A DNA stretch of 64,000 nucleotides, taken from positions 1,454,912 to 1,518,911 of the forward strand of contig NW_006767439.1 of assembly GCF_000264995.1 (NCBI RefSeq), in the 5' to 3' direction. Under the pieces are notes generated by a model. It worked only from the letters and a program-made list of their open reading frames with translations. It searched no databases and was not told where the DNA came from. This document shows, in pieces, positions 1 through 64,000 of the stretch. The position numbers and the translations under genes were made by a program. Source of the DNA: Punctularia strigosozonata HHB-11173 SS5 (Eukaryota > Basidiomycota > Agaricomycetes > Corticiales > Punctulariaceae). The stretch's first letter is position 1, and every line of letters begins with the position of its first letter.

Positions 1-172
1 CCGAGCGCCAACGCGTCGGGCTCGGCGTCGCATTCCGCCCCCGCGCCCGCCTACGACCAGCCGCGAGCCCGAGCCGCCGAAGGCAGCTCTCGATGCTGCT
101 ACCACTGCCGCTGCTGCTGCCGCCGCCGTTGTCGCCACCGGTCCTGCTGGCACGGATGACTCGGACCACTAA
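1..172 (+). CDS. 3' end of a gene cut by the window edge (unassigned)
   Basis: The first 160-170 bases are GC-rich and open in two plus-strand frames. One ends with TGA at 157-159, the other with TAA at 170-172. The first frame has the stronger bias for G or C at third codon positions at its start. The second ends in a plausible low-complexity Ala/Val/Asp tail. An intron between the two cannot be excluded. AT-richer sequence with imperfect repeats follows, as expected of a 3' untranslated region. No domain is visible, so no function is proposed. Confidence 0.3.
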   Translation, partial: RAPTRRARRRIPPPRPPTTSREPEPPKAALDAATTAAAAAAAVVATGPAGTDDSDH

Positions 173-267
173 GCCCCCCACCTCACCACCATCATCGCCG
201 TCGGGTCCGCTGGCACAGACGGTTCAGACGACTGATTGCACACACCCCCTACATTTCTCCTTCATAT

Positions 268-381
268 ACTCCTTCGCAAACACTCGCATTTTCCCTCTTC
301 GCATCGAAGTATACCCCGCATCGCTCACTCGTACACTCCTTCTGGCGCAAACACTCGCATTTCTCGTCTTCGCATCGAAGT
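268..381 (+). repeat. Two imperfect tandem copies of a ~45-bp unit
   Basis: A unit containing CAAACACTCGCATTT and ending CTTCGCATCGAAGT occurs at about 268-310 and again at about 335-381. The copies are roughly 67 bp apart with a few differences. They lie in the probable 3' untranslated region of the gene at the left edge. Confidence 0.6.
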
Positions 382-1792
382 TTACATTACAACTCTGGAT
401 CTAATGTTCACCCATACTTTCTGTACCGTGTCTGTCACGAAATATCATTGTTTATGCTCAGTTCGCGTCGCATGTGCTGCATCTGCTCACTTTGATGTTC
501 CGTGTGTGAGGTTGCCTTCTCAGCAGAATGTCATTTTGTTGGATGATTCGGCAAGCCCACTACGATCCTTCAGCCATCTCTGAATTGACGATGACCTGTT
601 GCTCCTCGCATAACAGATAGTCACCACGAGTGAGGGCATATTTACCACAGACATGATATAACGTGAATGCAGACATCGTTATTTGATTGAGGTACGTTAC
701 ATATCGTAAGGACCACAACAACGCTGCGTGAACATTGTTTGAGCGTACTCCGCAACAGCTCATCTCCATTCTCCATGTCACAACACATCGGATCTCGCAG
801 GAGGGCCGTCTCAAATGAGACTCGCATATCTTCGATTGTGTTGCCTGTTGGATCTCATCGCAGCGCCTCGTGACATCGACCAGGTGATAAGTTTGCATCG
901 TCGCGTTGATCTCGTCGTGAGCTCACCCTCGAACGGCGGTGTAGCCACAAAGTCATCGACTTGCGGCTAACTTGCGCCTAGCCACTGACTTGCCCAACAC
1001 TGCCCAAGTACATGAGAAAGGATTCCGTGCTTATGTAGTAAAACGAAGATTAAGAGTGGACAAGTCGGTTTGGGATACAGACGTCAGGACTATGGAGCAA
1101 CTATTGAGTGCAATCGCGGAACGAGCTTAAGGATGTCCTGTACTTAGGTACCTGGAACAGAAGAAGAAAAAGGGGCCGCCTTTATTCTGAGCGAGCGTGT
1201 GGCGCGCTACGCGCTCGGAGGCAAATGCCAAACATGGCAATTTCGGGGCGCAGCCCGCGGACTTCATGCTCTCTGCTTGTCTCCTCCTTGATCCCACTTG
1301 GAGGCCGACCTAACAAGATGGCTGCTTACACAAGCTGTATATGACGAGCTTTGCTCTCTTCCTTCGTACATCGATAGAACCAGCGTTCAGCGCTCAGTCC
1401 TCAGCGCGTCAAGCCTGAGGCCGATAACGTATCGGAACCTTCTTTGCGTCGGGGGGACGCGCGGACACCTCGAGTGGCTAGGGAGACCATGTTGTTGGTG
1501 GTGTCTGCGGATAAACCGGCTCGGCGATTTTGTCCTTTCCTCTTGCGCAGGTATGTCATGTAACGTTGTCTTCGCGGACGCGTCATGCTCATGCCCGATG
1601 GTTCAGCTTGCGTCGTCAGAGATCTCGCATTCACACGAACACAAACGCATTTCGCAGCCAAAACATGTCTCTCCTAGACCATCACCGAACACCGAAGACA
1701 AGATTGAGAAAACCGAACCATAGTCCCAAGCTCGAATCGAAATCCGTCCTGCCGGAGCGCTGCTCAACGACGCGCTTTCCTCCCCCGCCCCT
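382..1792. other. Intergenic stretch without a supported gene
   Basis: Open frames here are short, overlap on both strands and show no recognisable domain or consistent splice pattern. The right part is probably the 3' flank of the minus-strand RBR gene ending at 1,793. Confidence 0.5.
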
Positions 1793-3235
1793 TCACTCCG
1801 CCTCCAACGCCGCCCTCGTCACGCTCACGTCCACCGGCTCCTCGCACGGCCCATCGTGATACCCCCCTCCACACCTATAACAAAACTCGCCCCCGCACCA
1901 ACACATCATATGCACGCACCCCCCGCTCTTCTCCACGATCCTCCGACAGTGCGGGCACCGCTGCCACTCCCTCTCCCTCCCCAGCGCCAACAACGCCCGC
2001 TCGCCCTCGTCCCGCCCGCCCGAACACGCGACGTGCCACGCGTGCGGCGCGCCTCCGCACGCATCGCACGTCCTCGCCCCGCACCCTTCCCTCACGCACG
2101 GCACGGCGCGCGGCGGCTCGCCGGCGCTCTTCCGCCCGACGAACGCTCCGCACGCCGGCGCGGAGCAGTACACCCTCTCCCCCGCCGGCGTCCCAAACTC
2201 GCGCTTCCTGTCCTCGTACGCCCGCACCTCGTCCGGCGCGAGCAGCGCCCCGAACGCGTCGTACGGGATCGCGGCGGCCCCGGGGCGACGGTCGCAGCAG
2301 CGCGGCGGGAACAGCGACTCGTCCTCCGTCGCTTTCCTGACGAGCTCGCGCAGGCACGAGGGGTGGAACCGGTGGCCGCACGGCATCGCCGCCGGCGCCG
2401 GCGTTTGCTGGAGGTCGTCGAGGTCGTCGAGGCACAGGACGCACCGCGCCGCCCTCGCCTTCCCCCGCGACGAACTGGCGGCCGTGCCCTCCTCCTCTTC
2501 GAGCTCTAGATCGACGATGGCGATACCGACGACGATCGGACGGTTCGAGGGCGCGATGGCGCCGAGGCGGAGGCCCTGGAAGTCGACTTCTAGGTCGAGC
2601 GCCGGGCGATCCCTCGCTCCCAGGTCGAAGAACTTGATATCGCCCAGCGGTTCGAGATTCGGCGCTTTGCGCTGCTCCAGGGGTCCAGATTCGGTGGTCG
2701 TTACGGGCAGAGGTGCTGCACCAAGAACAAACAGAAAAGAACACTGTCAGCTTTTCCGTCACCTCAGCGACGCAACAACACCACACGCACCCGGAACATC
2801 TTCCACGCCATCCCTATCCTCCACCACCCCATCATCCTCGTCGTCGAAAGGCGCCACGTCCAACGCCCCCTCCTCTTCCACGGCAAACACGAGCGTATCC
2901 ATCGCCTGCTCGGCCGTGACCCCGTTCTGGACCCCGAGCACGTTCTCCACGAGGACGTCCCACGCGGCGTCCACCTCCGCCCTCCACACCGCCCCTCCTT
3001 CTCCCCCTCCTCCTCCTCCCGCCACGAGCATCTGCGCCCTGGCCGCGTCGACGACCTCCATGATATACTCCGGCGTCTGCTCGACGTCGTCGGAGAGGCT
3101 GCGCGCGAAGAGGTGGTCACGGAGCACGGCGAGCAGCCGCGTGGTCTCCGCCGCCCAGAGCGCGTGCGCGACGCGCGCGTCCGACGTTCTTCGTCGCTGC
3201 TGCTGCTGCTGCCTTCGCGTGGTAGAGGACGACAT
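1793..3235 (-). CDS. RBR-type E3 ubiquitin ligase with a lineage-specific N-terminal domain
   Basis: Two exons, complement(1793..2715, 2791..3235), joined by a 75-nt intron with donor GTGCGT, branch-like CTGAC and acceptor GCAG. The phase agrees and gives 455 residues. Residues ~18-115 form a helical-looking domain (HALWAAETTRLL... AEVDAAWDVL) shared with the genes at 3,941-7,046 and 8,028-9,748. From about residue 240 the RING1-IBR-RING2 tripartite module follows: CVLC and CGHRFHPSC for RING1, a Cys-rich IBR, then RING2 starting CPHC with the family's active-site Cys in GGCVHMMC. RBR ligases accept ubiquitin on that cysteine before passing it to a substrate. The substrate is unknown. A TATA-like motif lies ~80 nt upstream of the ATG. 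Confidence 0.85.
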
Positions 3236-3312
3236 TTCGCCTTGGGGACACCTGTCTTTTGTGGGTGCTGGCGGTGGGGGAACGCAGACGAGGGCGATCG
3301 AGGACGGGCGGG

Positions 3313-3322
3313 TATTATATGA
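3313..3322 (-). promoter_or_regulatory. TATA-like element of the RBR gene at 1,793-3,235
   Basis: The minus strand reads CATATAATAC about 80 nt before the ATG at 3,235. The genes starting at 7,046 and 11,800 have similar motifs at similar distance. Confidence 0.4.
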
Positions 3323-3940
3323 GGGAGGCGGAAGATGTCATGCCTCGTGTGTACCGCCCTGCGTAGGCTATATCCATGAGAACCTTGTGAGGTGGACTGC
3401 TCGCGCGCAAACGGCAGGGCGGGTGTATATCTCGTGGGGGGAGCTTCTGGTGCAACGTGGGCGGTAGTAGGTTGGAGGCGCGTCCTGAGCCTCGTGAAGG
3501 GGGTTCCATCGTTGAGTACAGTACCTATACCCTGTGCTATAACTCAATAGTGTTGTTTTATGGACAAAAATTCAACCACGGAATGCGTCGCTGTTCACTC
3601 ACTGGATCGCAGCTCGCGACGCGGGGTCGATGCTGGCGCCGTGCTGAATGACGCTGTTCGTTCGTGGGCTCGCACAACGTTTACGGACGAAGTCGTATAC
3701 AGGACATTCACCATCTTGGATTACATGACATGGACGTGTAGCAGCGAGGCAGGGAGCCGGGGGAAAAAAAATGTTGCAACATTGCAGTAGTGGTACAAGC
3801 TATCGGGTTCGAAGTAATGATTCGAGCGAGTACTGCGTGGACGGGAGGAGAATTTCTACAGGAATGAACCTGGCCAGATACATTGTACATCGTGAGACTT
3901 GTTTGAAGCGTGTTGGCTCGTCAAGAATGTTCAGGACCGT

Positions 3941-5830
3941 CTAATTGTTAACCGACATAATGCGCGTACCCGACTCCGTCGACTGAATCCATACGGCATC
4001 GCCTGCTAGTGCGGATCGTGGAGGTGTGAAGGATCGGATTACAGTATCCGGCGCATGGCGGCGCACTAGGTCGTTTTCGAACCGCGACAGGGCGTCAGCG
4101 ACGGTGTTCTCGTTCCCTGCAATCCACAGGACTCGCAACTCGATAGAGTTCTCCAAGAGGATATCCACTGCTGCCTTCATAGGTTCGACGAATGGACGTC
4201 TCGCCTTCATGGAGTTGAACAGCTTGACGGTCTGCTTGTTGTCGCAATAGATGAGGAGACGCAGTGGAGCCTGACCATGCGATTTCGCCCAATCCAAAGC
4301 CGACACAACCGCCAAAATCTCCCAATATAAGCTATCACTCACGCCGCTCGGAGCCTGGACAGGCAGCCGGCACTGGAAACCTTTTTTGAGGCGCGGGCAC
4401 CAGTATCCCAGGCCACTCAACGAAGCGTCCGAGTAGACGGTCAAGCCAGCATCTTCTGCAGGCCATTCCACCGCCTTAAAGAGCTTGATCGCTCGCGATC
4501 GCTCCATGTGGTCTGCGACCCAGATAAGATCGCGTAAGACCGCGTCGCTCAGCGATACCAGTTCGCGGGGATCGGTTTTGCCCTTCATTGACTGATGGAG
4601 GTGGGTCAAGCCCGGACGAAGGAGGGGGAAAACGTTGAATGCCCAGTTGACGGAACCGGCTAGCTGCTGGAGCTCGACGAGTGGATAGGATTGAGTCTGA
4701 GGAACCCGTTCAGCACCAGCAAGCTCCCGTATCTGCATCACAAGAATCTTGCGCTCGTCCTGACCCATGCCGATGCTCATCTTGTTCGCATCGACTTCGT
4801 ATCCTATAATTTTGAGTATAGGGCCATGGACCTGCTTGCGATCCTCGTGAGGAATGCCGAGCTCGTCCCAAAGCTCCAAGAGGCGCTTCTGATTCCTCGG
4901 CATGCGGCGGCCGTATGGCCGGTACAAACGCATGTTCTCTGATTCGTCATAGCTGAAGATGTCGTCAACGTATCCCAGGAGGTCCGGGATGCCGCGAACT
5001 TTGATTGCGATCCACAACACCAGGCTCATGAACGATACGAATATATCTCCGGCTTTTCGGTTCCCGAAGTGGTTGCATCGGTCGACATATCTTTGTCCTT
5101 CCACCGTGACGATTTGGCGGATCTGCCATAGAGGGTGCATAGGGAGGTTTCGATACGCGCTGGATACGTCCGACTTCCATAGAATCAGATGACGCTTCGG
5201 GTCCAGCCCTGCCGTATGACGGGCACGATGTAAAGCCCTGCCGAGATCCTGGATGTTGTCTACAGGGATTGTCGGTGGAGCACTCGGAATCATTCCGTTG
5301 AGCGAGTACTCCCCGAAAGAATCGTCGTTTATAAGACGGAATGAGGTCTCGCCCTTGGGAACGACACAGATGGGCATGCTATACATTCCTTCCTTGAGAT
5401 CCGTTCCAAACGACGGAGACCACCGCCTGCTCTGGACTTCTTTATCCCTGTACTCCGATACGAAAGCTGCGTGCTTGGGGTTACGAATGGGGCGGAGGGA
5501 GTTATCCCAAGTAGTGGGTAGCGCGGGGTCAGACGTGTCTGCTGATGGCCAGAAGCCCTCTCGCAATCCGCGAACGACAGATTGAACAAAGGCCCGATTT
5601 GGGTGGGTCCCTAGAAGCTCCTCGAAGCGGTCTACGTCGATAGGCGTAACGATTGGAAATAGACGACGGTTCGCCTTGATCGTTCGCCAGGCTGCAGCAT
5701 TTTTTCTCTCGTTTTCAGGCACGCCAGGCAGGGGAGCAGCGGACTCAGTGGCCAAGGCAGATGTAACCCTGGGTGTGTCGGGATCGTCGAATGTGCGTTT
5801 GTATTGAGGCTGCAGCGCCCATTTCCAGTC
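3941..5830 (-). mobile_element. DIRS-like reverse transcriptase-RNase H module
   Basis: A single open minus-strand frame holds a reverse transcriptase palm with YVDD and a following RNase H-like domain. The order and motif style match tyrosine-recombinase (DIRS) retroelements rather than LTR elements. The module looks whole, with no break seen. I found no tyrosine recombinase, gag-like frame or terminal repeats around it, so this is either a captured part or a reduced element. Its age cannot be judged without relatives. Confidence 0.65.
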
Positions 5831-7046
5831 GCCGCCAAGAGGCTTGTGTTCAAGGGACCCGTCCGCAAGACGTTTCTCCTGATGTTCAATTGGCGCAAGA
5901 GACTTCGATCTATTTATCGCGGGATCACTTCTATTTTACATGTCAGTCAACGATGTCCGCATATTGATGACAAGTCAAGCGAACCCTTGCTTCACACCCG
6001 CGCGCGATCGATTAGGGTCAGAAAGGGACTTGAATTTGTTTACGGCGGGTGAGTCGCCTCTGTTGAAAATAAAAATATCAGCTGACGATGTCCGTATCAT
6101 CCATGAACAGGTCGACCTATTGTGAGAACCCGTATATGAACGGCTCGTATTCGCATGCGCCTTCATCTTGGTCACTGCCGCCACATCGTTTCTGCTCCAC
6201 ACTCTGTTCAACAACATCCACTTCAACAGACGGCGAACGAACCTGTCTTGAGCTCTGGGGTAGGACCGGTTGGCGTTCACCAGAGTCTTTGGCCTATTCG
6301 CGGTGGATGGATCGTCACCTCTACTTGGCACACCACTCAGGAACGCTCCAATGATCGATGAAGAGGCATACCTTTTTCCTACACCCGAAGGTGATCCATG
6401 AGCGGCCCTCGTTGGAGATTTCGACGTATTCTCGATGGATAGATGACCTCTGCTTCGGTCAGCAACCAACAATGTCCGACAGTCTATTAGTGAACGTACC
6501 CTTTCTGAACCGTCGGAGGCGATCGCCAAATGGTTGTCGCTGGGGCCCTGGACGTATTCGCGGCGGCTAAATCACCTCTGCTTCACGAATAAGACAACGG
6601 TACCTCGTCATCAATCAACAAGCGTACTTTTTCCGGGCATGCGGGTACGCGCGGACGGCACCGATGAGCCTTTCGATCGCTTTATTGAGAGCTGCAATAT
6701 CCTCTGGGGAGAACTTTTCCGTCTTGACAAGGCCAGTGGTTATGACGCGCCACGCGGACTCCACGTTCGCTGGCACCGCAGCCTTGGGCCTTCCCGACGC
6801 GGTGTATGCGCCGGTCATCTTTGTCTTAGCGGTCTCCAGGGTTTGCATGATAGAGACAGGAGCGGACATGGGTATTCCGCTCTGGTCACGGCCACGAGCC
6901 TGCACATGGTCCTGCAGTATGCGCAAGAGCCGTATGAGCTCTTCGGCCCACACGGATCTCGCGCCATCATCGTCTAAAGGTTGAGGGGGACGAGCAGCGG
7001 GGGAAACGGGTTTCGCGTCGCCGATGCGAGATGTAGATGACCCCAT
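3941..7046 (-). CDS. Chimeric gene: RBR-associated N-terminal domain, duplicated-exon repeats, reverse transcriptase-RNase H
   Basis: Seven exons are predicted: complement(3941..5930, 5985..6059, 6117..6191, 6243..6320, 6372..6449, 6500..6577, 6628..7046). The six introns are 50-57 nt, GT-AG, and all fall in the same phase, so the coding length of 2,793 nt is open throughout (930 residues). Exon 1 encodes the N-terminal domain of the flanking RBR genes (RSVWAEELIRLL ... VESAWRVI) with no RBR after it. Exons 2-6 are homologous 25-26-residue repeats. Exon 7 starts with a sixth, weaker repeat and runs into a reverse transcriptase with a YVDDIF active-site motif and an RNase H-like region (YSDAS, YWEIL, YCDN, ADALSR). 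The type resembles DIRS-family elements. Splicing and fusion are inferred from sequence only. The alternative is two unrelated units that happen to be in phase. Confidence 0.65.
5858..6577 (-). repeat. Array of six duplicated exon-intron units of ~126-132 bp
   Basis: Each unit is a 75- or 78-nt exon plus a 50-57-nt intron. Exons are 6500-6577, 6372-6449, 6243-6320, 6117-6191 and 5985-6059, with a sixth unit fused to the start of the exon beginning at 5930. Most exons open with A(G)GTGAN after CAG. The encoded units share a pattern G-D-x-x-x-x-N-x-x-K followed by N-R-S or similar. Introns also align between units, so whole exon-plus-intron units were duplicated. The repeat does not match a motif I know. 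Confidence 0.75.
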
Positions 7047-8027
7047 CGTCCCGGTGGTCCCGGTGCTGTCGCCCGATCTGAGGTTGAAGGGCGAGTTGCC
7101 TCATCCTAACATCGACGGGTAGATATATATGAAAGATGAGCGGCCCGCGTTATCTGCATGGTGTAGGTGCTGTTAAGAGCGGTCGGTGTGTTTTATGAGC
7201 AAGCTGTACAAGAAGCTCACCGAGATCCCAATAAAGTACTGCTGCATGCACCCCATTACGCGCATTACGAACGAGAAGTCTTATATTACATTGCTGACAT
7301 CTACTGCGCCATTCGGGAGCCAGTTTTACCCTGCCTAGGTTCGCCATTGAGTGCATGTTTATCATGGGGTGGGCAAGATGTAGCACTGACGGGGACGTGC
7401 TGCGCGGATCGAGGCCCGCACTCTTCGCGTTGACTGCCACTGTATAGCACGTCTATATCGATGATGATCGTAGACGCACGACTTGATCTGTTGGCGGTTC
7501 GCAGAGATAGCGTCACAGAAAGCTAACATCCTAGCATATACTATCGTGTCGCGGTGTAGCATTCATATGCATCGTGTGCACAGAGGCGGTCTATGAATGA
7601 AGCGGGAGGACAAACAGAAGGGGCTGCCATCGTTTCGGGCGGCACGAGCCGAGTTCGGCCGGCCGGCGGAGGTTCCGTACTTGCGCTGGCGCAAATGAGC
7701 GGCATCCGGGGACCTTGCGCTATCCTCCTGTGCAACAGCTATACAAGCCATGAATCTTTGAGGGCATCCGCTTTCTATGTTGTCGAGGCCTGCCCAGAGT
7801 AAGCCAGGTTATGCTTATCGTTTCATTCGCGCAGCACCTCAACGCCGAACTATCCTATCTCGTGAGCAATACAAACAGCTATCCTACAGATCGGAGCTTG
7901 GACGTCAAGCTGACACAGAGCTTAGACGCCTCCGACACGAAGATCACATTCCATAGCTACCGAAGAATGAAGCATGTCAATCTCTGTCGAATACTCGTAC
8001 ACGCCAACGAAATCTCTCACCCACCAA
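7047..8027. other. Intergenic stretch; TATA-like motif near 7,121-7,133
   Basis: The minus strand carries TTCATATATATCT at 7,121-7,133, about 78 nt before the ATG at 7,046. It is a plausible TATA element of the chimeric gene. The rest of the 980 bp shows no supported gene. Confidence 0.45.
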
Positions 8028-9748
8028 CTACGCCGCGATCGCCTCCATAGTCGCGCTCGGAGCCACAGGGCTCACACAGGGTCCATCATGGTACTCTTGT
8101 CCGCAGCGGTAGCAGAACTCTTGAGAGCACAAGCACACCATATGGACGCACCCTCCGTTCTTCTCTACGATTCGCTTGCACCGCGGGCAGCGCTGCCACT
8201 CTGCTCGTTTTCCCATCTCCAACAACGCGCGCTCGTCAGCGTCGTACCGCGAGGAGCACGCGATGTGCCACGAGTGCGGTGCTCCTCCACAGAGGTCGCA
8301 GGTTAAGGTAGCGCATCGCGGGCATGCGACGGCGTTCGGTTGCTTTGCGGTACCCTTCGCCCCGAGGAATGTGCTACAAGTGCGGGAAGAGCAGTACAAT
8401 CTGTCCGGCGTCATGTACTCGCGGAGCTTTAGATCGTACGTATCCGCCTCTTGACGCGTAAGAAATGCACCAAATACGTCGTAGGGAATAGCCTTTGCAC
8501 AGCAGCGGGGAGGGAAGAGGGACTCGTTCTTCATCGCGTTGCGAACGAACTCGATGGCACATGACGCGTGGAAGACGTGGCCGCAGGACGTCAAGGGTAC
8601 CAGCATCCGGCTCATTTCGGATGACTCTCCAATCCCTTCAAGGCATATGACGCACGTAGGGTCGTTACTGATAGTCGAGGTGAAAGGACGTCTGTGCAAA
8701 CGGGGAGCGACCAGCAAGGCCGAGACGTCGTCATCAGGGCTTGCCTCGTAGGATCCATCTTCCCTGTGTGACGTATGATGTTAACATACAAGAATATCTG
8801 CAGGATCACTTACTCCAAATTGGACCCTTCGTCATGAGGAATATATGGGATTATCGCCGGAGATGGGCTATCAAGTATATCCTCGGCCCAGCGACGATCC
8901 GAATAGCCTTCTGGATTGTAGTCATCCGCTTGCCGGATGCTTGCACCAACATCGTTCCGTTCGCTCGCCTGGATTTCACCAGACGAGGCATTGACAACTT
9001 GGGGTGCAATTCCCATTAACCTCAAAGTCGCCTCCAGTCGTGTGGCCACTGCGCGATCTTCAGTGATATGAAAAGGCAATCGATACAAGGACGACGACGA
9101 TGTATCAGCGTCAGGTTGGACTTCTTAGGGCCCAATTGTGAATATTACACACACTGTTCTGATTCGTCATCGCCATTCGATGAGTCGGTATCCACAGATG
9201 TGAAGTCCCTAGGAGTTTGTGAGTGCCTATCCTATCTACCCAGACGATGCTTACTGAGGGTTGATCTCCGCGGGTTCGTCTTCGTCATCCGACTCCACAG
9301 CATAAAGCACATCAACGTGAGGCACCTCGTGCGCAGAAACTGGGCCTGCTTCTGCCTCGATCGCGACAGCTAGCCTGTTTATTGCTTCATCAGGGGTCGT
9401 CGTACTCCTCGATTCCGAGCTGCGAATCATCCCGAGCAGGTGTTCCGTGAGGACGGTCCATGCCGCATCGACCTCAGCGGGCATCACGGTTCCGCGGCTC
9501 CCCGACGCGGTGTACACGGCGAGCATCTGGACCTTGGCCGTCTCGAGGATCTCCATGATGTGCACGGGAGTCTGCGCAGACGGGTTGCGCCCGTCGAGGC
9601 TCCGGGCATACAGATGGTCCCTGAGCACGTTCAAGAGCTGCATGGTCTCTGCGGCCCATAGAGATCTTGCAACGTGCTCGTCGGAGGAGGTATCGCTCGC
9701 GCGTACCCCCTCCGTCGTGTCGGATGTGGTGTGGTTTGTGCTGTTCAT
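8028..9748 (-). CDS. RBR-type E3 ubiquitin ligase, paralog of the gene at 1,793
   Basis: The ATG at 9748 begins an exon (9255..9748, donor CA|GTAAGC) carrying the shared N-terminal domain (RSLWAAETMQLL ... AEVDAAWTVL). The last exon (8028..8763) carries RING1 (CVICLEG ... CGHVFHASC), a Cys-rich IBR and RING2 with GGCVHMVC, the usual active-site cysteine context. A middle exon ends at 8814 with a perfect GTAAGT donor. The intron 8764..8813 joins it in frame to the RBR exon. Between about 9,050 and 9,208 I could not settle the splice sites: a possible short exon starts at 9208, and the next acceptor is ambiguous. The gene could be intact with a small extra exon, or disrupted there. Confidence 0.75.
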
Positions 9749-9860
9749 ATTGTTGTGCTCGACCGACGTTGATAACGATATCACTCTCGCTGGCGTACAA
9801 GGAGGACAAGGAGAGCGGGCATGCTATGATCGCGGGGGGATACACCACTTTGAGCGTTAT

Positions 9861-10098
9861 GCCTCATGTCCGCGGCCTGTTCAAGCTGTAGATGCTATAC
9901 GAAGCAGAATTACTTCTTGATACTAAGCGTATGAGACACGGGATAAGAACGGTGATCGATAGGCGGCATACAACTTCGTATCTCATGCATCATGCCTCAT
10001 GTTACTGTTCACTGCCTGTGCGAGCTGTAGATGCTATACAAAACAAAGTTACTTCTCCGTATATGGGGCATGAAGAAACATGGCAAGAACGATCCCGC
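9861..10098. repeat. Two diverged direct repeats of ~100-135 bp
   Basis: Two similar segments start with GCCTCATG at about 9,861 and 9,994 and share GCTGTAGATGCTATAC at 9,885 and 10,024, followed by ATTACTTCT-like and AAGAACG-like matches. They lie between the start of the RBR gene at 9,748 and the end of the one at 10,216, so the repeat may fall in the former's promoter. Confidence 0.6.
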
Positions 10099-10215
10099 TG
10101 TAGCACGCCTCGCGCGTGTCCCCAAGATTCTACGGACAAAAACTATATCGCACGTGTCAAGAATAGATACATGCTGTCGGGCTCTAGACCATCGAACTGG
10201 TCGAGGCGCCTTTGC

Positions 10216-11800
10216 TCAAAGACGATTGCGCCTGCATCGATTGCAGGCCATCATACCGCACCCCGTTCCACATCGCTGGAGAAGTGGGCGATGATGAGCA
10301 TCTGCTGCGGATCCACGTGCAGAAGATGCTCACGAAGAGGTATTGTGGAAGCCAGAACCCGCATTCTTCGCATTGGCCTCCGCCCGAACGATATCCCCAT
10401 CTTCCATGCTGATGTTCGTGGTTGACGCGCAGGTCCTCCACGGCGGCTTGCACCCTCTCCAGCATAACAGCTTGCGGCACCGCCTCGCGCCTGGGATCGA
10501 TCCCAGCCTCGACCTGGCGTCGGGCGGCGACGACGAGACGGTTTTCATCCCACTGCGGGCATTGGCACGTCTTCCACGTCTTCGCACACACGTAGCAGAA
10601 CTGCGCGCGGCAGCGGCACGTCATGTGGAAGCAGCCATGTGCGAGTTCGACCATCTGGTGACATTGTGGACAACGCTGCCAGCCTTCTTCCCTGGCGAGG
10701 TCGAGCACGACCTGGGCCTCGGTGTCGGTGGCGCAGGGTTGGAAGAAAGGGTGCGCGGCGGTGTTGCACGCGCCGCAGGTCCGGGTGTAGCATTCGGGGC
10801 AGTAGAGAGGTGTTGGGGTCGAGGTAGCAGCACCGACGAAGGCGCCGCAAGAGCGTGAACTGCAGTAAATTTTCTTTCCGACCGTGTTGTACTCGCGCTC
10901 CTTCTTCTCGAAGAGGAGGGCCAGCTGGGACGAAAGATGGGGCCTGATGAGCGAGAAAGGGATGGGCTGCGTGCAGCAGCGGATTGGAAACAGGGATTGG
11001 TCTCGCGTAGCGGCTTCGACCAGGTCGGTGATGCATTCTACATCGTATGGGTGCCCGCACGGGCCTGCGATGGAGGGACCTGTAATCTTGTCGCGGCAGG
11101 ATGTGCATTCTTTCGCGGGTTTCGGTCTGGACAGATGTTGAGCATCAGGACTCTGCTATGGGCAGGAGCGAGAGAACGTACTTGCTTGAAGGCGCCGCTG
11201 TGTAGGTGCTACCATGCGGAGCTTTAGGAGTGGCGCGGCCAGAGTTTGTGACCAGGGTGGATAAACTATGAGATAACGAGGTTAGATACCCAGTCAGATA
11301 TACGCCTGGGATACTTGCATCGATGTGGCAGTTGTAGAAGCTGGAGTAGACGACGCGGCGGGCTTCGACGTTGACGGGCGCGCGGCAGATGCGCTGCTCG
11401 CAGCTGGCCGAACGGGGATGCCTTGTGAGAGGGCGAGGGCGACGCGGCGATCGTCCCTCGCCTGATTCTCCTCAGCCTGGCAGGCCTGGACCAGAGCATG
11501 ATCCGTCGCAAGGGCGGAATCGATGCTCTGAGCCAGGACACGATCCTCGACGGCCCGACTCATGGCGCGGACCTCTTCCTCGTACAGGCGGAGGGCAAGG
11601 TCGGCGTCGCTCGGAGGCGCGCCGTCCTTACCCTTCCCCTTGCGGTGATCTTCGAGCTCGCGTAGGTCCTCGAGCGCAAGCTCGGCGATAAGGCGATACA
11701 ATTGAACGTCATCGTCATCATCTGGATTTGGATGGTAGGGGGTAATCGACGCCGAGTTTATCACGTTGGGGACACGGGATGGACCTGCAAGCGCTGCCAT
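10216..11800 (-). CDS. RBR-type E3 ubiquitin ligase, second subtype
   Basis: Three exons, complement(10216..10275, 10334..11152, 11315..11800), all in phase, give 454 residues. The N-terminus is helical and charged (DDDDDVQLYRLIAELALEDL), unlike that of the other two RBR genes here. The second exon holds RING1 (CTSCRDK ... CGHPYDVEC), the IBR (CSSRSCGAF ... CYTRTCGAC) and RING2 from CPQC with the active-site Cys in HGCFHMTC. The 58-nt final intron joins a further zinc-binding tail that ends ACNRCRRNRL, as I recall from fungal members of this family. The first intron (162 nt, donor GTATCC) is the least certain junction. A TATA-like CACATATAAT lies ~65 nt upstream of the ATG. Confidence 0.85.
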
Positions 11801-11860
11801 CTCGTATACCCTGTGGTAGGGTGATGCACGGGAGCCGGGGGGGCTGAGCGAGCTGGAAGG

Positions 11861-11873
11861 CGCATTATATGTG
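11861..11873 (-). promoter_or_regulatory. TATA-like element of the RBR gene at 10,216-11,800
   Basis: The minus strand reads CACATATAATGCG about 65 nt before the ATG at 11,800. The motif resembles those before the ATGs at 3,235 and 7,046. Confidence 0.4.
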
Positions 11874-13887
11874 AAGATCGCGTGAGATAAGGATCGGTCC
11901 CACGCACAGTCAGTCCATATTCAGACGCCATCACAGAGGTTTGGCTGCCATCGAGGCTTGAGCGCCAGTCGATTTCCCTTGTGCTCTAGTAGCGCGTCGC
12001 GAATGGTATTCGCCAGCCATGTATAACAGATGCCTTCTGGAAACCCTATGATCTGCGATTACGAAACATCGATCGTCAACGTATGCACGGCGATCGCATA
12101 TCCAATCGTTACACGGGCAGTACACGCCTGCAGACATTGCAACGATGTCCTGAGCATTGTGTATCCAGAGCGATCATACAACCTGAAAGAATGAGCGCGC
12201 CATCATCGCTCACCTCTTTGACCGCTCACGTGATGCAAGAGCTTCGAAGTGGGAGGTCCGGCGGTGGATTACGAGCGTAACAAGAACGGCCCGTAGGGAT
12301 CGCTGGATCGCTTATAGAGGCGGCAACTTTGATGTTATACTACCGCAAGTCGTTACTGGTTCAAGACACAGTCCATAAACCCTGCAGATGAACCTTGATC
12401 AAGATCGGGTAAAACCGTGATCAACGACGAGAGGTGATACCAATTCCTTCATCCCACCACCGCCACCTGAATCATCCATATCATTGCCCTTGCCGTTTTC
12501 AAGGCAATTCTTGGAGTATTGGTGTCTGTGGCACTCGTTGAAGCCGTTAATCCGAGAATCCCTGGTCGAGGGTCGATATTTCTCGAGATAGCATGATGTC
12601 CCTGTGACAGGTGTCGTGGGCCTTGGATGGAGTGACGCGGGAGGGCGGTCTTCCCCGAAACTGGGCGACGTGTACTCACCAGACCAGTTCGTATGCTCAA
12701 CGACCCAGTGACCGAACTCGCGTATCCCTGCCGCTCAGCCAACGCCGGCAAACCGATGTAACTGTTTGATGAGTATGATCTGCCTCGGACTTCCATTTCT
12801 CCAAGCTACATGCATTATGTCAGGTTGAAGACATCCAGGATACAGCGCCGAAATCTCCTCGTGGACGGCGGATCAGTCTTGTGGTGTCTTCCTCATCCGC
12901 GGCCTCTTCCTATCACGACCGTGATCGTGGTCTTGTTGAGGAATCGTTCGAAGAGCCCTGAAACAAGTTGCCTGTTTTGTGCGTTAACTACAATCTAAGC
13001 ATCGATGGTGAACGCCCGTACCTTCGTTGACTTCCAAGAGGGTCTGCATGTAGGTGGTGCGGAAGGGCGATGGCGGTGACCTGCGGGAAATCTCTACGCG
13101 CAGCAATCACGCCGGATTCTTCTCCATGTCGAGCGGCGAGCCTGAACTTGAAGATTGAGGAGCTGTCAATATGAATTCCTGCGAATGCCAGGACGTATGT
13201 GAGCACGCCGCGGACGCTCGCATGCCACTTGGAACTTCCGATCATCCACAACAAATGCGCGTGCGAAGCGTGGATCAAATACTATATCGTTTAGCGAATA
13301 CATCGTCCACAGATGCCATAGAGCAAGCGCAAAGACGTCGACAAAGCGGTCGCAAACTTCCACGAAACTTCTTCAACGCCGGCAACTGCCGGCGTGTAGC
13401 GCCACCATCGGGTCTTCGCCCCGACAGAGACTCTCCTGACGAACGTGCCCTCGAGTCGTGATAAAAACCCTACAGAAAGACACGTATTACGCCCTATAAA
13501 GTATGACTGACCCGTAAGGCCTCCGTAGCATAGAAGTAGAGTAGAACGAACATTGTACTCTAGCTTTCTCCTGCGCACTCAACGAGACTTACCCCGGTCT
13601 ATTGTGTCAACTTAAAGGAACTCTAACCGTGTGACTACACTTCGCTTACAAAGCTTACCCGTCGTCACACGGGGAGCCCCTTGAACCTGTCCTGCCTTGT
13701 CTCGCTCGCTGGCTTCCTTGAACGGCTGATATGTATGATCCCGAGTATGCGCGAATCACTACACGTGGCTCATGTGTGTCGGCCAAGGAAAATTATACAA
13801 TCGAGGGCATCCTTCCGCGGACTCTGTATGCATCATCTGTAACAAGTATTATCATTATATCGTTGGCCTCATCGAGGATCGCAAAGT
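11874..13887. other. Intergenic region without a supported gene
   Basis: Short open frames occur on both strands but none has a convincing domain. On the minus strand around 13,160-13,480, fragments such as DVFALAL faintly resemble the C-lobe of a protein kinase. Frames change without good splice sites, so at most this is a decayed scrap. Confidence 0.4.
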
Positions 13888-14134
13888 CTGTACTTTTATG
13901 ACCGTAAGTTCGTCTCGTGTCCCCGGGGCACCCGGACCGAACTTATTGTTCCCTGATCCCTGGCACTCCGAACCTCCGGGACACATTATATCTGACCGCG
14001 AGAGTCTTAAAAAATCTGACCTCGTAAGCACGTGTCCCCAGGGCAGGCTGCGGATAAACTTCCCACGGCCCCGAACTCGGGGGTGTCCCCTGTCCCCCTC
14101 CGACCTGGCCGAACTTACGGTCGTAAAAGCACAG
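13888..14134. mobile_element. MITE-like element, copy 1
   Basis: The 247-bp segment begins CTGTACTTTTATGACCGTAA and ends with the near-perfect inverted copy (TTACGGTCGTAAAAGCACAG). It has no coding capacity. A TA dinucleotide follows it, the target site typical of Tc1/mariner-type elements; GT precedes it. A longer part of the ends is also loosely complementary through GTGTCCCC/GGGGACA-like blocks. Confidence 0.7.
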
Positions 14135-14136
14135 TA

Positions 14137-14384
14137 CTGTACTTTTACGACCATAAGTTCAAGCGGACCCCTTGGGGACAGGGGACACGCTGTAAGTTCA
14201 GACTCGTGGGAAGTTCATGAACTGATATCAATTAGATTGCTTTGTTCTCACAGTAAGTGTTGCTAATTCTCACGGTCAGTAAGGTTCGGCCGAAATGGGA
14301 GGGGACAGGGGACAAAACCCTGATTTAGGTTCAGTTCAAGGGTAGGGGGGGAACGGGGACGAACTTATGGTCGTAAAAGTACAG
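14137..14384. mobile_element. MITE-like element, copy 2, adjoining copy 1
   Basis: The 248-bp segment has inverted ends CTGTACTTTTACGACCATAA and TTATGGTCGTAAAAGTACAG and is flanked by TA on both sides (14,135-14,136 and 14,385-14,386). It shares terminal sequence and length with copy 1, from which only the TA separates it. The facing ends create an almost perfect ~46-bp palindrome at about 14,111-14,160. Confidence 0.75.
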
Positions 14385-14386
14385 TA

Positions 14387-14894
14387 CTAGTATTTCAGAC
14401 TTTCTTTGTACAAGGAGGTGTCATGTCATTATATGCTGTTCGCAGCAAAAAAATAATTCAGGCGACCACCACCACTACGTGGCACCGCCCCGATTTGGTA
14501 AATTGTAAACCCTGGTCCCGCGCATCCCGAAAAAACGAAAAAACGGTATATGTATCCACGCATGTCCGAGTTGGTATGTACGAGCTTCGCACAAACGTTC
14601 GGAAGCACGATGGGCGCAACTTATGGAGTCCAAATGTAACAAAAAAAAGAGAGAGAGAAAACAACAGGGACGGAGCATGCAATGACAAAAAGCAAAAAGC
14701 AATGTATACGATACACGGTGCAATGAGTTTGAAATGATGACGGAGTTGTATATCCACTGAGGCGGGTACAAGCATGACACGCGAAGAAAAAAAGAGACAG
14801 AAAAAAAATCCAAAGGCGACGACACAGAAAAGACGCGGTCCGCCCCCCGGCGATGAGAATACGAGGAGGTAAGAAGACATTTCAAGGTGCTACG
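14387..14894. other. Intergenic; A-rich flank and likely 3' region of the next gene
   Basis: A/purine-rich tracts and short frames only. It probably includes the 3' untranslated region of the minus-strand gene ending at 14,895. Confidence 0.5.
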
Positions 14895-16607
14895 CTAACG
14901 CCCGAACGCGATCCCCCACGGCGAGCTTCTCCGGCGCTGCTGCTGCTGCTGCTGACCAGGCACGTCGTCCCACGCCCACCCCGATCCCGATCCCGAATCC
15001 GAACGTGCGTGGTGGTGGTGGTGTTGGTGTTGGTGTTGGTGGTGATTTTGGTACTCGTCCTCGACATCCTGCGGCATCCGGATCAACCCCGCCTGGTCCT
15101 CCTCCCACATCTCCACTCTCTCCCTCTCCCTCTCCCTCTCCCCCTCCCCCTCCCCCGCCCCTGCCCCCTCCCTGTCGCGTGCGTGCATCCCCCGGTCGCG
15201 CTCGTGTTCGGGCACGAGCACGTCCGGCGGGTCGAGCGCCGCCTGCCACTCGATCTCGACCGGCTCGTGCTCGAGCGGGCGGGCCTCGCCCCAGATGGTG
15301 TGGCCCGGGCCCGTCGTCGTCGTCGTCGCGGACGAGGGCGAAGAGGGGGGGGAGGCGGAGGAGCGGCGCGCGAGGCCTGGGAGACGGGAGGCGGAGTGCA
15401 CGCCGTCGTGCATCGCGAACGGGTTTAACCTAGATTTTTTGGTGGGAAATAAAACGCGCGGAGGGAAAAGAGGATCAGCGCTGGGTCGAGAGAGAGAGAG
15501 GAACGAAGGGGAGATGAGCAGGGGAGGGAAGGGGAGGCTGAAGTGCGAGACAAGAGGAGAATGGAAGCCAAGGGCACGCAGAAGGCGGTTCGCCGGAAGT
15601 GGACGAAAGCGGTATGGGCTGCTGACCGCTGCGGAGGAGGAAGAGTGTAGTGTGCGCTACACAGATCGCGACGAGATCGCAGAAGAGCGAAAGGGGGGGG
15701 GGAGTTTGAAATACAAAAAGTGACGTAAAAAAAACCGAGAGAGAGAAGAAATGGAAGAAAGAAGAGAGGAGATAAATATAAAGAAAGGCGAAATTTACCG
15801 GAAGACGCCCATCATCCTGCGTTGCGCCGCGCTCGCCTGGGTCGCGCGCAGGGGTACCTCGCTCGGGACGACGTTGCTCATCTGGCCCTGGCCGCCGCCG
15901 TACGCGTCGCCGCCCAAGGCCGGGCTCGGGGATAATCCGGTCGAGAACGGGTGCTGCGGCTGGGATCCGGCGAAGGACGCGGAAGGGTGCTCGAAGACGA
16001 AGGATTCGTCCGCTTCCGGCTCGCGTTTGATGCGGGCGGGGGCCGGTGGAGACGCGGATGCGGCGGACGGCGCGGGGGTGTGCAGTCGCGCGGGTTCTGT
16101 TGGGCGAGGGTGGTGGTGCTGGTGCTGCTGGTGCTGGTGCTGGTGCTGGTGCACCGAGTCGTGGTGGGGGTGGTGCTGATGATGTTGGCGCAGCGCCGGC
16201 AAAGCAGAGGAAGAGGCGGACGGGAGGTGTTGTTGCCGATGTTGAGCTACGTGGGGGGTGGTGGTGGTAGCGGTGGTAGCGGCGGTGGTGGTTTCCGCGC
16301 GAGCGGGGTAGTGTCCGTATGGCGCGTGCCCGTACAACGTCGGATCGGCCGCGTTCGAGCTGAAGCTGTTATCGGACGCCGCCCAGTAGCTCTGCGGATG
16401 GGGCTGCTGATGAGGCCGCGAGGACGAGGAAGACGCGGAAGACGATGCCCAAGCGGAGGGGAGGTACGGATCCCAGGACATCGCGTTGCGGGGCGGGAGG
16501 GACAACGAGGGCAACAGCAGCGGGTCGGCGCTGCCCGCGTAATATCTGTCGAACTCGCCCGCGACGGGCAGAGGCGCGGGATAGGTTGACGCTGCGGTTG
16601 TAGCCAT
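14895..16607 (-). CDS. Low-complexity putative regulatory protein with a conserved fungal motif
   Basis: Two exons, complement(14895..15429, 15799..16607), joined by a 369-nt intron (CG|GTAAAT ... CTAG|G), give 447 residues. The splice reconstitutes VPLRATQAS...RRMMGVFRLNPFAMHDG, a motif I recall from hypothetical proteins of other Agaricomycetes. The rest is low complexity: His/Gln runs (around residues 170-200 and near the C-terminus), Ser/Pro/Ala tracts, and IKREPE, which fits the SUMO consensus (hydrophobic-K-x-E). No DNA-binding fold is visible, so a role in transcription is only a guess from composition and the large upstream region. The start is the first in-frame ATG. Confidence 0.65.
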
Positions 16608-19600
16608 TGCCCGTCGGTTGAGGCGGCGAGGCGGAGGCGGGGAGGGCGGAGACGGCGTGGCGGGCGGTTCTGCGGGGGAGAGAGAGCGATACGGAGGCAA
16701 TCGCGATGCTGGATGGAGCGAGAGGTCTGCGCGGTTACACGTCACCGCGGGCGCGAGCGCTAGCGGCGTCCTTTTCTCCTGTTCTCCGTGTCGATAAGGA
16801 ACCGAGGAAAATGCGTATGAAATGCCGAGAGGGGAGGACGGTGGGGATGGAACGCGGGAGGTTGGTGCGCAGATCTTATAGAGCGGGAACGCGCGGTTGT
16901 AACAAAAGGATCTTGCATCTTACATCAGTCGGGCGAACCGAGGGGTGGTGTAAGGGCGCGAATCCGTTAATTTGATTGCACGGTGTGTGCCACGCGACGA
17001 TTGTGTCCGCGCCTCTTCGAAGAGACCGGAATTCGAGAGCGCGTCCGTAAGCATGAACACGCCGGCGGAGCTGGCCGTCCCCGCTTGCGCCGCCTTTGGG
17101 GGGTTTTTTTTCTTCGTTTTGGGATTCATCCTTTTTCGATTCGCTATAGAGTCAGAAAGAAACGCGGTCGATCCACGAGGTATCGGCTGACGATCCTCGG
17201 GGCTCCGCGGAAAAAAGTACGAGAGACGTGGTGGTTGGTGGTGTTTTACATGCCGCGCCGAAGCGATCCGGAAGATACGCTATACGCCCTTCGGGGGGGT
17301 GTGGCAGGAAACGAGCGGCGGGGGGCCCAGAGACGAGTGTGGGAGAGAGACGGCGGTGTCCGTTGGCTCTACTCGCGTGGCGTTGTTGTTCCCTGTGGAT
17401 GTGGGTTTTCTGGGTTTGTGCGCCCCGCACGCTTGCCCGGTTTGGCAGGTTTCGCGACGGGATTTGCAGCGCGAGGGCGCCCGGGGCGGGCTGCCCCATG
17501 ACGCTTGCGCGCGTGCCTTCCACTTAACCTTTGGACCTGAGACGGTAGATCGGCGGTCAGATGTGGTTTTTGGACCAAGAACTGGCTCACAGAGCTCGTC
17601 TTTAGCCTCCGTGCCCCCCACTCGCGTTGCAGCGAAATGGCCGGTGAGCTGGGAAAAGGGCATGCGTGAGGTGAAATGCCACACTAAAGTTCCGAGCAAA
17701 AAGTCAGATGGGTCCCCGAGTCCGAGGAGAAAAGAGCTGGGCGATGCGGAAAGCGCTAACGGGATCTGCTCTCCGGTGGATGTGCGCGAAGGTGAGCTAA
17801 GAAGGAAGCATGGGGACGGCCGACGAACCCATGCGCGTTACGTGGAAAAAAAGAGACCGGCGTCGGAGGCCCCTAATCTTGGGTTTGCTTCCGCGTTCGA
17901 ACTTGGTTGGATGTGGATCGCCCACCGCGTGTCTATCCTCTATCCGTGACGTACTCGATAAAGTTCGACTTCGGGTCTTCTCAGTTCGTGTACGATGGCA
18001 AGTCCGTACGGAATCTCTACCAGGACTGCGATTCGCCGCTGTGGGCATGGTCTGCCCATGGAAGACCGATAATTCATAACTTATTCTTTGGAGATCGCCT
18101 TGGCAACAACGCACGTTCTCGAAAGGGAACTGTCGATGACTTGTTCCTCTCCGGGCACCTTCTACTCTGCACGCAATCGTCGATCCCATAATGAAAAATC
18201 CGATCGCAATCTCGATTCATGACCAGCGAGACGTCGAACGGGGGGGACAGTCGCTTCTGGAGTGTATATAGGATAATCTGCACATATAGAGGATCACAGA
18301 GCTTTTCGGTGGACGAGCAGGTCTTTGAGTCGTTTATGACCGTTTCGTCGCCCGCCGTACCTTCGCTGCACGCCAACAACATGCCAAGGGTGCGTGCTTC
18401 GACGGTGTGGACGAGAATACGAGATCTCCTACATGGTACGTTCACCTTCCTCCCTCCCTCCCTCCCTCCCTCCCTCCGGCCGATCCGAGGAGCAAAAAAG
18501 AAAAAGTACCATCGAAGCTGGGGCACATGCCCTTCGCCATGCCGAGGATACATACATAGTTACCATGAACCCGCCATGAGATATCACGGGTTGCGCGCAT
18601 AACGCCACGACGGGCTGGCAAGCGACCGAACCCCATCGAACGGAGCGCCAAAAACGGATATCGGCGCACGATAAGCGGAAGAAAGGGGACTCTCGCGACC
18701 CTGGCCCGGCGACTTTGAACGGTGTCGTGTGCTTAGTATCATAGATCTTTTTTTTTCTTCTTTGCCCTAGGTATGGCACCCCAACCAACCAAGGTCCCGG
18801 AAACACGTCAGTCTTGGCGCCAAAAAAAAAAACAAGGGGGATCCGCGCGCCTCCTCGTGTGCATAGTACCTAGTACCTTGTCCAATTCCGCCGGATCACG
18901 TTCGAAAGGCAAAGTACTCGGAGCCCCATCGCGATCGGTGCAAAGTCCAGACGTTTGCATCAACCCTCCGCCAGCGCCAGCCTTCGGCACAGATATAACA
19001 ACCAACGCAGATCGGATAGTGCGAGGCGCGAACACTCGAGCTTCCCCACGAAATCAAACAAAAGTGCACATCCCAAGGTTTTTCTTTTTTTCTTTTCTTT
19101 TTGTTTCCTTTCGAGAGATCACGAATACGTAGAGCGCGACGCAAAAAAAAAAAAAGGTCTGTGGCGGCATGCGTTGAGTCCGACGTTCCGAACGTCCCGT
19201 CTGATGGGAAGGACGAGCCAATCGCGCCTTGAACAAGAAGCTGAAAGCTGTGACGTATCACCCCTTTCAGCGCTGAGCGTGGAGATTCGTCGGTGGAACG
19301 CTCGAGGCTGGGATCCGGCGTCACAAGAATGCGTTGATACGCCGGCCGGTCAGCCAAGGAGCAAAGAAAACCCTGCGCCAGCGATCTGATGCGGCCCCGG
19401 CGGTTCCTATCTGGGCATCAATCGGCGAGGGGCACCGGTGCCTCGGCGCGCCCTTGAACGCCGCGCCACACGCACGACATTAAGTACCGTCTGAGTCGTC
19501 GGTCAGAGGGCGCGTGCCGATATTGCTTCTGCGACGATTTTTTAATTTTATTTTTATTTTCCGTCCAGGACTGTGTACATGGCACATGTACCTCGCCCTG

Positions 19601-21849
19601 GAAATCCGCGAACCTCGAAGATCCTCCAGTGAACGAGACGGATGAACGTTTCGTTCTTCCGTTAATCCGCAACCGCGAATATGATAACTTATGTGCGCTC
19701 GGCAGTCGGTCTGTGCAGACATTGAGTGGCCATGGTCGACGCACATTTCATAGAGAGACGTGTACGCACCTTGCCCCTAAGCGATGTCCGGCATTCAGCA
19801 GGCGCCTCCGCTTCGCGGCCTACGAAAAAAACAAAAACGCGCCGTATCGCCGTTGCTCGTGGCCTCGTCCTGGTCAGATTCGCTGTCGCGTCGAAGGATT
19901 TCCACGAAATTATTGTAATCATGACGCACAAGAAGCGGCGACAGTTCCGGACCTTGTGGTTGAACGTTGAACGCTGAACGCCATGGGAGGGGCAGACTTG
20001 CCGCCGGTATCGCACGATGGTTATCAGGCGCGCGCAGGGACGATGGGCCTGTGATTTTGTTCCTGGAAGAGTACGGACCGTCTACGCTCAATCGGGGCGT
20101 GAGCCTAGCAAGGCCGCGAGTACCGCGTCAGAGTACGTACAGGCGAGACCGCACTGGCAGCCACTACTATCTCATGCCGCCGGGGGGCGTGCAAGACACG
20201 GGCCGACGAAAAGTTTCGGGATGATTCCCCGAAGCCAGACGAAAGGAAGAAAGCCCGAGTTGTCCCACATTGACGTGGGGTGCAAGCTGTCACACGTGCT
20301 ATCAGATTATGGTTTGACGGGTCAGAGGATTTACGTACGGCTTCGAGTCAACCACTGGCTCGAGAACCGGCTCTGATGCGCCGGAATCGCCGACCGACAG
20401 GATATGGAACAACAGCCATCGTGTTGCGGGATTGTACGATCCATCGCGTTCGTCGGGTCAATCCCCGATGGGTCAACGATGGCCTCGATCCCATCCCGAG
20501 TGAGAGATCAGAAAATATAGCAGAGAACGGCCGGCGGAACGCGCATTGCAGCGACACCAGCTAGGCCCGACCGCCGAAATGTATCTCTTGTCATTCATCC
20601 TCGAATTTGCAAAGATGGCAGACGCAGCACGAGCGCGCAAAAGTTTGAAGCCCAAACGTTCATGAGCAACGATACACCTCGACCGGCGAGGTGAGTCGAA
20701 ACCTTGGACCATCATCGCATCGACCCGATAGTGATGCGACAGGCAGGCCCGAAGAAGAAGTCCACGATTGTCGAGCCTAGAGGTGACCGAGGCTTTGAGA
20801 TTGGTTGAGTTCTCGCATGTCGGTACATCCTGAACATAGCTCGGACCCTGTGTGGTGAATCTAGACATCCGCATCTGGGCGTCATCGAATCTGACGTAAA
20901 ACGTTCGCGCTACATACCGGCGTGATTTCAACAGATTAGGGAAGATAAACCTTGTGCGTATGTTGCACGGTAATGCAGGGTCAGGTAGTCTGTACTACAT
21001 TGAGAGCTGGGCACCAAAGAGGGTAAGCCGAGTGACGTTCAAGTTACGTATGTCTAGAGCGCTCACGTCGGGGTCTCGCGGTCGGGTCCTCATTCAATCT
21101 TGACGACCTCATCATGATCCTTCTTTCATAACAAGCCGCGCGCCAGATCCGAGAGCGCATCTCGGCTCTCGCTCGGTGTTCGTTTCTGGAATCGGTGCCT
21201 GGAAGGTGCGTTCATTCAGTATTCTTGGACACACCCTCGGTCTTGATCATTGACCGGAGCCTACATTATACCAGCTGTCATCATGTCGTTTCCCGACCCC
21301 AACCGCCCGTGAATTCAGGTCAACGCGCGGCAGACCCAACCGTCTTGCGCGGACGTTGAATAACAATCGTTCGTAGAGCCGCTGACGGTTCGGTATGAGG
21401 ACGAAGCCGAAGACGATCACCGGTCCGCCTCCGGCGCTATACGTAAACGGGATGCGGAAAGGCAGGAACGCAGTGACTTCCTATTCGTGACTGGGTCAAT
21501 TATGGCTCAAAACGCGACGTCGGATACGTACAGATAGCACAAAGATCCTTCCGGATTACCTTGGATCCGGTGCTGCACTTCGATATGACATACTTAAGGC
21601 GACACGTGGAGATGCTGACATTCACACAACCGAGCAAGGTGCCAAACGGTCGACGAGCGACGAAATCTCGGACTTGTGATTTCGTTCACGCTTGGAACGC
21701 CTGAGCGACCCGCTAATCGTCGATGAGTGGCGATATCTTGGACTTGTGGATACGTCCACGCTGGTGGGGAAAAGAAAGCCGCCTATGGCGGTAATTATAT
21801 AGATCACGTCTTCTGTACATAGAGGGTATATGCAATGGCTGTCAGTCGC
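16608..21849. other. About 5.2 kb with no supported gene
   Basis: The many open frames overlap on both strands, change frame freely and hold no domain. Homopolymer A/T runs occur (for example near 19,080 and 19,142). The stretch holds the promoter of the gene starting at 16,607. A noncoding RNA or a poorly conserved gene cannot be excluded. Confidence 0.45.
18447..18477. repeat. Simple repeat (CCTC)n
   Basis: About eight CCTC units in a row, interrupted only at the edges. Confidence 0.85.
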
Positions 21850-22427
21850 TCAGTCGATCGTCTTCACGGCATGCATCAGATCGGGGCGGACCGGGGGTGG
21901 AAAATCCTTCAATGGCTCGCTGAGAGACGCAAGCAGAGATATCGTCAGTAAGCGTTCGTTTCGAAATGCCGCAGCAGATGTGAGGGCTAACGAAGCGAAA
22001 CAAAGGACTCACGTTCGCACCTCCCAGACGTCCTCGCTGCTCTTCGCCAATCGCCTACCCGCCCACCACTCCGCCCTCCTCCGTATCCATGCGTCGCGCT
22101 TCTCCTCCGGATGCAGGCCCTTGTTGCTCATGCAGAACTTGAAGTCGGAGAGCTTCTGGGAGCAGTCAGACGTACGGCCGTACCGATACAATGACTTGAG
22201 TTGTTTGCCCAGGACTGCGTGCGGTTGTGCGGTGTATCACACGAGATCGCGAGGTCTTGATCAGAGAGGTCCGAGATGAAAGGAATAAGAGGGCAGAGCT
22301 GACTGTTGCAAGAGAGAAAGTCATCGAAAAGAGTCGTGCAGCTCGGGATATCGTCCGCCATCGGGTACTCCTTGCGCAAGCGCTCTTCTTCTTGCTTCAC
22401 TGCCGTCGCAAAGTCGAGGTTGGACAT
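21850..22427 (-). CDS. EMI1: EMI1-like twin-CX9C protein (DUF3128 family)
   Basis: Three exons, complement(21850..21919, 22013..22214, 22304..22427), in phase, give 131 residues. The protein has two CX9C motifs (CTTLFDDFLSC and CSQKLSDFKFC) and the family signature with DAWIRRRAEWWAGRR and SSEDVWEVR. Twin-CX9C proteins are typically imported into the mitochondrial intermembrane space by the Mia40 disulfide relay. The yeast member Emi1 is needed for early meiotic gene induction. The start fits the family length. The retrotransposon at 22,500 begins only 72 bp upstream of the ATG, so the native promoter has been separated from the gene. Confidence 0.9.
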
Positions 22428-22499
22428 CGTTACGAGGAGACTCTGCACAAGCAAGCACGAAAGCCAGCGAACGAGGCGAAAGGTGATGAAGGGACGGAC

Positions 22500-22788
22500 T
22501 GTTACGTGCCGGTCCTGCCGGGAGCCGAGACCGAGAACTCTTTTCCTTTTCTAGCATTCGGCGCTGATGCGCCTTTTGACTGTTTGATCCTTTGCTCCAC
22601 TTCCATATGCTCAAAGGCTCGCGGCGAGGTATAAAAGACAAGCAGCCTCGTCGCGAGGACCTTTACCTTTTGGTTTCATATCTTACCTCGAGTTGCTCAA
22701 TCGAGACTTGAACTCTCTATTGTTGTGCCGCTCGAGAACCTTATCGTGTGAACGCACCTTAGCCGTATTCGGCTTTGCCCGCGTCACA
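22500..22788 (+). repeat. 5' LTR
   Basis: 289 bp, starting TGTTACGTGCC and ending GCGTCACA, with a TATAAA-like box near 22,632. It matches the 3' LTR over its full length. Confidence 0.95.
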
Positions 22789-22955
22789 TATTTTTGAGAG
22801 TGTTTCGTGAGTAATCTGTTATCGCTCGTCGTCGCTAATCCCTCTTCGATAGGACACTACCCGGCTTGATCACCCGGGTACACCTTGGCTGAGGACACAG
22901 TGACTGCGAGCACCGCAAGCTACGTGTTCTAATCCCTTATCCCTATACGCTGAGT

Positions 22956-25900
22956 ATGCCTGTGTCTAGGGACGAGCTCACGGGTCGCTGGACTCGTAAT
23001 GACCGTAGGGTCGGCGGACTAGACAGAGTCCCCCGACCCGAGTCGGATATCAACATCAACGAGGGCGGGGCGGCTGCCTCTGACCCCGTTGACTCATCTC
23101 CGTTGGCGGGCGAGGCTGGAGCTATGCACCACGGAGATGCCCCGATGGCCGGCGATCATGCAGGATCGAGCCTCGGGGCCGACATACCTCAAGGTCTGCT
23201 ACCCGCTTACCTTGACGTTCCCTCGCATCGCGGAGGATCGCGGTTGGCGAGCACGACGGGACTGGTGCTCAAGGACGAGCCGCGCAGTCCGTCCCCGTTT
23301 GTCATTGGAGGTTTCGGTGGGACATCCAGTGACGGCACTGGATCGTGGTCCAAGGTACCTCGCAGACGCCGGAGCGCGTCACCCGTGCTATCCAAGCGTA
23401 GTGTGATAAGCAATGATAATAGTTTTGCTTCATTGACTGATCTACATGACACCTCTCTTGTCGACCAAGATGCCGACGACGAAGTGGTAGGATCTCCGTT
23501 AGAACTAGAAGAGCCTCGCACCCCGAAGAAGCCGAAGAGTAAGCGGCTGGCGTCTGAGGGCAGAGCAATGAGTGATGGAGAGCTTGACGCGTTGCTAGAG
23601 ACGCCTACCCCGGCGGACAAGGGAAAGCGTGTCGATCGGGAAAGGGTTAAGAACGCTCGGGTCGAGGACCCAGTTTCCTTCGGTGTCGCCGCAGATAACA
23701 ATGCCGTGGGGTCGGGTTTTGTTGGCATTGTCGATGAGGATCTCGATGTCGATGCTCAGAAAGCGGCGCTGGATTCTTTACGACCTATCACGGCTGTTGA
23801 CGCTGTAGCTGGCAGCAATGTGTCGTCACACTCGTCTCAAGAGCCTCTGGAAGACTTGTTTGAGCGCACTAGGAAATCCGCCGAAGTCTTTAAGGACGGG
23901 TGTGAGCGAGAGGTCCGCGAAGCGGAACGGGAACGTGATGCCGCGCACCTCGCATTGAGAAAAGCCGAACTTGCTAGGATCGAATCCGAACGAGCGCGCA
24001 TCGCAGCTGAAAGGCGGTTGGTTGAAGTGCTGAATAAGATCGATAGCCTGGCCTCCACGGTAGACGCTCAGGCGGCTGAAGTTGCCGCACTTAAGCGCGG
24101 TCGAGTCCTAGACATCGACCGTCAGGGCGAGATTGAACCGAGACGTGGCTCACCGCCGCACCTTGTAAGGGCACGAGGAACCGAGGATCTCCTGGTTGGC
24201 GAGCAGACTGGCATCCACAGTCTGAGTACAGCCAGACCCGGTATGTTGATCGGTAACCCGTCGGCGACCATGTCGAGGAAAGGAACTCGAACGTCGGTAG
24301 CACCTCCATCCCGGTTCATATCGCCTGCTAGTTCCCTAGGCCAGACTTTGAGTAGGAAGCTTCAGCAACTAGAAGACGCTATGCTTACTATTGAGCGTGC
24401 GGGGTCTTCGGTGATCAAACCGAACATAAAGCCCGAGCCTCCGAAGGCTTACGATGGTCGGGGCGACCTCGATGCGTTTCAGAGATATGTCGAACAGAGT
24501 GTGGAATACCTTATCGACGGGATGATAATGAGAGAACGACATGTGTCCAAGATTGGGCACTTCCTTGAGAAAGACGCCCAACAGTTTTTCAACCGGGTGG
24601 TGAAAAGGCCGGAGCTATGGACGGCGGAACGATTCTTCGACGAATTGTTCAATTACTGCTTCCCCGACGGTTTCATGAATGCCATCCGGGCGCGCTGGAG
24701 CACCTGGATGCAGAAGGGATCGTCAGTAAAGGTATACGCGGCAACTATGGAAGGATTCCGCGACGATCTCGGCGGGGAAATCTCTGATCGCCAGTTCGTT
24801 CACCGGTTCTGGCAAGGCCTGAACGACGAAATCAGTCAGGAATTGTATCGTGACAGACTTCACCCAGATATCGATGCGTACGACGATGTACTCGAGAGTG
24901 CGTTGATTGCTGAACGAGTAATCAACAACAATTTACATCGTGGTAATGCCGCTGTTGGCTCCCCCCGATCCGGGTTTGAGCGGACGGGAACTGGCAAGGG
25001 TCGACGAGGTGGCAGTAGCGGTGGCCAGTTCGGGCGAAATGATAATAATGGCCATTCGTCCGGGGCGCCGGCGGCGAAGTCGAATGGACAATTCAGGGAG
25101 ACCGGCTCTGGTGCGCTGCGAAATAGTGATCGTCCGAAGCGAAGGGAACGTAACCCTAAATCGGACTCACCGTTGTCTGAGGCGCAAATGAAAGAGCATC
25201 TGGAAAATAACCTGTGCTTCAAATGCCACAAGGCAGGGCATATGAGTCGAAACTGCCCCAATGGGCAGCAGGTTACGAGTAGCACGCGTGATAAAGCCCC
25301 TGGGTCGAAGACCAGCTATGCTGTTCGGTACGCCGACAGTGACGGGTCGGCCGATGGCGCCGCCCTGTCTAACGACGGTGACGACCCTGAGGTGCTAGAT
25401 GAGCTGCCTTGTGGGTCAGTGCGGTTCCGGTTAGTCGGAGACGACCATGGAGAAGGTGATGGAGCCGACACAGCGTTTATACAGGACGACGGGTTGGACC
25501 CGTTCGGGAACCCACCACCTTACGAAGAGCCGCAGACGGAGGTCTACGATGCGCATACGTGGTACCGGCGATATCAACGCCGGTGGTATCGTTGGACCAT
25601 TGACTACCTAGAAACGCGAGGCATAACGCACCGCGTGCGTCAAACTTGTGAGGCATATGAGAGGCATGGGTCCGATGGTACCTTTGTGTGTCCGGATGCC
25701 GTACGAGCGCACAGGCTGGAACGAGACGCTTTCATCGAGGGATCCTCGCGGTTTGGCGATCCTATTGCTAACCGTATGGGGATGGTTGTTGAAGCGCAGA
25801 TCGACCGGCTTCCGCATCTTTGGGAAACCTGGACACAAGAGTTCGCTATCGACTCCTACATGGTGCTATCCGAGGACGGGTACACGCCTTGGATAATGAA

Positions 25901-28900
25901 TGAGCCATACCTTAACACGTCGCTTGAGGTCCCTCAGGAACTACTGATGCGGCGAAGTTTTGACTTCGTCGGTTGGTACCGAACCCGCATGCTTGAGTTC
26001 GTTGACATCGCCCGGCGGTTTGAGCACGACGAACTCGGGATGGAAGACGTCGACTTCCTTCAGGAGTGGAATTGGGGCGAGCCTTTATGGGCCGCCGAGG
26101 AGACGCAGGTGCCGTCGGCCCTCGAGGACTCTGACAACAGTGAGGAATCCGAGTCTGAGATGGGAGGATACCCACCTGGGGCACGGTTCAATATCCCTTC
26201 GTCCGACGAGGATGAGGGATCCACGGAAGGCGTCTCGGAGGGCGAGGTCTTCCTCGTTGACGGTGTACTATACACGATTGGCGCCGACGAAACGGTATGG
26301 TTCCGTGCAGCTAGCGTCGGGCTTGCTGTTTTGGGAACTGATGCTGAGCCCGAGCGGACGCCCCGCGTGCATATGGCGAAGGTGAGGCAGCCGCCAGAGG
26401 GAAGCTTCGCCTCATTGCAGAGAACTGCGGCTCGGGTGAAGACCGCAGGGCGGAAGATACCTCGACCTATCGTGCTCACGGTTAAGATAAACGGACGTGA
26501 GTGTCGAGCCTTACTCGATTCGGGGTCGCTTGGCGACTTCATGTCGAGCGCTCTTGCGGAGCAGCTGAAGGTCGAGAAGGTACCTGTGGATACACAGCTG
26601 ACTGTGCAGCTGGCCGCTCAGGGGTCGAAGACCAAGGTAAATTATTACACTGAGGTAGACCTGAGCTATGCACGCATCGCGTGCAAACGTACGTTTGACA
26701 TCATGAATATCGACGGATATGACTTGATACTGGGGACGCCGTTCATTTGGCAGCACAAAATCATGGTTGGACTGAACCCGTCGAGGGTAATTGTCGGCTG
26801 TGAGACGCCTGAAGGCCTGCGTGCCGGTGACGATGTCAGTGTCCTAGCGTCCAGAGCTACAAGGGTCAAAGAGCGGTCCCTGGAAGATATTCGGAGGGAA
26901 CTGCATCAGTATGCGTCCCCTCTGTACCAGAAAGCGGCGGAGACGACTCTACCTCCGTTGCGCCGAGTTAACCATCGAATTCCTATCATTGATAAGGAAA
27001 AACGATATCCGTTTCGTGCTTCGCGTTGTCCAGAGGGGTTCCGGGAGCAGTGGAATGCTAAGCGCGATATCTTCCTGAATTCTGGACGGTGGGAGTACGC
27101 AAGCGGGACGAACGCTGCGCCTATCATGTTTTTGAGTAAACCGTCGGGAGGTATGAGGAACACGGTTGACTTACGCGCGCGGAACGACAATACTCGCAAG
27201 ATGTCGTCGCCGTTGCCTGACCAAGACGCCATTCGACGGCGGGTGGCGGCCAGTCGCTACTTTACGGCGATGGATTTGGAGGGCGCATACGAGCAAGTGC
27301 GTGTGGAACCTGAAGATGTGCCGTACACCCTGATGGCCACCCCGGACGGGACAATGGTTAGTCACGTCCTCCAGCAGGGGGACTGCAACGCGATTGCGAC
27401 ATTCATGGCGGTAATGACTGACCTATTCTCGCCCTACATCGGTGCTTGGCTTGAGATCTACCTTGATGATTTGATCGTACACACCGATGACCTTGACGAC
27501 CATGTACGGTGTGTTAAGCTCGTCATCGACATCTTACGGGAAAACGAGTTCTACTTATCCGAAAAGAAGATGCACTTCTTAGCGGATGAGATCAAGCTAT
27601 TAGGACAGATCGTTTCGCACCGTGGAATCCGGCTCGACCCTGCCAAGGTTGAGCGCATTCGAACATGGAATGTCCCCACTAATCGCGATCTTTTGCGAGG
27701 ATTCCTGGGTGCAGTTGGGTACCTTGCGGACGGCTGTGCTGGGATCCGTGTGCCGATGGATGTGTTGAACCGGTTGACAGGCGACAACGTGGTCTACCGG
27801 TGGGGGCCTACAGAACAGCGAGCGTTTGATGAAATTCGGGAGATCGTGCACGCTCACCGAAATGTGCACCGTATGGCTATGAGGTATGGCCCCGATGCCC
27901 CCCCTGTCCATGTAGTAACTGACGGATGTCTTACCGGCGTAGGTGGATGCATCCTGCAGGGCACTGACTGGCAGTCGGCGGGGGTCATCGCGTTCTATTC
28001 TGCTAAGCTGTCTCCTGCGCAACAAAATTACGCAGTGCATGAGATCGAATTGTTAGCCGGCTTAGAAACTATGCTACGTTACCGTGATCTGCTGCTCGGG
28101 GTGCGCTTTACCTGGTACACGGATCATAAGGGTCTGATCCACTTCATGAATCAGCGCAACTTGACGGGACGACAGGCGCGTTGGTTAGAGAAGTTATCTG
28201 AATTTCACTTCGAGATCGTTTACGTGCCTGGTCTTGATAATAAGTTAGCGGACGCCTTGTCACGGATCTACGCGGCTGACGAACCTGGTCTGGTACGAGC
28301 TGCGAGTGAAATGGTTCAGTTCGACGACAACCATCCGCCCGCCGAAGGCGCCGGGATGGCAATCCTCACTGGACTTGAGGCTCGTTTGGCGACACTGCGA
28401 CCGCGTGCGGACCGCGTGCCGGCGGGCAACGCGATCCATGATCGACAAGCTTCTCCCAAGGTACCGCGGGTACAAGCGTCGGAGCCGGTCCGGAGGGCGC
28501 GTGTGGCTGATACCTTGCCGGCGGAGACGGGGCGAGCTGAGACGGCGGCAGAGTTCGCCAAGCGCATCAAGAAGGTGACGTTGAAGCTGCCGGCACAACG
28601 TCAGGAGGGCGGGAGCCTAGAGCCTATCACGAGGTTATCAGAATCAGTCGCTGATACTGACGTACCGCATGCCGAGTACCCGGCCCCGAAGCTACTCGAT
28701 GTATTGCTAGAGTACGATAATGGGTGTCGATTTCCAGAATGTATACGAGGGAAATACCTGGCGGATCCCTTCTTCAGGCTAATACTTGAGGCGCCGGACC
28801 AGTTCAAGAATTTTACGTATGAGAACGACGTCCTATACCTCAAGGATGGGGGAATTAAATTGCTGTGCATACCTGATTGCTTGATCGGGGAACGCAAGGC

Positions 28901-31208
28901 ACGCGAGATCGTCATCGCACGTGCGCACTCAATCTTAGCGCATCTAGGACCTACAAAAACGATCGCGTATCTTAAGACGTCGGTATGGTGGAAAAATATA
29001 ATACATGACGTTCGGGCATTCTGCGAGAGCTGCACTACGTGTAGACGTAGCAAACCTAACAATCAGAAGCCGTACGGGCTCCTGAACCCCCTCCCCATTC
29101 CCTCAATACCTTGGGAGGCGATTGGCATCGACTTCGTTGGGCCTTTACCTGTATCGAAGGATCGCGACGCATCGTACGACGAGATCACGGTGGTGATTGA
29201 TCTCTTGACGGGCCGCGTGCATCTTGTACCGAGTCGGCAGGACTATAGGGCTAAGGATATCGCCGAGTTAGTTTTCGCTGAGATCTACAGGTTACACGGC
29301 TTACCGAAGAGAATTGTGAGCGACCGCGATGTCCTGTTCACAAGCACATTTTGGCAGCACCTGAATAAGATGCTAGGTGTGAAACTTAGCATGTCCAGTG
29401 CTTACCACCCGGAGAGTGATGGGTCCACAGAACGCGCAAACCGTACGATAACTCAGATGATTCGAGCATGCGTACGACCAGATCAAAAGGACTGGGTGTC
29501 GAAACTACCAGGGATTGAGTTCGCCATCAATTCGGCTCGGTCAGAAAGCACCGGTTACGCACCGTTTTTCTTGGATACAGGACGCATGCCGCGATCCTTG
29601 ATTTGGGATCAACCGGCCGAGCTGGAGTATCCAGGAGTGCGCGTGTTTGCTCAACGGATGCGCGCCGCGATCATGGCAGCGCATGACGCCATCCTGGAGG
29701 CTCGCGTGAAGCAGACGCGTGCCGCTAATCGATTACGACGGCCCGCCCCGTTCGTCGTTGGAGACATGGTCTATGTTTCTACAAAGAATATCAGCTTCCC
29801 GAAGGGCCGCGCTCGGAAGCTCATTCCCAAGTATATGGGGCCTTACCTGATCTCTAAGGACTTTGGGAACAACTCGTTCCGGGTCGACCTACCTGCGCGG
29901 CTATTGCAGCGAGGAGTTCATCCTGTATTCCACGCTTCGTTGCTTCGTGTGCATGTTGCCAATGATGATCGTCTCTTCCCTGGACGGGCGGAGACGCAAG
30001 TGGCAGATTTCGGGGAAGACGGGGCCGAGTGGGCCGTAGATCGCATCCTGTCGCATAAGGGGCAAGGGATGTCATCCGTGTTCAAAATCAAGTGGAAGGC
30101 CGGGGACGTCACCTGGCTACCTCTTGATAAAATTGATGGTCTGGAACATTTGAAATTATACCTGGACGAACAAGGAGTTAGCAGTGTCGCGGAACTCCCA
30201 GAAGGTAGTGGAATCATCGAAGAAGATGACCCGCAAATCTTCGCTGGCGGGATCACCCTGTGTGTCGACGATGCCGGCGGACGGAATGGACGCCGCCTAT
30301 ATAACGACCTTAGGACGGGTGATATCGACACCGTTAGCTATTCCGCAACCTCACACTGCCCCCAACTCGATCGCCACTCACCATTGTATATGCCCCCTTC
30401 GTCTGGCTCGACCGCTGACCCGCCTGCGAAGCGGCGGGGTACCGCGAAGCGTAAAGAACCGCCGACCGCTGTCGAACCCGACTCGATCGTTAGCGAGTCG
30501 CAGTCCAAGGATGCGGCGAACCCCGCTACCGACGCCGACTTGATGCCGCTGCCTGGTACGACACCGGAGGGCGAGGATGTGGTGATCATTACCTGTTGCA
30601 AGGGCGTCGAGTTCAACGCTACGCACAAGGAGTTCATCGTGGATCACGTACCTGCCCCGATGATCGGGTGCCCGTTCGATGTGTACCATTGGAAGGACGT
30701 CGAGCGTTACCTCCGCTACGACGAGCGCATCCGTGGTGGACTTGCCTCAGTTGATGAGCCGGTGCCGATCGGGTACTACTCCCTTCGTTCGACGATCAGG
30801 AAGCTCGTCGATCCCAGCGTCGCTTCGCTATCCGGATTTGATGATAAGGGTGCGGCGGAAGTGGAGGGCGAGCCGATGCGACCGATCTTCTTCCGGCCGG
30901 AGGTCCAGGAGGTTTTAGGCGGGCATGCCGCTAAGCGCGCTGCTAAGTCGAAGTCGGCGAAGGAGGGACAGGAGAAGGCCGAGGGGACCCAAGCGAAGAA
31001 GATCAAGAAGCAGCCGGCCGACGGTCACACAGGGTCGGGCCAGGGGTCGCACGTAGTCGCCGGATCGTCGAGCGCGTCGCTCAGTGCATTGGGGGTTGAT
31101 GAAGATGTTATTCAGTTCGCTATTGTACAAGCTCTCCGTGGGCAGATGCGCGCTCAACAGCGCCGGCGGGAGCGGGAATTGGAGAAGGGGACGCGCAGGG
31201 GCGCGTAG
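22956..31208 (+). CDS. Gag-Pol polyprotein of the chromovirus
   Basis: One 2,750-codon frame. Parts in order: coiled-coil-rich gag, a CCHC zinc knuckle near 25,215, a long acidic linker, an aspartic protease near 26,510, reverse transcriptase about 27,000-27,700, RNase H about 27,900-28,260, integrase about 28,900-29,650 and a chromodomain near 30,020-30,170. About 345 residues follow the chromodomain, rich in charged and Ser/Ala residues at the end. That extension is longer than I would expect. The gag-pol frame is undivided, as in many fungal chromoviruses. Confidence 0.9.
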   Translation: MPVSRDELTGRWTRNDRRVGGLDRVPRPESDININEGGAAASDPVDSSPLAGEAGAMHHGDAPMAGDHAGSSLGADIPQGLLPAYLDVPSHRGGSRLASTTGLVLKDEPRSPSPFVIGGFGGTSSDGTGSWSKVPRRRRSASPVLSKRSVISNDNSFASLTDLHDTSLVDQDADDEVVGSPLELEEPRTPKKPKSKRLASEGRAMSDGELDALLETPTPADKGKRVDRERVKNARVEDPVSFGVAADNNAVGSGFVGIVDEDLDVDAQKAALDSLRPITAVDAVAGSNVSSHSSQEPLEDLFERTRKSAEVFKDGCEREVREAERERDAAHLALRKAELARIESERARIAAERRLVEVLNKIDSLASTVDAQAAEVAALKRGRVLDIDRQGEIEPRRGSPPHLVRARGTEDLLVGEQTGIHSLSTARPGMLIGNPSATMSRKGTRTSVAPPSRFISPASSLGQTLSRKLQQLEDAMLTIERAGSSVIKPNIKPEPPKAYDGRGDLDAFQRYVEQSVEYLIDGMIMRERHVSKIGHFLEKDAQQFFNRVVKRPELWTAERFFDELFNYCFPDGFMNAIRARWSTWMQKGSSVKVYAATMEGFRDDLGGEISDRQFVHRFWQGLNDEISQELYRDRLHPDIDAYDDVLESALIAERVINNNLHRGNAAVGSPRSGFERTGTGKGRRGGSSGGQFGRNDNNGHSSGAPAAKSNGQFRETGSGALRNSDRPKRRERNPKSDSPLSEAQMKEHLENNLCFKCHKAGHMSRNCPNGQQVTSSTRDKAPGSKTSYAVRYADSDGSADGAALSNDGDDPEVLDELPCGSVRFRLVGDDHGEGDGADTAFIQDDGLDPFGNPPPYEEPQTEVYDAHTWYRRYQRRWYRWTIDYLETRGITHRVRQTCEAYERHGSDGTFVCPDAVRAHRLERDAFIEGSSRFGDPIANRMGMVVEAQIDRLPHLWETWTQEFAIDSYMVLSEDGYTPWIMNEPYLNTSLEVPQELLMRRSFDFVGWYRTRMLEFVDIARRFEHDELGMEDVDFLQEWNWGEPLWAAEETQVPSALEDSDNSEESESEMGGYPPGARFNIPSSDEDEGSTEGVSEGEVFLVDGVLYTIGADETVWFRAASVGLAVLGTDAEPERTPRVHMAKVRQPPEGSFASLQRTAARVKTAGRKIPRPIVLTVKINGRECRALLDSGSLGDFMSSALAEQLKVEKVPVDTQLTVQLAAQGSKTKVNYYTEVDLSYARIACKRTFDIMNIDGYDLILGTPFIWQHKIMVGLNPSRVIVGCETPEGLRAGDDVSVLASRATRVKERSLEDIRRELHQYASPLYQKAAETTLPPLRRVNHRIPIIDKEKRYPFRASRCPEGFREQWNAKRDIFLNSGRWEYASGTNAAPIMFLSKPSGGMRNTVDLRARNDNTRKMSSPLPDQDAIRRRVAASRYFTAMDLEGAYEQVRVEPEDVPYTLMATPDGTMVSHVLQQGDCNAIATFMAVMTDLFSPYIGAWLEIYLDDLIVHTDDLDDHVRCVKLVIDILRENEFYLSEKKMHFLADEIKLLGQIVSHRGIRLDPAKVERIRTWNVPTNRDLLRGFLGAVGYLADGCAGIRVPMDVLNRLTGDNVVYRWGPTEQRAFDEIREIVHAHRNVHRMAMRYGPDAPPVHVVTDGCLTGVGGCILQGTDWQSAGVIAFYSAKLSPAQQNYAVHEIELLAGLETMLRYRDLLLGVRFTWYTDHKGLIHFMNQRNLTGRQARWLEKLSEFHFEIVYVPGLDNKLADALSRIYAADEPGLVRAASEMVQFDDNHPPAEGAGMAILTGLEARLATLRPRADRVPAGNAIHDRQASPKVPRVQASEPVRRARVADTLPAETGRAETAAEFAKRIKKVTLKLPAQRQEGGSLEPITRLSESVADTDVPHAEYPAPKLLDVLLEYDNGCRFPECIRGKYLADPFFRLILEAPDQFKNFTYENDVLYLKDGGIKLLCIPDCLIGERKAREIVIARAHSILAHLGPTKTIAYLKTSVWWKNIIHDVRAFCESCTTCRRSKPNNQKPYGLLNPLPIPSIPWEAIGIDFVGPLPVSKDRDASYDEITVVIDLLTGRVHLVPSRQDYRAKDIAELVFAEIYRLHGLPKRIVSDRDVLFTSTFWQHLNKMLGVKLSMSSAYHPESDGSTERANRTITQMIRACVRPDQKDWVSKLPGIEFAINSARSESTGYAPFFLDTGRMPRSLIWDQPAELEYPGVRVFAQRMRAAIMAAHDAILEARVKQTRAANRLRRPAPFVVGDMVYVSTKNISFPKGRARKLIPKYMGPYLISKDFGNNSFRVDLPARLLQRGVHPVFHASLLRVHVANDDRLFPGRAETQVADFGEDGAEWAVDRILSHKGQGMSSVFKIKWKAGDVTWLPLDKIDGLEHLKLYLDEQGVSSVAELPEGSGIIEEDDPQIFAGGITLCVDDAGGRNGRRLYNDLRTGDIDTVSYSATSHCPQLDRHSPLYMPPSSGSTADPPAKRRGTAKRKEPPTAVEPDSIVSESQSKDAANPATDADLMPLPGTTPEGEDVVIITCCKGVEFNATHKEFIVDHVPAPMIGCPFDVYHWKDVERYLRYDERIRGGLASVDEPVPIGYYSLRSTIRKLVDPSVASLSGFDDKGAAEVEGEPMRPIFFRPEVQEVLGGHAAKRAAKSKSAKEGQEKAEGTQAKKIKKQPADGHTGSGQGSHVVAGSSSASLSALGVDEDVIQFAIVQALRGQMRAQQRRRERELEKGTRRGA

Positions 31209-31270
31209 CCGTGGGATTGAGGCGGAGGTTACCTTATTGGGCGAAGCGGTTTCCACTTCGGGAGGGCGGA

Positions 31271-31559
31271 TGTTACGTGCCGGTCCTGCCGGGAGCCGAG
31301 ACCGAGAACTCTTTTCCTTTTCTAGCATTCGGCGCTGATGCGCCTTTTGACTGTTTGATCCTTTGCTCCACTTCCATATGCTCAAAGGCTCGCGGCGAGG
31401 TATAAAAGACAAGCAGCCTCGTCGCGAGGACCTTTACCTTTTGGTTTCATATCTTACCTCGAGTTGCTCAATCGAGACTTGAACTCTCTATTGTTGTGCC
31501 GCTCGAGAACCTTATCGTGTGAACGCACCTTAGCCGTATTCGGCTTTGCCCGCGTCACA
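31271..31559 (+). repeat. 3' LTR
   Basis: 289 bp with the same ends as the 5' LTR, followed by the target duplication CGGAC. Confidence 0.95.
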
Positions 31560-31797
31560 CGGACTTTGCCGGCAGTTGCCGCGATGCCGGTTTTTCGTGG
31601 CTCGAGTGCGCGCAGCTTTACTTACCTTCGCCCATGCAATAGGACCGGCATCTCACGCCCTATTTTTTTCTTCTCGTGAAACCTCATATGCACCGCCGCA
31701 GCAAATCATATGCATGAATATTAATGCAATCGGTGCGTGTACGTACCGTAGCGGGTTATTTGGGGACGTGTCGTAATTAGCCGGTTTTGCGCACCAT

Positions 31798-31950
31798 GGG
31801 CCCGTAATCGCCAAGTCCGTTCACGAAGATTTTTCCGAAAGTGACACGAATTTCATCGATTCAGATGATGTCGACGAGGCATTACAGAAGCTCCGTCGTG
31901 CGCACCCGGATCCAAGCCGACGGGCGCCATACATCCATCTGGGAATATGA
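31798..31950 (+). pseudogene. C-terminal scrap of a CHAT-domain protein
   Basis: A 51-codon stretch starting GPVIAKSVHEDF and ending RAPYIHLGI plus stop matches the last part of TPR-CHAT proteins. It closely resembles the end of the decayed CHAT gene at 37,260-39,859 (RRAHPD...APYIHLGI). No upstream CHAT sequence joins it in frame, so it is a truncated relic. Confidence 0.75.
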
Positions 31951-32383
31951 CACATCAGGAACCGACCGATGTTGTTGTTGCCTTACAACGTTCGGTTATA
32001 TAGTTATCCGGGAGATTAGCGCCGTCACCTTGCAGCGATGTGGTATACTGTTGGATGACGTTGACAACGGAGCTGACGAACCATACATTGAAATACATGC
32101 TTCATTGAGTTTGTGCTGCTAGGGGACAGATGTACCAGCGACACTCCGAGCAGAGCGAGCGGGCATGGAATGGTGTGAGTACTTACGCGTGTCAGCCCCA
32201 ATGATTGACTGGATCGATCTGAGCAATTGTGAACAGAAAGCACCGTAATGCAGCGCTCGAAAAATGGTTGCAATTTGTCGCTAGCGTGGAGCGGATATGT
32301 GCGCGCATTCCGAAACAGTCGTTCATATCGTTCGCCATCCCGCATTATCATACACTCCACATCTTTTTTGATCACAAGGACCT
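31951..32383. other. Intergenic, nothing recognised
   Basis: Only short frames. The right end is probably the 3' untranslated region of the minus-strand methyltransferase gene. Confidence 0.5.
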
Positions 32384-33428
32384 TCACTTCTTCCGATCCG
32401 TCAATGGCACGTACTACACGCGACGTATTGTCGGTCAGCACCTCGTGGCGTATCACCGACCAGAAAGAGCAGCACTCACCCTCACGTCCATCAGCTCCTT
32501 CTTCGTCACGTTCCCCTGCGCGTCCTTATCCACTAGCAGGATAACCTGCGCCACATCGCCAACGGGAATGAACATCCTTCCCGGAGCCGCGAGCTGGTCC
32601 ACGAGCGGCTGCGGCAGCGTCGGCGCCGCGGCGCCAACGTGTATCGCGTCGTAAGGCCCGGCATTCGCGTACCCTATACCCCAGGTCGTCAGCATCATAC
32701 AAAAATCGCGACGTCATCCTCGAACGGACCTTGCCTCCCGTCGCCGCACACGACCTCGATCGCCCCGCTATCGAGCGCCTGCCCGAGGCCGTCCCTCTTC
32801 AGATTCTCGACCGACCACCGGACGAGCTCGGGGATATGATCGATGCCGACGACCTTCCCCTGCTCCGCGACGATGTGGTGGAAGACCGCGCAGAGGTAGC
32901 CGGATCCGGAGCCGACGTCGAGTACCTTAGCGCCGGGCTTGAGGAACGGGAGGAGGTACTCCGTCGCGTACGCATGCTGCGATGTTCTCGGTCAATGGGT
33001 GCGGTTACGGTATGAGAAGGGGGCGAGGAGGGCTTACCATGTGCGGCGCGCTGATCGTCGCGTCGTGTCCGATGGGCGAAGGCGCATCCACGTATCTACA
33101 AGCCGGGTCCTCCCGCATCAGCGTCGCGAAAAGGTCAGGCATTCGATAAAGCACGCACGCATCGCGCTTGTTCACCACGTAATTCGCCCGGTCCTGTAAC
33201 CCATCATTTTCTCTGTCTCGCATTCGTCGCGGCATCCGGAGAGATCGAAAAACGCACGACTTTCGCCATGGCCTACGGTCAAGAAACCCATCGCGTGAGT
33301 TCAACGGTTCGACGCCTCTCCCGCAGAGAACGTCGCACCGTCTGCACCTCCGTCGCGCTGAATATCCCGTTCTTCGCCATGTTCGCGATGAGCTCCGAGT
33401 TCGTCGATCCGCTAGAGCGCCAGGCCAT
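32384..33428 (-). CDS. Protein-L-isoaspartate O-methyltransferase
   Basis: Seven exons, complement(32384..32413, 32480..32673, 32730..32976, 33038..33095, 33159..33193, 33258..33272, 33339..33428), all in phase, give 222 residues, the usual length. The enzyme methylates L-isoaspartyl residues in aged proteins with S-adenosylmethionine so that they can be repaired. Seen motifs are MAWRSSGSTNSELI at the N-terminus, the substrate-side loop ATISAPHMHAYA, SAM motif I VLDVGSGSGYL, then DAIHVGAAAP and GRMFIPVG, ending YVPLTDRKK. The second exon is a 15-nt microexon encoding AMAKV, needed to give the family sequence AMAKVDRANYV. The start is the first ATG and fits the family. Confidence 0.95.
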
Positions 33429-33800
33429 CCTCAGTCTGCTCAATAAGCCAGCGGGCATACAACAGCGATATTATAAGTGCAATGGACGTAGCCAGCAAGA
33501 GTAGTAGCGGCCACCGGGATGGCAAACACCCATGACGTCAACCACTAACACATCATTATCTCGATTTCACCCGCCGTCGAAGTTGTTCACAACGTGCAGC
33601 CAGCAGCCACGGATGGGATACTCGTCAGGTAGTAGACCAGAAATTTACAGTACATCGAGAGGCGGTATAGCAATCAACGTCCGCCGCCCCGAAAGGCAAG
33701 GGGACGCTCTATGTGTATGTGTAACATATCAGGGAGGATAGCGAACGGGGACATGGCAAGCGAATCAATCTTCAAGCGACGAGCAAGAAATCGCATTCCA
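33429..33800. other. Intergenic between the methyltransferase and ALY/REF genes
   Basis: About 370 bp with no frame of interest. It contains the methyltransferase promoter on the left and the 3' region of the export-factor gene on the right. Confidence 0.5.
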
Positions 33801-35447
33801 TCAAGCGCCGGTGACAGGTACAGCAGCGGCGGCCGGTGCCGCCGTAGCGGTGTAATCCTAAACGGCGAAAACGCAACGGGATGAGTCCTAAGATGGCCAT
33901 AGCAGAACGACAGGAATGTGCACACCTCCATCTCGGCGTCGAGGTCGGCAACGGTCTTCTGGGGACGCTCGTTCTTGCGGCGTCCACCACCTCGTCCGCG
34001 CCCGGGACGTCCACGACCCGCGGTCCTTCAATCACGACAACCATGAGTTCGCGAGTTCCTTGGGGTATATGCAGCCCGGGGGGAGACTAACCTGGCTCCT
34101 GCAGGAGCACCGCCAGCCGCCGCGACGGTAGCGAGCGCGGGCGCCACACGGGCCGCGAGCGGCGTAACCGGAACACGCGAGGGGTCCACGATGATCTCGA
34201 TCTTCATGGGGCGCTCTGCACGTCGGAGTCGAGTCGAGGGTGGATGTCGAAAGTCGGCGCGAAGATTAAGCAAGAAGCAGAGGATAGACAGGTTCGTTAG
34301 TCGTGCGTTTCGGGCATCGAGATTTGAGGAAGACCATGCGGAAAAAACGAAGATGAACGAAGGGCGGCGCCGTGCCACGTCACGGGGCTAGGTCGCCCAG
34401 TCTTGAGCGCGAACGTGTCATCGCGAGCCGTTCTTGCTTGCACGTCGTCGTCGAGCAGTGAGCGCCACGGGAGCCGACTCGCGTCAACCGCAGCATCCGC
34501 CCACGGCCTTCTCTGTGCACGCGAGGCTATCGCAACGCGCTGACGAAGACGCCGTCACGCTTCGTAGAAGGCCATTGGGACTCTTCCTGTCCTCCGAACG
34601 ACCACGTCGGGCGTGTTCGCGCCGTATACGTCGCCGGCCCGTGATGATCACCGGGCGTCGCACGAAAGCATCGGCTGATCAGACCGAGAGGCTTGTGGAC
34701 AGGACCATAGGAGCAACACCTGGAGGCGAAGCGGGTCCCCGAGACGTTTCTTCCGACCGTGCGAGTGGCTGTGCAACGGCGGATGTCGGCTTGGACATTG
34801 GTGATTGGCACGACGACGGCGCCTCCCTCCAGCACCAAGGCTCCTCCCCGAAAAACGACATCCACGGCCAAAAGTGCGAACCCGAGACCACGCTAAAAGG
34901 GACGAATATCTGAGGAGCGGAAGGAGAGTATACTAACTCCCATCGATGAGCCTGTTGTGGTACTGGGCGTACGCCTTCGAGCCGTCGCCCTTTCGCTGGA
35001 ACAGGATGGTGGCGACACCCTTAGACCGGCCGTTGTGGTCGTAGGTAAGTGTCACGTCGCGCAGCGGACCGATTGTCGTCGTAAAAAGCTCCTACAAGAC
35101 AACGCCACGCATCAGTATCCCGCCCGTTGTTCATTCGTTAGACGAGGGCGTACCTTGAGCTGTTGCTCGTTCACATCCGCGGGCAGGTTCGAGACGACGA
35201 TCTTCTCCGAGAGGGGCGCGGCCGGCTTGGCGTTGGCCGCGGCGGCGCGGGCTTTTTGAACGGGGCCTGGGGCGGCCTTACCGAGTACTTGCGCCTTCGC
35301 GGCGGCGCCTTTGCGCACGGCCGACGTGCGGCGCGCGGTCTTGGGGCGGGTGGAGATCATCTGGTTGATAGAAAGGGTTTCGGTTTCAATTGGAAGAAAC
35401 GCGTCAAGGCGAGGCACGGCACGAACCTCGTCGAGAGTCTTGTCCAT
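33801..35447 (-). CDS. mRNA export adaptor ALY/REF (Yra1/Mlo3 family)
   Basis: Five exons, complement(33801..33857, 33926..34025, 34092..34215, 34938..35091, 35154..35447), all in phase, give 242 residues. ALY/REF joins TREX with the helicase Sub2/UAP56 and hands mRNA to the export receptor. The RRM spans residues ~85-165 with KIVVSNLPADV (RNP2) and GRSKGVATILF (RNP1), then DGKRPMKIEIIVDP across a splice. An Arg/Gly tract follows, and then the conserved C-terminal Sub2-binding motif QKTVADLDAEMEDY. Intron 2 (34,216-34,937) is 722 nt, while the other three are 62-68 nt. Introns 2 and 3 use the donor GTTAGT. The gene is divergent from the RPC31 gene. Confidence 0.92.
34216..34937 (-). other. 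722-nt intron within the ALY/REF gene
   Basis: It is bounded by donor GTTAGT and acceptor GTGCAG and joins IDG to KRPMKIEI in phase. It is about ten times longer than the other introns of the gene. No gene or clear small RNA was recognised inside it on either strand. Confidence 0.75.
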
Positions 35448-35710
35448 CGTTGGCTGCGGTGCTGGTGAGGATTTCTTGAAGGGTGAGCGGTGAGGAAGAA
35501 CCTGGACGAGAGGGAGGAGGTGGGAGGTAGCGACGGTGGTCGAGAAGAAAGGGGGCGACGCGTCAAGGCCGGGGTTTATGTGCTGGACGGCGGAGTTCGA
35601 ATTGTCTTCGTCCCACACCGCCTCGCTGCAGCTGAAAGACCCTCCTTAACCGCCATTGCTGATCCCTGGGCTGAGCAAGGAACTTCACTCAGGGTCTCTC
35701 TGATCAAGCC
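35448..35710. promoter_or_regulatory. Divergent promoter between ALY/REF and RPC31
   Basis: 263 bp separate the two start codons (35,447 minus, 35,711 plus), so both genes probably share this region. No strong TATA box was seen. Confidence 0.55.
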
Positions 35711-36596
35711 ATGTCGAGAGGGGGCCGTGGCGGATTCGGAGGAGGAAGAGGTGGGGGCCGGGGAGGGTTCAATAACAGCAATCCACCACCTATGGGCCTC
35801 ACGTTCGCGGATATCCAGGGGATGTCGAAGGAGCCTTCGGCGCTGTATCCTGTACGCGTTAAGATACATTGATACAATGATAGTAATCTGAGAGAGATAT
35901 CTGCAGCCTATGGATCCCCTCCCGAGCCTGACTGAATACACCGAAACCGAAAAGCGAATATGCGAGCTCCAGCTTGGTTTCGCAGCGCGGATGCGCAAGT
36001 CGGCCTATTGGGTCGTCGAGCAGACCAAGTCGACCGGTATGTGTTACTTTCGTCCCGTGTCGATGTCCGTCATAGCTGACACGCTGTTTTACGAGAGCTG
36101 CCGCGGTATTCTGACAAGTACCGCCCCTCGACCGATCGACCACCGGCACTAAAACGAAAAGACCTCCACCAACCTTTCTTCCCCACTGAAGTCTTCGAAG
36201 ATTACTTCAATCCGCGGAAGAAGAGGAAGGTCACTGCAAAACGCAGCACGGGTCCTCGAACGAAGCTCGAAGAGCTCGAAGACGACGGGGACGATCCTGT
36301 AACCTGATGTTTTTCTCTCTGACCCATGGACGTTGCGTGCTCACAGGCATCGCTGTAGGACAAGGACAACGAAGGATCTGACCAGGGGTCTCATATCGAC
36401 GACGAAGACTACGACGTTGACGAGGAGTACGATAATGATTATGCCGAGAACTACTTCGACAACGGCGAGGGGGACGATATGGACGACTTAGGTGGCGGTG
36501 GTGGGGACGAGGGAGGAGGAGGTAAGATTCATTCTACCACATCGGGTCCACTGCATGCTAATTACCGTGTGCACAGGCTTTGCGGACTACGACTAG
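35711..36596 (+). CDS. RNA polymerase III subunit RPC31 (Rpc7/POLR3G family)
   Basis: Five exons, 35711..35851, 35907..36036, 36096..36298, 36359..36521 and 36577..36596, all in phase, give 218 residues. Rpc31 is part of the Pol III-specific trimer with Rpc34 and Rpc82 that acts in initiation. The Gly/Arg-rich start (MSRGGRGGFGGGRGGG), the core GLTFADIQGMSKEPSALYP and YTETEKRICELQLGF, the segment KRKDLHQPFFPTEVFEDYF, and the acidic tail DYDVDEEYDNDYAENYFDNGEGDD ending FADYD are typical of the family. The last exon is only 20 nt including the stop. Confidence 0.92.
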
Positions 36597-37259
36597 AATT
36601 TATGTTCGAGTAGCCTGTACGACGACAGTATATCGACCACCATGCGATATGCAACAAATGTGTCCTCGTGCCGCCGTAATCATAGACCGATTTGGACCGT
36701 TTGTCCATCACTGTCGGACAGTGAGGGTCAGAGATCAAATCAAACGAGGCATTGGTCAGGCAGAATCGTGAAATAGAAGCAACAAAGCGAGCAGCAGCGC
36801 TAGCCGTTCCAAAAAGGAGGTCGTCATAAAGGCCGTGCAGATCGGAACGCCGTCTTGATACCCAACAATCACTGGAATTTAACACATTCATCGGCAGGAC
36901 CACCTCCAAATCTCAGTCTCATACGAACCCTGCACTGAAGGCAAGCTCATCTACAACGGGTAAGGTATGTGACTCCCACCTGTCAGCGAACTCCGAGTAT
37001 GTGCTTTGTATTCGAAGATCAGAGAAGATTGAAAGATGCTGGTGCACAAATATTGTGAAGAGATTGGGCTTTTGTACGATGTAAGCGCCAGATTACACGG
37101 AAATGCCCCCCTGTACGCTCTATCTGTCGATAACCTCAGGGTCTCGTTCGAAATCATCATCGCTTAACACGTGAGCTGGGTACCTCCTCCGGTGTAGGCG
37201 AATATGTCTACGGTTCTGGATTAGACAGCTTCCAAAACCGATATATATCGAGGTTTCAG
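36597..37259. other. Intergenic, nothing recognised
   Basis: It contains the 3' flank of RPC31 and the sequence before the TPR-CHAT relic. The relic may extend a little further left, but I could not align it. Confidence 0.45.
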
Positions 37260-39859
37260 ATGCAATGGGCTCATCGTATAAACCTCGCCCGAACGTTGCT
37301 TATAGAATTTTCAAGGACCGGCGAACCGGATAATTTAGACGAGGCCATCTATCTATCCCGTCAGGCAGCCGACGTACCGCGAGGTCATTTCCGATGGTTC
37401 GCCCTCAATTTGTCCAAGACATTGATGTTCCGCTTCACCGAGATAGGTGATATTGATGACCTGAACCAAGCTCTCGAATGGGATTTGAAAGCCATGGAAA
37501 CAATATCACCCTCAGACTCAAACTACAGCGATGTTGCGCTGGAAAAGATATCACATTTATGCACCAGGCACGAGGTGCTCCAGGACATGGACGATCTGCA
37601 CCAGGCCGTGAAATTGTCACAGGACTTACTTGGCACTCTGCCCGATGGACATCTCAACAGGTTCGATGCGGTGGTTCACCTAGCAAAGGCACTCCTGATG
37701 CGCGGAAAGCACGGCGAGGGCACGACGGTGGACATCGATGAAGCTATCCAGGTGCTAAATCCCGCTAAAGATCGCGTACTTGATTTAGACCGCGAGCCCG
37801 AATGCCTTCGTATCCTGGCCGACTGCCATATCTCGAGATTTCGTATTACTAGGGATCCAGAGGAGGCCGCGAGAGCACTAGACACAATCACGAAGCTGCT
37901 GGTTGTCGTTAGCCCAGGTCGGCACGAGCGTTTTCAATGCCTCATCGATGCAGCAGAGCCGTACCTTGAACACGGCACGCCGTATCGCAACCTCACCACA
38001 GCATTTGTACATGCGCAAGCGGCATTGACGGAGAATCAGAAAGATGTCCGTTCACGCATATACAGCGTGTATCAAGGTTTCTTCATACAGTGCGAATCCA
38101 ACACGCCGATGCTCTGTCTGCCGAATATTCCGTTCAGTCACAGCTGGTGAATCTATACGTGCAAGTAACCAACCTTCTCCCTCGAGTTGCATTCTTTGGC
38201 CTTCATCTTCGATCACGACTCCAGTATTTGGAGGCTGGACAGCGCGTGGCTCTAGGTGCTTCTCTGGCCCTGAACATGGATTCACCACAGAAGGCTATAG
38301 AGATCCTTGAACAGCGCCGCGCAACATTGTGAACTCACAATCTCCGTCTCCGATCAGCCTTCGACATGGTACCAGGAGAGCTGCGCAATCAACTGCTGCT
38401 TCTCGCTAGACAATTAGAACGCAGCTCGCATCCTGGACAGGATGCCAGAGAAGCAGAACTGGACGCCGCCCGTAGACGACAGCAGAGCGAGGAGTTCAAC
38501 TCTCTACTCGAGGAAGTACGCAGGCTTCCTGGCTTGCACCGATCCCTTCTGCCCGACAAGTACGAGGCACTGGCAGAAGCGGCGGACGGTGGCCCAGTTG
38601 TCGTACTTGTGTCCAGCACGTTGGCGTGCCATGCGGTCATTATCAAGCGTTCCGGAGATGTCATTAGTATCCCACTACGAGAAGCTCACCGAAACCTGGC
38701 TCGTGGAGTTTGGCACCACGTGGCGTTCGGCCGTGGCGGATGCTAGATCGGTTTTTGAGAGATCGCCTCAAGGTGTCGAAGTCGGTGGTTCACCTTAGGT
38801 CAAAGAATCCAAGAATCGACAGTATCCCTGCATGCTTTATGGGGGTGAATGTAGTTCTCCCGATTCTGACCGTCCTGGAATTGAAGGCATGAATTCATCC
38901 CCGCTGTATGTATACCGCAACTCACAGGCTACTACGGGCAGAAACCGCCCTCGCATATGGTGGTGTCCTACCGGTCGCTTTGCACACCTCCCAATCCATG
39001 CCGCAGGTGTCGACGGGGCATGTTGCTCCGACTATGTCGTTTCCTCGTATATACCAATGCTTGGAATCTTGATCAGGTCCAGAGCAGAATATGAGCCGGC
39101 GAGCAAGCACAAGATGCGCGCGTTGGTAGCCGGCGTACCTCGGTCGCACTTACCTCAGTAGGGCGACCTCGTTTCGACTCGCGAGGAAGTTGCCGCTGTT
39201 CGCTCGGCACTGCCGCAAGGCGTAGAGATCCCGACTTCGCCTACGCATGGGCACAATGGGGGCAGACGAAGAATCGATGACGTCCACCATGCTTTTCTGA
39301 ATAACCTACCCAAAGCAACGATGCTGCATTTTAGCATGCCACGGTCACCAGGATCCAGAAGATCCGTTGAAAAAGCGGATCCGTGATGAGCGACGACATT
39401 GTCACGATTGAGAAGCCGATGCCGACGCCTCTCTCCCATGCGTTCATGGCGTTCTTGAGCGCCTGCGAAGCTGCGAAAGGCGATAAGGTAAGGATTGCAT
39501 CCCAGATTTGAGGCGACGGCATCCCACAGACGAAACGCGCCTCGCAGAATCGACCTAACCAAGTCATCCACCTCGCTGCAACGTTACTATTCGCAGGGTT
39601 CAAGAGCGTCGTTGCAACGCTATGGTGAGCCACGATTTCCTCGCGCGTACGCTGCTTACGTCGGTTTTTGCATAGATCGATGGAAGACGTAGACGGCCCG
39701 GTTATCGCCCAGTCCGTTTACGGCGACTTGTTCGGAAGCGACTCAGAGCTCATCAACCCACAGGATGTCGCGTATGCTCTGGATGATGCAGTATGAAAGC
39801 TTCGTCGTGCGCACCCGGATGCCGGTCGATGGGCGCCCTATATCCACCTCGGAATTTGA
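37260..39859 (+). pseudogene. Decayed TPR-CHAT protein gene
   Basis: The first ~290 codons are open and contain TPR-like helices (NLDEAIYLSRQAADVP, DLNQALEWDLKAMETI, DMDDLHQAVKLSQDLL). After that, homology continues in several frames: SQLVNLYVQVTNLLPRVAFF, RRQQSEEFNSLLEEVRRLPG, RPRIWWCPTGRFAHLPIHAAG, CHGHQDPEDPL, then the end RRAHPDAGRWAPYIHLG. CHAT is a caspase-like peptidase fold, and CHGHQDPEDP holds the family's catalytic His. At least three frame changes or stops interrupt the reading, including a stop where a conserved Trp is expected. In Agaricomycetes these proteins form large, unstable families whose role is unknown; a link to signalling or cell death is only inferred. Confidence 0.8.
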
Positions 39860-40997
39860 TAGATTTCAGTGACCATGAAGCAGGCCCGTTTCGAAAGCGA
39901 TTCGTCCATGATCTGTACGAATGGACAACGAGGGTATGCCGTGGGGGGAACGGCGATGCAGCCTTACTTAGTTCATGACGGTGGTCGTGTATGTGTATAA
40001 CGACATCCCCCGAGATAAATAAGTAGATGAACGGAGACGAACGGCTTGCGAACGTGGACGGAGAAAGCGTCAAAATGAAAAAAGTGCCCACGGTCTTGTC
40101 CGCCGACGCGCGATCGGACTTCGTTTGTGGACCCCGACGAAGCCCCGTAAGCGGGTCCAAACCAAACGCCGAGTTTTTTGTTGCCCGTGTTTTGACTGTC
40201 AACGTCGACATCGTCGCCAACGACGACGAGCGCGCTCGCTGAATTGCTTCCCCTCAACTTTCTTTTTCGATCCAATTAATACTGTGCAACACCAAGAGTA
40301 CAATATCACCGTGCGGCGGAGCTCCAAAGACTCAATCGCGCTTCGAACTCAACTCCTCCGAGGTCGAGGTTGCCGCTGCTTTCCCCCAATAATTCCTGTG
40401 TCTGTCCGTCTCACTACCATCGTCGAGGTACGCGTCAGCTCTCGCTAGCTACTCGACGCTGTATCAATTCGTCTTCTGTACTTGCTTCAGGTCGTCCGTA
40501 CACCGTTCATTCTTGGAGACCGTCCCCGAGCCTAAAACGCCGCCCTAACACGTGCGGTCAACACGCAGCTCCCAGCTCGAACCGAACAAACGCGGTCGCC
40601 TGCCCGCCCCGCCGTCCCGTTCGCCCTACCCTCGACGGGCGCGGACACGCATATTCGCAACACCGCGCACATACATCCAGCACACCGCGTACGTACACGC
40701 GGCCTCCCGTTGGCTTGCGCACTCGGATCGCCTCCTGATAATACCACCGCCAACCATCACTTTCTTATCCTTCTTCTTACTCGGCTTTTGATATCCCCAC
40801 TTATCTACTCGCAAGACTTTCGCATCAATCCACCGACTATCACACCGGATTTTGGACTTTCTGTTTGCTTTTCTGTGCCATAATCCCCTCTTGAGGTCGA
40901 GGACCCTTGGCTTTTCATATCGGTTACCAAGCACCACCACCGTTACCACCATCTACAAGACACTCAACAACACCTTCATCCGCGAACGGGCTTTGAG
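39860..40997. other. Intergenic; right half is the promoter and leader of the Num1-like gene
   Basis: No domain or spliced frame found. Pyrimidine-rich sequence from about 40,500 to 40,980 fits a fungal promoter and 5' untranslated region. Confidence 0.5.
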
Positions 40998-43900
40998 ATG
41001 GCCAGCTCGGCCACCGCACTTCTCCCCTCCACCATGCCCCACTCACCCCCATCCGATGACCAACCGCTGCGCGCGCAGCTGGCCGCGCTGCTCGAAGCGA
41101 AGGAAAAGCAGCTGCACTATGCAGGCACGCTCGGGCAACGCGTGCTCGAGCAGCAGATGGAGCTCGAAGCGCGCGTATCGGAACTGCGCGAGCTCGTCGA
41201 CTCCTCCTCCAACGGCGGCCGGGATTTGGGCGCGAGCTCGAGCGAGGACGACACCCCCGCGCGATTGGGTAGCAGTCGGAACGGCAAGGCGAAGGCGAAG
41301 AAGGAGGGAGGAGGAGGGGAGATGGACAGCGAGGCGCGCGAGCGCTGGCGGGAGCTCCGCGCCACGGTCGAGCAGTGGGACCGGGAGAACGCGCAGTTGA
41401 GCGAGGAACTCGCCGCGACCGGTTTGCAGCACCATTCACCGGTAAGTCGAGCGCTTCGTGCGCGGCGCATATGGACACCCCGCTGATGCGCATCGTTCGA
41501 CCCTTCCAGCCCACGAACGGAGTCTCCACTCAGAGCACGCAAGACCAGCTCGCGCACCTCGCCCAACTCGCGAGCTCCATCTCGTCCGACGCACCGCCCG
41601 GGTCCGGCCTGCCCTCGTCGTCGACGCGCGACTCTGTCTTCACGCTCGCCGACCTATCCCGTGGCTCGGCGGACCTGTCTGCACTCGGCGACCTCTCGCG
41701 CGAGGAGCCCGCCTCGGGCGTGGGCGCCAAGACGGCGAGCGCCGCGAGCCAGAACCGGCGCGCGAAGAACGCGGCGCATCGCCAGAACGATGTCGGTGCG
41801 TCACCTTCTGCCTTGCCCTCCCTTCGACCTCCCTTTTCCTCTTCTGACGTGCGTGAGTGGACGAGCGCTGATGCCTGGCTGGTGATCTGACAGAATTTGC
41901 GTTCGAGATCGGCTCGGGCTTACTGACAGAGGTTCGCCGGCTGCAGTCGCTCCTCGGCGAGCGCGATAAGGCGATCCAAGACATGAAGGAGGAGAAGGAT
42001 GACCTCGAACGCGCCGCTGAGGCACTCCGCAAGGCTTTACGAAGCGTCGAAGCGTCTGCCGGTGCGCTCCTTCTCCCCCCTTTTGCTGATCTGTCTAGAA
42101 ACTCAAGTCATGCTCTATCATCGCAGACAAGTACAAGGAGGAGAACTGGAACCTCGAGGTCGCGCTTCAGGAGCTCCGCAACGCACATTCGACAAGCCAG
42201 GCATCGCTCCTCAAGCTGGAGTCGGATCACAAGCGGCTCACGAAGCAGCACGAGAAGGTGCTCCAGGTCAGCGACGGGCACAAAAACGAGAGCGAGCGTC
42301 TCCAGGCCGCGTACGACGAGCTCAAGGCGAAGCACGAGACGGACGTTGCCCAGGCCCGGAAGCACGCCGCGGGGCTCATGCGCGACAAGCAGGAGATGCA
42401 GATGAAGGTCGACGAGCTCCAGGGCGAGCTCGCGCGCCAGGCGCGCCGTCTCCTCCCCGGCGGCCGCTTCGGATCCCCGCTCACCCCGGACGCGCGCACC
42501 CCCGCGGACGTGCCTGCCACCCCCGCCGACGACGTGTTCGCTTCCGGCGCCGTGGGAGGCGGGATGTCGACCAACCGCCGGCGCGGCGGCGCGGACGCCT
42601 CCGCCGTCTTTGGCGAATTCGGCGAGTTCTTGGGTCCGGGCGACGAGGACGAGGAGGAGGAAGACGAGAGCCCGTCGAAGCGCCGGTTCTTGGCGCCGAA
42701 TCACCCGGCGAACGAGCTCGAGGCGGCGCGGCAGCGCCTCGCGCACGCGCAGCGACAGATCGGCGCGTTGAAGGGCAGCTTGAGGAGGGAGAAGGAGGCG
42801 CGGATCGAGATGACGCGGAAGATGAAGGAGGCGGGCAAGGAAGATGGGATCGTCGTCGTGCCGGGCGACGCCGAGTGGGAAGAGGAGGAGGCGACGGAGG
42901 GCGGTCTAGGAGAAAGAAAGTCGACGCCGTTCAAGGCCGCGCGCGGACGGGGACGTGGACGCGGGGTCACCGTCAGGGGACGCGGACGCGGCAGAGGTAT
43001 CTTGACGCTGCAGCAGCGCCTTGGGCTTGCGGCGCAGAGCTCGCCCGGCAGCGAGTGGGCGGAGGACGACGTGCTCGACGGCTCGCCTGTCCCCCCCGTG
43101 CCCGCCCTACCGCGCGAGTTCGCCGACATGGAAGACGAGGATGAAGAAGCGTTCGGCGGCGTGGAGGACTCGCCCCTGAGCAAGCGCGACAACCGGACGA
43201 GCGTGGACGGCATGGATCCCGCGTTCGCGAATGTGCTCCGCCGCTCGGCCTCGGCCTCGTCGCTCCCGCAGAATCCGTCGCCACTCCGACAACAGACCCT
43301 CACATCGTCCGTGCGCGGCCGCGGTGGAGGCACCGTCGGTCGCAGGCGCGGCGGCGCAGCGTTCCAAGAGGCGCGCCCGCCGAGCTTGGTAGGCGCACCG
43401 GAGGCGCTTGCGATGGAGCTCGGTATTGGCATGGCGTCGCTCGAGGAGGATCCGAAACCGGAGAAGGAGTACGTCGACTTCGGCGCGCAGACGGAGGCGC
43501 CAGAGGAGGATACGGTCGTTCTCGACAAGCAACAAGTTCCCGCGCCTGTGGCAGAGGAGAAGGTGGAGGCACCGGTGGTGCCGGTAGTGGAAAGGGCCGA
43601 GTTTGGCGTGCAGGTTGATCCGGAACCGGTGCCCGCCCCGGTGCTGGTGCCAACTGTGGTGAGCCGCGAGTCGTCAAGCCAAACAGAGGTGCCGCCCGCG
43701 GTCGCCAAGGGCGAAATGGGCATCCAACACGATCAGCCTGCCCCTGCCCCTCCATCCGTACTGCTGAGCGTGCCAAGTGTAGCCACGGTCGACAGCGAAA
43801 CGCAAACGCCCGTAGTGCCTGGCGCGTTCAAGAACTTGGCGAACGCGGAAACTCAAACGCCCATCGCCGCAAAGGACGAGCAGGCTGAAACGGACGAGTA

Positions 43901-46540
43901 CGAGCGTTCGCGTCGAACGACCATCACCCGCGCCGACCTGCCCAAGCTTGCACTCTTCGACCGGAGCGGCGATACTACCATCACTCGCCCTCAGAGCCAG
44001 CGCATCGTGGAGCAAGCAACCGCTGAATCCGAATACGGTGACGATGGCACTGCGACCGAGACAGGGCCACTGTCTGACACCGAGCCGGAGACAGAGACAG
44101 AGAACGAGCAGGAGGTATGGACGGACGCGCGGCAGAGCGTGCTTCTCACCTCCGCCACTCAAAGCGAATCCGGCGCGGACGACTTCCAGAGTATCATGAC
44201 CGTCACCGACAACGACTATTCGGACGACGAAGAACGTTACTCGTTCCGGGGTCCCCCATCGGCGCACGGTGCATCGCGCTCCAGCCTGCCGCTTTCGACG
44301 AGGCAAGGCAGGGACTCGGAGCGTGGCCCCGCCAGCGCCGGCCCAAGCGCGCCTCCGAGCTCGTTCCAGTTCAGGGCACCGCGAAAGACGAGTAGGGCAC
44401 CTTCGGTCGCAAGTTCGTACGAGAGCAAGGGTGTGTCCGCACAGGTAGAGGAGGAGCCGAAGGTCATCATCAAAGAGGTGCCGGTTGAGGTTCCCGTCGA
44501 GGTACCTGTGGAGGTCAAGGTCCTCGTCCCTGCGCCCAAGCCCGAGGTCAAGGAAATGTGCATCCAGACCGACGAATGGGTACCGCCCGCTCCTGCTGCT
44601 GTACCTGTCCCATCAAGCCCAGGGTTCCACAGGATCGGTTCGACCAGCCAGCAATTCCAGTTCATCTCCCCGCCCCCACCGTCGTCTGCCCCGCCGTCCA
44701 GCATGGTCACGCCGATCCCCGCAATCGTTGGCGGTCCGCACACGCGCGAGGCGAGTGCGCCCGTGGCAGCTGCTGCCGGCACCTTCCTTCACCGGTCGCG
44801 TACTAGTGTCTCGGAACGTTCCGAGAGGCGTCAGTCGATTGACTCCACTATTTCCTCCATCCTTGACGTTGACGCCAACGGCGTTGCTCGTTCCCGCACG
44901 AGCTCGGGCACACCTCTAATAGACAAGTCCCGCCCACCCATGATGGTCCTGCCGCCTCCGCCAAGGGCGCCGCCTCCGCCGACCAGCATGCCCCCACCGT
45001 CCTTCATCCCGGAACGGAGAATACTCGCGTCGAGTACGTCGTCGAACGAGGCTCCGCCACCCAGACCTTTGTCCCCACCTCCTCCGGAGCTCATCAAGCG
45101 TGCAACGACGCCCAGTCTCGGTGTTCCCGGACGAGGCTACTCGCTTCGGTCACCGGGCTCAAGCCTACCCCCTTCGCAGATTCGCCAACCGCCTTCTACC
45201 AGCAGCTTCCGCTCCGCTGCCAACGCCGCCTCGCACGCGCATTACGCCAACGCGGGGCCCTCCATGCTTACCGCGTTTGGCAGGCGCGAGATGTCCACCA
45301 CCTCATTGGGTACCGACTACGCCTCGCCGCGTTCTTCGATATCGTCAGACCACAGAATGCACGGCCTACCGCCTACCCCGGGTACGCCTAGCAAATCCGG
45401 AAACATGTCGGGTGCCGTCGGTTCAACCGATCCGGCCGTTATCCACGCCATCACGCAGACTATGATCGGCGAGTTCCTGTACAAGTACACTCGACGCACC
45501 ATCGGCAAAGGGTACGGCGAGAACAGACACAGGCGCTTCTTCTGGGTACACCCATACACGAGGACGTTATATTGGGGTTCCGCGGATCCCGGTTCTGCGG
45601 GCGTCTCAGAATCCACTGCGAAGAGCGGTACGTACATGTCCACCTCGCGATAGCCCGGCGATGCTGATTTTCGTTACAGCGTACATCGAGGGTGTGAGAT
45701 CCGTTCTCGATCCTAACCCCATGCCGCCCGGTCTTTATCAATATAGTGTCGTGGTGTCTACACCTCAACGCGAGATGAAAATCACGGCTCCTACCAAGGA
45801 GAGGCACGATATCTGGTATAACGTACGTCCTTCGTCGCGTAACCATCATGCGGCTTGCTTATACGAATCGTCAGGCCTTGAAATATCTGCTCACGCGACC
45901 TGCGACCTCCATGGTAGCGTCTCCTGGCCAAGGGCAAAACAACGTGCCCCCTGTCCCTCACAGTCCGTTGTCTGTCGAGCATGGGCTCAACGGAAATCTT
46001 GTTGGCAGTCCCGAGAGTCAACGCACGGGCCGCACCACAGGGTCTTGGAACACGACGCCCCGCGGACGCCGCAGTCAATCTCAGCTATCATTCCATCGCG
46101 GTTCTGTCGGAAAGAGGTCGGGCACGCCCGCTGCGGAGTATCTGCGCTGGACGGAACATGAGAGCCCATACAGCCCTGGAAAATCATTCGAGCACGTACC
46201 AGGGGGCGACGACGATGACGATCTCGACTTCGAACTCAACGACGACTCCCGTTCCGATGGCGGCTTCGAGGGGCTGGAAAATGTCCGAGCATGCTGCGAT
46301 GGGCGGCATACGGTCGGACGCTCCGGCGTCATCCACCACCATCACCATCATCACAACCACCAGAACGATCGATTGGACCCTGGCGTAGCCGAAGCGGCTC
46401 GTCCCAAATCCCCGTCAGGATGGTCAATGCGGTCAGGGCGCTCGCGCGCGGGCAGCACAGACGGCAGGAGCCTCTTCTCACGCTTTGGTTCGAAACGATC
46501 CACGAAGACGGTACCTGTTCCCGTTGGGAACGAGCGGTGA
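40998..46540 (+). CDS. Num1/ApsA/Mcp5-type cortical anchor with PH domain
   Basis: Six exons, 40998..41441, 41510..41795, 41894..42061, 42127..45627, 45680..45822 and 45875..46540, all in phase, give 1,735 residues. Num1/ApsA proteins sit at the cell cortex, bind membrane through a C-terminal PH domain and hold dynein for nuclear and mitochondrial positioning. Seen here are N-terminal coiled coils (residues ~25-150 and ~300-450), the family block EFAFEIGSGLLTEVRRLQSLL, a long disordered middle with a VPVEVPVEV repeat, and the PH domain from about residue 1,400 (IGEFLYKYTRRTIGKGYGENR, HRRFFWVHPYTRTLYW), ending ERHDIWYNALKYLL. The middle carries several QT-type motifs discussed in the findings. 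A His-rich run lies near the C-terminus. Confidence 0.92.
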
Positions 46541-46693
46541 TCTTCAAGCCCTGACCAACTTTGCTGTTATTACGTTCTACTTTTTGCTCCTCATCTAGTG
46601 CACACCTACACTCTCTTTTATAATCATCCCACATGTGCAATTTTCTCTTTCTCGTTTCTTGTGTTCTTCCTTCGTTCTATGTACGTTGTCGGT

Positions 46694-49600
46694 TCATCTC
46701 CGTGTCGTGAATGTTTTGGGGAAAGTATCAAGTACCGTACACCTATACCAAATCACAATGAAGCAGTTCCCGTCTACATCATATATTATCAACGCGAGTG
46801 TCACCATGGTGTGCCTCGCATGTTCGTCTGTCCCGGCCATGAGCCGCCGGTTAGCTGGAGGTTCATGGATGAGAATAGACCATCGATCTTCATGCGAATA
46901 TGCTCTTACCCCGATATTTATTTGCTTGTGTACGACTCGAAGATCTGAGCAACATATATGAGACGTCAGGGACTGCCGGAAGGAGAGACTGAACTGACAA
47001 TCTATGTATGACATCGCTGCGTTGTTCTGGTCCTCAACTAACATGTCACTGAATTCCACTTCGGTGCCATCGATATTTTGACGGGCAAGGAAGAACTTCG
47101 GTTCTCGACCGCCACGCCGCATTCTCCACTCTGCAAGGATGTTGCGTACTTGCATAGATATTCGAGTTGGTAGCTCAGGAAGGCTCGTCTAAAAAACGGT
47201 GTGAGCCTAGCTTACGGGGGAAGTAATCAAGGACGATGCACACACCATATGTGGGTCAAGGGCATACAACTCGGACGTCCCGAACAAGTCGTTGAGTAGC
47301 TGGGGGGATGCACTACCTCCGATCCATATCATCGTGATCTCCTCGTTGTCTATAGATCAACCACCTGTCACGGCTCCCAGCTCACTTTAGCATAGAAAAC
47401 TGACGCACCAATGAGATAAATGCCGCTGGCTTCCATGTGCATGTATGTCGCACGCATCAGCGACGGGAAGGCAATCCGACCGTTATCTGAGTCCGGTAAA
47501 GCGATAGTGTCGTCCAAGTCGTGTAAAGCGAGCATCCGAGGGTATAGATGCTGCATGGTGGTACGGACGCTCATGCCTTTGATCTTGTGCGCATGGTAAT
47601 TACGGACGTCGGAAGATACGTTCCGGCCTGATACAGATATCATAAGCAGTCAGCTACGCGGACGCCACCCGGTAGCTCTCACCTTTGAGAGGTTTGCTCT
47701 TGATGATGCCGAGGGCATAAGCGGGAAGCGACTTGAATGCCTCCGGAAGGATCAGCTGGAGGAAGCTGGTCAGCGGGAAGCGGACTATGTGAAGGCGCGA
47801 TCGTACCTGGGTTGGGGCAGTGGACGCAGCGCAGTTCCTCCGGTACCCAAGGAGCAACGTTGCACACCGTTCGGTGAGGTCATCCCGGATGATGGACATT
47901 CGGGTCGACGTCATCTGCGATATGCCTGAACGAGCGTCAGTATGCATTCGCAAACCCGACAGTCGACCCAACACTCACAATCCTTCGCCAGATAGCACAC
48001 CACCGTTTCCATGTCGGCGTATCTGAACACCGTGCCCGCGAGGTCGGCGACCTGCAGCGCTACATTAATGGTCCGTACTCTCCTCTCCCCCTGAACGGTC
48101 GTGTACAGGAGCGCGCACTGCAAGTATGCGTGTTCCCGAGGGTCTAGCTTGACTCGTGACGATGAATGCTCGAAAGTGATGCAGAATGACTTGTCGGCGT
48201 CTATGGTGCCAAATGCGATATCGGTTTCAGATGCGCGGTCGAAGTTCCCCAAATATCCGGACACGCTGAGCCCTGTAGATCCACAGTCGGACAGGGAGTA
48301 TCAGAAGGTTCGAAATGCGACGGACCCGTTGAGCATCTTGCACGGAACATGCAGTTGTACCCGATCGTCCGGGTGAGCAGACGACGGAGCTGTGATTTCA
48401 TGGCAGGACCATCCCGAATGGGATCGAATCGCGGGTGGAAGAAGAGCTCGCCACCCGACAGAGAGGAGACCGCACCTGTTTACATACCCGTTGTTAGACG
48501 CCGCGTCGGTCATACCGAATCAAGTGACAAGAGAACTGACCTATCGATGCGACGTCGCCATACTCGCTCATACCCAAGAACGCGCTCACCCCGATGCCTT
48601 CCTCCGCACACTCCTCGCCGACGGCGCCCCAAAACGGGTCCCTAGGGGTGAACAGCGTCTTCTCCTTGTCCGTGTCGTACAGCTCGGATTCGATGGCTGT
48701 AGTTCGCACCGGGATCGCGGAGGACGAGGAGGGCGAGGGGCGAGGCGTGCCTGGGCCAACGGTGGGCAAAGTAGCTTGGAAGATCACAACATGGCCACCG
48801 CGTCCAGCCTGTAATCTTCGTGATAAGTACGATACACGTGATCGAGGGAGGCAGGCTGCGCACGAGGGATGCTTGGCTTGCTCGCAGTGCGGCGCCAAGG
48901 GCGGAATCGCTTGAAGGGAAGTCTGCGAACCGCGCGGGTATCGCTGTCAACAGGCTTTCGATCGCCGTCCTAAGGTCGCCGCAGGGTCAGAAGGAAGTAA
49001 CGGCACTCGAGCAAGATCCTCTTCACCTTGACTCATGAGGGTCGACGAACAGCCCGTCTCGCAATGGGACGAATACCTCTTCAATGTCCGGGACAACGAG
49101 CATGCTTGCTTGGTCCAAAGTCGACTACTGAGAACAGATCGTCAGCGATGACAATCCTACCATGATGATCGATGAGCATGTAGACTTGAAGCACGCACTG
49201 ATAGGTTGTAGAAGTGCAGCGCCGAGTCAAACGTGAGGATCGCTATCTCCGCGCGACTAGGAAAGCACGGTTCGGCGTCTTTCTTGGCGTCGACTGATGG
49301 TGCCCCGTCGGCCTGCTCGGGAGCTTGCGCGGGGGCGCCATAGAGCATTTCCTTGATCATCTCGCAACCCGCCGACAAGAACCCGCTTTTCACGCTCGCG
49401 ACAGACGCGTCGAGCAAGAACATGAACCGCATTGGCTTGGGTTCCCGAGCTGCGCTCGTTTTGCCTCCGGAAGGCCCGACGACAAGATCGAGGTCTTCGG
49501 CAGGCGCGTCCACGGAGAAGTAACCTGGGTTAATCTTCCGAGGGGGGTCCGTTGCCCAGTAAGCCTGAGACGATGTAACATCGAAGTCGACGGTGCCCTT

Positions 49601-50344
49601 ATTGAGCTCTGGACGTTGGAGGTGGTCGAGGCGGAGGAGGTTGTGGTCGAGGTTACAGAAGTACGATGGAGAGACTGTAGACGTGCGCGGTAGTCAGTGA
49701 TCCGGGCGGAGGTAGTTGGTCGCAAAGTCCGCATGGATGACGCACCCTCCGTTTCGTGGCCACACAGATTACATTTCCATTTCGACCCGCCAGACACAAA
49801 CTTGCACCACGCGTTCACATACGCCCTGCATCTTCCGCATCGCGCCGGCCCTTCATCGCCAGTCTGAACGACCGGAACTGGCTCTTCTCCAGGATCCTGA
49901 TCGACGAGCGGTTGTACGGCGCTCACGAGCGGGATTGCGCAGTCGGACTGGAGGCGGGAGGTGCTGGGTACATTCCATGTTGATACGCGTATGAACTTGG
50001 GGGATGAATTGCCTGCAGTTCCAGATAGCGGGAGATCAGCGAAGGAGTCGCTGAGGCAGAATTGCGATGGACGTACCTTGGTCAAGCGCAACGTAGTCTG
50101 TCGTCGAAAGTGGCACGTACGTTCCCGGTAAGGTCTCGTACACCTTGCCTTCCGCGTCCGCTCTGTCGGCTTCAATCACCTCTACCGGTGAAGGAACGTG
50201 GGCAGGGTCAATCGCTGTGCGTAGCCCTGTATGCGCATGAGCTTCGTTCACAAGACCGGGATTGTGCGAGGGCGTACCGGTCAGCGATTGTCCAGCGCTG
50301 TGCGGGGGCTGCTTGATCGGAAAACGAGCACCGTGCGCATACAT
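46694..50344 (-). CDS. SEC24: COPII coat protein Sec24
   Basis: Fourteen exons: complement(46694..46944, 46999..47188, 47246..47349, 47409..47627, 47683..47755, 47807..47925, 47979..48272, 48326..48475, 48541..48808, 48864..48969, 49027..49124, 49199..49674, 49746..50012, 50077..50344). All are in phase, giving 960 residues. Sec24 is the cargo-binding partner of Sec23 in the COPII coat that buds from the endoplasmic reticulum. Seen are [27 protein letters not shown], the zinc finger CGRC...CNLC, the trunk start [30 protein letters not shown] and [12 protein letters not shown], and a gelsolin-like C-terminal part with LYALDPHM. The C-terminus is uncertain: another GTAAGA donor follows VHKQINIG, so the true end may be one exon further on. 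Confidence 0.92.
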
Positions 50345-51507
50345 TGGCGCAGATATCCGGGTGTATTATTCTCGTAGGGTAATCGGCGTGAATGGAACGT
50401 CGTTCACGCTCCGATATGAGGACGACCCGGGGACGAGGAAGTACCTGTAGACTCTAGAGCACGCGTGGCCGCAGTTCACTGTAGCATCAAACTTTTGTCT
50501 GATATGTCCACCGGTCTTGTGCTGGGGTCGTCTACGGTGCTAATCACGAGAGTAGATTCTAGAGCAAGCCGGAGTAGATGGCGAAGGGAGAGTGCGTTCG
50601 GTGTGAACGCCGCGCTTTCCGTTCGAGCGCCATGATCTCCCTCTCTTTGCCCATGACGATCTGATACTACCAATTACATCGAACCTCCAGGCTATTGACG
50701 AACACCGACATTGAGTAATATGTCCCTGCCAAAGTCCCCTCAAGTATGCTGCCCGCCAGTGGCCGCCGTGACGTGCGACCGCCTACATCAAGCGGGCATT
50801 TACGACTCGATTGGCATCCTGGGGAGGACCTTGCTTTCTAACCTTGCATCCTGGGCAGGTCAAAGTCGGGACAACACCCAAGAAGCGTGCGAACGATTTT
50901 CATATCATTCGGCTCTTAGGATCCGTCCAAGAAAGCTGTCGTATCATCTTGTCCGGCTTGAACACCACGTTTTCAAGAGCACGGTGTTTGCTCTGAGATT
51001 AGCTGGGATCAGGAGCTGAATGAATGCAGCTGCTCCTGGTGGCCTTCTCGGTCGAGCAAAGAGCGTCGGTCTTCGCACCCGGAGAAGACGTAAGGAATCA
51101 TCGGGTATGCCACTGCGATTTCACCCTTGGAGCCTCTCATGGATGCCCGAGCAACGACTGCCATCGGCTTCCTCAACACCTCCTTACAACCGACTTCAAC
51201 TTCCATTCTTCGCAGCCCCGGCTTTGTGGGCTGAAAACGGCACAAGGACTCGTGCGACCGCCGCGGCAACCGGGAGCGCCACCGTTGTTGGTCCGTATGG
51301 ACGCCACGCTTGTGGACAAAGCGCGCCTTTGTCTCGGAAGCAAACCGACAGGCATGAAGGCACGCTGATTTCCAACCTACCGACAGTATGGGTCCCGTCC
51401 CGGAGAACCATCCAGCAGGATGACAAGGATCTGAGTTTGTGGTGATATACAGCGATTCTCCGCCCTTCCACCCATCAACCCCGCCAGCCAGCGGTCTCAC
51501 CTTTGCA
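50345..51507. promoter_or_regulatory. Divergent region between SEC24 and the first NLR gene
   Basis: 1.16 kb without a supported gene. The last ~250 bp (from about 51,255) are strongly similar to the sequence upstream of the second NLR (about 59,160-59,434), so the NLR promoter was duplicated with the gene. Confidence 0.6.
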
Positions 51508-54500
51508 ATGTCAGAAAACGATCGAACATTCATAGAGAACATCCCTTACGACTCGGACGACCAGGACGGTGTCGGCGCTCGAGCGCCGCAACAAATTCGC
51601 GTCACTGGTATGATATCATCCTTGTTCTCCATGTGTGGCGCTGTCATTGATTGATATCGTCAGACCTTCGCTGTACTGTTCCCTCTTCTCATCAGTATTT
51701 TCTGAGACTGCAAGCAGGCGGTGAATCGCTGGTTACATCCGTGTTGAGAGGAAAGAGCTTACAGTGGAGTGACCAATTTACGGTGTACGTATCAGGCGCG
51801 TTCCAGAACGGGCCATTGGGATTGAACATGTGTACGCAGGCCTGTCGTCGGGACGACGTCGCTCTCTGTCCAGCTATGGAGACGTCGCTGGAGACTCGGG
51901 CCTTTTCGCGATGTTCCCGACGAATGCGTTGGACACATCGTGGTTCGGTTGCTGAACTGTGCGCAAGAAAGTGAGCGTCACTTCGTGTTACTCGAAGGCG
52001 TTGCTCACGTTTTCCCCGAAGCCCCCGTTAGCGAATCCCTCGTCTCTGCGAAGGCTTTGAACCAAAAGACGGGATCGATCGCATTTTCCTATGTCGATGC
52101 AGATGCTGATGCTACTCCAACTAGTGAGTGACCACCTGCATCCTGAGTCTAGGTGTTTTGCTCACGATTTGTACTAGGTTTGTTCAGTGAGAATGGGTAT
52201 GCTTCATGGTTATCGTCCTTTCTTCTTGCGCCCATACCATCGCACAGGAAGGTGACAAGAGCGGCTGAAGATGCGACTCAACTGGTGAACACAATGCGCT
52301 CTCCCCATTCCACGGCCCTCAATGCAGCTTCCGGCATGCAAGACATGGAAGACGTAGCGGGAACTCTGGGTGATGCAGTAGACGTATGGAGTCCCTTGCT
52401 CGATAAATTAGAGCTCTTTGTCAAGATATCAACTGCCGTCGCGTCCGTAAGTATTGCGCTCAAGCTCTGTCCTATACAGTTTCTGACACCGACTTCAGGT
52501 CCATCCGTACGCGAGTATGGCCTTGATGGTGTTCAACGCTATACCGAAGGTATGTCTCCTTCACACGCACCGGACCTATCCACCTGATTTTCATGGCAGG
52601 CCCTGATAGCTCAAAAGAAACTGGATGACAGCGTTCGCAGCCTTGTCGACGCTATGAACGATGCCTTGAAGTTGATGCAGAGTGCTGGCGATCTTTTCGA
52701 ATGCGAAAACAGGCGCGGCATTGCGAAATCCATAGCCTCGAAAATCATCGACTGCGGTCTCTTCATCCAGAACTACGCGCGGGCTGCGAATTTTGGTATG
52801 TGCTCGCTCCCACAACGAGACCCACGGGATCGGCGCTGACTGAATATCCAGCGCCTCGACTCTTCGAAAATCTACCGAAGAATACCAAGGAAACTATCGA
52901 CGAGTACGGCAAATCTCTAAAGGCACTCATTGATAAATTCAAGGGCCATACCATTGTTGAGACAAACGTCGTCGCGAGTAAAGTTCTACAGAGCCTCAGC
53001 AGCCTTGGTTCGTACCTCTTCCGCGCGTTCAAGAGGCATTTCGCTGATGAGAAGCATGCAGAATCGGAGTTGGCTTTAGACGAGATGCTATACGGATACG
53101 GAGCGGAATATGAGCCCGAAAAAGCGTGCCTCGAGGGTACGCGCGGGACCCTCATACAGGAGATATGCGAATGGGCGATGTCGTATCACGACCCGGACAC
53201 CACTCGGACGTTCTGGTTGTCAGGAGTAGCTGGCGCCGGGAAGTCAGCGGTCGCCCACTCAATCGCTATGATCTTTGATGGCATGGATCCCACGCGCCTG
53301 GGATGTTTCTACGGATTTAGCACCTCAGATCGCAGACGAAGCATAGAGGCACTCTTCCCCACCATCTCGCGTAACCTGGCAGATATGGAGCCTGAGTGGA
53401 AGAAGGCTCTTCAAGAGGTAGTCAAAGGGAACCGCAGCCTGCGCACCACGGACTCGCTCGAGCGTCAGTTCAAACACTTCCTCCTCGAAACAGCGGATAT
53501 GGTCAAGGAGAGGGTTCTTGGTCCGATTTTAGTCGTGATTGACGCTCTCGACGAGAGCCCCAGCGAGGCCGCACGGTCGGAGCTGCTCAAGTTCCTGGCT
53601 CGTCTGGGAGAACTCCCTGCCAACTTTCGTTTCTTGATCACCTCCAGGCCCGAGCCTGACATTTGTGAGGCTCTCAGCGGAGTCTCCAGCATTCAGCACA
53701 AAGACATGTCCTCGCAGGATGGAGATGTTGTCCGTGCGGATCTCACTCGATTTGTCGATCATCAGCTCTCGAAACTCGAGCGATCTCGGGCGGCACTACG
53801 AAATGACGTCCGATGGGATCGATCACGGATGGTGGAGGAGCTTGTTCGATACGCGGACGAATCCTTCTTGTGGGCATCCACGTCATGCAGGTTCATTCAT
53901 GGCGTAGGCGAATCGAAGGATTACGATTGGTGCGACCGGTTTGAAGCCGTTGTTTCCCTCGACTCCTGTCGAGGCAGCGATGCGCCGCGCTACCAGCACC
54001 TTGATTCGCTCTACGATGCCATCCTAAGGCGTCTATTTCCCTTGAAGGAAGGCAAGACCGCTTCTCATCGGTTTACATGCATCTTGGGCCGGCTTCTCGC
54101 CTTTCGAGAACCACTGCCTCTTTCTGGGTTCGAGGAATTGCACGGGGATGGGGAGAGTCCAGGGTGGGCCTCAACGATCCTCGGCAACATGGGATCGCTG
54201 TTGTACGGCGTTACTCGAAGAGACGTATGTGTCCGGCCCCTCCACAGTTCCTTCCGAGAGTACCTCATTGATCCGCAGCGAAGCGGATGCTACCATGTGG
54301 ATCTTGACTCCTCCAGTGCCCTCATTGCTCACTCATCCATGCGTACTCTGACGAATGCTCTTTCATTCAACATGTGCAAGCTCAACACATCCTATCTTCC
54401 CAACAAGGATCACCATGATCTGGCGGAAAGGATACGGAATGGCATGTCCCCGGCATTGATATATTCGTCACGTCACTGGGCTTCGCATCTCTCCGATGCG

Positions 54501-57162
54501 GTGCTGTCCCCGTCGTTGTTGATACTGGTCGATCGCTTTGTGGTGGAGAAGGCCCTTTTCTGGCTTGAATCACTGAGCCTTCTTGGCTCTGTCCCTCTGG
54601 CTGCACCCGCATTATCGACATTGCTCTGCGTGCTTCCACATGTGAGTGCATATTACGCCCATTGCCACGCTTACTTATGGCACCACACAGACGTGGTGCG
54701 CGAACAATCACCGTGGGCAGTTAATCGAGGACCTCCAACGATTTGCTCGTTCATTCGCTTATCCCATATCAATTTCAGCTCCCCACATATACATTTCCGC
54801 TCTTCCGTTTTCACCGACCAATTCTGCTCTTTCCAAACACTACAGATCGCTCTTCTCCAAAACTCTGAGCGTATTGCGAGGCAGAGACAAAGAATGGCCT
54901 GCGGCGCAAGCAATAATGAGGGGACATTCAGAGGGCGTCACTTCTATTGCCTTTTCAAGTGACGGGAAGTATCTCGTCTCGGGATCCATCGACACTACTG
55001 TTCGCCTGTGGGACGCGAACACGGCTCAGCCTATCGGAGATCCGTTCACGGGCCATTCGAAACCCGTCTTATTCGCCACCTTTTCATCCGACGGCGAATG
55101 GGTGCTGTCGGTCTCCAATGATCGATCAATGCGCATGTGGAATCCCAACAAGGACAGGACTAGCGGCTCCCCAGATTTCTTTACCGATAACACGCGCATG
55201 GTTTCGTACTCCAGCCGGCCACATGGCACGACGCGTCTATATCCCATAAAGGCGGGACACCCCGTCGAACCGTCCGTGCTCCCTGATGCTCCGGATTATC
55301 AAAGTTCTCGTCTGGTCTCGGGAGTAGGCAATCGCGCCGAAACCGCGTTTAGCACCCTGAACGAGGTGTTCAAAGATTCGTATCCGGTACAAAAGGGCAT
55401 ATTCGATTGCGTGGCCTTCTCGCCGGACCGTAAGTCTGTAGCCACTGGCTTTCAGAACGGAATGGTGCAGCTGTGGGACGCAAACACCAAGCGGCCGTTG
55501 GGTGAACCTTTGAAAGGTAGCATCAGGCAGCCCATTACGTCCGTTGCATATTCTCCTGACGGAGGACGTCTCGTTACCGGGTCCGATATGGGGACGCTGC
55601 AGATGTGGGATGTTATCACACAGAATGCTCTTGGTGACCCGTTTCAAGGACATAGTGGCCGAATTGCTGCCATAACGTTCTCTCCTGACGGAAAACGCTT
55701 TGCGTCGGCCTCGAGCGACAAGACTGTGCGACTATGGGATGCCGAGGTCGCGCAGGCGTTGGTTAGTAGGGAGGGCGAAGGCGACAGCACCCATGTCACC
55801 TCGGTCGCTTTCTCTCCCGACGGAAATCGCATTGCCTCTGGCTCGAAGGCTGGTGTGGTGTGCTTATGGAATGCGAAGAACGGAGAGGCCGCCATGGAAC
55901 CATTTCAAGGCTTCGGTGACGATGTGACTTCTGTTGCTTTTTCTCGAGACGGGAAGCGAGTAGTCTCGGGACTTATAGACGGCACCATGCGTATTCTGAA
56001 CGTCGAAAACGGGACCTTGGTTAAACAACTTCCTTCCGTGTCCGCGTGCTCTTCACCCAGTCAGGGAGGGCGACAGGCCGCCATTCTTGAGTGGATCGCC
56101 GTGCGCGATCGCATCAACCCGTCCATAGGACACACAAATAGCATCACATCTGTCGCGTTCTCCCTTGATGGACAACGTGTATTCTCCGGCTCGAAGGACA
56201 AGACGATACGGATCTGGGACGTAGAGTCGGGGGAAGTTATTGGTTTGCCTCTGAGAGGTCACGCTGCAGCCGTCACTTGCTTGGCCGTCTCTCCGGAAGG
56301 CAACCGCCTTATATCGGGCTCCAAAGACAAGAAGGTGAGGATGTGGGACGCGGAGACTGGCGCCCCTATCGGATCAAAGCCCTATGGCCACGACGCCCCG
56401 GTCACTTCTATTGCCTTTTCTCCCGACGGGACGCGCTTTGTCACGGGGTCCGAGGAATCGAGGATTCTGCTGTGCGACGCTTCGACCTTGCAGATCATCG
56501 GCGCCCCATTATACGGCCACCGGGACTCCGTCAACTCCGTTGCGTTCTCTCCGGATGGGACCATGATAGCTTCAGGGTCGTCTGATCGAACGGTCCGGAT
56601 GTGGGACGCCCGAACTGGTCAGGTCATGGGCAGCCCATTTCCACATCCTAGCCCCGTCACCTCAGTGCATTTCTCTCCTGACGGGAAGCGGGTCGTCTCT
56701 GGTTCGAGGGACAATCTACTGCGGGTTTGGGATGCCACGACGGGGCATCATCCTTCAGAAGCCTTGGTATCCGATCCGGCTGTGTCTCCCAACAGCAACG
56801 CACAAGAGATGGCTGCAATCACGCTGACGGATCTACGCAAGGTACCTTCATCGCCGAACTTCCTCGCTATGTCCGAAAAAGCGGAACATGCTTTGCGCGA
56901 CGTCCACCTACTCGTCCCCGACGTTGCCCAGCTCTCGCAGTGCGAGCTCGAGGCATCTCTGAAGCTGACCGAAGATGGCTGGGTGGTAGGACCAGGCGAC
57001 AATCGGCTGTTGTGGATTCCCGACGCGCATCGATCCCGAGTCATAGTGCATCCCCGAAGACTGCTCATCCCCGTCGAGAACATGACTACACTCAACTTGT
57101 CTGATTGCGCTCATGGAACTCGCTGGCATGAATGCTATACGCCGTCTATCTGGCACATGTAG
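51508..57162 (+). CDS. NLR-like receptor: C2-like, helical, NACHT, ~13 WD40 repeats
   Basis: Eleven exons: 51508..51607, 51664..51784, 51840..51970, 52022..52123, 52178..52196, 52248..52446, 52499..52549, 52600..52795, 52852..53007, 53062..54641, 54691..57162. All are in phase, giving 1,708 residues. Exons 1-3 encode a C2-like fold (YFLRLQAGGESLVTS ... LSVQLWRRRWRLGPF). A helical region typical of fungal STAND N-termini follows (VHPYASMALMVFNAIPK). The NACHT domain has the P-loop GVAGAGKS near residue 414 and Walker B LVVIDALDE near 513. About 13 WD40 repeats (SFSPDGxxxxSGSxDxTVRLWD type) run from ~960 to ~1,590. Fungal NLRs are proposed sensors of non-self that can trigger cell death; the ligand is unknown. 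Exon 5 is a 19-nt microexon. Confidence 0.88.
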
Positions 57163-57914
57163 CGCCCCCCCCCCCTGACTTCAATTTTCTTTCTTTCTTT
57201 TCTCGGCATTTCGTATGAAGAAGACCCCAGTCCTACTTTACATTCGCGCTTGGACATTCCATGAGCAGGTCACGATGGATATACTTTATTATTTTGTTAT
57301 GCACAATACACGCTACCGTAACCGTCAAATACATACATCAACATCGAGCCGGTTGCCTGCGTGGGCTAGGAGAGAAGAACGTCAGCGCCGACGTTTTCGA
57401 TAGCGACCAAATTGTCTGCAGGTGGTCTCACGGGCGCGTCATGTGTCGACTGGGAAACTCTTCGGACTTTCGAAACCTCATCGCGTCGCCACAGTTTAGA
57501 ATCCTGCACGTCGGTCAGCACACCGTTCATCGCTCATCCGATGCGAAACGAAGGTCATCTCCTCGATTTTGAGTTTCTCTTTTTCGCCTTCACCTCGCAC
57601 ATTGACACTGCCGTCATGGGAGGGCCTAAGAACGCCACGAGCCCAAACGTCGGCTCGTCCGAACCGATAACCACGATTACCCACTCAAGGCCTGATTGCT
57701 CACGTTCAGCACATATTTCCTTACCCCTCGCCGGGGTCCTTAAGTTCTGGATCAGCAGCTGGGAGTGGTACACTGGCAGCACAATACTAGTCTTCTTCAC
57801 TACGCTGCTCGCGACAAAGACCCATGAAACCCGTTGTAAGCGAGAGAACAACGGTGAAGGACGGCGCAGCTCACGAAGCCATTCCTTTGTGCATTCCTTG
57901 TACGTAGGTCGAGT
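57163..57914. other. 3' flank of the first NLR and unassigned sequence
   Basis: A minus-strand frame at about 57,569-57,800 encodes a neat Val/Ile-rich stretch (LEWVIVVIGSDEPTFGLVAF) ending in a basic tail. It looks coding, but I cannot name it or find its other exons. It may be the end of a small gene or a relic. Confidence 0.35.
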
Positions 57915-58540
57915 CTGAGCAGTTTGTTCGAAGTTCGAAGTTGCGGAAATACGACAGCGAGACTGTTGAAGCACGCATTAGCCAGCGACGATGGGATAGT
58001 CGGAAATGTAGCCAAGAAGCACCTTCACTTTCGTGATCATAGCATATCCTTCGACCTCGATCCGACCTTACGCGCAGCGCCTCAAATGCCGCGCAGGTCC
58101 CTCGACCTCCGTATTAACCACCAGGATTGGCTTGTTTTCTGGTATAGGAGTGGACGAAGGGGTACAGGGCGGTTATGAGCGAGATGGCGCACTCGAACTG
58201 AGGAGGCAAGGCGCTGGGCGCGTTCCATGAGATTCACGAACTTGGGAAGGAGTTACTGCTATCACCATACAAAACTATCGGCGGCCGATTCACAGATCAA
58301 GGTCCCAAATAGACGAACCTTGCTCGAGCGCGACGCAACGTAAATCCCGACACACTTTCGCACTCTTTTCCATGCACGTCGGCTTGATTAGGACAGGAAT
58401 GACGACCATACATCTATATGTATGTCGGGTTATTGATGGCCATAAGGTCAGTTACATGAAGAGACGTACCAGTGAACGATGATCTGCACTGCGCATGGTC
58501 TGCTTTGTCGGAAAATGAGCACCGCGCGCAATTCCAGCTA
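57915..58540 (-). pseudogene. Relic of the 5' end of SEC24 from the NLR tandem duplication
   Basis: Blocks collinear with exons 1-3 of the intact SEC24 gene are visible on the minus strand. GCGCGCGGTGCTCATTTTCC near 58,520 matches the start of exon 1. TACGTTGCGTCGCGCTCGAG near 58,330 matches its end. CCCAAGTTCGTGAATC onward near 58,245 matches exon 2. TCTCGCTGTCGTATTTC near 57,960 matches the start of exon 3. The reading frame is lost in several places. The relic lies about 8.2 kb from the parent and in the same place relative to the second NLR. Confidence 0.75.
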
Positions 58541-59434
58541 TCGTCTGCGATTATCATTGGCGTTGCAGCAATATCGGTAATGCTGTCTAGGATCAAGCAT
58601 GCGCGTAAAGTGGTGTGAGCAAGAGCGGACGTGTTGAAAGGCTACAGACTGTGGGGGAGAAAACATTCGGTTCAAGCTCCGCTTTCACCGGACCCTGCGA
58701 TTTTCAGCTCGCTTCCTTCTGGCTCTCACCGATCGCAGGCTCCCCGTATCTGCGTCGTCAATGAAAACACACATGAATCGCAACCATCACGGAAGCTACC
58801 GATATTCGTCATCTCGAGGATACTCGCTCTTTTCGGTGAAAGAAAGTGCTCGTCCATTCCCTGGCGCCTGACACCACCTTTTCCGGAACAAGGCCCGTTG
58901 CCTTGGCCTTCGGCCAGCATTGGAATTTGGAACACACGCGTTGCTTCTCCAACTCAACCGGTGTTACATAACGTCAACCGGACACCACTTTGGGTCCGAA
59001 CCTACGTAAGAAAACCCTGGCACTTCTCAAGTCTTCACCTTTGGGAAACATGGATGCTCTTGGTAAACAACTGGCGGCGGCTTCCTTGACCTTTCCTTGT
59101 AACTAGATCGAATTCCCATTATCCGGAGCGCCTGCTTTCTTGGGCTGAGAACAGCACAAGACGCGGGCGACCGCCGCGGCGATTTGCCGGTGCGCCACCG
59201 TTGTTGGTCCATATGGACGCCAAATCTGTGGACAAAGCGCGTCTTTGTCTCGGAAGCAAATCGACACGGCACTGCGTTTCATGCAGGCACATTGGTGTCC
59301 AGGGTACCGACAGCGTGGATCCCGTCGTGGAGAACGATCCTTGAGGCTAACAAGGAGCTGGGTTTGCGGTGATATACCGCGATGCTCCGCTCATCCGCCC
59401 GTCAACCCTGCCAGTCGGCTCAATCCCCTTCACG
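58541..59434. promoter_or_regulatory. Duplicated promoter region of the second NLR
   Basis: No supported gene. From about 59,160 the sequence parallels 51,255-51,507, with matches such as GCGCCACCGTTGTTGGTCC and TTTGTCTCGGAAGCAAA. Confidence 0.6.
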
Positions 59435-62400
59435 ATGTCGGAAGACGACCGAACGCTTCTAGAGAGCACTCCATATGGTTCGGACGACCAAGACGGTGTC
59501 GTTGCTCGACCAGCGCTGCGACGGATTCAGGTCACTGGTATGAGCTCGGCCACTTCTCTGTCCGTGGTCTTGCCATTGATTGTCACGCTCAGACCTTCGC
59601 TGTACGGCCCCCTCGTCTCATCGATACTTCCTGAGACTGCAAGCCGGCGGCGAAGCGTTGGATACACAGCCCATCTCGAAGAGCAAGAGTCTGCGATGGA
59701 GCGGCCCGTTCACGTTGTACGTAAAATAACTATTTTGGGTGTGCCACTGAAATCGAACACGTGTACACAGACCTGGACCCGGAACGACGCCGCTGTTCAT
59801 CCAGCTCTGGAGATGTCGCTGGAGACTGGGACCATTCTACAAACGTCCCGATGAACTTATTGGACAAACAACGGTCCAACTATCGAGCTTTGCTCAAGAC
59901 AGTGAGTGTCATCTCCCGATGCTAGACATTGTTTCTTAAATATCCTATGAAAGCTCCGATCAGTGAAACCCTTGTCTACGCAAAGAATTCGGATCAGAAG
60001 ACAGGCTCCATAACGTTTTCGTATGCCGATGCAGACGTCGTTGTCACCTCAGAAGGTATGTGCGCAGTTGTATTCCTTGTTTAGACGTACCTCTCATACT
60101 TCAATCTAGGCCTATTCAAGCAGAACGGGTATGTCTCGCTGTTCCTGTTTTCTTTTCCCACTTTCACGATACACAGGAAGGCCACCCAAGCTGCCGAACT
60201 AGCGACACAACTGGTGGACGCAATGCGCGCCCCATCTCCGGCGGCCATCGACCTGGCGTCCAAGGTGCCGCTCATAGCAAACATCGCAGGGACCGTAGAC
60301 GATGACGTGGACGTGTGGACCCCCCTACTCGACAAGCTGCAGGTTTTTGTCCAGATATCTGACGCCGTTGCGTCTGTGAGTTCTGTGATCGTCCTTTACT
60401 CAATGCGTCGCCTGACTCGTCACCTACCTCAGATCCATCCTTACGCAAGCATGGCCATGACCATTTTCAACACTATCCCGAAGGTACGCATCGATCCATA
60501 CATATCGGATGGTGCCGTGATGTCATATCCATGGCAGGCCATGATAGCCCAAAAGAAGCTAGACGATGGTGTTCGAGGCCTCGTTAACAACATGAATAAT
60601 GCTCTGGGGCTGATGCAAACCTCTGGCCCTCTTGTCGAAACTGAGGCTCGGTGCAATATCGCCAAAGCTATAGCTTCTCAGATCATTGAATGTGGTTTCT
60701 TTATTGAGAATTATGCGAGAACCAGGGGCTTTAGTGCGTGTTCACTTCCACTTTTATCAAGTGGGCATTCGTTAATACGACGTACAGCTTCTCGACTGTT
60801 TGAGAACATACCGAAGGATACCAAGGAGAAGGTCGACGCCTACAATCAATCGTTCCAGAAGCTGGTCGATGCATTTCAGAATCAGACCATCGTCGACACG
60901 AACATCGTCACAAGCAATGTCTTTCAGAAGATGTCAATCATTGGTTCGTGGTCCTGCACGGCTTTATCCAATTCTTGCTCATGACAATCACAGAATCTAA
61001 CTTCATTCTGCACGAAATGTTGTATGGCGACGGAGCGACATACGATTCAGGAAAGGCGTGTCTTATGGGAACGCGAACGATCATCATACAGCAGATCTGC
61101 GAATGGGCGATATCGTATCGCGTACCGGATTCTAAGCGCGTCCTGTGGTTGTCGGGTATCGCTGGAGCCGGCAAATCCGCGGTTGCCCACTCCATCGCCA
61201 TGCTCTTCGACGAGATGCCTCCGGGACGCCTTGGATGTTTCTACGGCTTCAGCAGCTCTGATAGGAGACGAAGTATCGACAAACTCTTCCCCACCATTGC
61301 ACGTAACATAGCCGATATGTATCCCAAGTGGAAGGACGCTCTTCAGGAGGTGGTCAAGGACAGCCGCAGTCTACGCACAACAGACTCGCTTGAGCGACAG
61401 TTCAAGTCCTTCCTTCTCCAACCTGCTGCCCAACTGGGGGACAGCGCTTCTGGGCCTATTCTAGTCGTCATCGACGCACTCGATGAATGCGGGAGCGAAG
61501 GGGAACGGGGAGAGTTATTGGAATTTCTGGCTCGTCTTGATGAACTTCCGGAGAACTTCCGCTTCCTCATCACCTCGAGACCAGAGCCCGACATCTGCGA
61601 GGCGCTCACCAATGCCTCCACCGTCCAACACATGGACATCTCCTCGCAGGACGGGGCCGTAGTCGGTGAAGACCTTGCTCGCTTTGTCGACCATCAACTG
61701 TCCAACATCGAACGATCACGGCCAGCGTTACGACGGGACAGCCGATGGGATCGACCGCGAATGGTGAAGGTCCTTGTCGAACAGTCGGATGGATCTTTTC
61801 TGTGGGCGTCCACGTCCTGTAGGTTTATCCAAGGCGAGGACGAATCAAAGGAATACGACTGGTATGACCGGTTGAACGCTATCGTTTCCTCTACTTCCCA
61901 AACGCATGACAACTCGCCGCAATATCAGCATCTCGATTCGCTTTATGGTGCGGTCTTGAGCCGTTTGTTCCCGTTGAAGCAAGGCATGACCGCTTCGCGT
62001 CGGTTTTCCCGTATTTTGGGACGCCTACTTGCCTTTCGTGAGCCACTTTCACTGTCTGCGTTTGACGAACTACGCGGGGACGACGAGGACCCAGGTTGGG
62101 CGCCTATGATCCTCGGCAGCATGGGGTCGTTGCTCTACGGAGTAACGCAGATAGACTCACTTATCCGTCCCCTTCACAGCTCCTTTCGAGAATTCCTACT
62201 CGATCCGCAACGGAGCGGGAATTATCATGTCGACCTCACCTCCTCCAATGCCGTCATCGCGCACTCATCCATGCGCACTATGAACAACTCCCTTTCGTTC
62301 AATATGTGCAAGCTCGATACGTCCTACCTTCTCAATACGGACTATCCGGACATGGCTGAAAGGATACAGAGAGGGATTTCGCCAGCGATGATATATTCAT

Positions 62401-64000
62401 CTCGTCACTGGGCTGCTCATCTTCGCAACGCGGTGTTGTCGCCCTCGCTGATGGTATTGATCGATCGATTTCTGCGGGAGAAGGCTCTTTTTTGGCTGGA
62501 GGCATTGAGCGTTCTCGGTTCTATTTCGCTTGCGGTGCCGGCGCTTTCGACCTTGTTCTGCATTCTCCCAACTGTGAGTATACGTTCATTCTACTACGCC
62601 ACCAACTGAGGTCACTTTCCAGGAATGGCGTGTGGAAAACGATCGCGGCCGGTTGATCGAGGACCTGCAATGCTTCACACGTTGTTTCGCCCATGCAATA
62701 TCGAATTCAGCGCCCCATATCTACATATCCGCGCTTCCGTTCTCGCCGACAAGCTCTGTCCTTGCTTCTCTCTACCAGCAGCTCTTCCGGAGAACATTTC
62801 GCATATCGCGGGGACGGGACCGAGACTGGTTGGCGGTGCAATCGATCTTAAAAGGACACTTGAAGGGCGTCACATCTATTGCTTTTACGAAGGACGGCAA
62901 GCACCTTGTATCCGGATCTGTCGACACCACTATACGTCTATGGGATGCGGATACCGGTGAGGCCATTGGAAAACCATTCACGGGCCACACGAAGGAGGTC
63001 ACGTCTCTCGCCTTCTCACCCGATGGAAGATTCGTTGTATCAGGGTCGGAGGATCGGACGCTGCGAATATGGGATCCCGCAAATGGTCAGGAGTTTATTA
63101 AACCATGGAGGTGGTCCCGCGGCACCCCGACTATCTGTCCGGATGGCACGCACGTCTTCTGGTACTCTCCCGGCCTCCCTGGCAAAATTAGCTTGTGGAA
63201 CCTCGCGGCCGGACCTGTTGGAAATCCTTTGATAGAGGATCTCCAACGTAGGCCAGCCGTCGCCGTCAGTCCTTCCGGTAAACGGGTCGTCCTGGAAACT
63301 TGGAATGCGCTCAAGCTGCTGTGGATCCCTGACACAGGATGTACCGTCGAGCAAGCGTTTCAGGGGGATCTCAGCGAATTGATCGATGACCCTCATCAAG
63401 TCGTGGTGGGTAGATTCAGGTGCATTACCTTCTCGCCGGACGAAACGCAGATCGCCACAGGATTTTTCAATGGGATGGTTCAGCTGTGGGACGCAGAGAC
63501 AGGGCGACCTCATGGTAGACCTCTCAAACATGGCGTCATGAGACTGCTTAGCACCATTGCATTCTCTCCCGACGGAGCGTATCTCGTCACTGGATGCTTA
63601 GATGGAATGATTCAATTATGGGATTTGGCGTCCAGAACGGCCATCGGTGCTCCACTTTATGGGCACGGTGATTGGATCACTGCCCTCGTATTCTCCCCCG
63701 ATGGCAACCGCATTGCGTCTGCCTCTCACGACCGGACTGTGCGACTGTGGGATGCCGAGGCCGTTCGTCGAGCACCGTCTGGAAGCTTAGACACCCACGT
63801 CACCTCCTCGATATCCATTTCTCCTGACGGGACACGCATAGTCTCAGGATCCTTGGATGGTAGAGTGCGATTGTGGGATGCGAGAAGCGGACAGGCTTTT
63901 GCTGAACCATTTCATGCTCATAGTGACAGCGTCACATCTGTCGCTTATTCCAGGGACGGAAGGCAAGTAGTCGCAGGGTATTTCGATGGGACAATGCGAG
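59435..64000 (+). CDS. Second NLR-like receptor (C2-like, helical, NACHT, WD40), cut by the window edge
   Basis: Exons 59435..59537, 59593..59716, 59771..59901, 59954..60055, 60110..60128, 60177..60375, 60433..60483, 60538..60733, 60788..60943, 60994..62573 and 62623..>64000. Exon lengths 3 to 10 equal those of the gene at 51,508 exactly (131, 102, 19, 199, 51, 196, 156, 1,580). Exons 1 and 2 differ by 3 nt each. The frame is open to the edge. The P-loop is GIAGAGKS and Walker B is LVVIDALDEC. WD40 repeats begin with GHLKGVTSIAF near 62,850, and about nine are visible before the edge. The WD40 part has diverged more than the NACHT part, including a degenerate repeat around 63,090-63,220. Confidence 0.88.

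Follow-up and report, generated by a model that had tools for sequence, protein, structure and literature searches.

In basidiomycetes, YR retrotransposons have been placed in Ngaro, and no DIRS elements are reported there in the consulted portions of two studies (PMC3783388; PMC3266345). According to the same portions, gag precedes pol in YR elements, and the YR retrotransposons found in fungi are mostly incomplete (the latter in PMC3783388). Some YR elements may carry introns; the word is absent from the main text of PMC3266345. The locus described here lies on the minus strand of the window, the 64-kb stretch of DNA from Punctularia strigosozonata that was analysed. By eye, this DNA has the character of a basidiomycete nuclear genome, with its short introns, a cluster of RBR genes, a Ty3-like element and NACHT-WD40-like genes. 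As far as the Ngaro elements of the Agaricomycotina are described in the consulted part of PMC3783388, the locus is like them in that the reverse transcriptase (RT) is directly followed by RNase H, in that a protease and a DDE integrase are lacking among the Pfam matches of the RT exon, in its basidiomycete host and in that incomplete copies are common. It differs from them, however, in that no tyrosine recombinase, gag or A-pol-B-A-B repeats were detected at the locus and in that the RT sits behind a host exon.

Fusion genes of transposons and their hosts are known, for instance transposases that were captured by splicing. Here, too, a host exon is spliced to an element enzyme, as predicted from the sequence; however, what has been joined is an RT-RNase H, at a point within an amplified array of mini-exons, and a role for the host is putative. 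The rvt genes are cellular genes that, like this locus, have an RT in the setting of a gene but no parts for mobility. They form an ancient and separate lineage; the RT of this locus weakly matches retroviral-type thumb and RNase H profiles. To our knowledge, host reverse transcriptase genes are rare beyond telomerase and rvt. With the neighbouring genes of its own cluster, which encode an N-terminal domain (N-domain) and an RBR ligase, the locus shares the domain encoded by exon 1, but the RBR domain is absent from it. Among the literature matches listed, as represented by titles and beginnings of abstracts, none describes a fungal fusion of an RT with a host domain, whether of the RBR family or another. 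Our preferred reading, which we hold to be about evenly balanced between right and wrong, is that of a chimeric gene: the polymerase of a retroelement, itself truncated, would replace the RBR part of a host paralog.

The gene model and the RBR ligase cluster

The gene model spans positions 7,046-3,941 of the minus strand and consists of seven exons and six introns, with a coding sequence of 2,793 nt (930 codons and a stop). All six introns, which are 50, 50, 51, 51, 57 and 54 nt long, have GT-AG borders and lie in phase 2; a model of six GT-AG introns in one phase with 930 codons and a stop had been proposed in an earlier note on this DNA and is exact. Exon 1 (7046-6628, 419 nt, 139 codons and 2 nt) encodes the host N-terminal domain, as identified by tblastn and by alignment to the paralogs in RBR genes. 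It is followed by intron 1 (6578-6627), mini-exon 2 (6577-6500, 78 nt), intron 2 (6450-6499), mini-exon 3 (6449-6372, 78 nt), intron 3 (6321-6371), mini-exon 4 (6320-6243, 78 nt), intron 4 (6192-6242), mini-exon 5 (6191-6117, 75 nt), intron 5 (6060-6116), mini-exon 6 (6059-5985, 75 nt), intron 6 (5931-5984) and the RT-RNase H exon, which comprises 1,990 nt including the stop (5930-3941). Read-through of intron 1 meets a stop and read-through of introns 2 and 6 meets stops, and these three must be spliced. Introns 3, 4 and 5 are stop-free multiples of three, and the frame therefore forces the removal of introns 1, 2 and 6 only; retention of introns 3 and 4 is possible. The proposal that the introns lead without a stop into the RT thus stands for the spliced frame, with the correction that this frame needs only introns 1, 2 and 6 to be removed. 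The array described below suggests that introns 3-5 are spliced, which the frame does not demand. Since these three introns are multiples of three without stops, the stretch 5975-6571 on the minus strand, from exon 3 to exon 6, forms a single open frame even when it is unspliced. The donors of introns 4, 5 and 6 (GTTCGT, GTCGAC and GTTCGC) look weak when compared with the donor consensus.

As a control for chance, the 697 nt that separate exon 1 from the RT exon were subjected to dinucleotide shuffling, with introns of 45 to 60 nt and exons of at least 20 nt. An open GT-AG chain from exon 1 to the RT exon occurred in 45 of 300 shuffles. In 3 of 300, such a chain could be built from phase-2 introns only, and in 2 of 300 from exactly six of them. 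For the actual sequence, 5,366 chains are possible, 336 of which are in phase 2 throughout, so that the boundaries are not fixed by frame and GT-AG alone. By itself, the open chain is modest evidence for the gene model, and the array is the stronger support. Coding scores reach 0.123 bits per codon for exon 1, -0.013 for the joined mini-exons and 0.143 for the RT, each being best in the spliced frame among all six frames. When mini-exons are scored singly, the spliced frame is the best of three in only 3 of 5 cases, and the best frame of intron 4 (0.264) scores above any mini-exon.

The domain encoded by exon 1 had been described as the one that precedes an RBR ligase elsewhere in the cluster, and this was borne out by two paralogs on the minus strand, one in RBR gene 2 (9748-9254, RBR exon following at 8780-8031) and one in RBR gene 1 (3235-2762, RBR exon following at 2746-1796). 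In tblastn searches, exon 1 matched 9682-9353 with 41% identity (E 1e-20) and 3169-2924 with 32% identity (E 6e-7); in the alignment, it is 39% identical to the N-terminus of RBR gene 2 and 30% to that of RBR gene 1. In the middle gene of this tandem cluster of N-domain and RBR genes, the N-domain is present and the RBR (RING-IBR) exon is absent, and a tblastn search with three RBR proteins at E up to 1 found no RBR remnant between 2,747 and 8,030. A structure model of exon 1 built from three sequences has four helices at low confidence (pLDDT 57), and a PDB search with this model yielded 108 matches with E <= 10, of which not one had E <= 0.001. The Nei-Gojobori estimates of dN and dS are 0.64 and 1.22 for the fusion and gene 2, 0.88 and 1.58 for the fusion and gene 1, and 0.50 and 1.61 for genes 2 and 1. 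Exon 1 of the fusion is the most diverged of the three copies, with the longest nonsynonymous distances, and its frame is still open. Neutral drift of a frame of this type, by substitutions only, left it open in 218 of 5000 runs at 0.6 substitutions per site and in 75 of 5000 at 1.0, which makes long neglect unlikely.

The cluster contains a third RBR gene at 10187-11155 and 11294-11920 of the minus strand; its upstream ORF is unlike the exon 1 domain, and the only similarity in tblastn is weak and lies at 11731-11624 (E 0.022). A pair of direct repeats of 51 nt, which are 82% identical, lies upstream of RBR gene 2 (9867-9917 and 10006-10056).

The mini-exon array and the joint to the polymerase

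Judged by their resemblance to one another, exons 2-6 and their introns are a diverged tandem array, whose units each consist of an intron and the exon behind it and whose sixth unit is formed by intron 6 and the first 37-51 nt of the RT exon. The unit starts are spaced by 128, 128, 129, 126 and 132 nt, and pairwise identity between the units amounts to 44-57%. Local alignments of the complete units beat all 300 shuffles for 8 of 15 pairs; for exons alone this holds for 4 of 15 and for introns alone for 1 of 15, namely introns 5 and 6 (0 of 300 shuffles as good). Leave-one-out nucleotide profiles searched against the window recovered five of the six units, with E-values from 2.1e-14 to 1e-7: unit 1 with mini-exon 2 (2.1e-14), unit 2 with mini-exon 3 (1.1e-8), unit 3 with mini-exon 4 (8.1e-8), unit 5 with mini-exon 6 (1e-7) and unit 6, for which see below; unit 4 with mini-exon 5 was missed (E 0.24). 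A profile of all six units found no further unit in the 64-kb window (next best E 2.1), and none beyond the RT. Among the 121 gapless columns of the unit alignment, 15 are invariant; the GT and AG columns are among these (hypergeometric 1.6e-4), a result that is in part circular, as GT-AG served to choose the boundaries.

At the protein level, the array is less conspicuous. When each mini-exon peptide was left out and searched for, E-values of 0.003, 0.01, 0.29, 7.4 and 12 were obtained for exons 2, 4, 6, 3 and 5, respectively, and exon 7 was not among the nine matches listed. Differences between the aligned mini-exon starts are 0.41, 0.39 and 0.54 at the three codon positions, and taken together with the poor peptide scores, this indicates that constraint on the linker as a protein looks weak. 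The linker encoded by these tandem intron-exon units is basic (pI 11.0, with 24 K/R against 10 D/E in 146 residues) and probably disordered. An origin of the array from the 3' end of exon 1 is not claimed: local alignment gave no support (115 of 500 shuffles as good), and the unit profiles miss this end. The sum of global alignments to it beat all 500 shuffles and was reached by none of 1,780 windows taken from four other stretches, by 2 of 265 windows of exon 1 and by 2 of 611 windows of the RT.

The sixth unit is the one that bears on the order of events. A profile of the other five units matches 5963-5894 (envelope 5983-5880) with an E-value of 4.6e-9 and thereby reaches 37-51 nt into the RT exon. 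When the first 36 nt of this exon are compared with the mini-exon starts, they score above all 1000 sampled RT windows; nucleotides 37-72, compared with the mini-exon ends, show no resemblance, since 378 of 1000 RT windows score as high. The stretch 5880-5930 thus appears to hold the beginning of the sixth array exon and then the putative host/RT junction. This unit extends across intron 6 into the RT exon, and the RT was therefore most likely joined into a pre-existing array, near 5,880-5,894. Array first and RT second would be the simplest order, with the RT presumably joined inside a mini-exon and whatever came next lost. An array grown from the RT exon's own start is disfavoured by the dissimilarity of nucleotides 37-72 to the mini-exon ends. 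A GT at nucleotide 72 of the RT exon, followed by CAG 49 nt further on, would shift the frame if used as an intron and is regarded as chance. The earlier note had left open whether the host domain was captured by a retroelement or had captured it; the array evidence favours the latter direction, in which the RT joined into a host gene. Because the array exons share one phase, any in-phase joint keeps the frame, and joining inside an amplified intron-exon array suggests itself as a route to chimeras. Since the RT apparently entered an existing array, the divergence and age of the array give no date for the RT.

The polymerase and its probable retroelement class

The RT-RNase H is encoded by one stop-to-stop frame of 664 codons without frame breaks, in agreement with its earlier description as intact. 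It contains DVSSAY and YVDD, which we take to be RT motifs, and SDAS, EILAV, CDNKQ and ADALSR, presumably RNase H motifs, and the frame ends 46 residues past ADALSR, the last of them. In Pfam, the exon matches RVT_3 (E 4.2e-4), RVT_thumb (E 1.3e-3) and RVT_1 (E 0.14), all below the curated cut-offs. An RNase H family of PHROGs matches at E 1.7e-4, the NCBIfam ribonuclease HI model only at E 0.021 (14.7 bits, cut-off 140), and a phmmer search of PDB sequences retrieved HIV-2 RT (E 0.031). A single-sequence structure model of the RT was too poor for use (pLDDT 35). No relatives were found in viral, prokaryotic, plasmid and phage sequence collections, a result that has no bearing on copy number in the fungus, and none of the peptide-pattern matches in genome contigs (8 and 47 stretches) and viral contigs (7 stretches) was confirmed by tblastn. 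The RT exon lacks an in-frame ATG in its first 181 codons, its first methionine being residue 450 of 930, and a full-length RT therefore needs an upstream start. In-frame methionines upstream are residues 1, 60, 67 and 77 in exon 1 and residue 227 in mini-exon 5, the latter being the only one between exon 1 and residue 450. A shorter product starting at Met 450 would keep both RT motifs.

Further parts of an element were searched for in and around the exon. Pfam scans found no tyrosine recombinase in the RT exon or in the flank ORFs, a search that smaller decayed pieces could escape. The scan of the flanks covered all 33 ORFs of at least 35 amino acids (longest 102) in 3236-3940 and 7047-8030, 29 of which have no Pfam match; each of the other 4 has a single match that is weak (E 0.031 to 0.27, below the cut-offs) and unrelated. 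An adenine methyltransferase behind RNase H, a trait of DIRS, is absent from the Pfam results for the RT exon and flank ORFs, and neither a protease nor a DDE integrase is among the Pfam matches of the RT exon. Terminal repeats of the A-pol-B-A-B type were not found: blastn with word size 7 between 7047-8030 and 3236-3940 gave a single match of 18 nt (E 0.024), and neither flank matches inside 3941-7046. Inverted terminal repeats were not seen either, since none of the 18 inverted pairs in 1-12500 has its arms in 3236-3940 and 5931-8030; the blastn comparison of the flanks covered both strands. The weak profile matches point to an RT of retroviral/LTR-like class. Ngaro appears more likely than DIRS as its source, a tentative assignment that draws on general knowledge of these elements and on their published distribution.

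Readings of the locus

If the locus is a chimeric gene, the middle paralog of a tandem N-domain and RBR cluster would have kept its N-terminal helical domain without an RBR exon, and this domain would now lead, through a basic linker made from tandemly duplicated intron-exon units, into a retrotransposon RT-RNase H. The source of the latter would most likely be a YR-type pol truncated at its 5' and 3' ends and joined inside one mini-exon. Full-length RT would be made from an upstream start, most simply one in exon 1 if introns 1, 2 and 6, at a minimum, are spliced out. Splicing, translation and enzyme activity of the fusion are predictions; if the protein is made, it would be a host gene product that joins a ligase-family domain to a reverse transcriptase.

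Quite possible, though short of probable, is a young truncated retroelement fragment in a decaying RBR paralog, whose continuous frame arose by chance and from which no fusion protein is made or relevant. The RT frame remained open in 994 of 2000 runs of neutral substitution drift at 1%, in 69 of 2000 at 5%, in 4 of 2000 at 10% and in none of 2000 at 20%, which leaves two options, an arrival of the RT no more than a few percent of neutral divergence ago or selection that preserved its frame. As the frame often survives at 1%, a young insertion needs no selection, and its intactness is compatible with recent arrival as well as with selection. The array provides no date that would contradict a recent arrival, exon 1 of the fusion changes fastest among the three copies, and fungal YR retrotransposons are mostly incomplete in the consulted part of PMC3783388. 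However, the RT frame continues that of the mini-exons, lacks its own start over 181 codons and ends 46 residues past the last of its RNase H motifs, and further parts of an element were not detected alongside; these points speak against such a fragment. If no protein is made, the locus would be a clean example of a gene caller turning a retroelement fragment into a false host gene.

Within the chimeric-gene reading, it is tempting to speculate that the RT-RNase H was taken over by the basidiomycete as a cellular enzyme, which we consider unlikely. In such a domesticated enzyme, the duplicated RBR-family N-domain would replace gag and tether the polymerase to the partners of that domain, and the basic linker of amplified intron-exon units would join the two. 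The host would then hold a spliced, single-locus reverse transcriptase that is unable to move itself.

Less plausible still is a gene that belongs in its entirety to a mobile element: a retroelement would have acquired the host N-domain as a gag-like part, and all of it would move together. With a pI of 11.0, the linker is basic, as a nucleic-acid-binding part of gag might be, gag precedes pol in YR elements as described in the consulted portions of PMC3783388 and PMC3266345, and uptake of host genes by retrotransposons is reported in the consulted part of PMC5890265. Nevertheless, exon 1 has two paralogs in the same tandem cluster, both located ahead of RBR exons, and neither terminal repeats nor a recombinase were detected at the locus. 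Furthermore, retrotransposition through spliced RNA would remove spliceosomal introns. That the RT exon was misjoined during assembly is highly improbable: in the contig as assembled, the sixth unit of the array crosses from intron 6 into the RT exon, which leaves only about 5,880-5,894, within an open frame, as the place of a false join.

Elsewhere in the window, a Ty3/gypsy-like element occupies 22492-31559 of the plus strand and contains one stop-to-stop frame of 2,771 codons (22893-31208). It is flanked by direct repeats (22492-22788 and about 31264-31559), whose 99.3% identity over 297 aligned columns indicates that the element is probably young. Two tandem NACHT-WD40-like genes with an NLR-type architecture, recognized by eye from their ORFs, are located at 52629-57162 and 60804-63999 of the plus strand, the second of which runs off the window.
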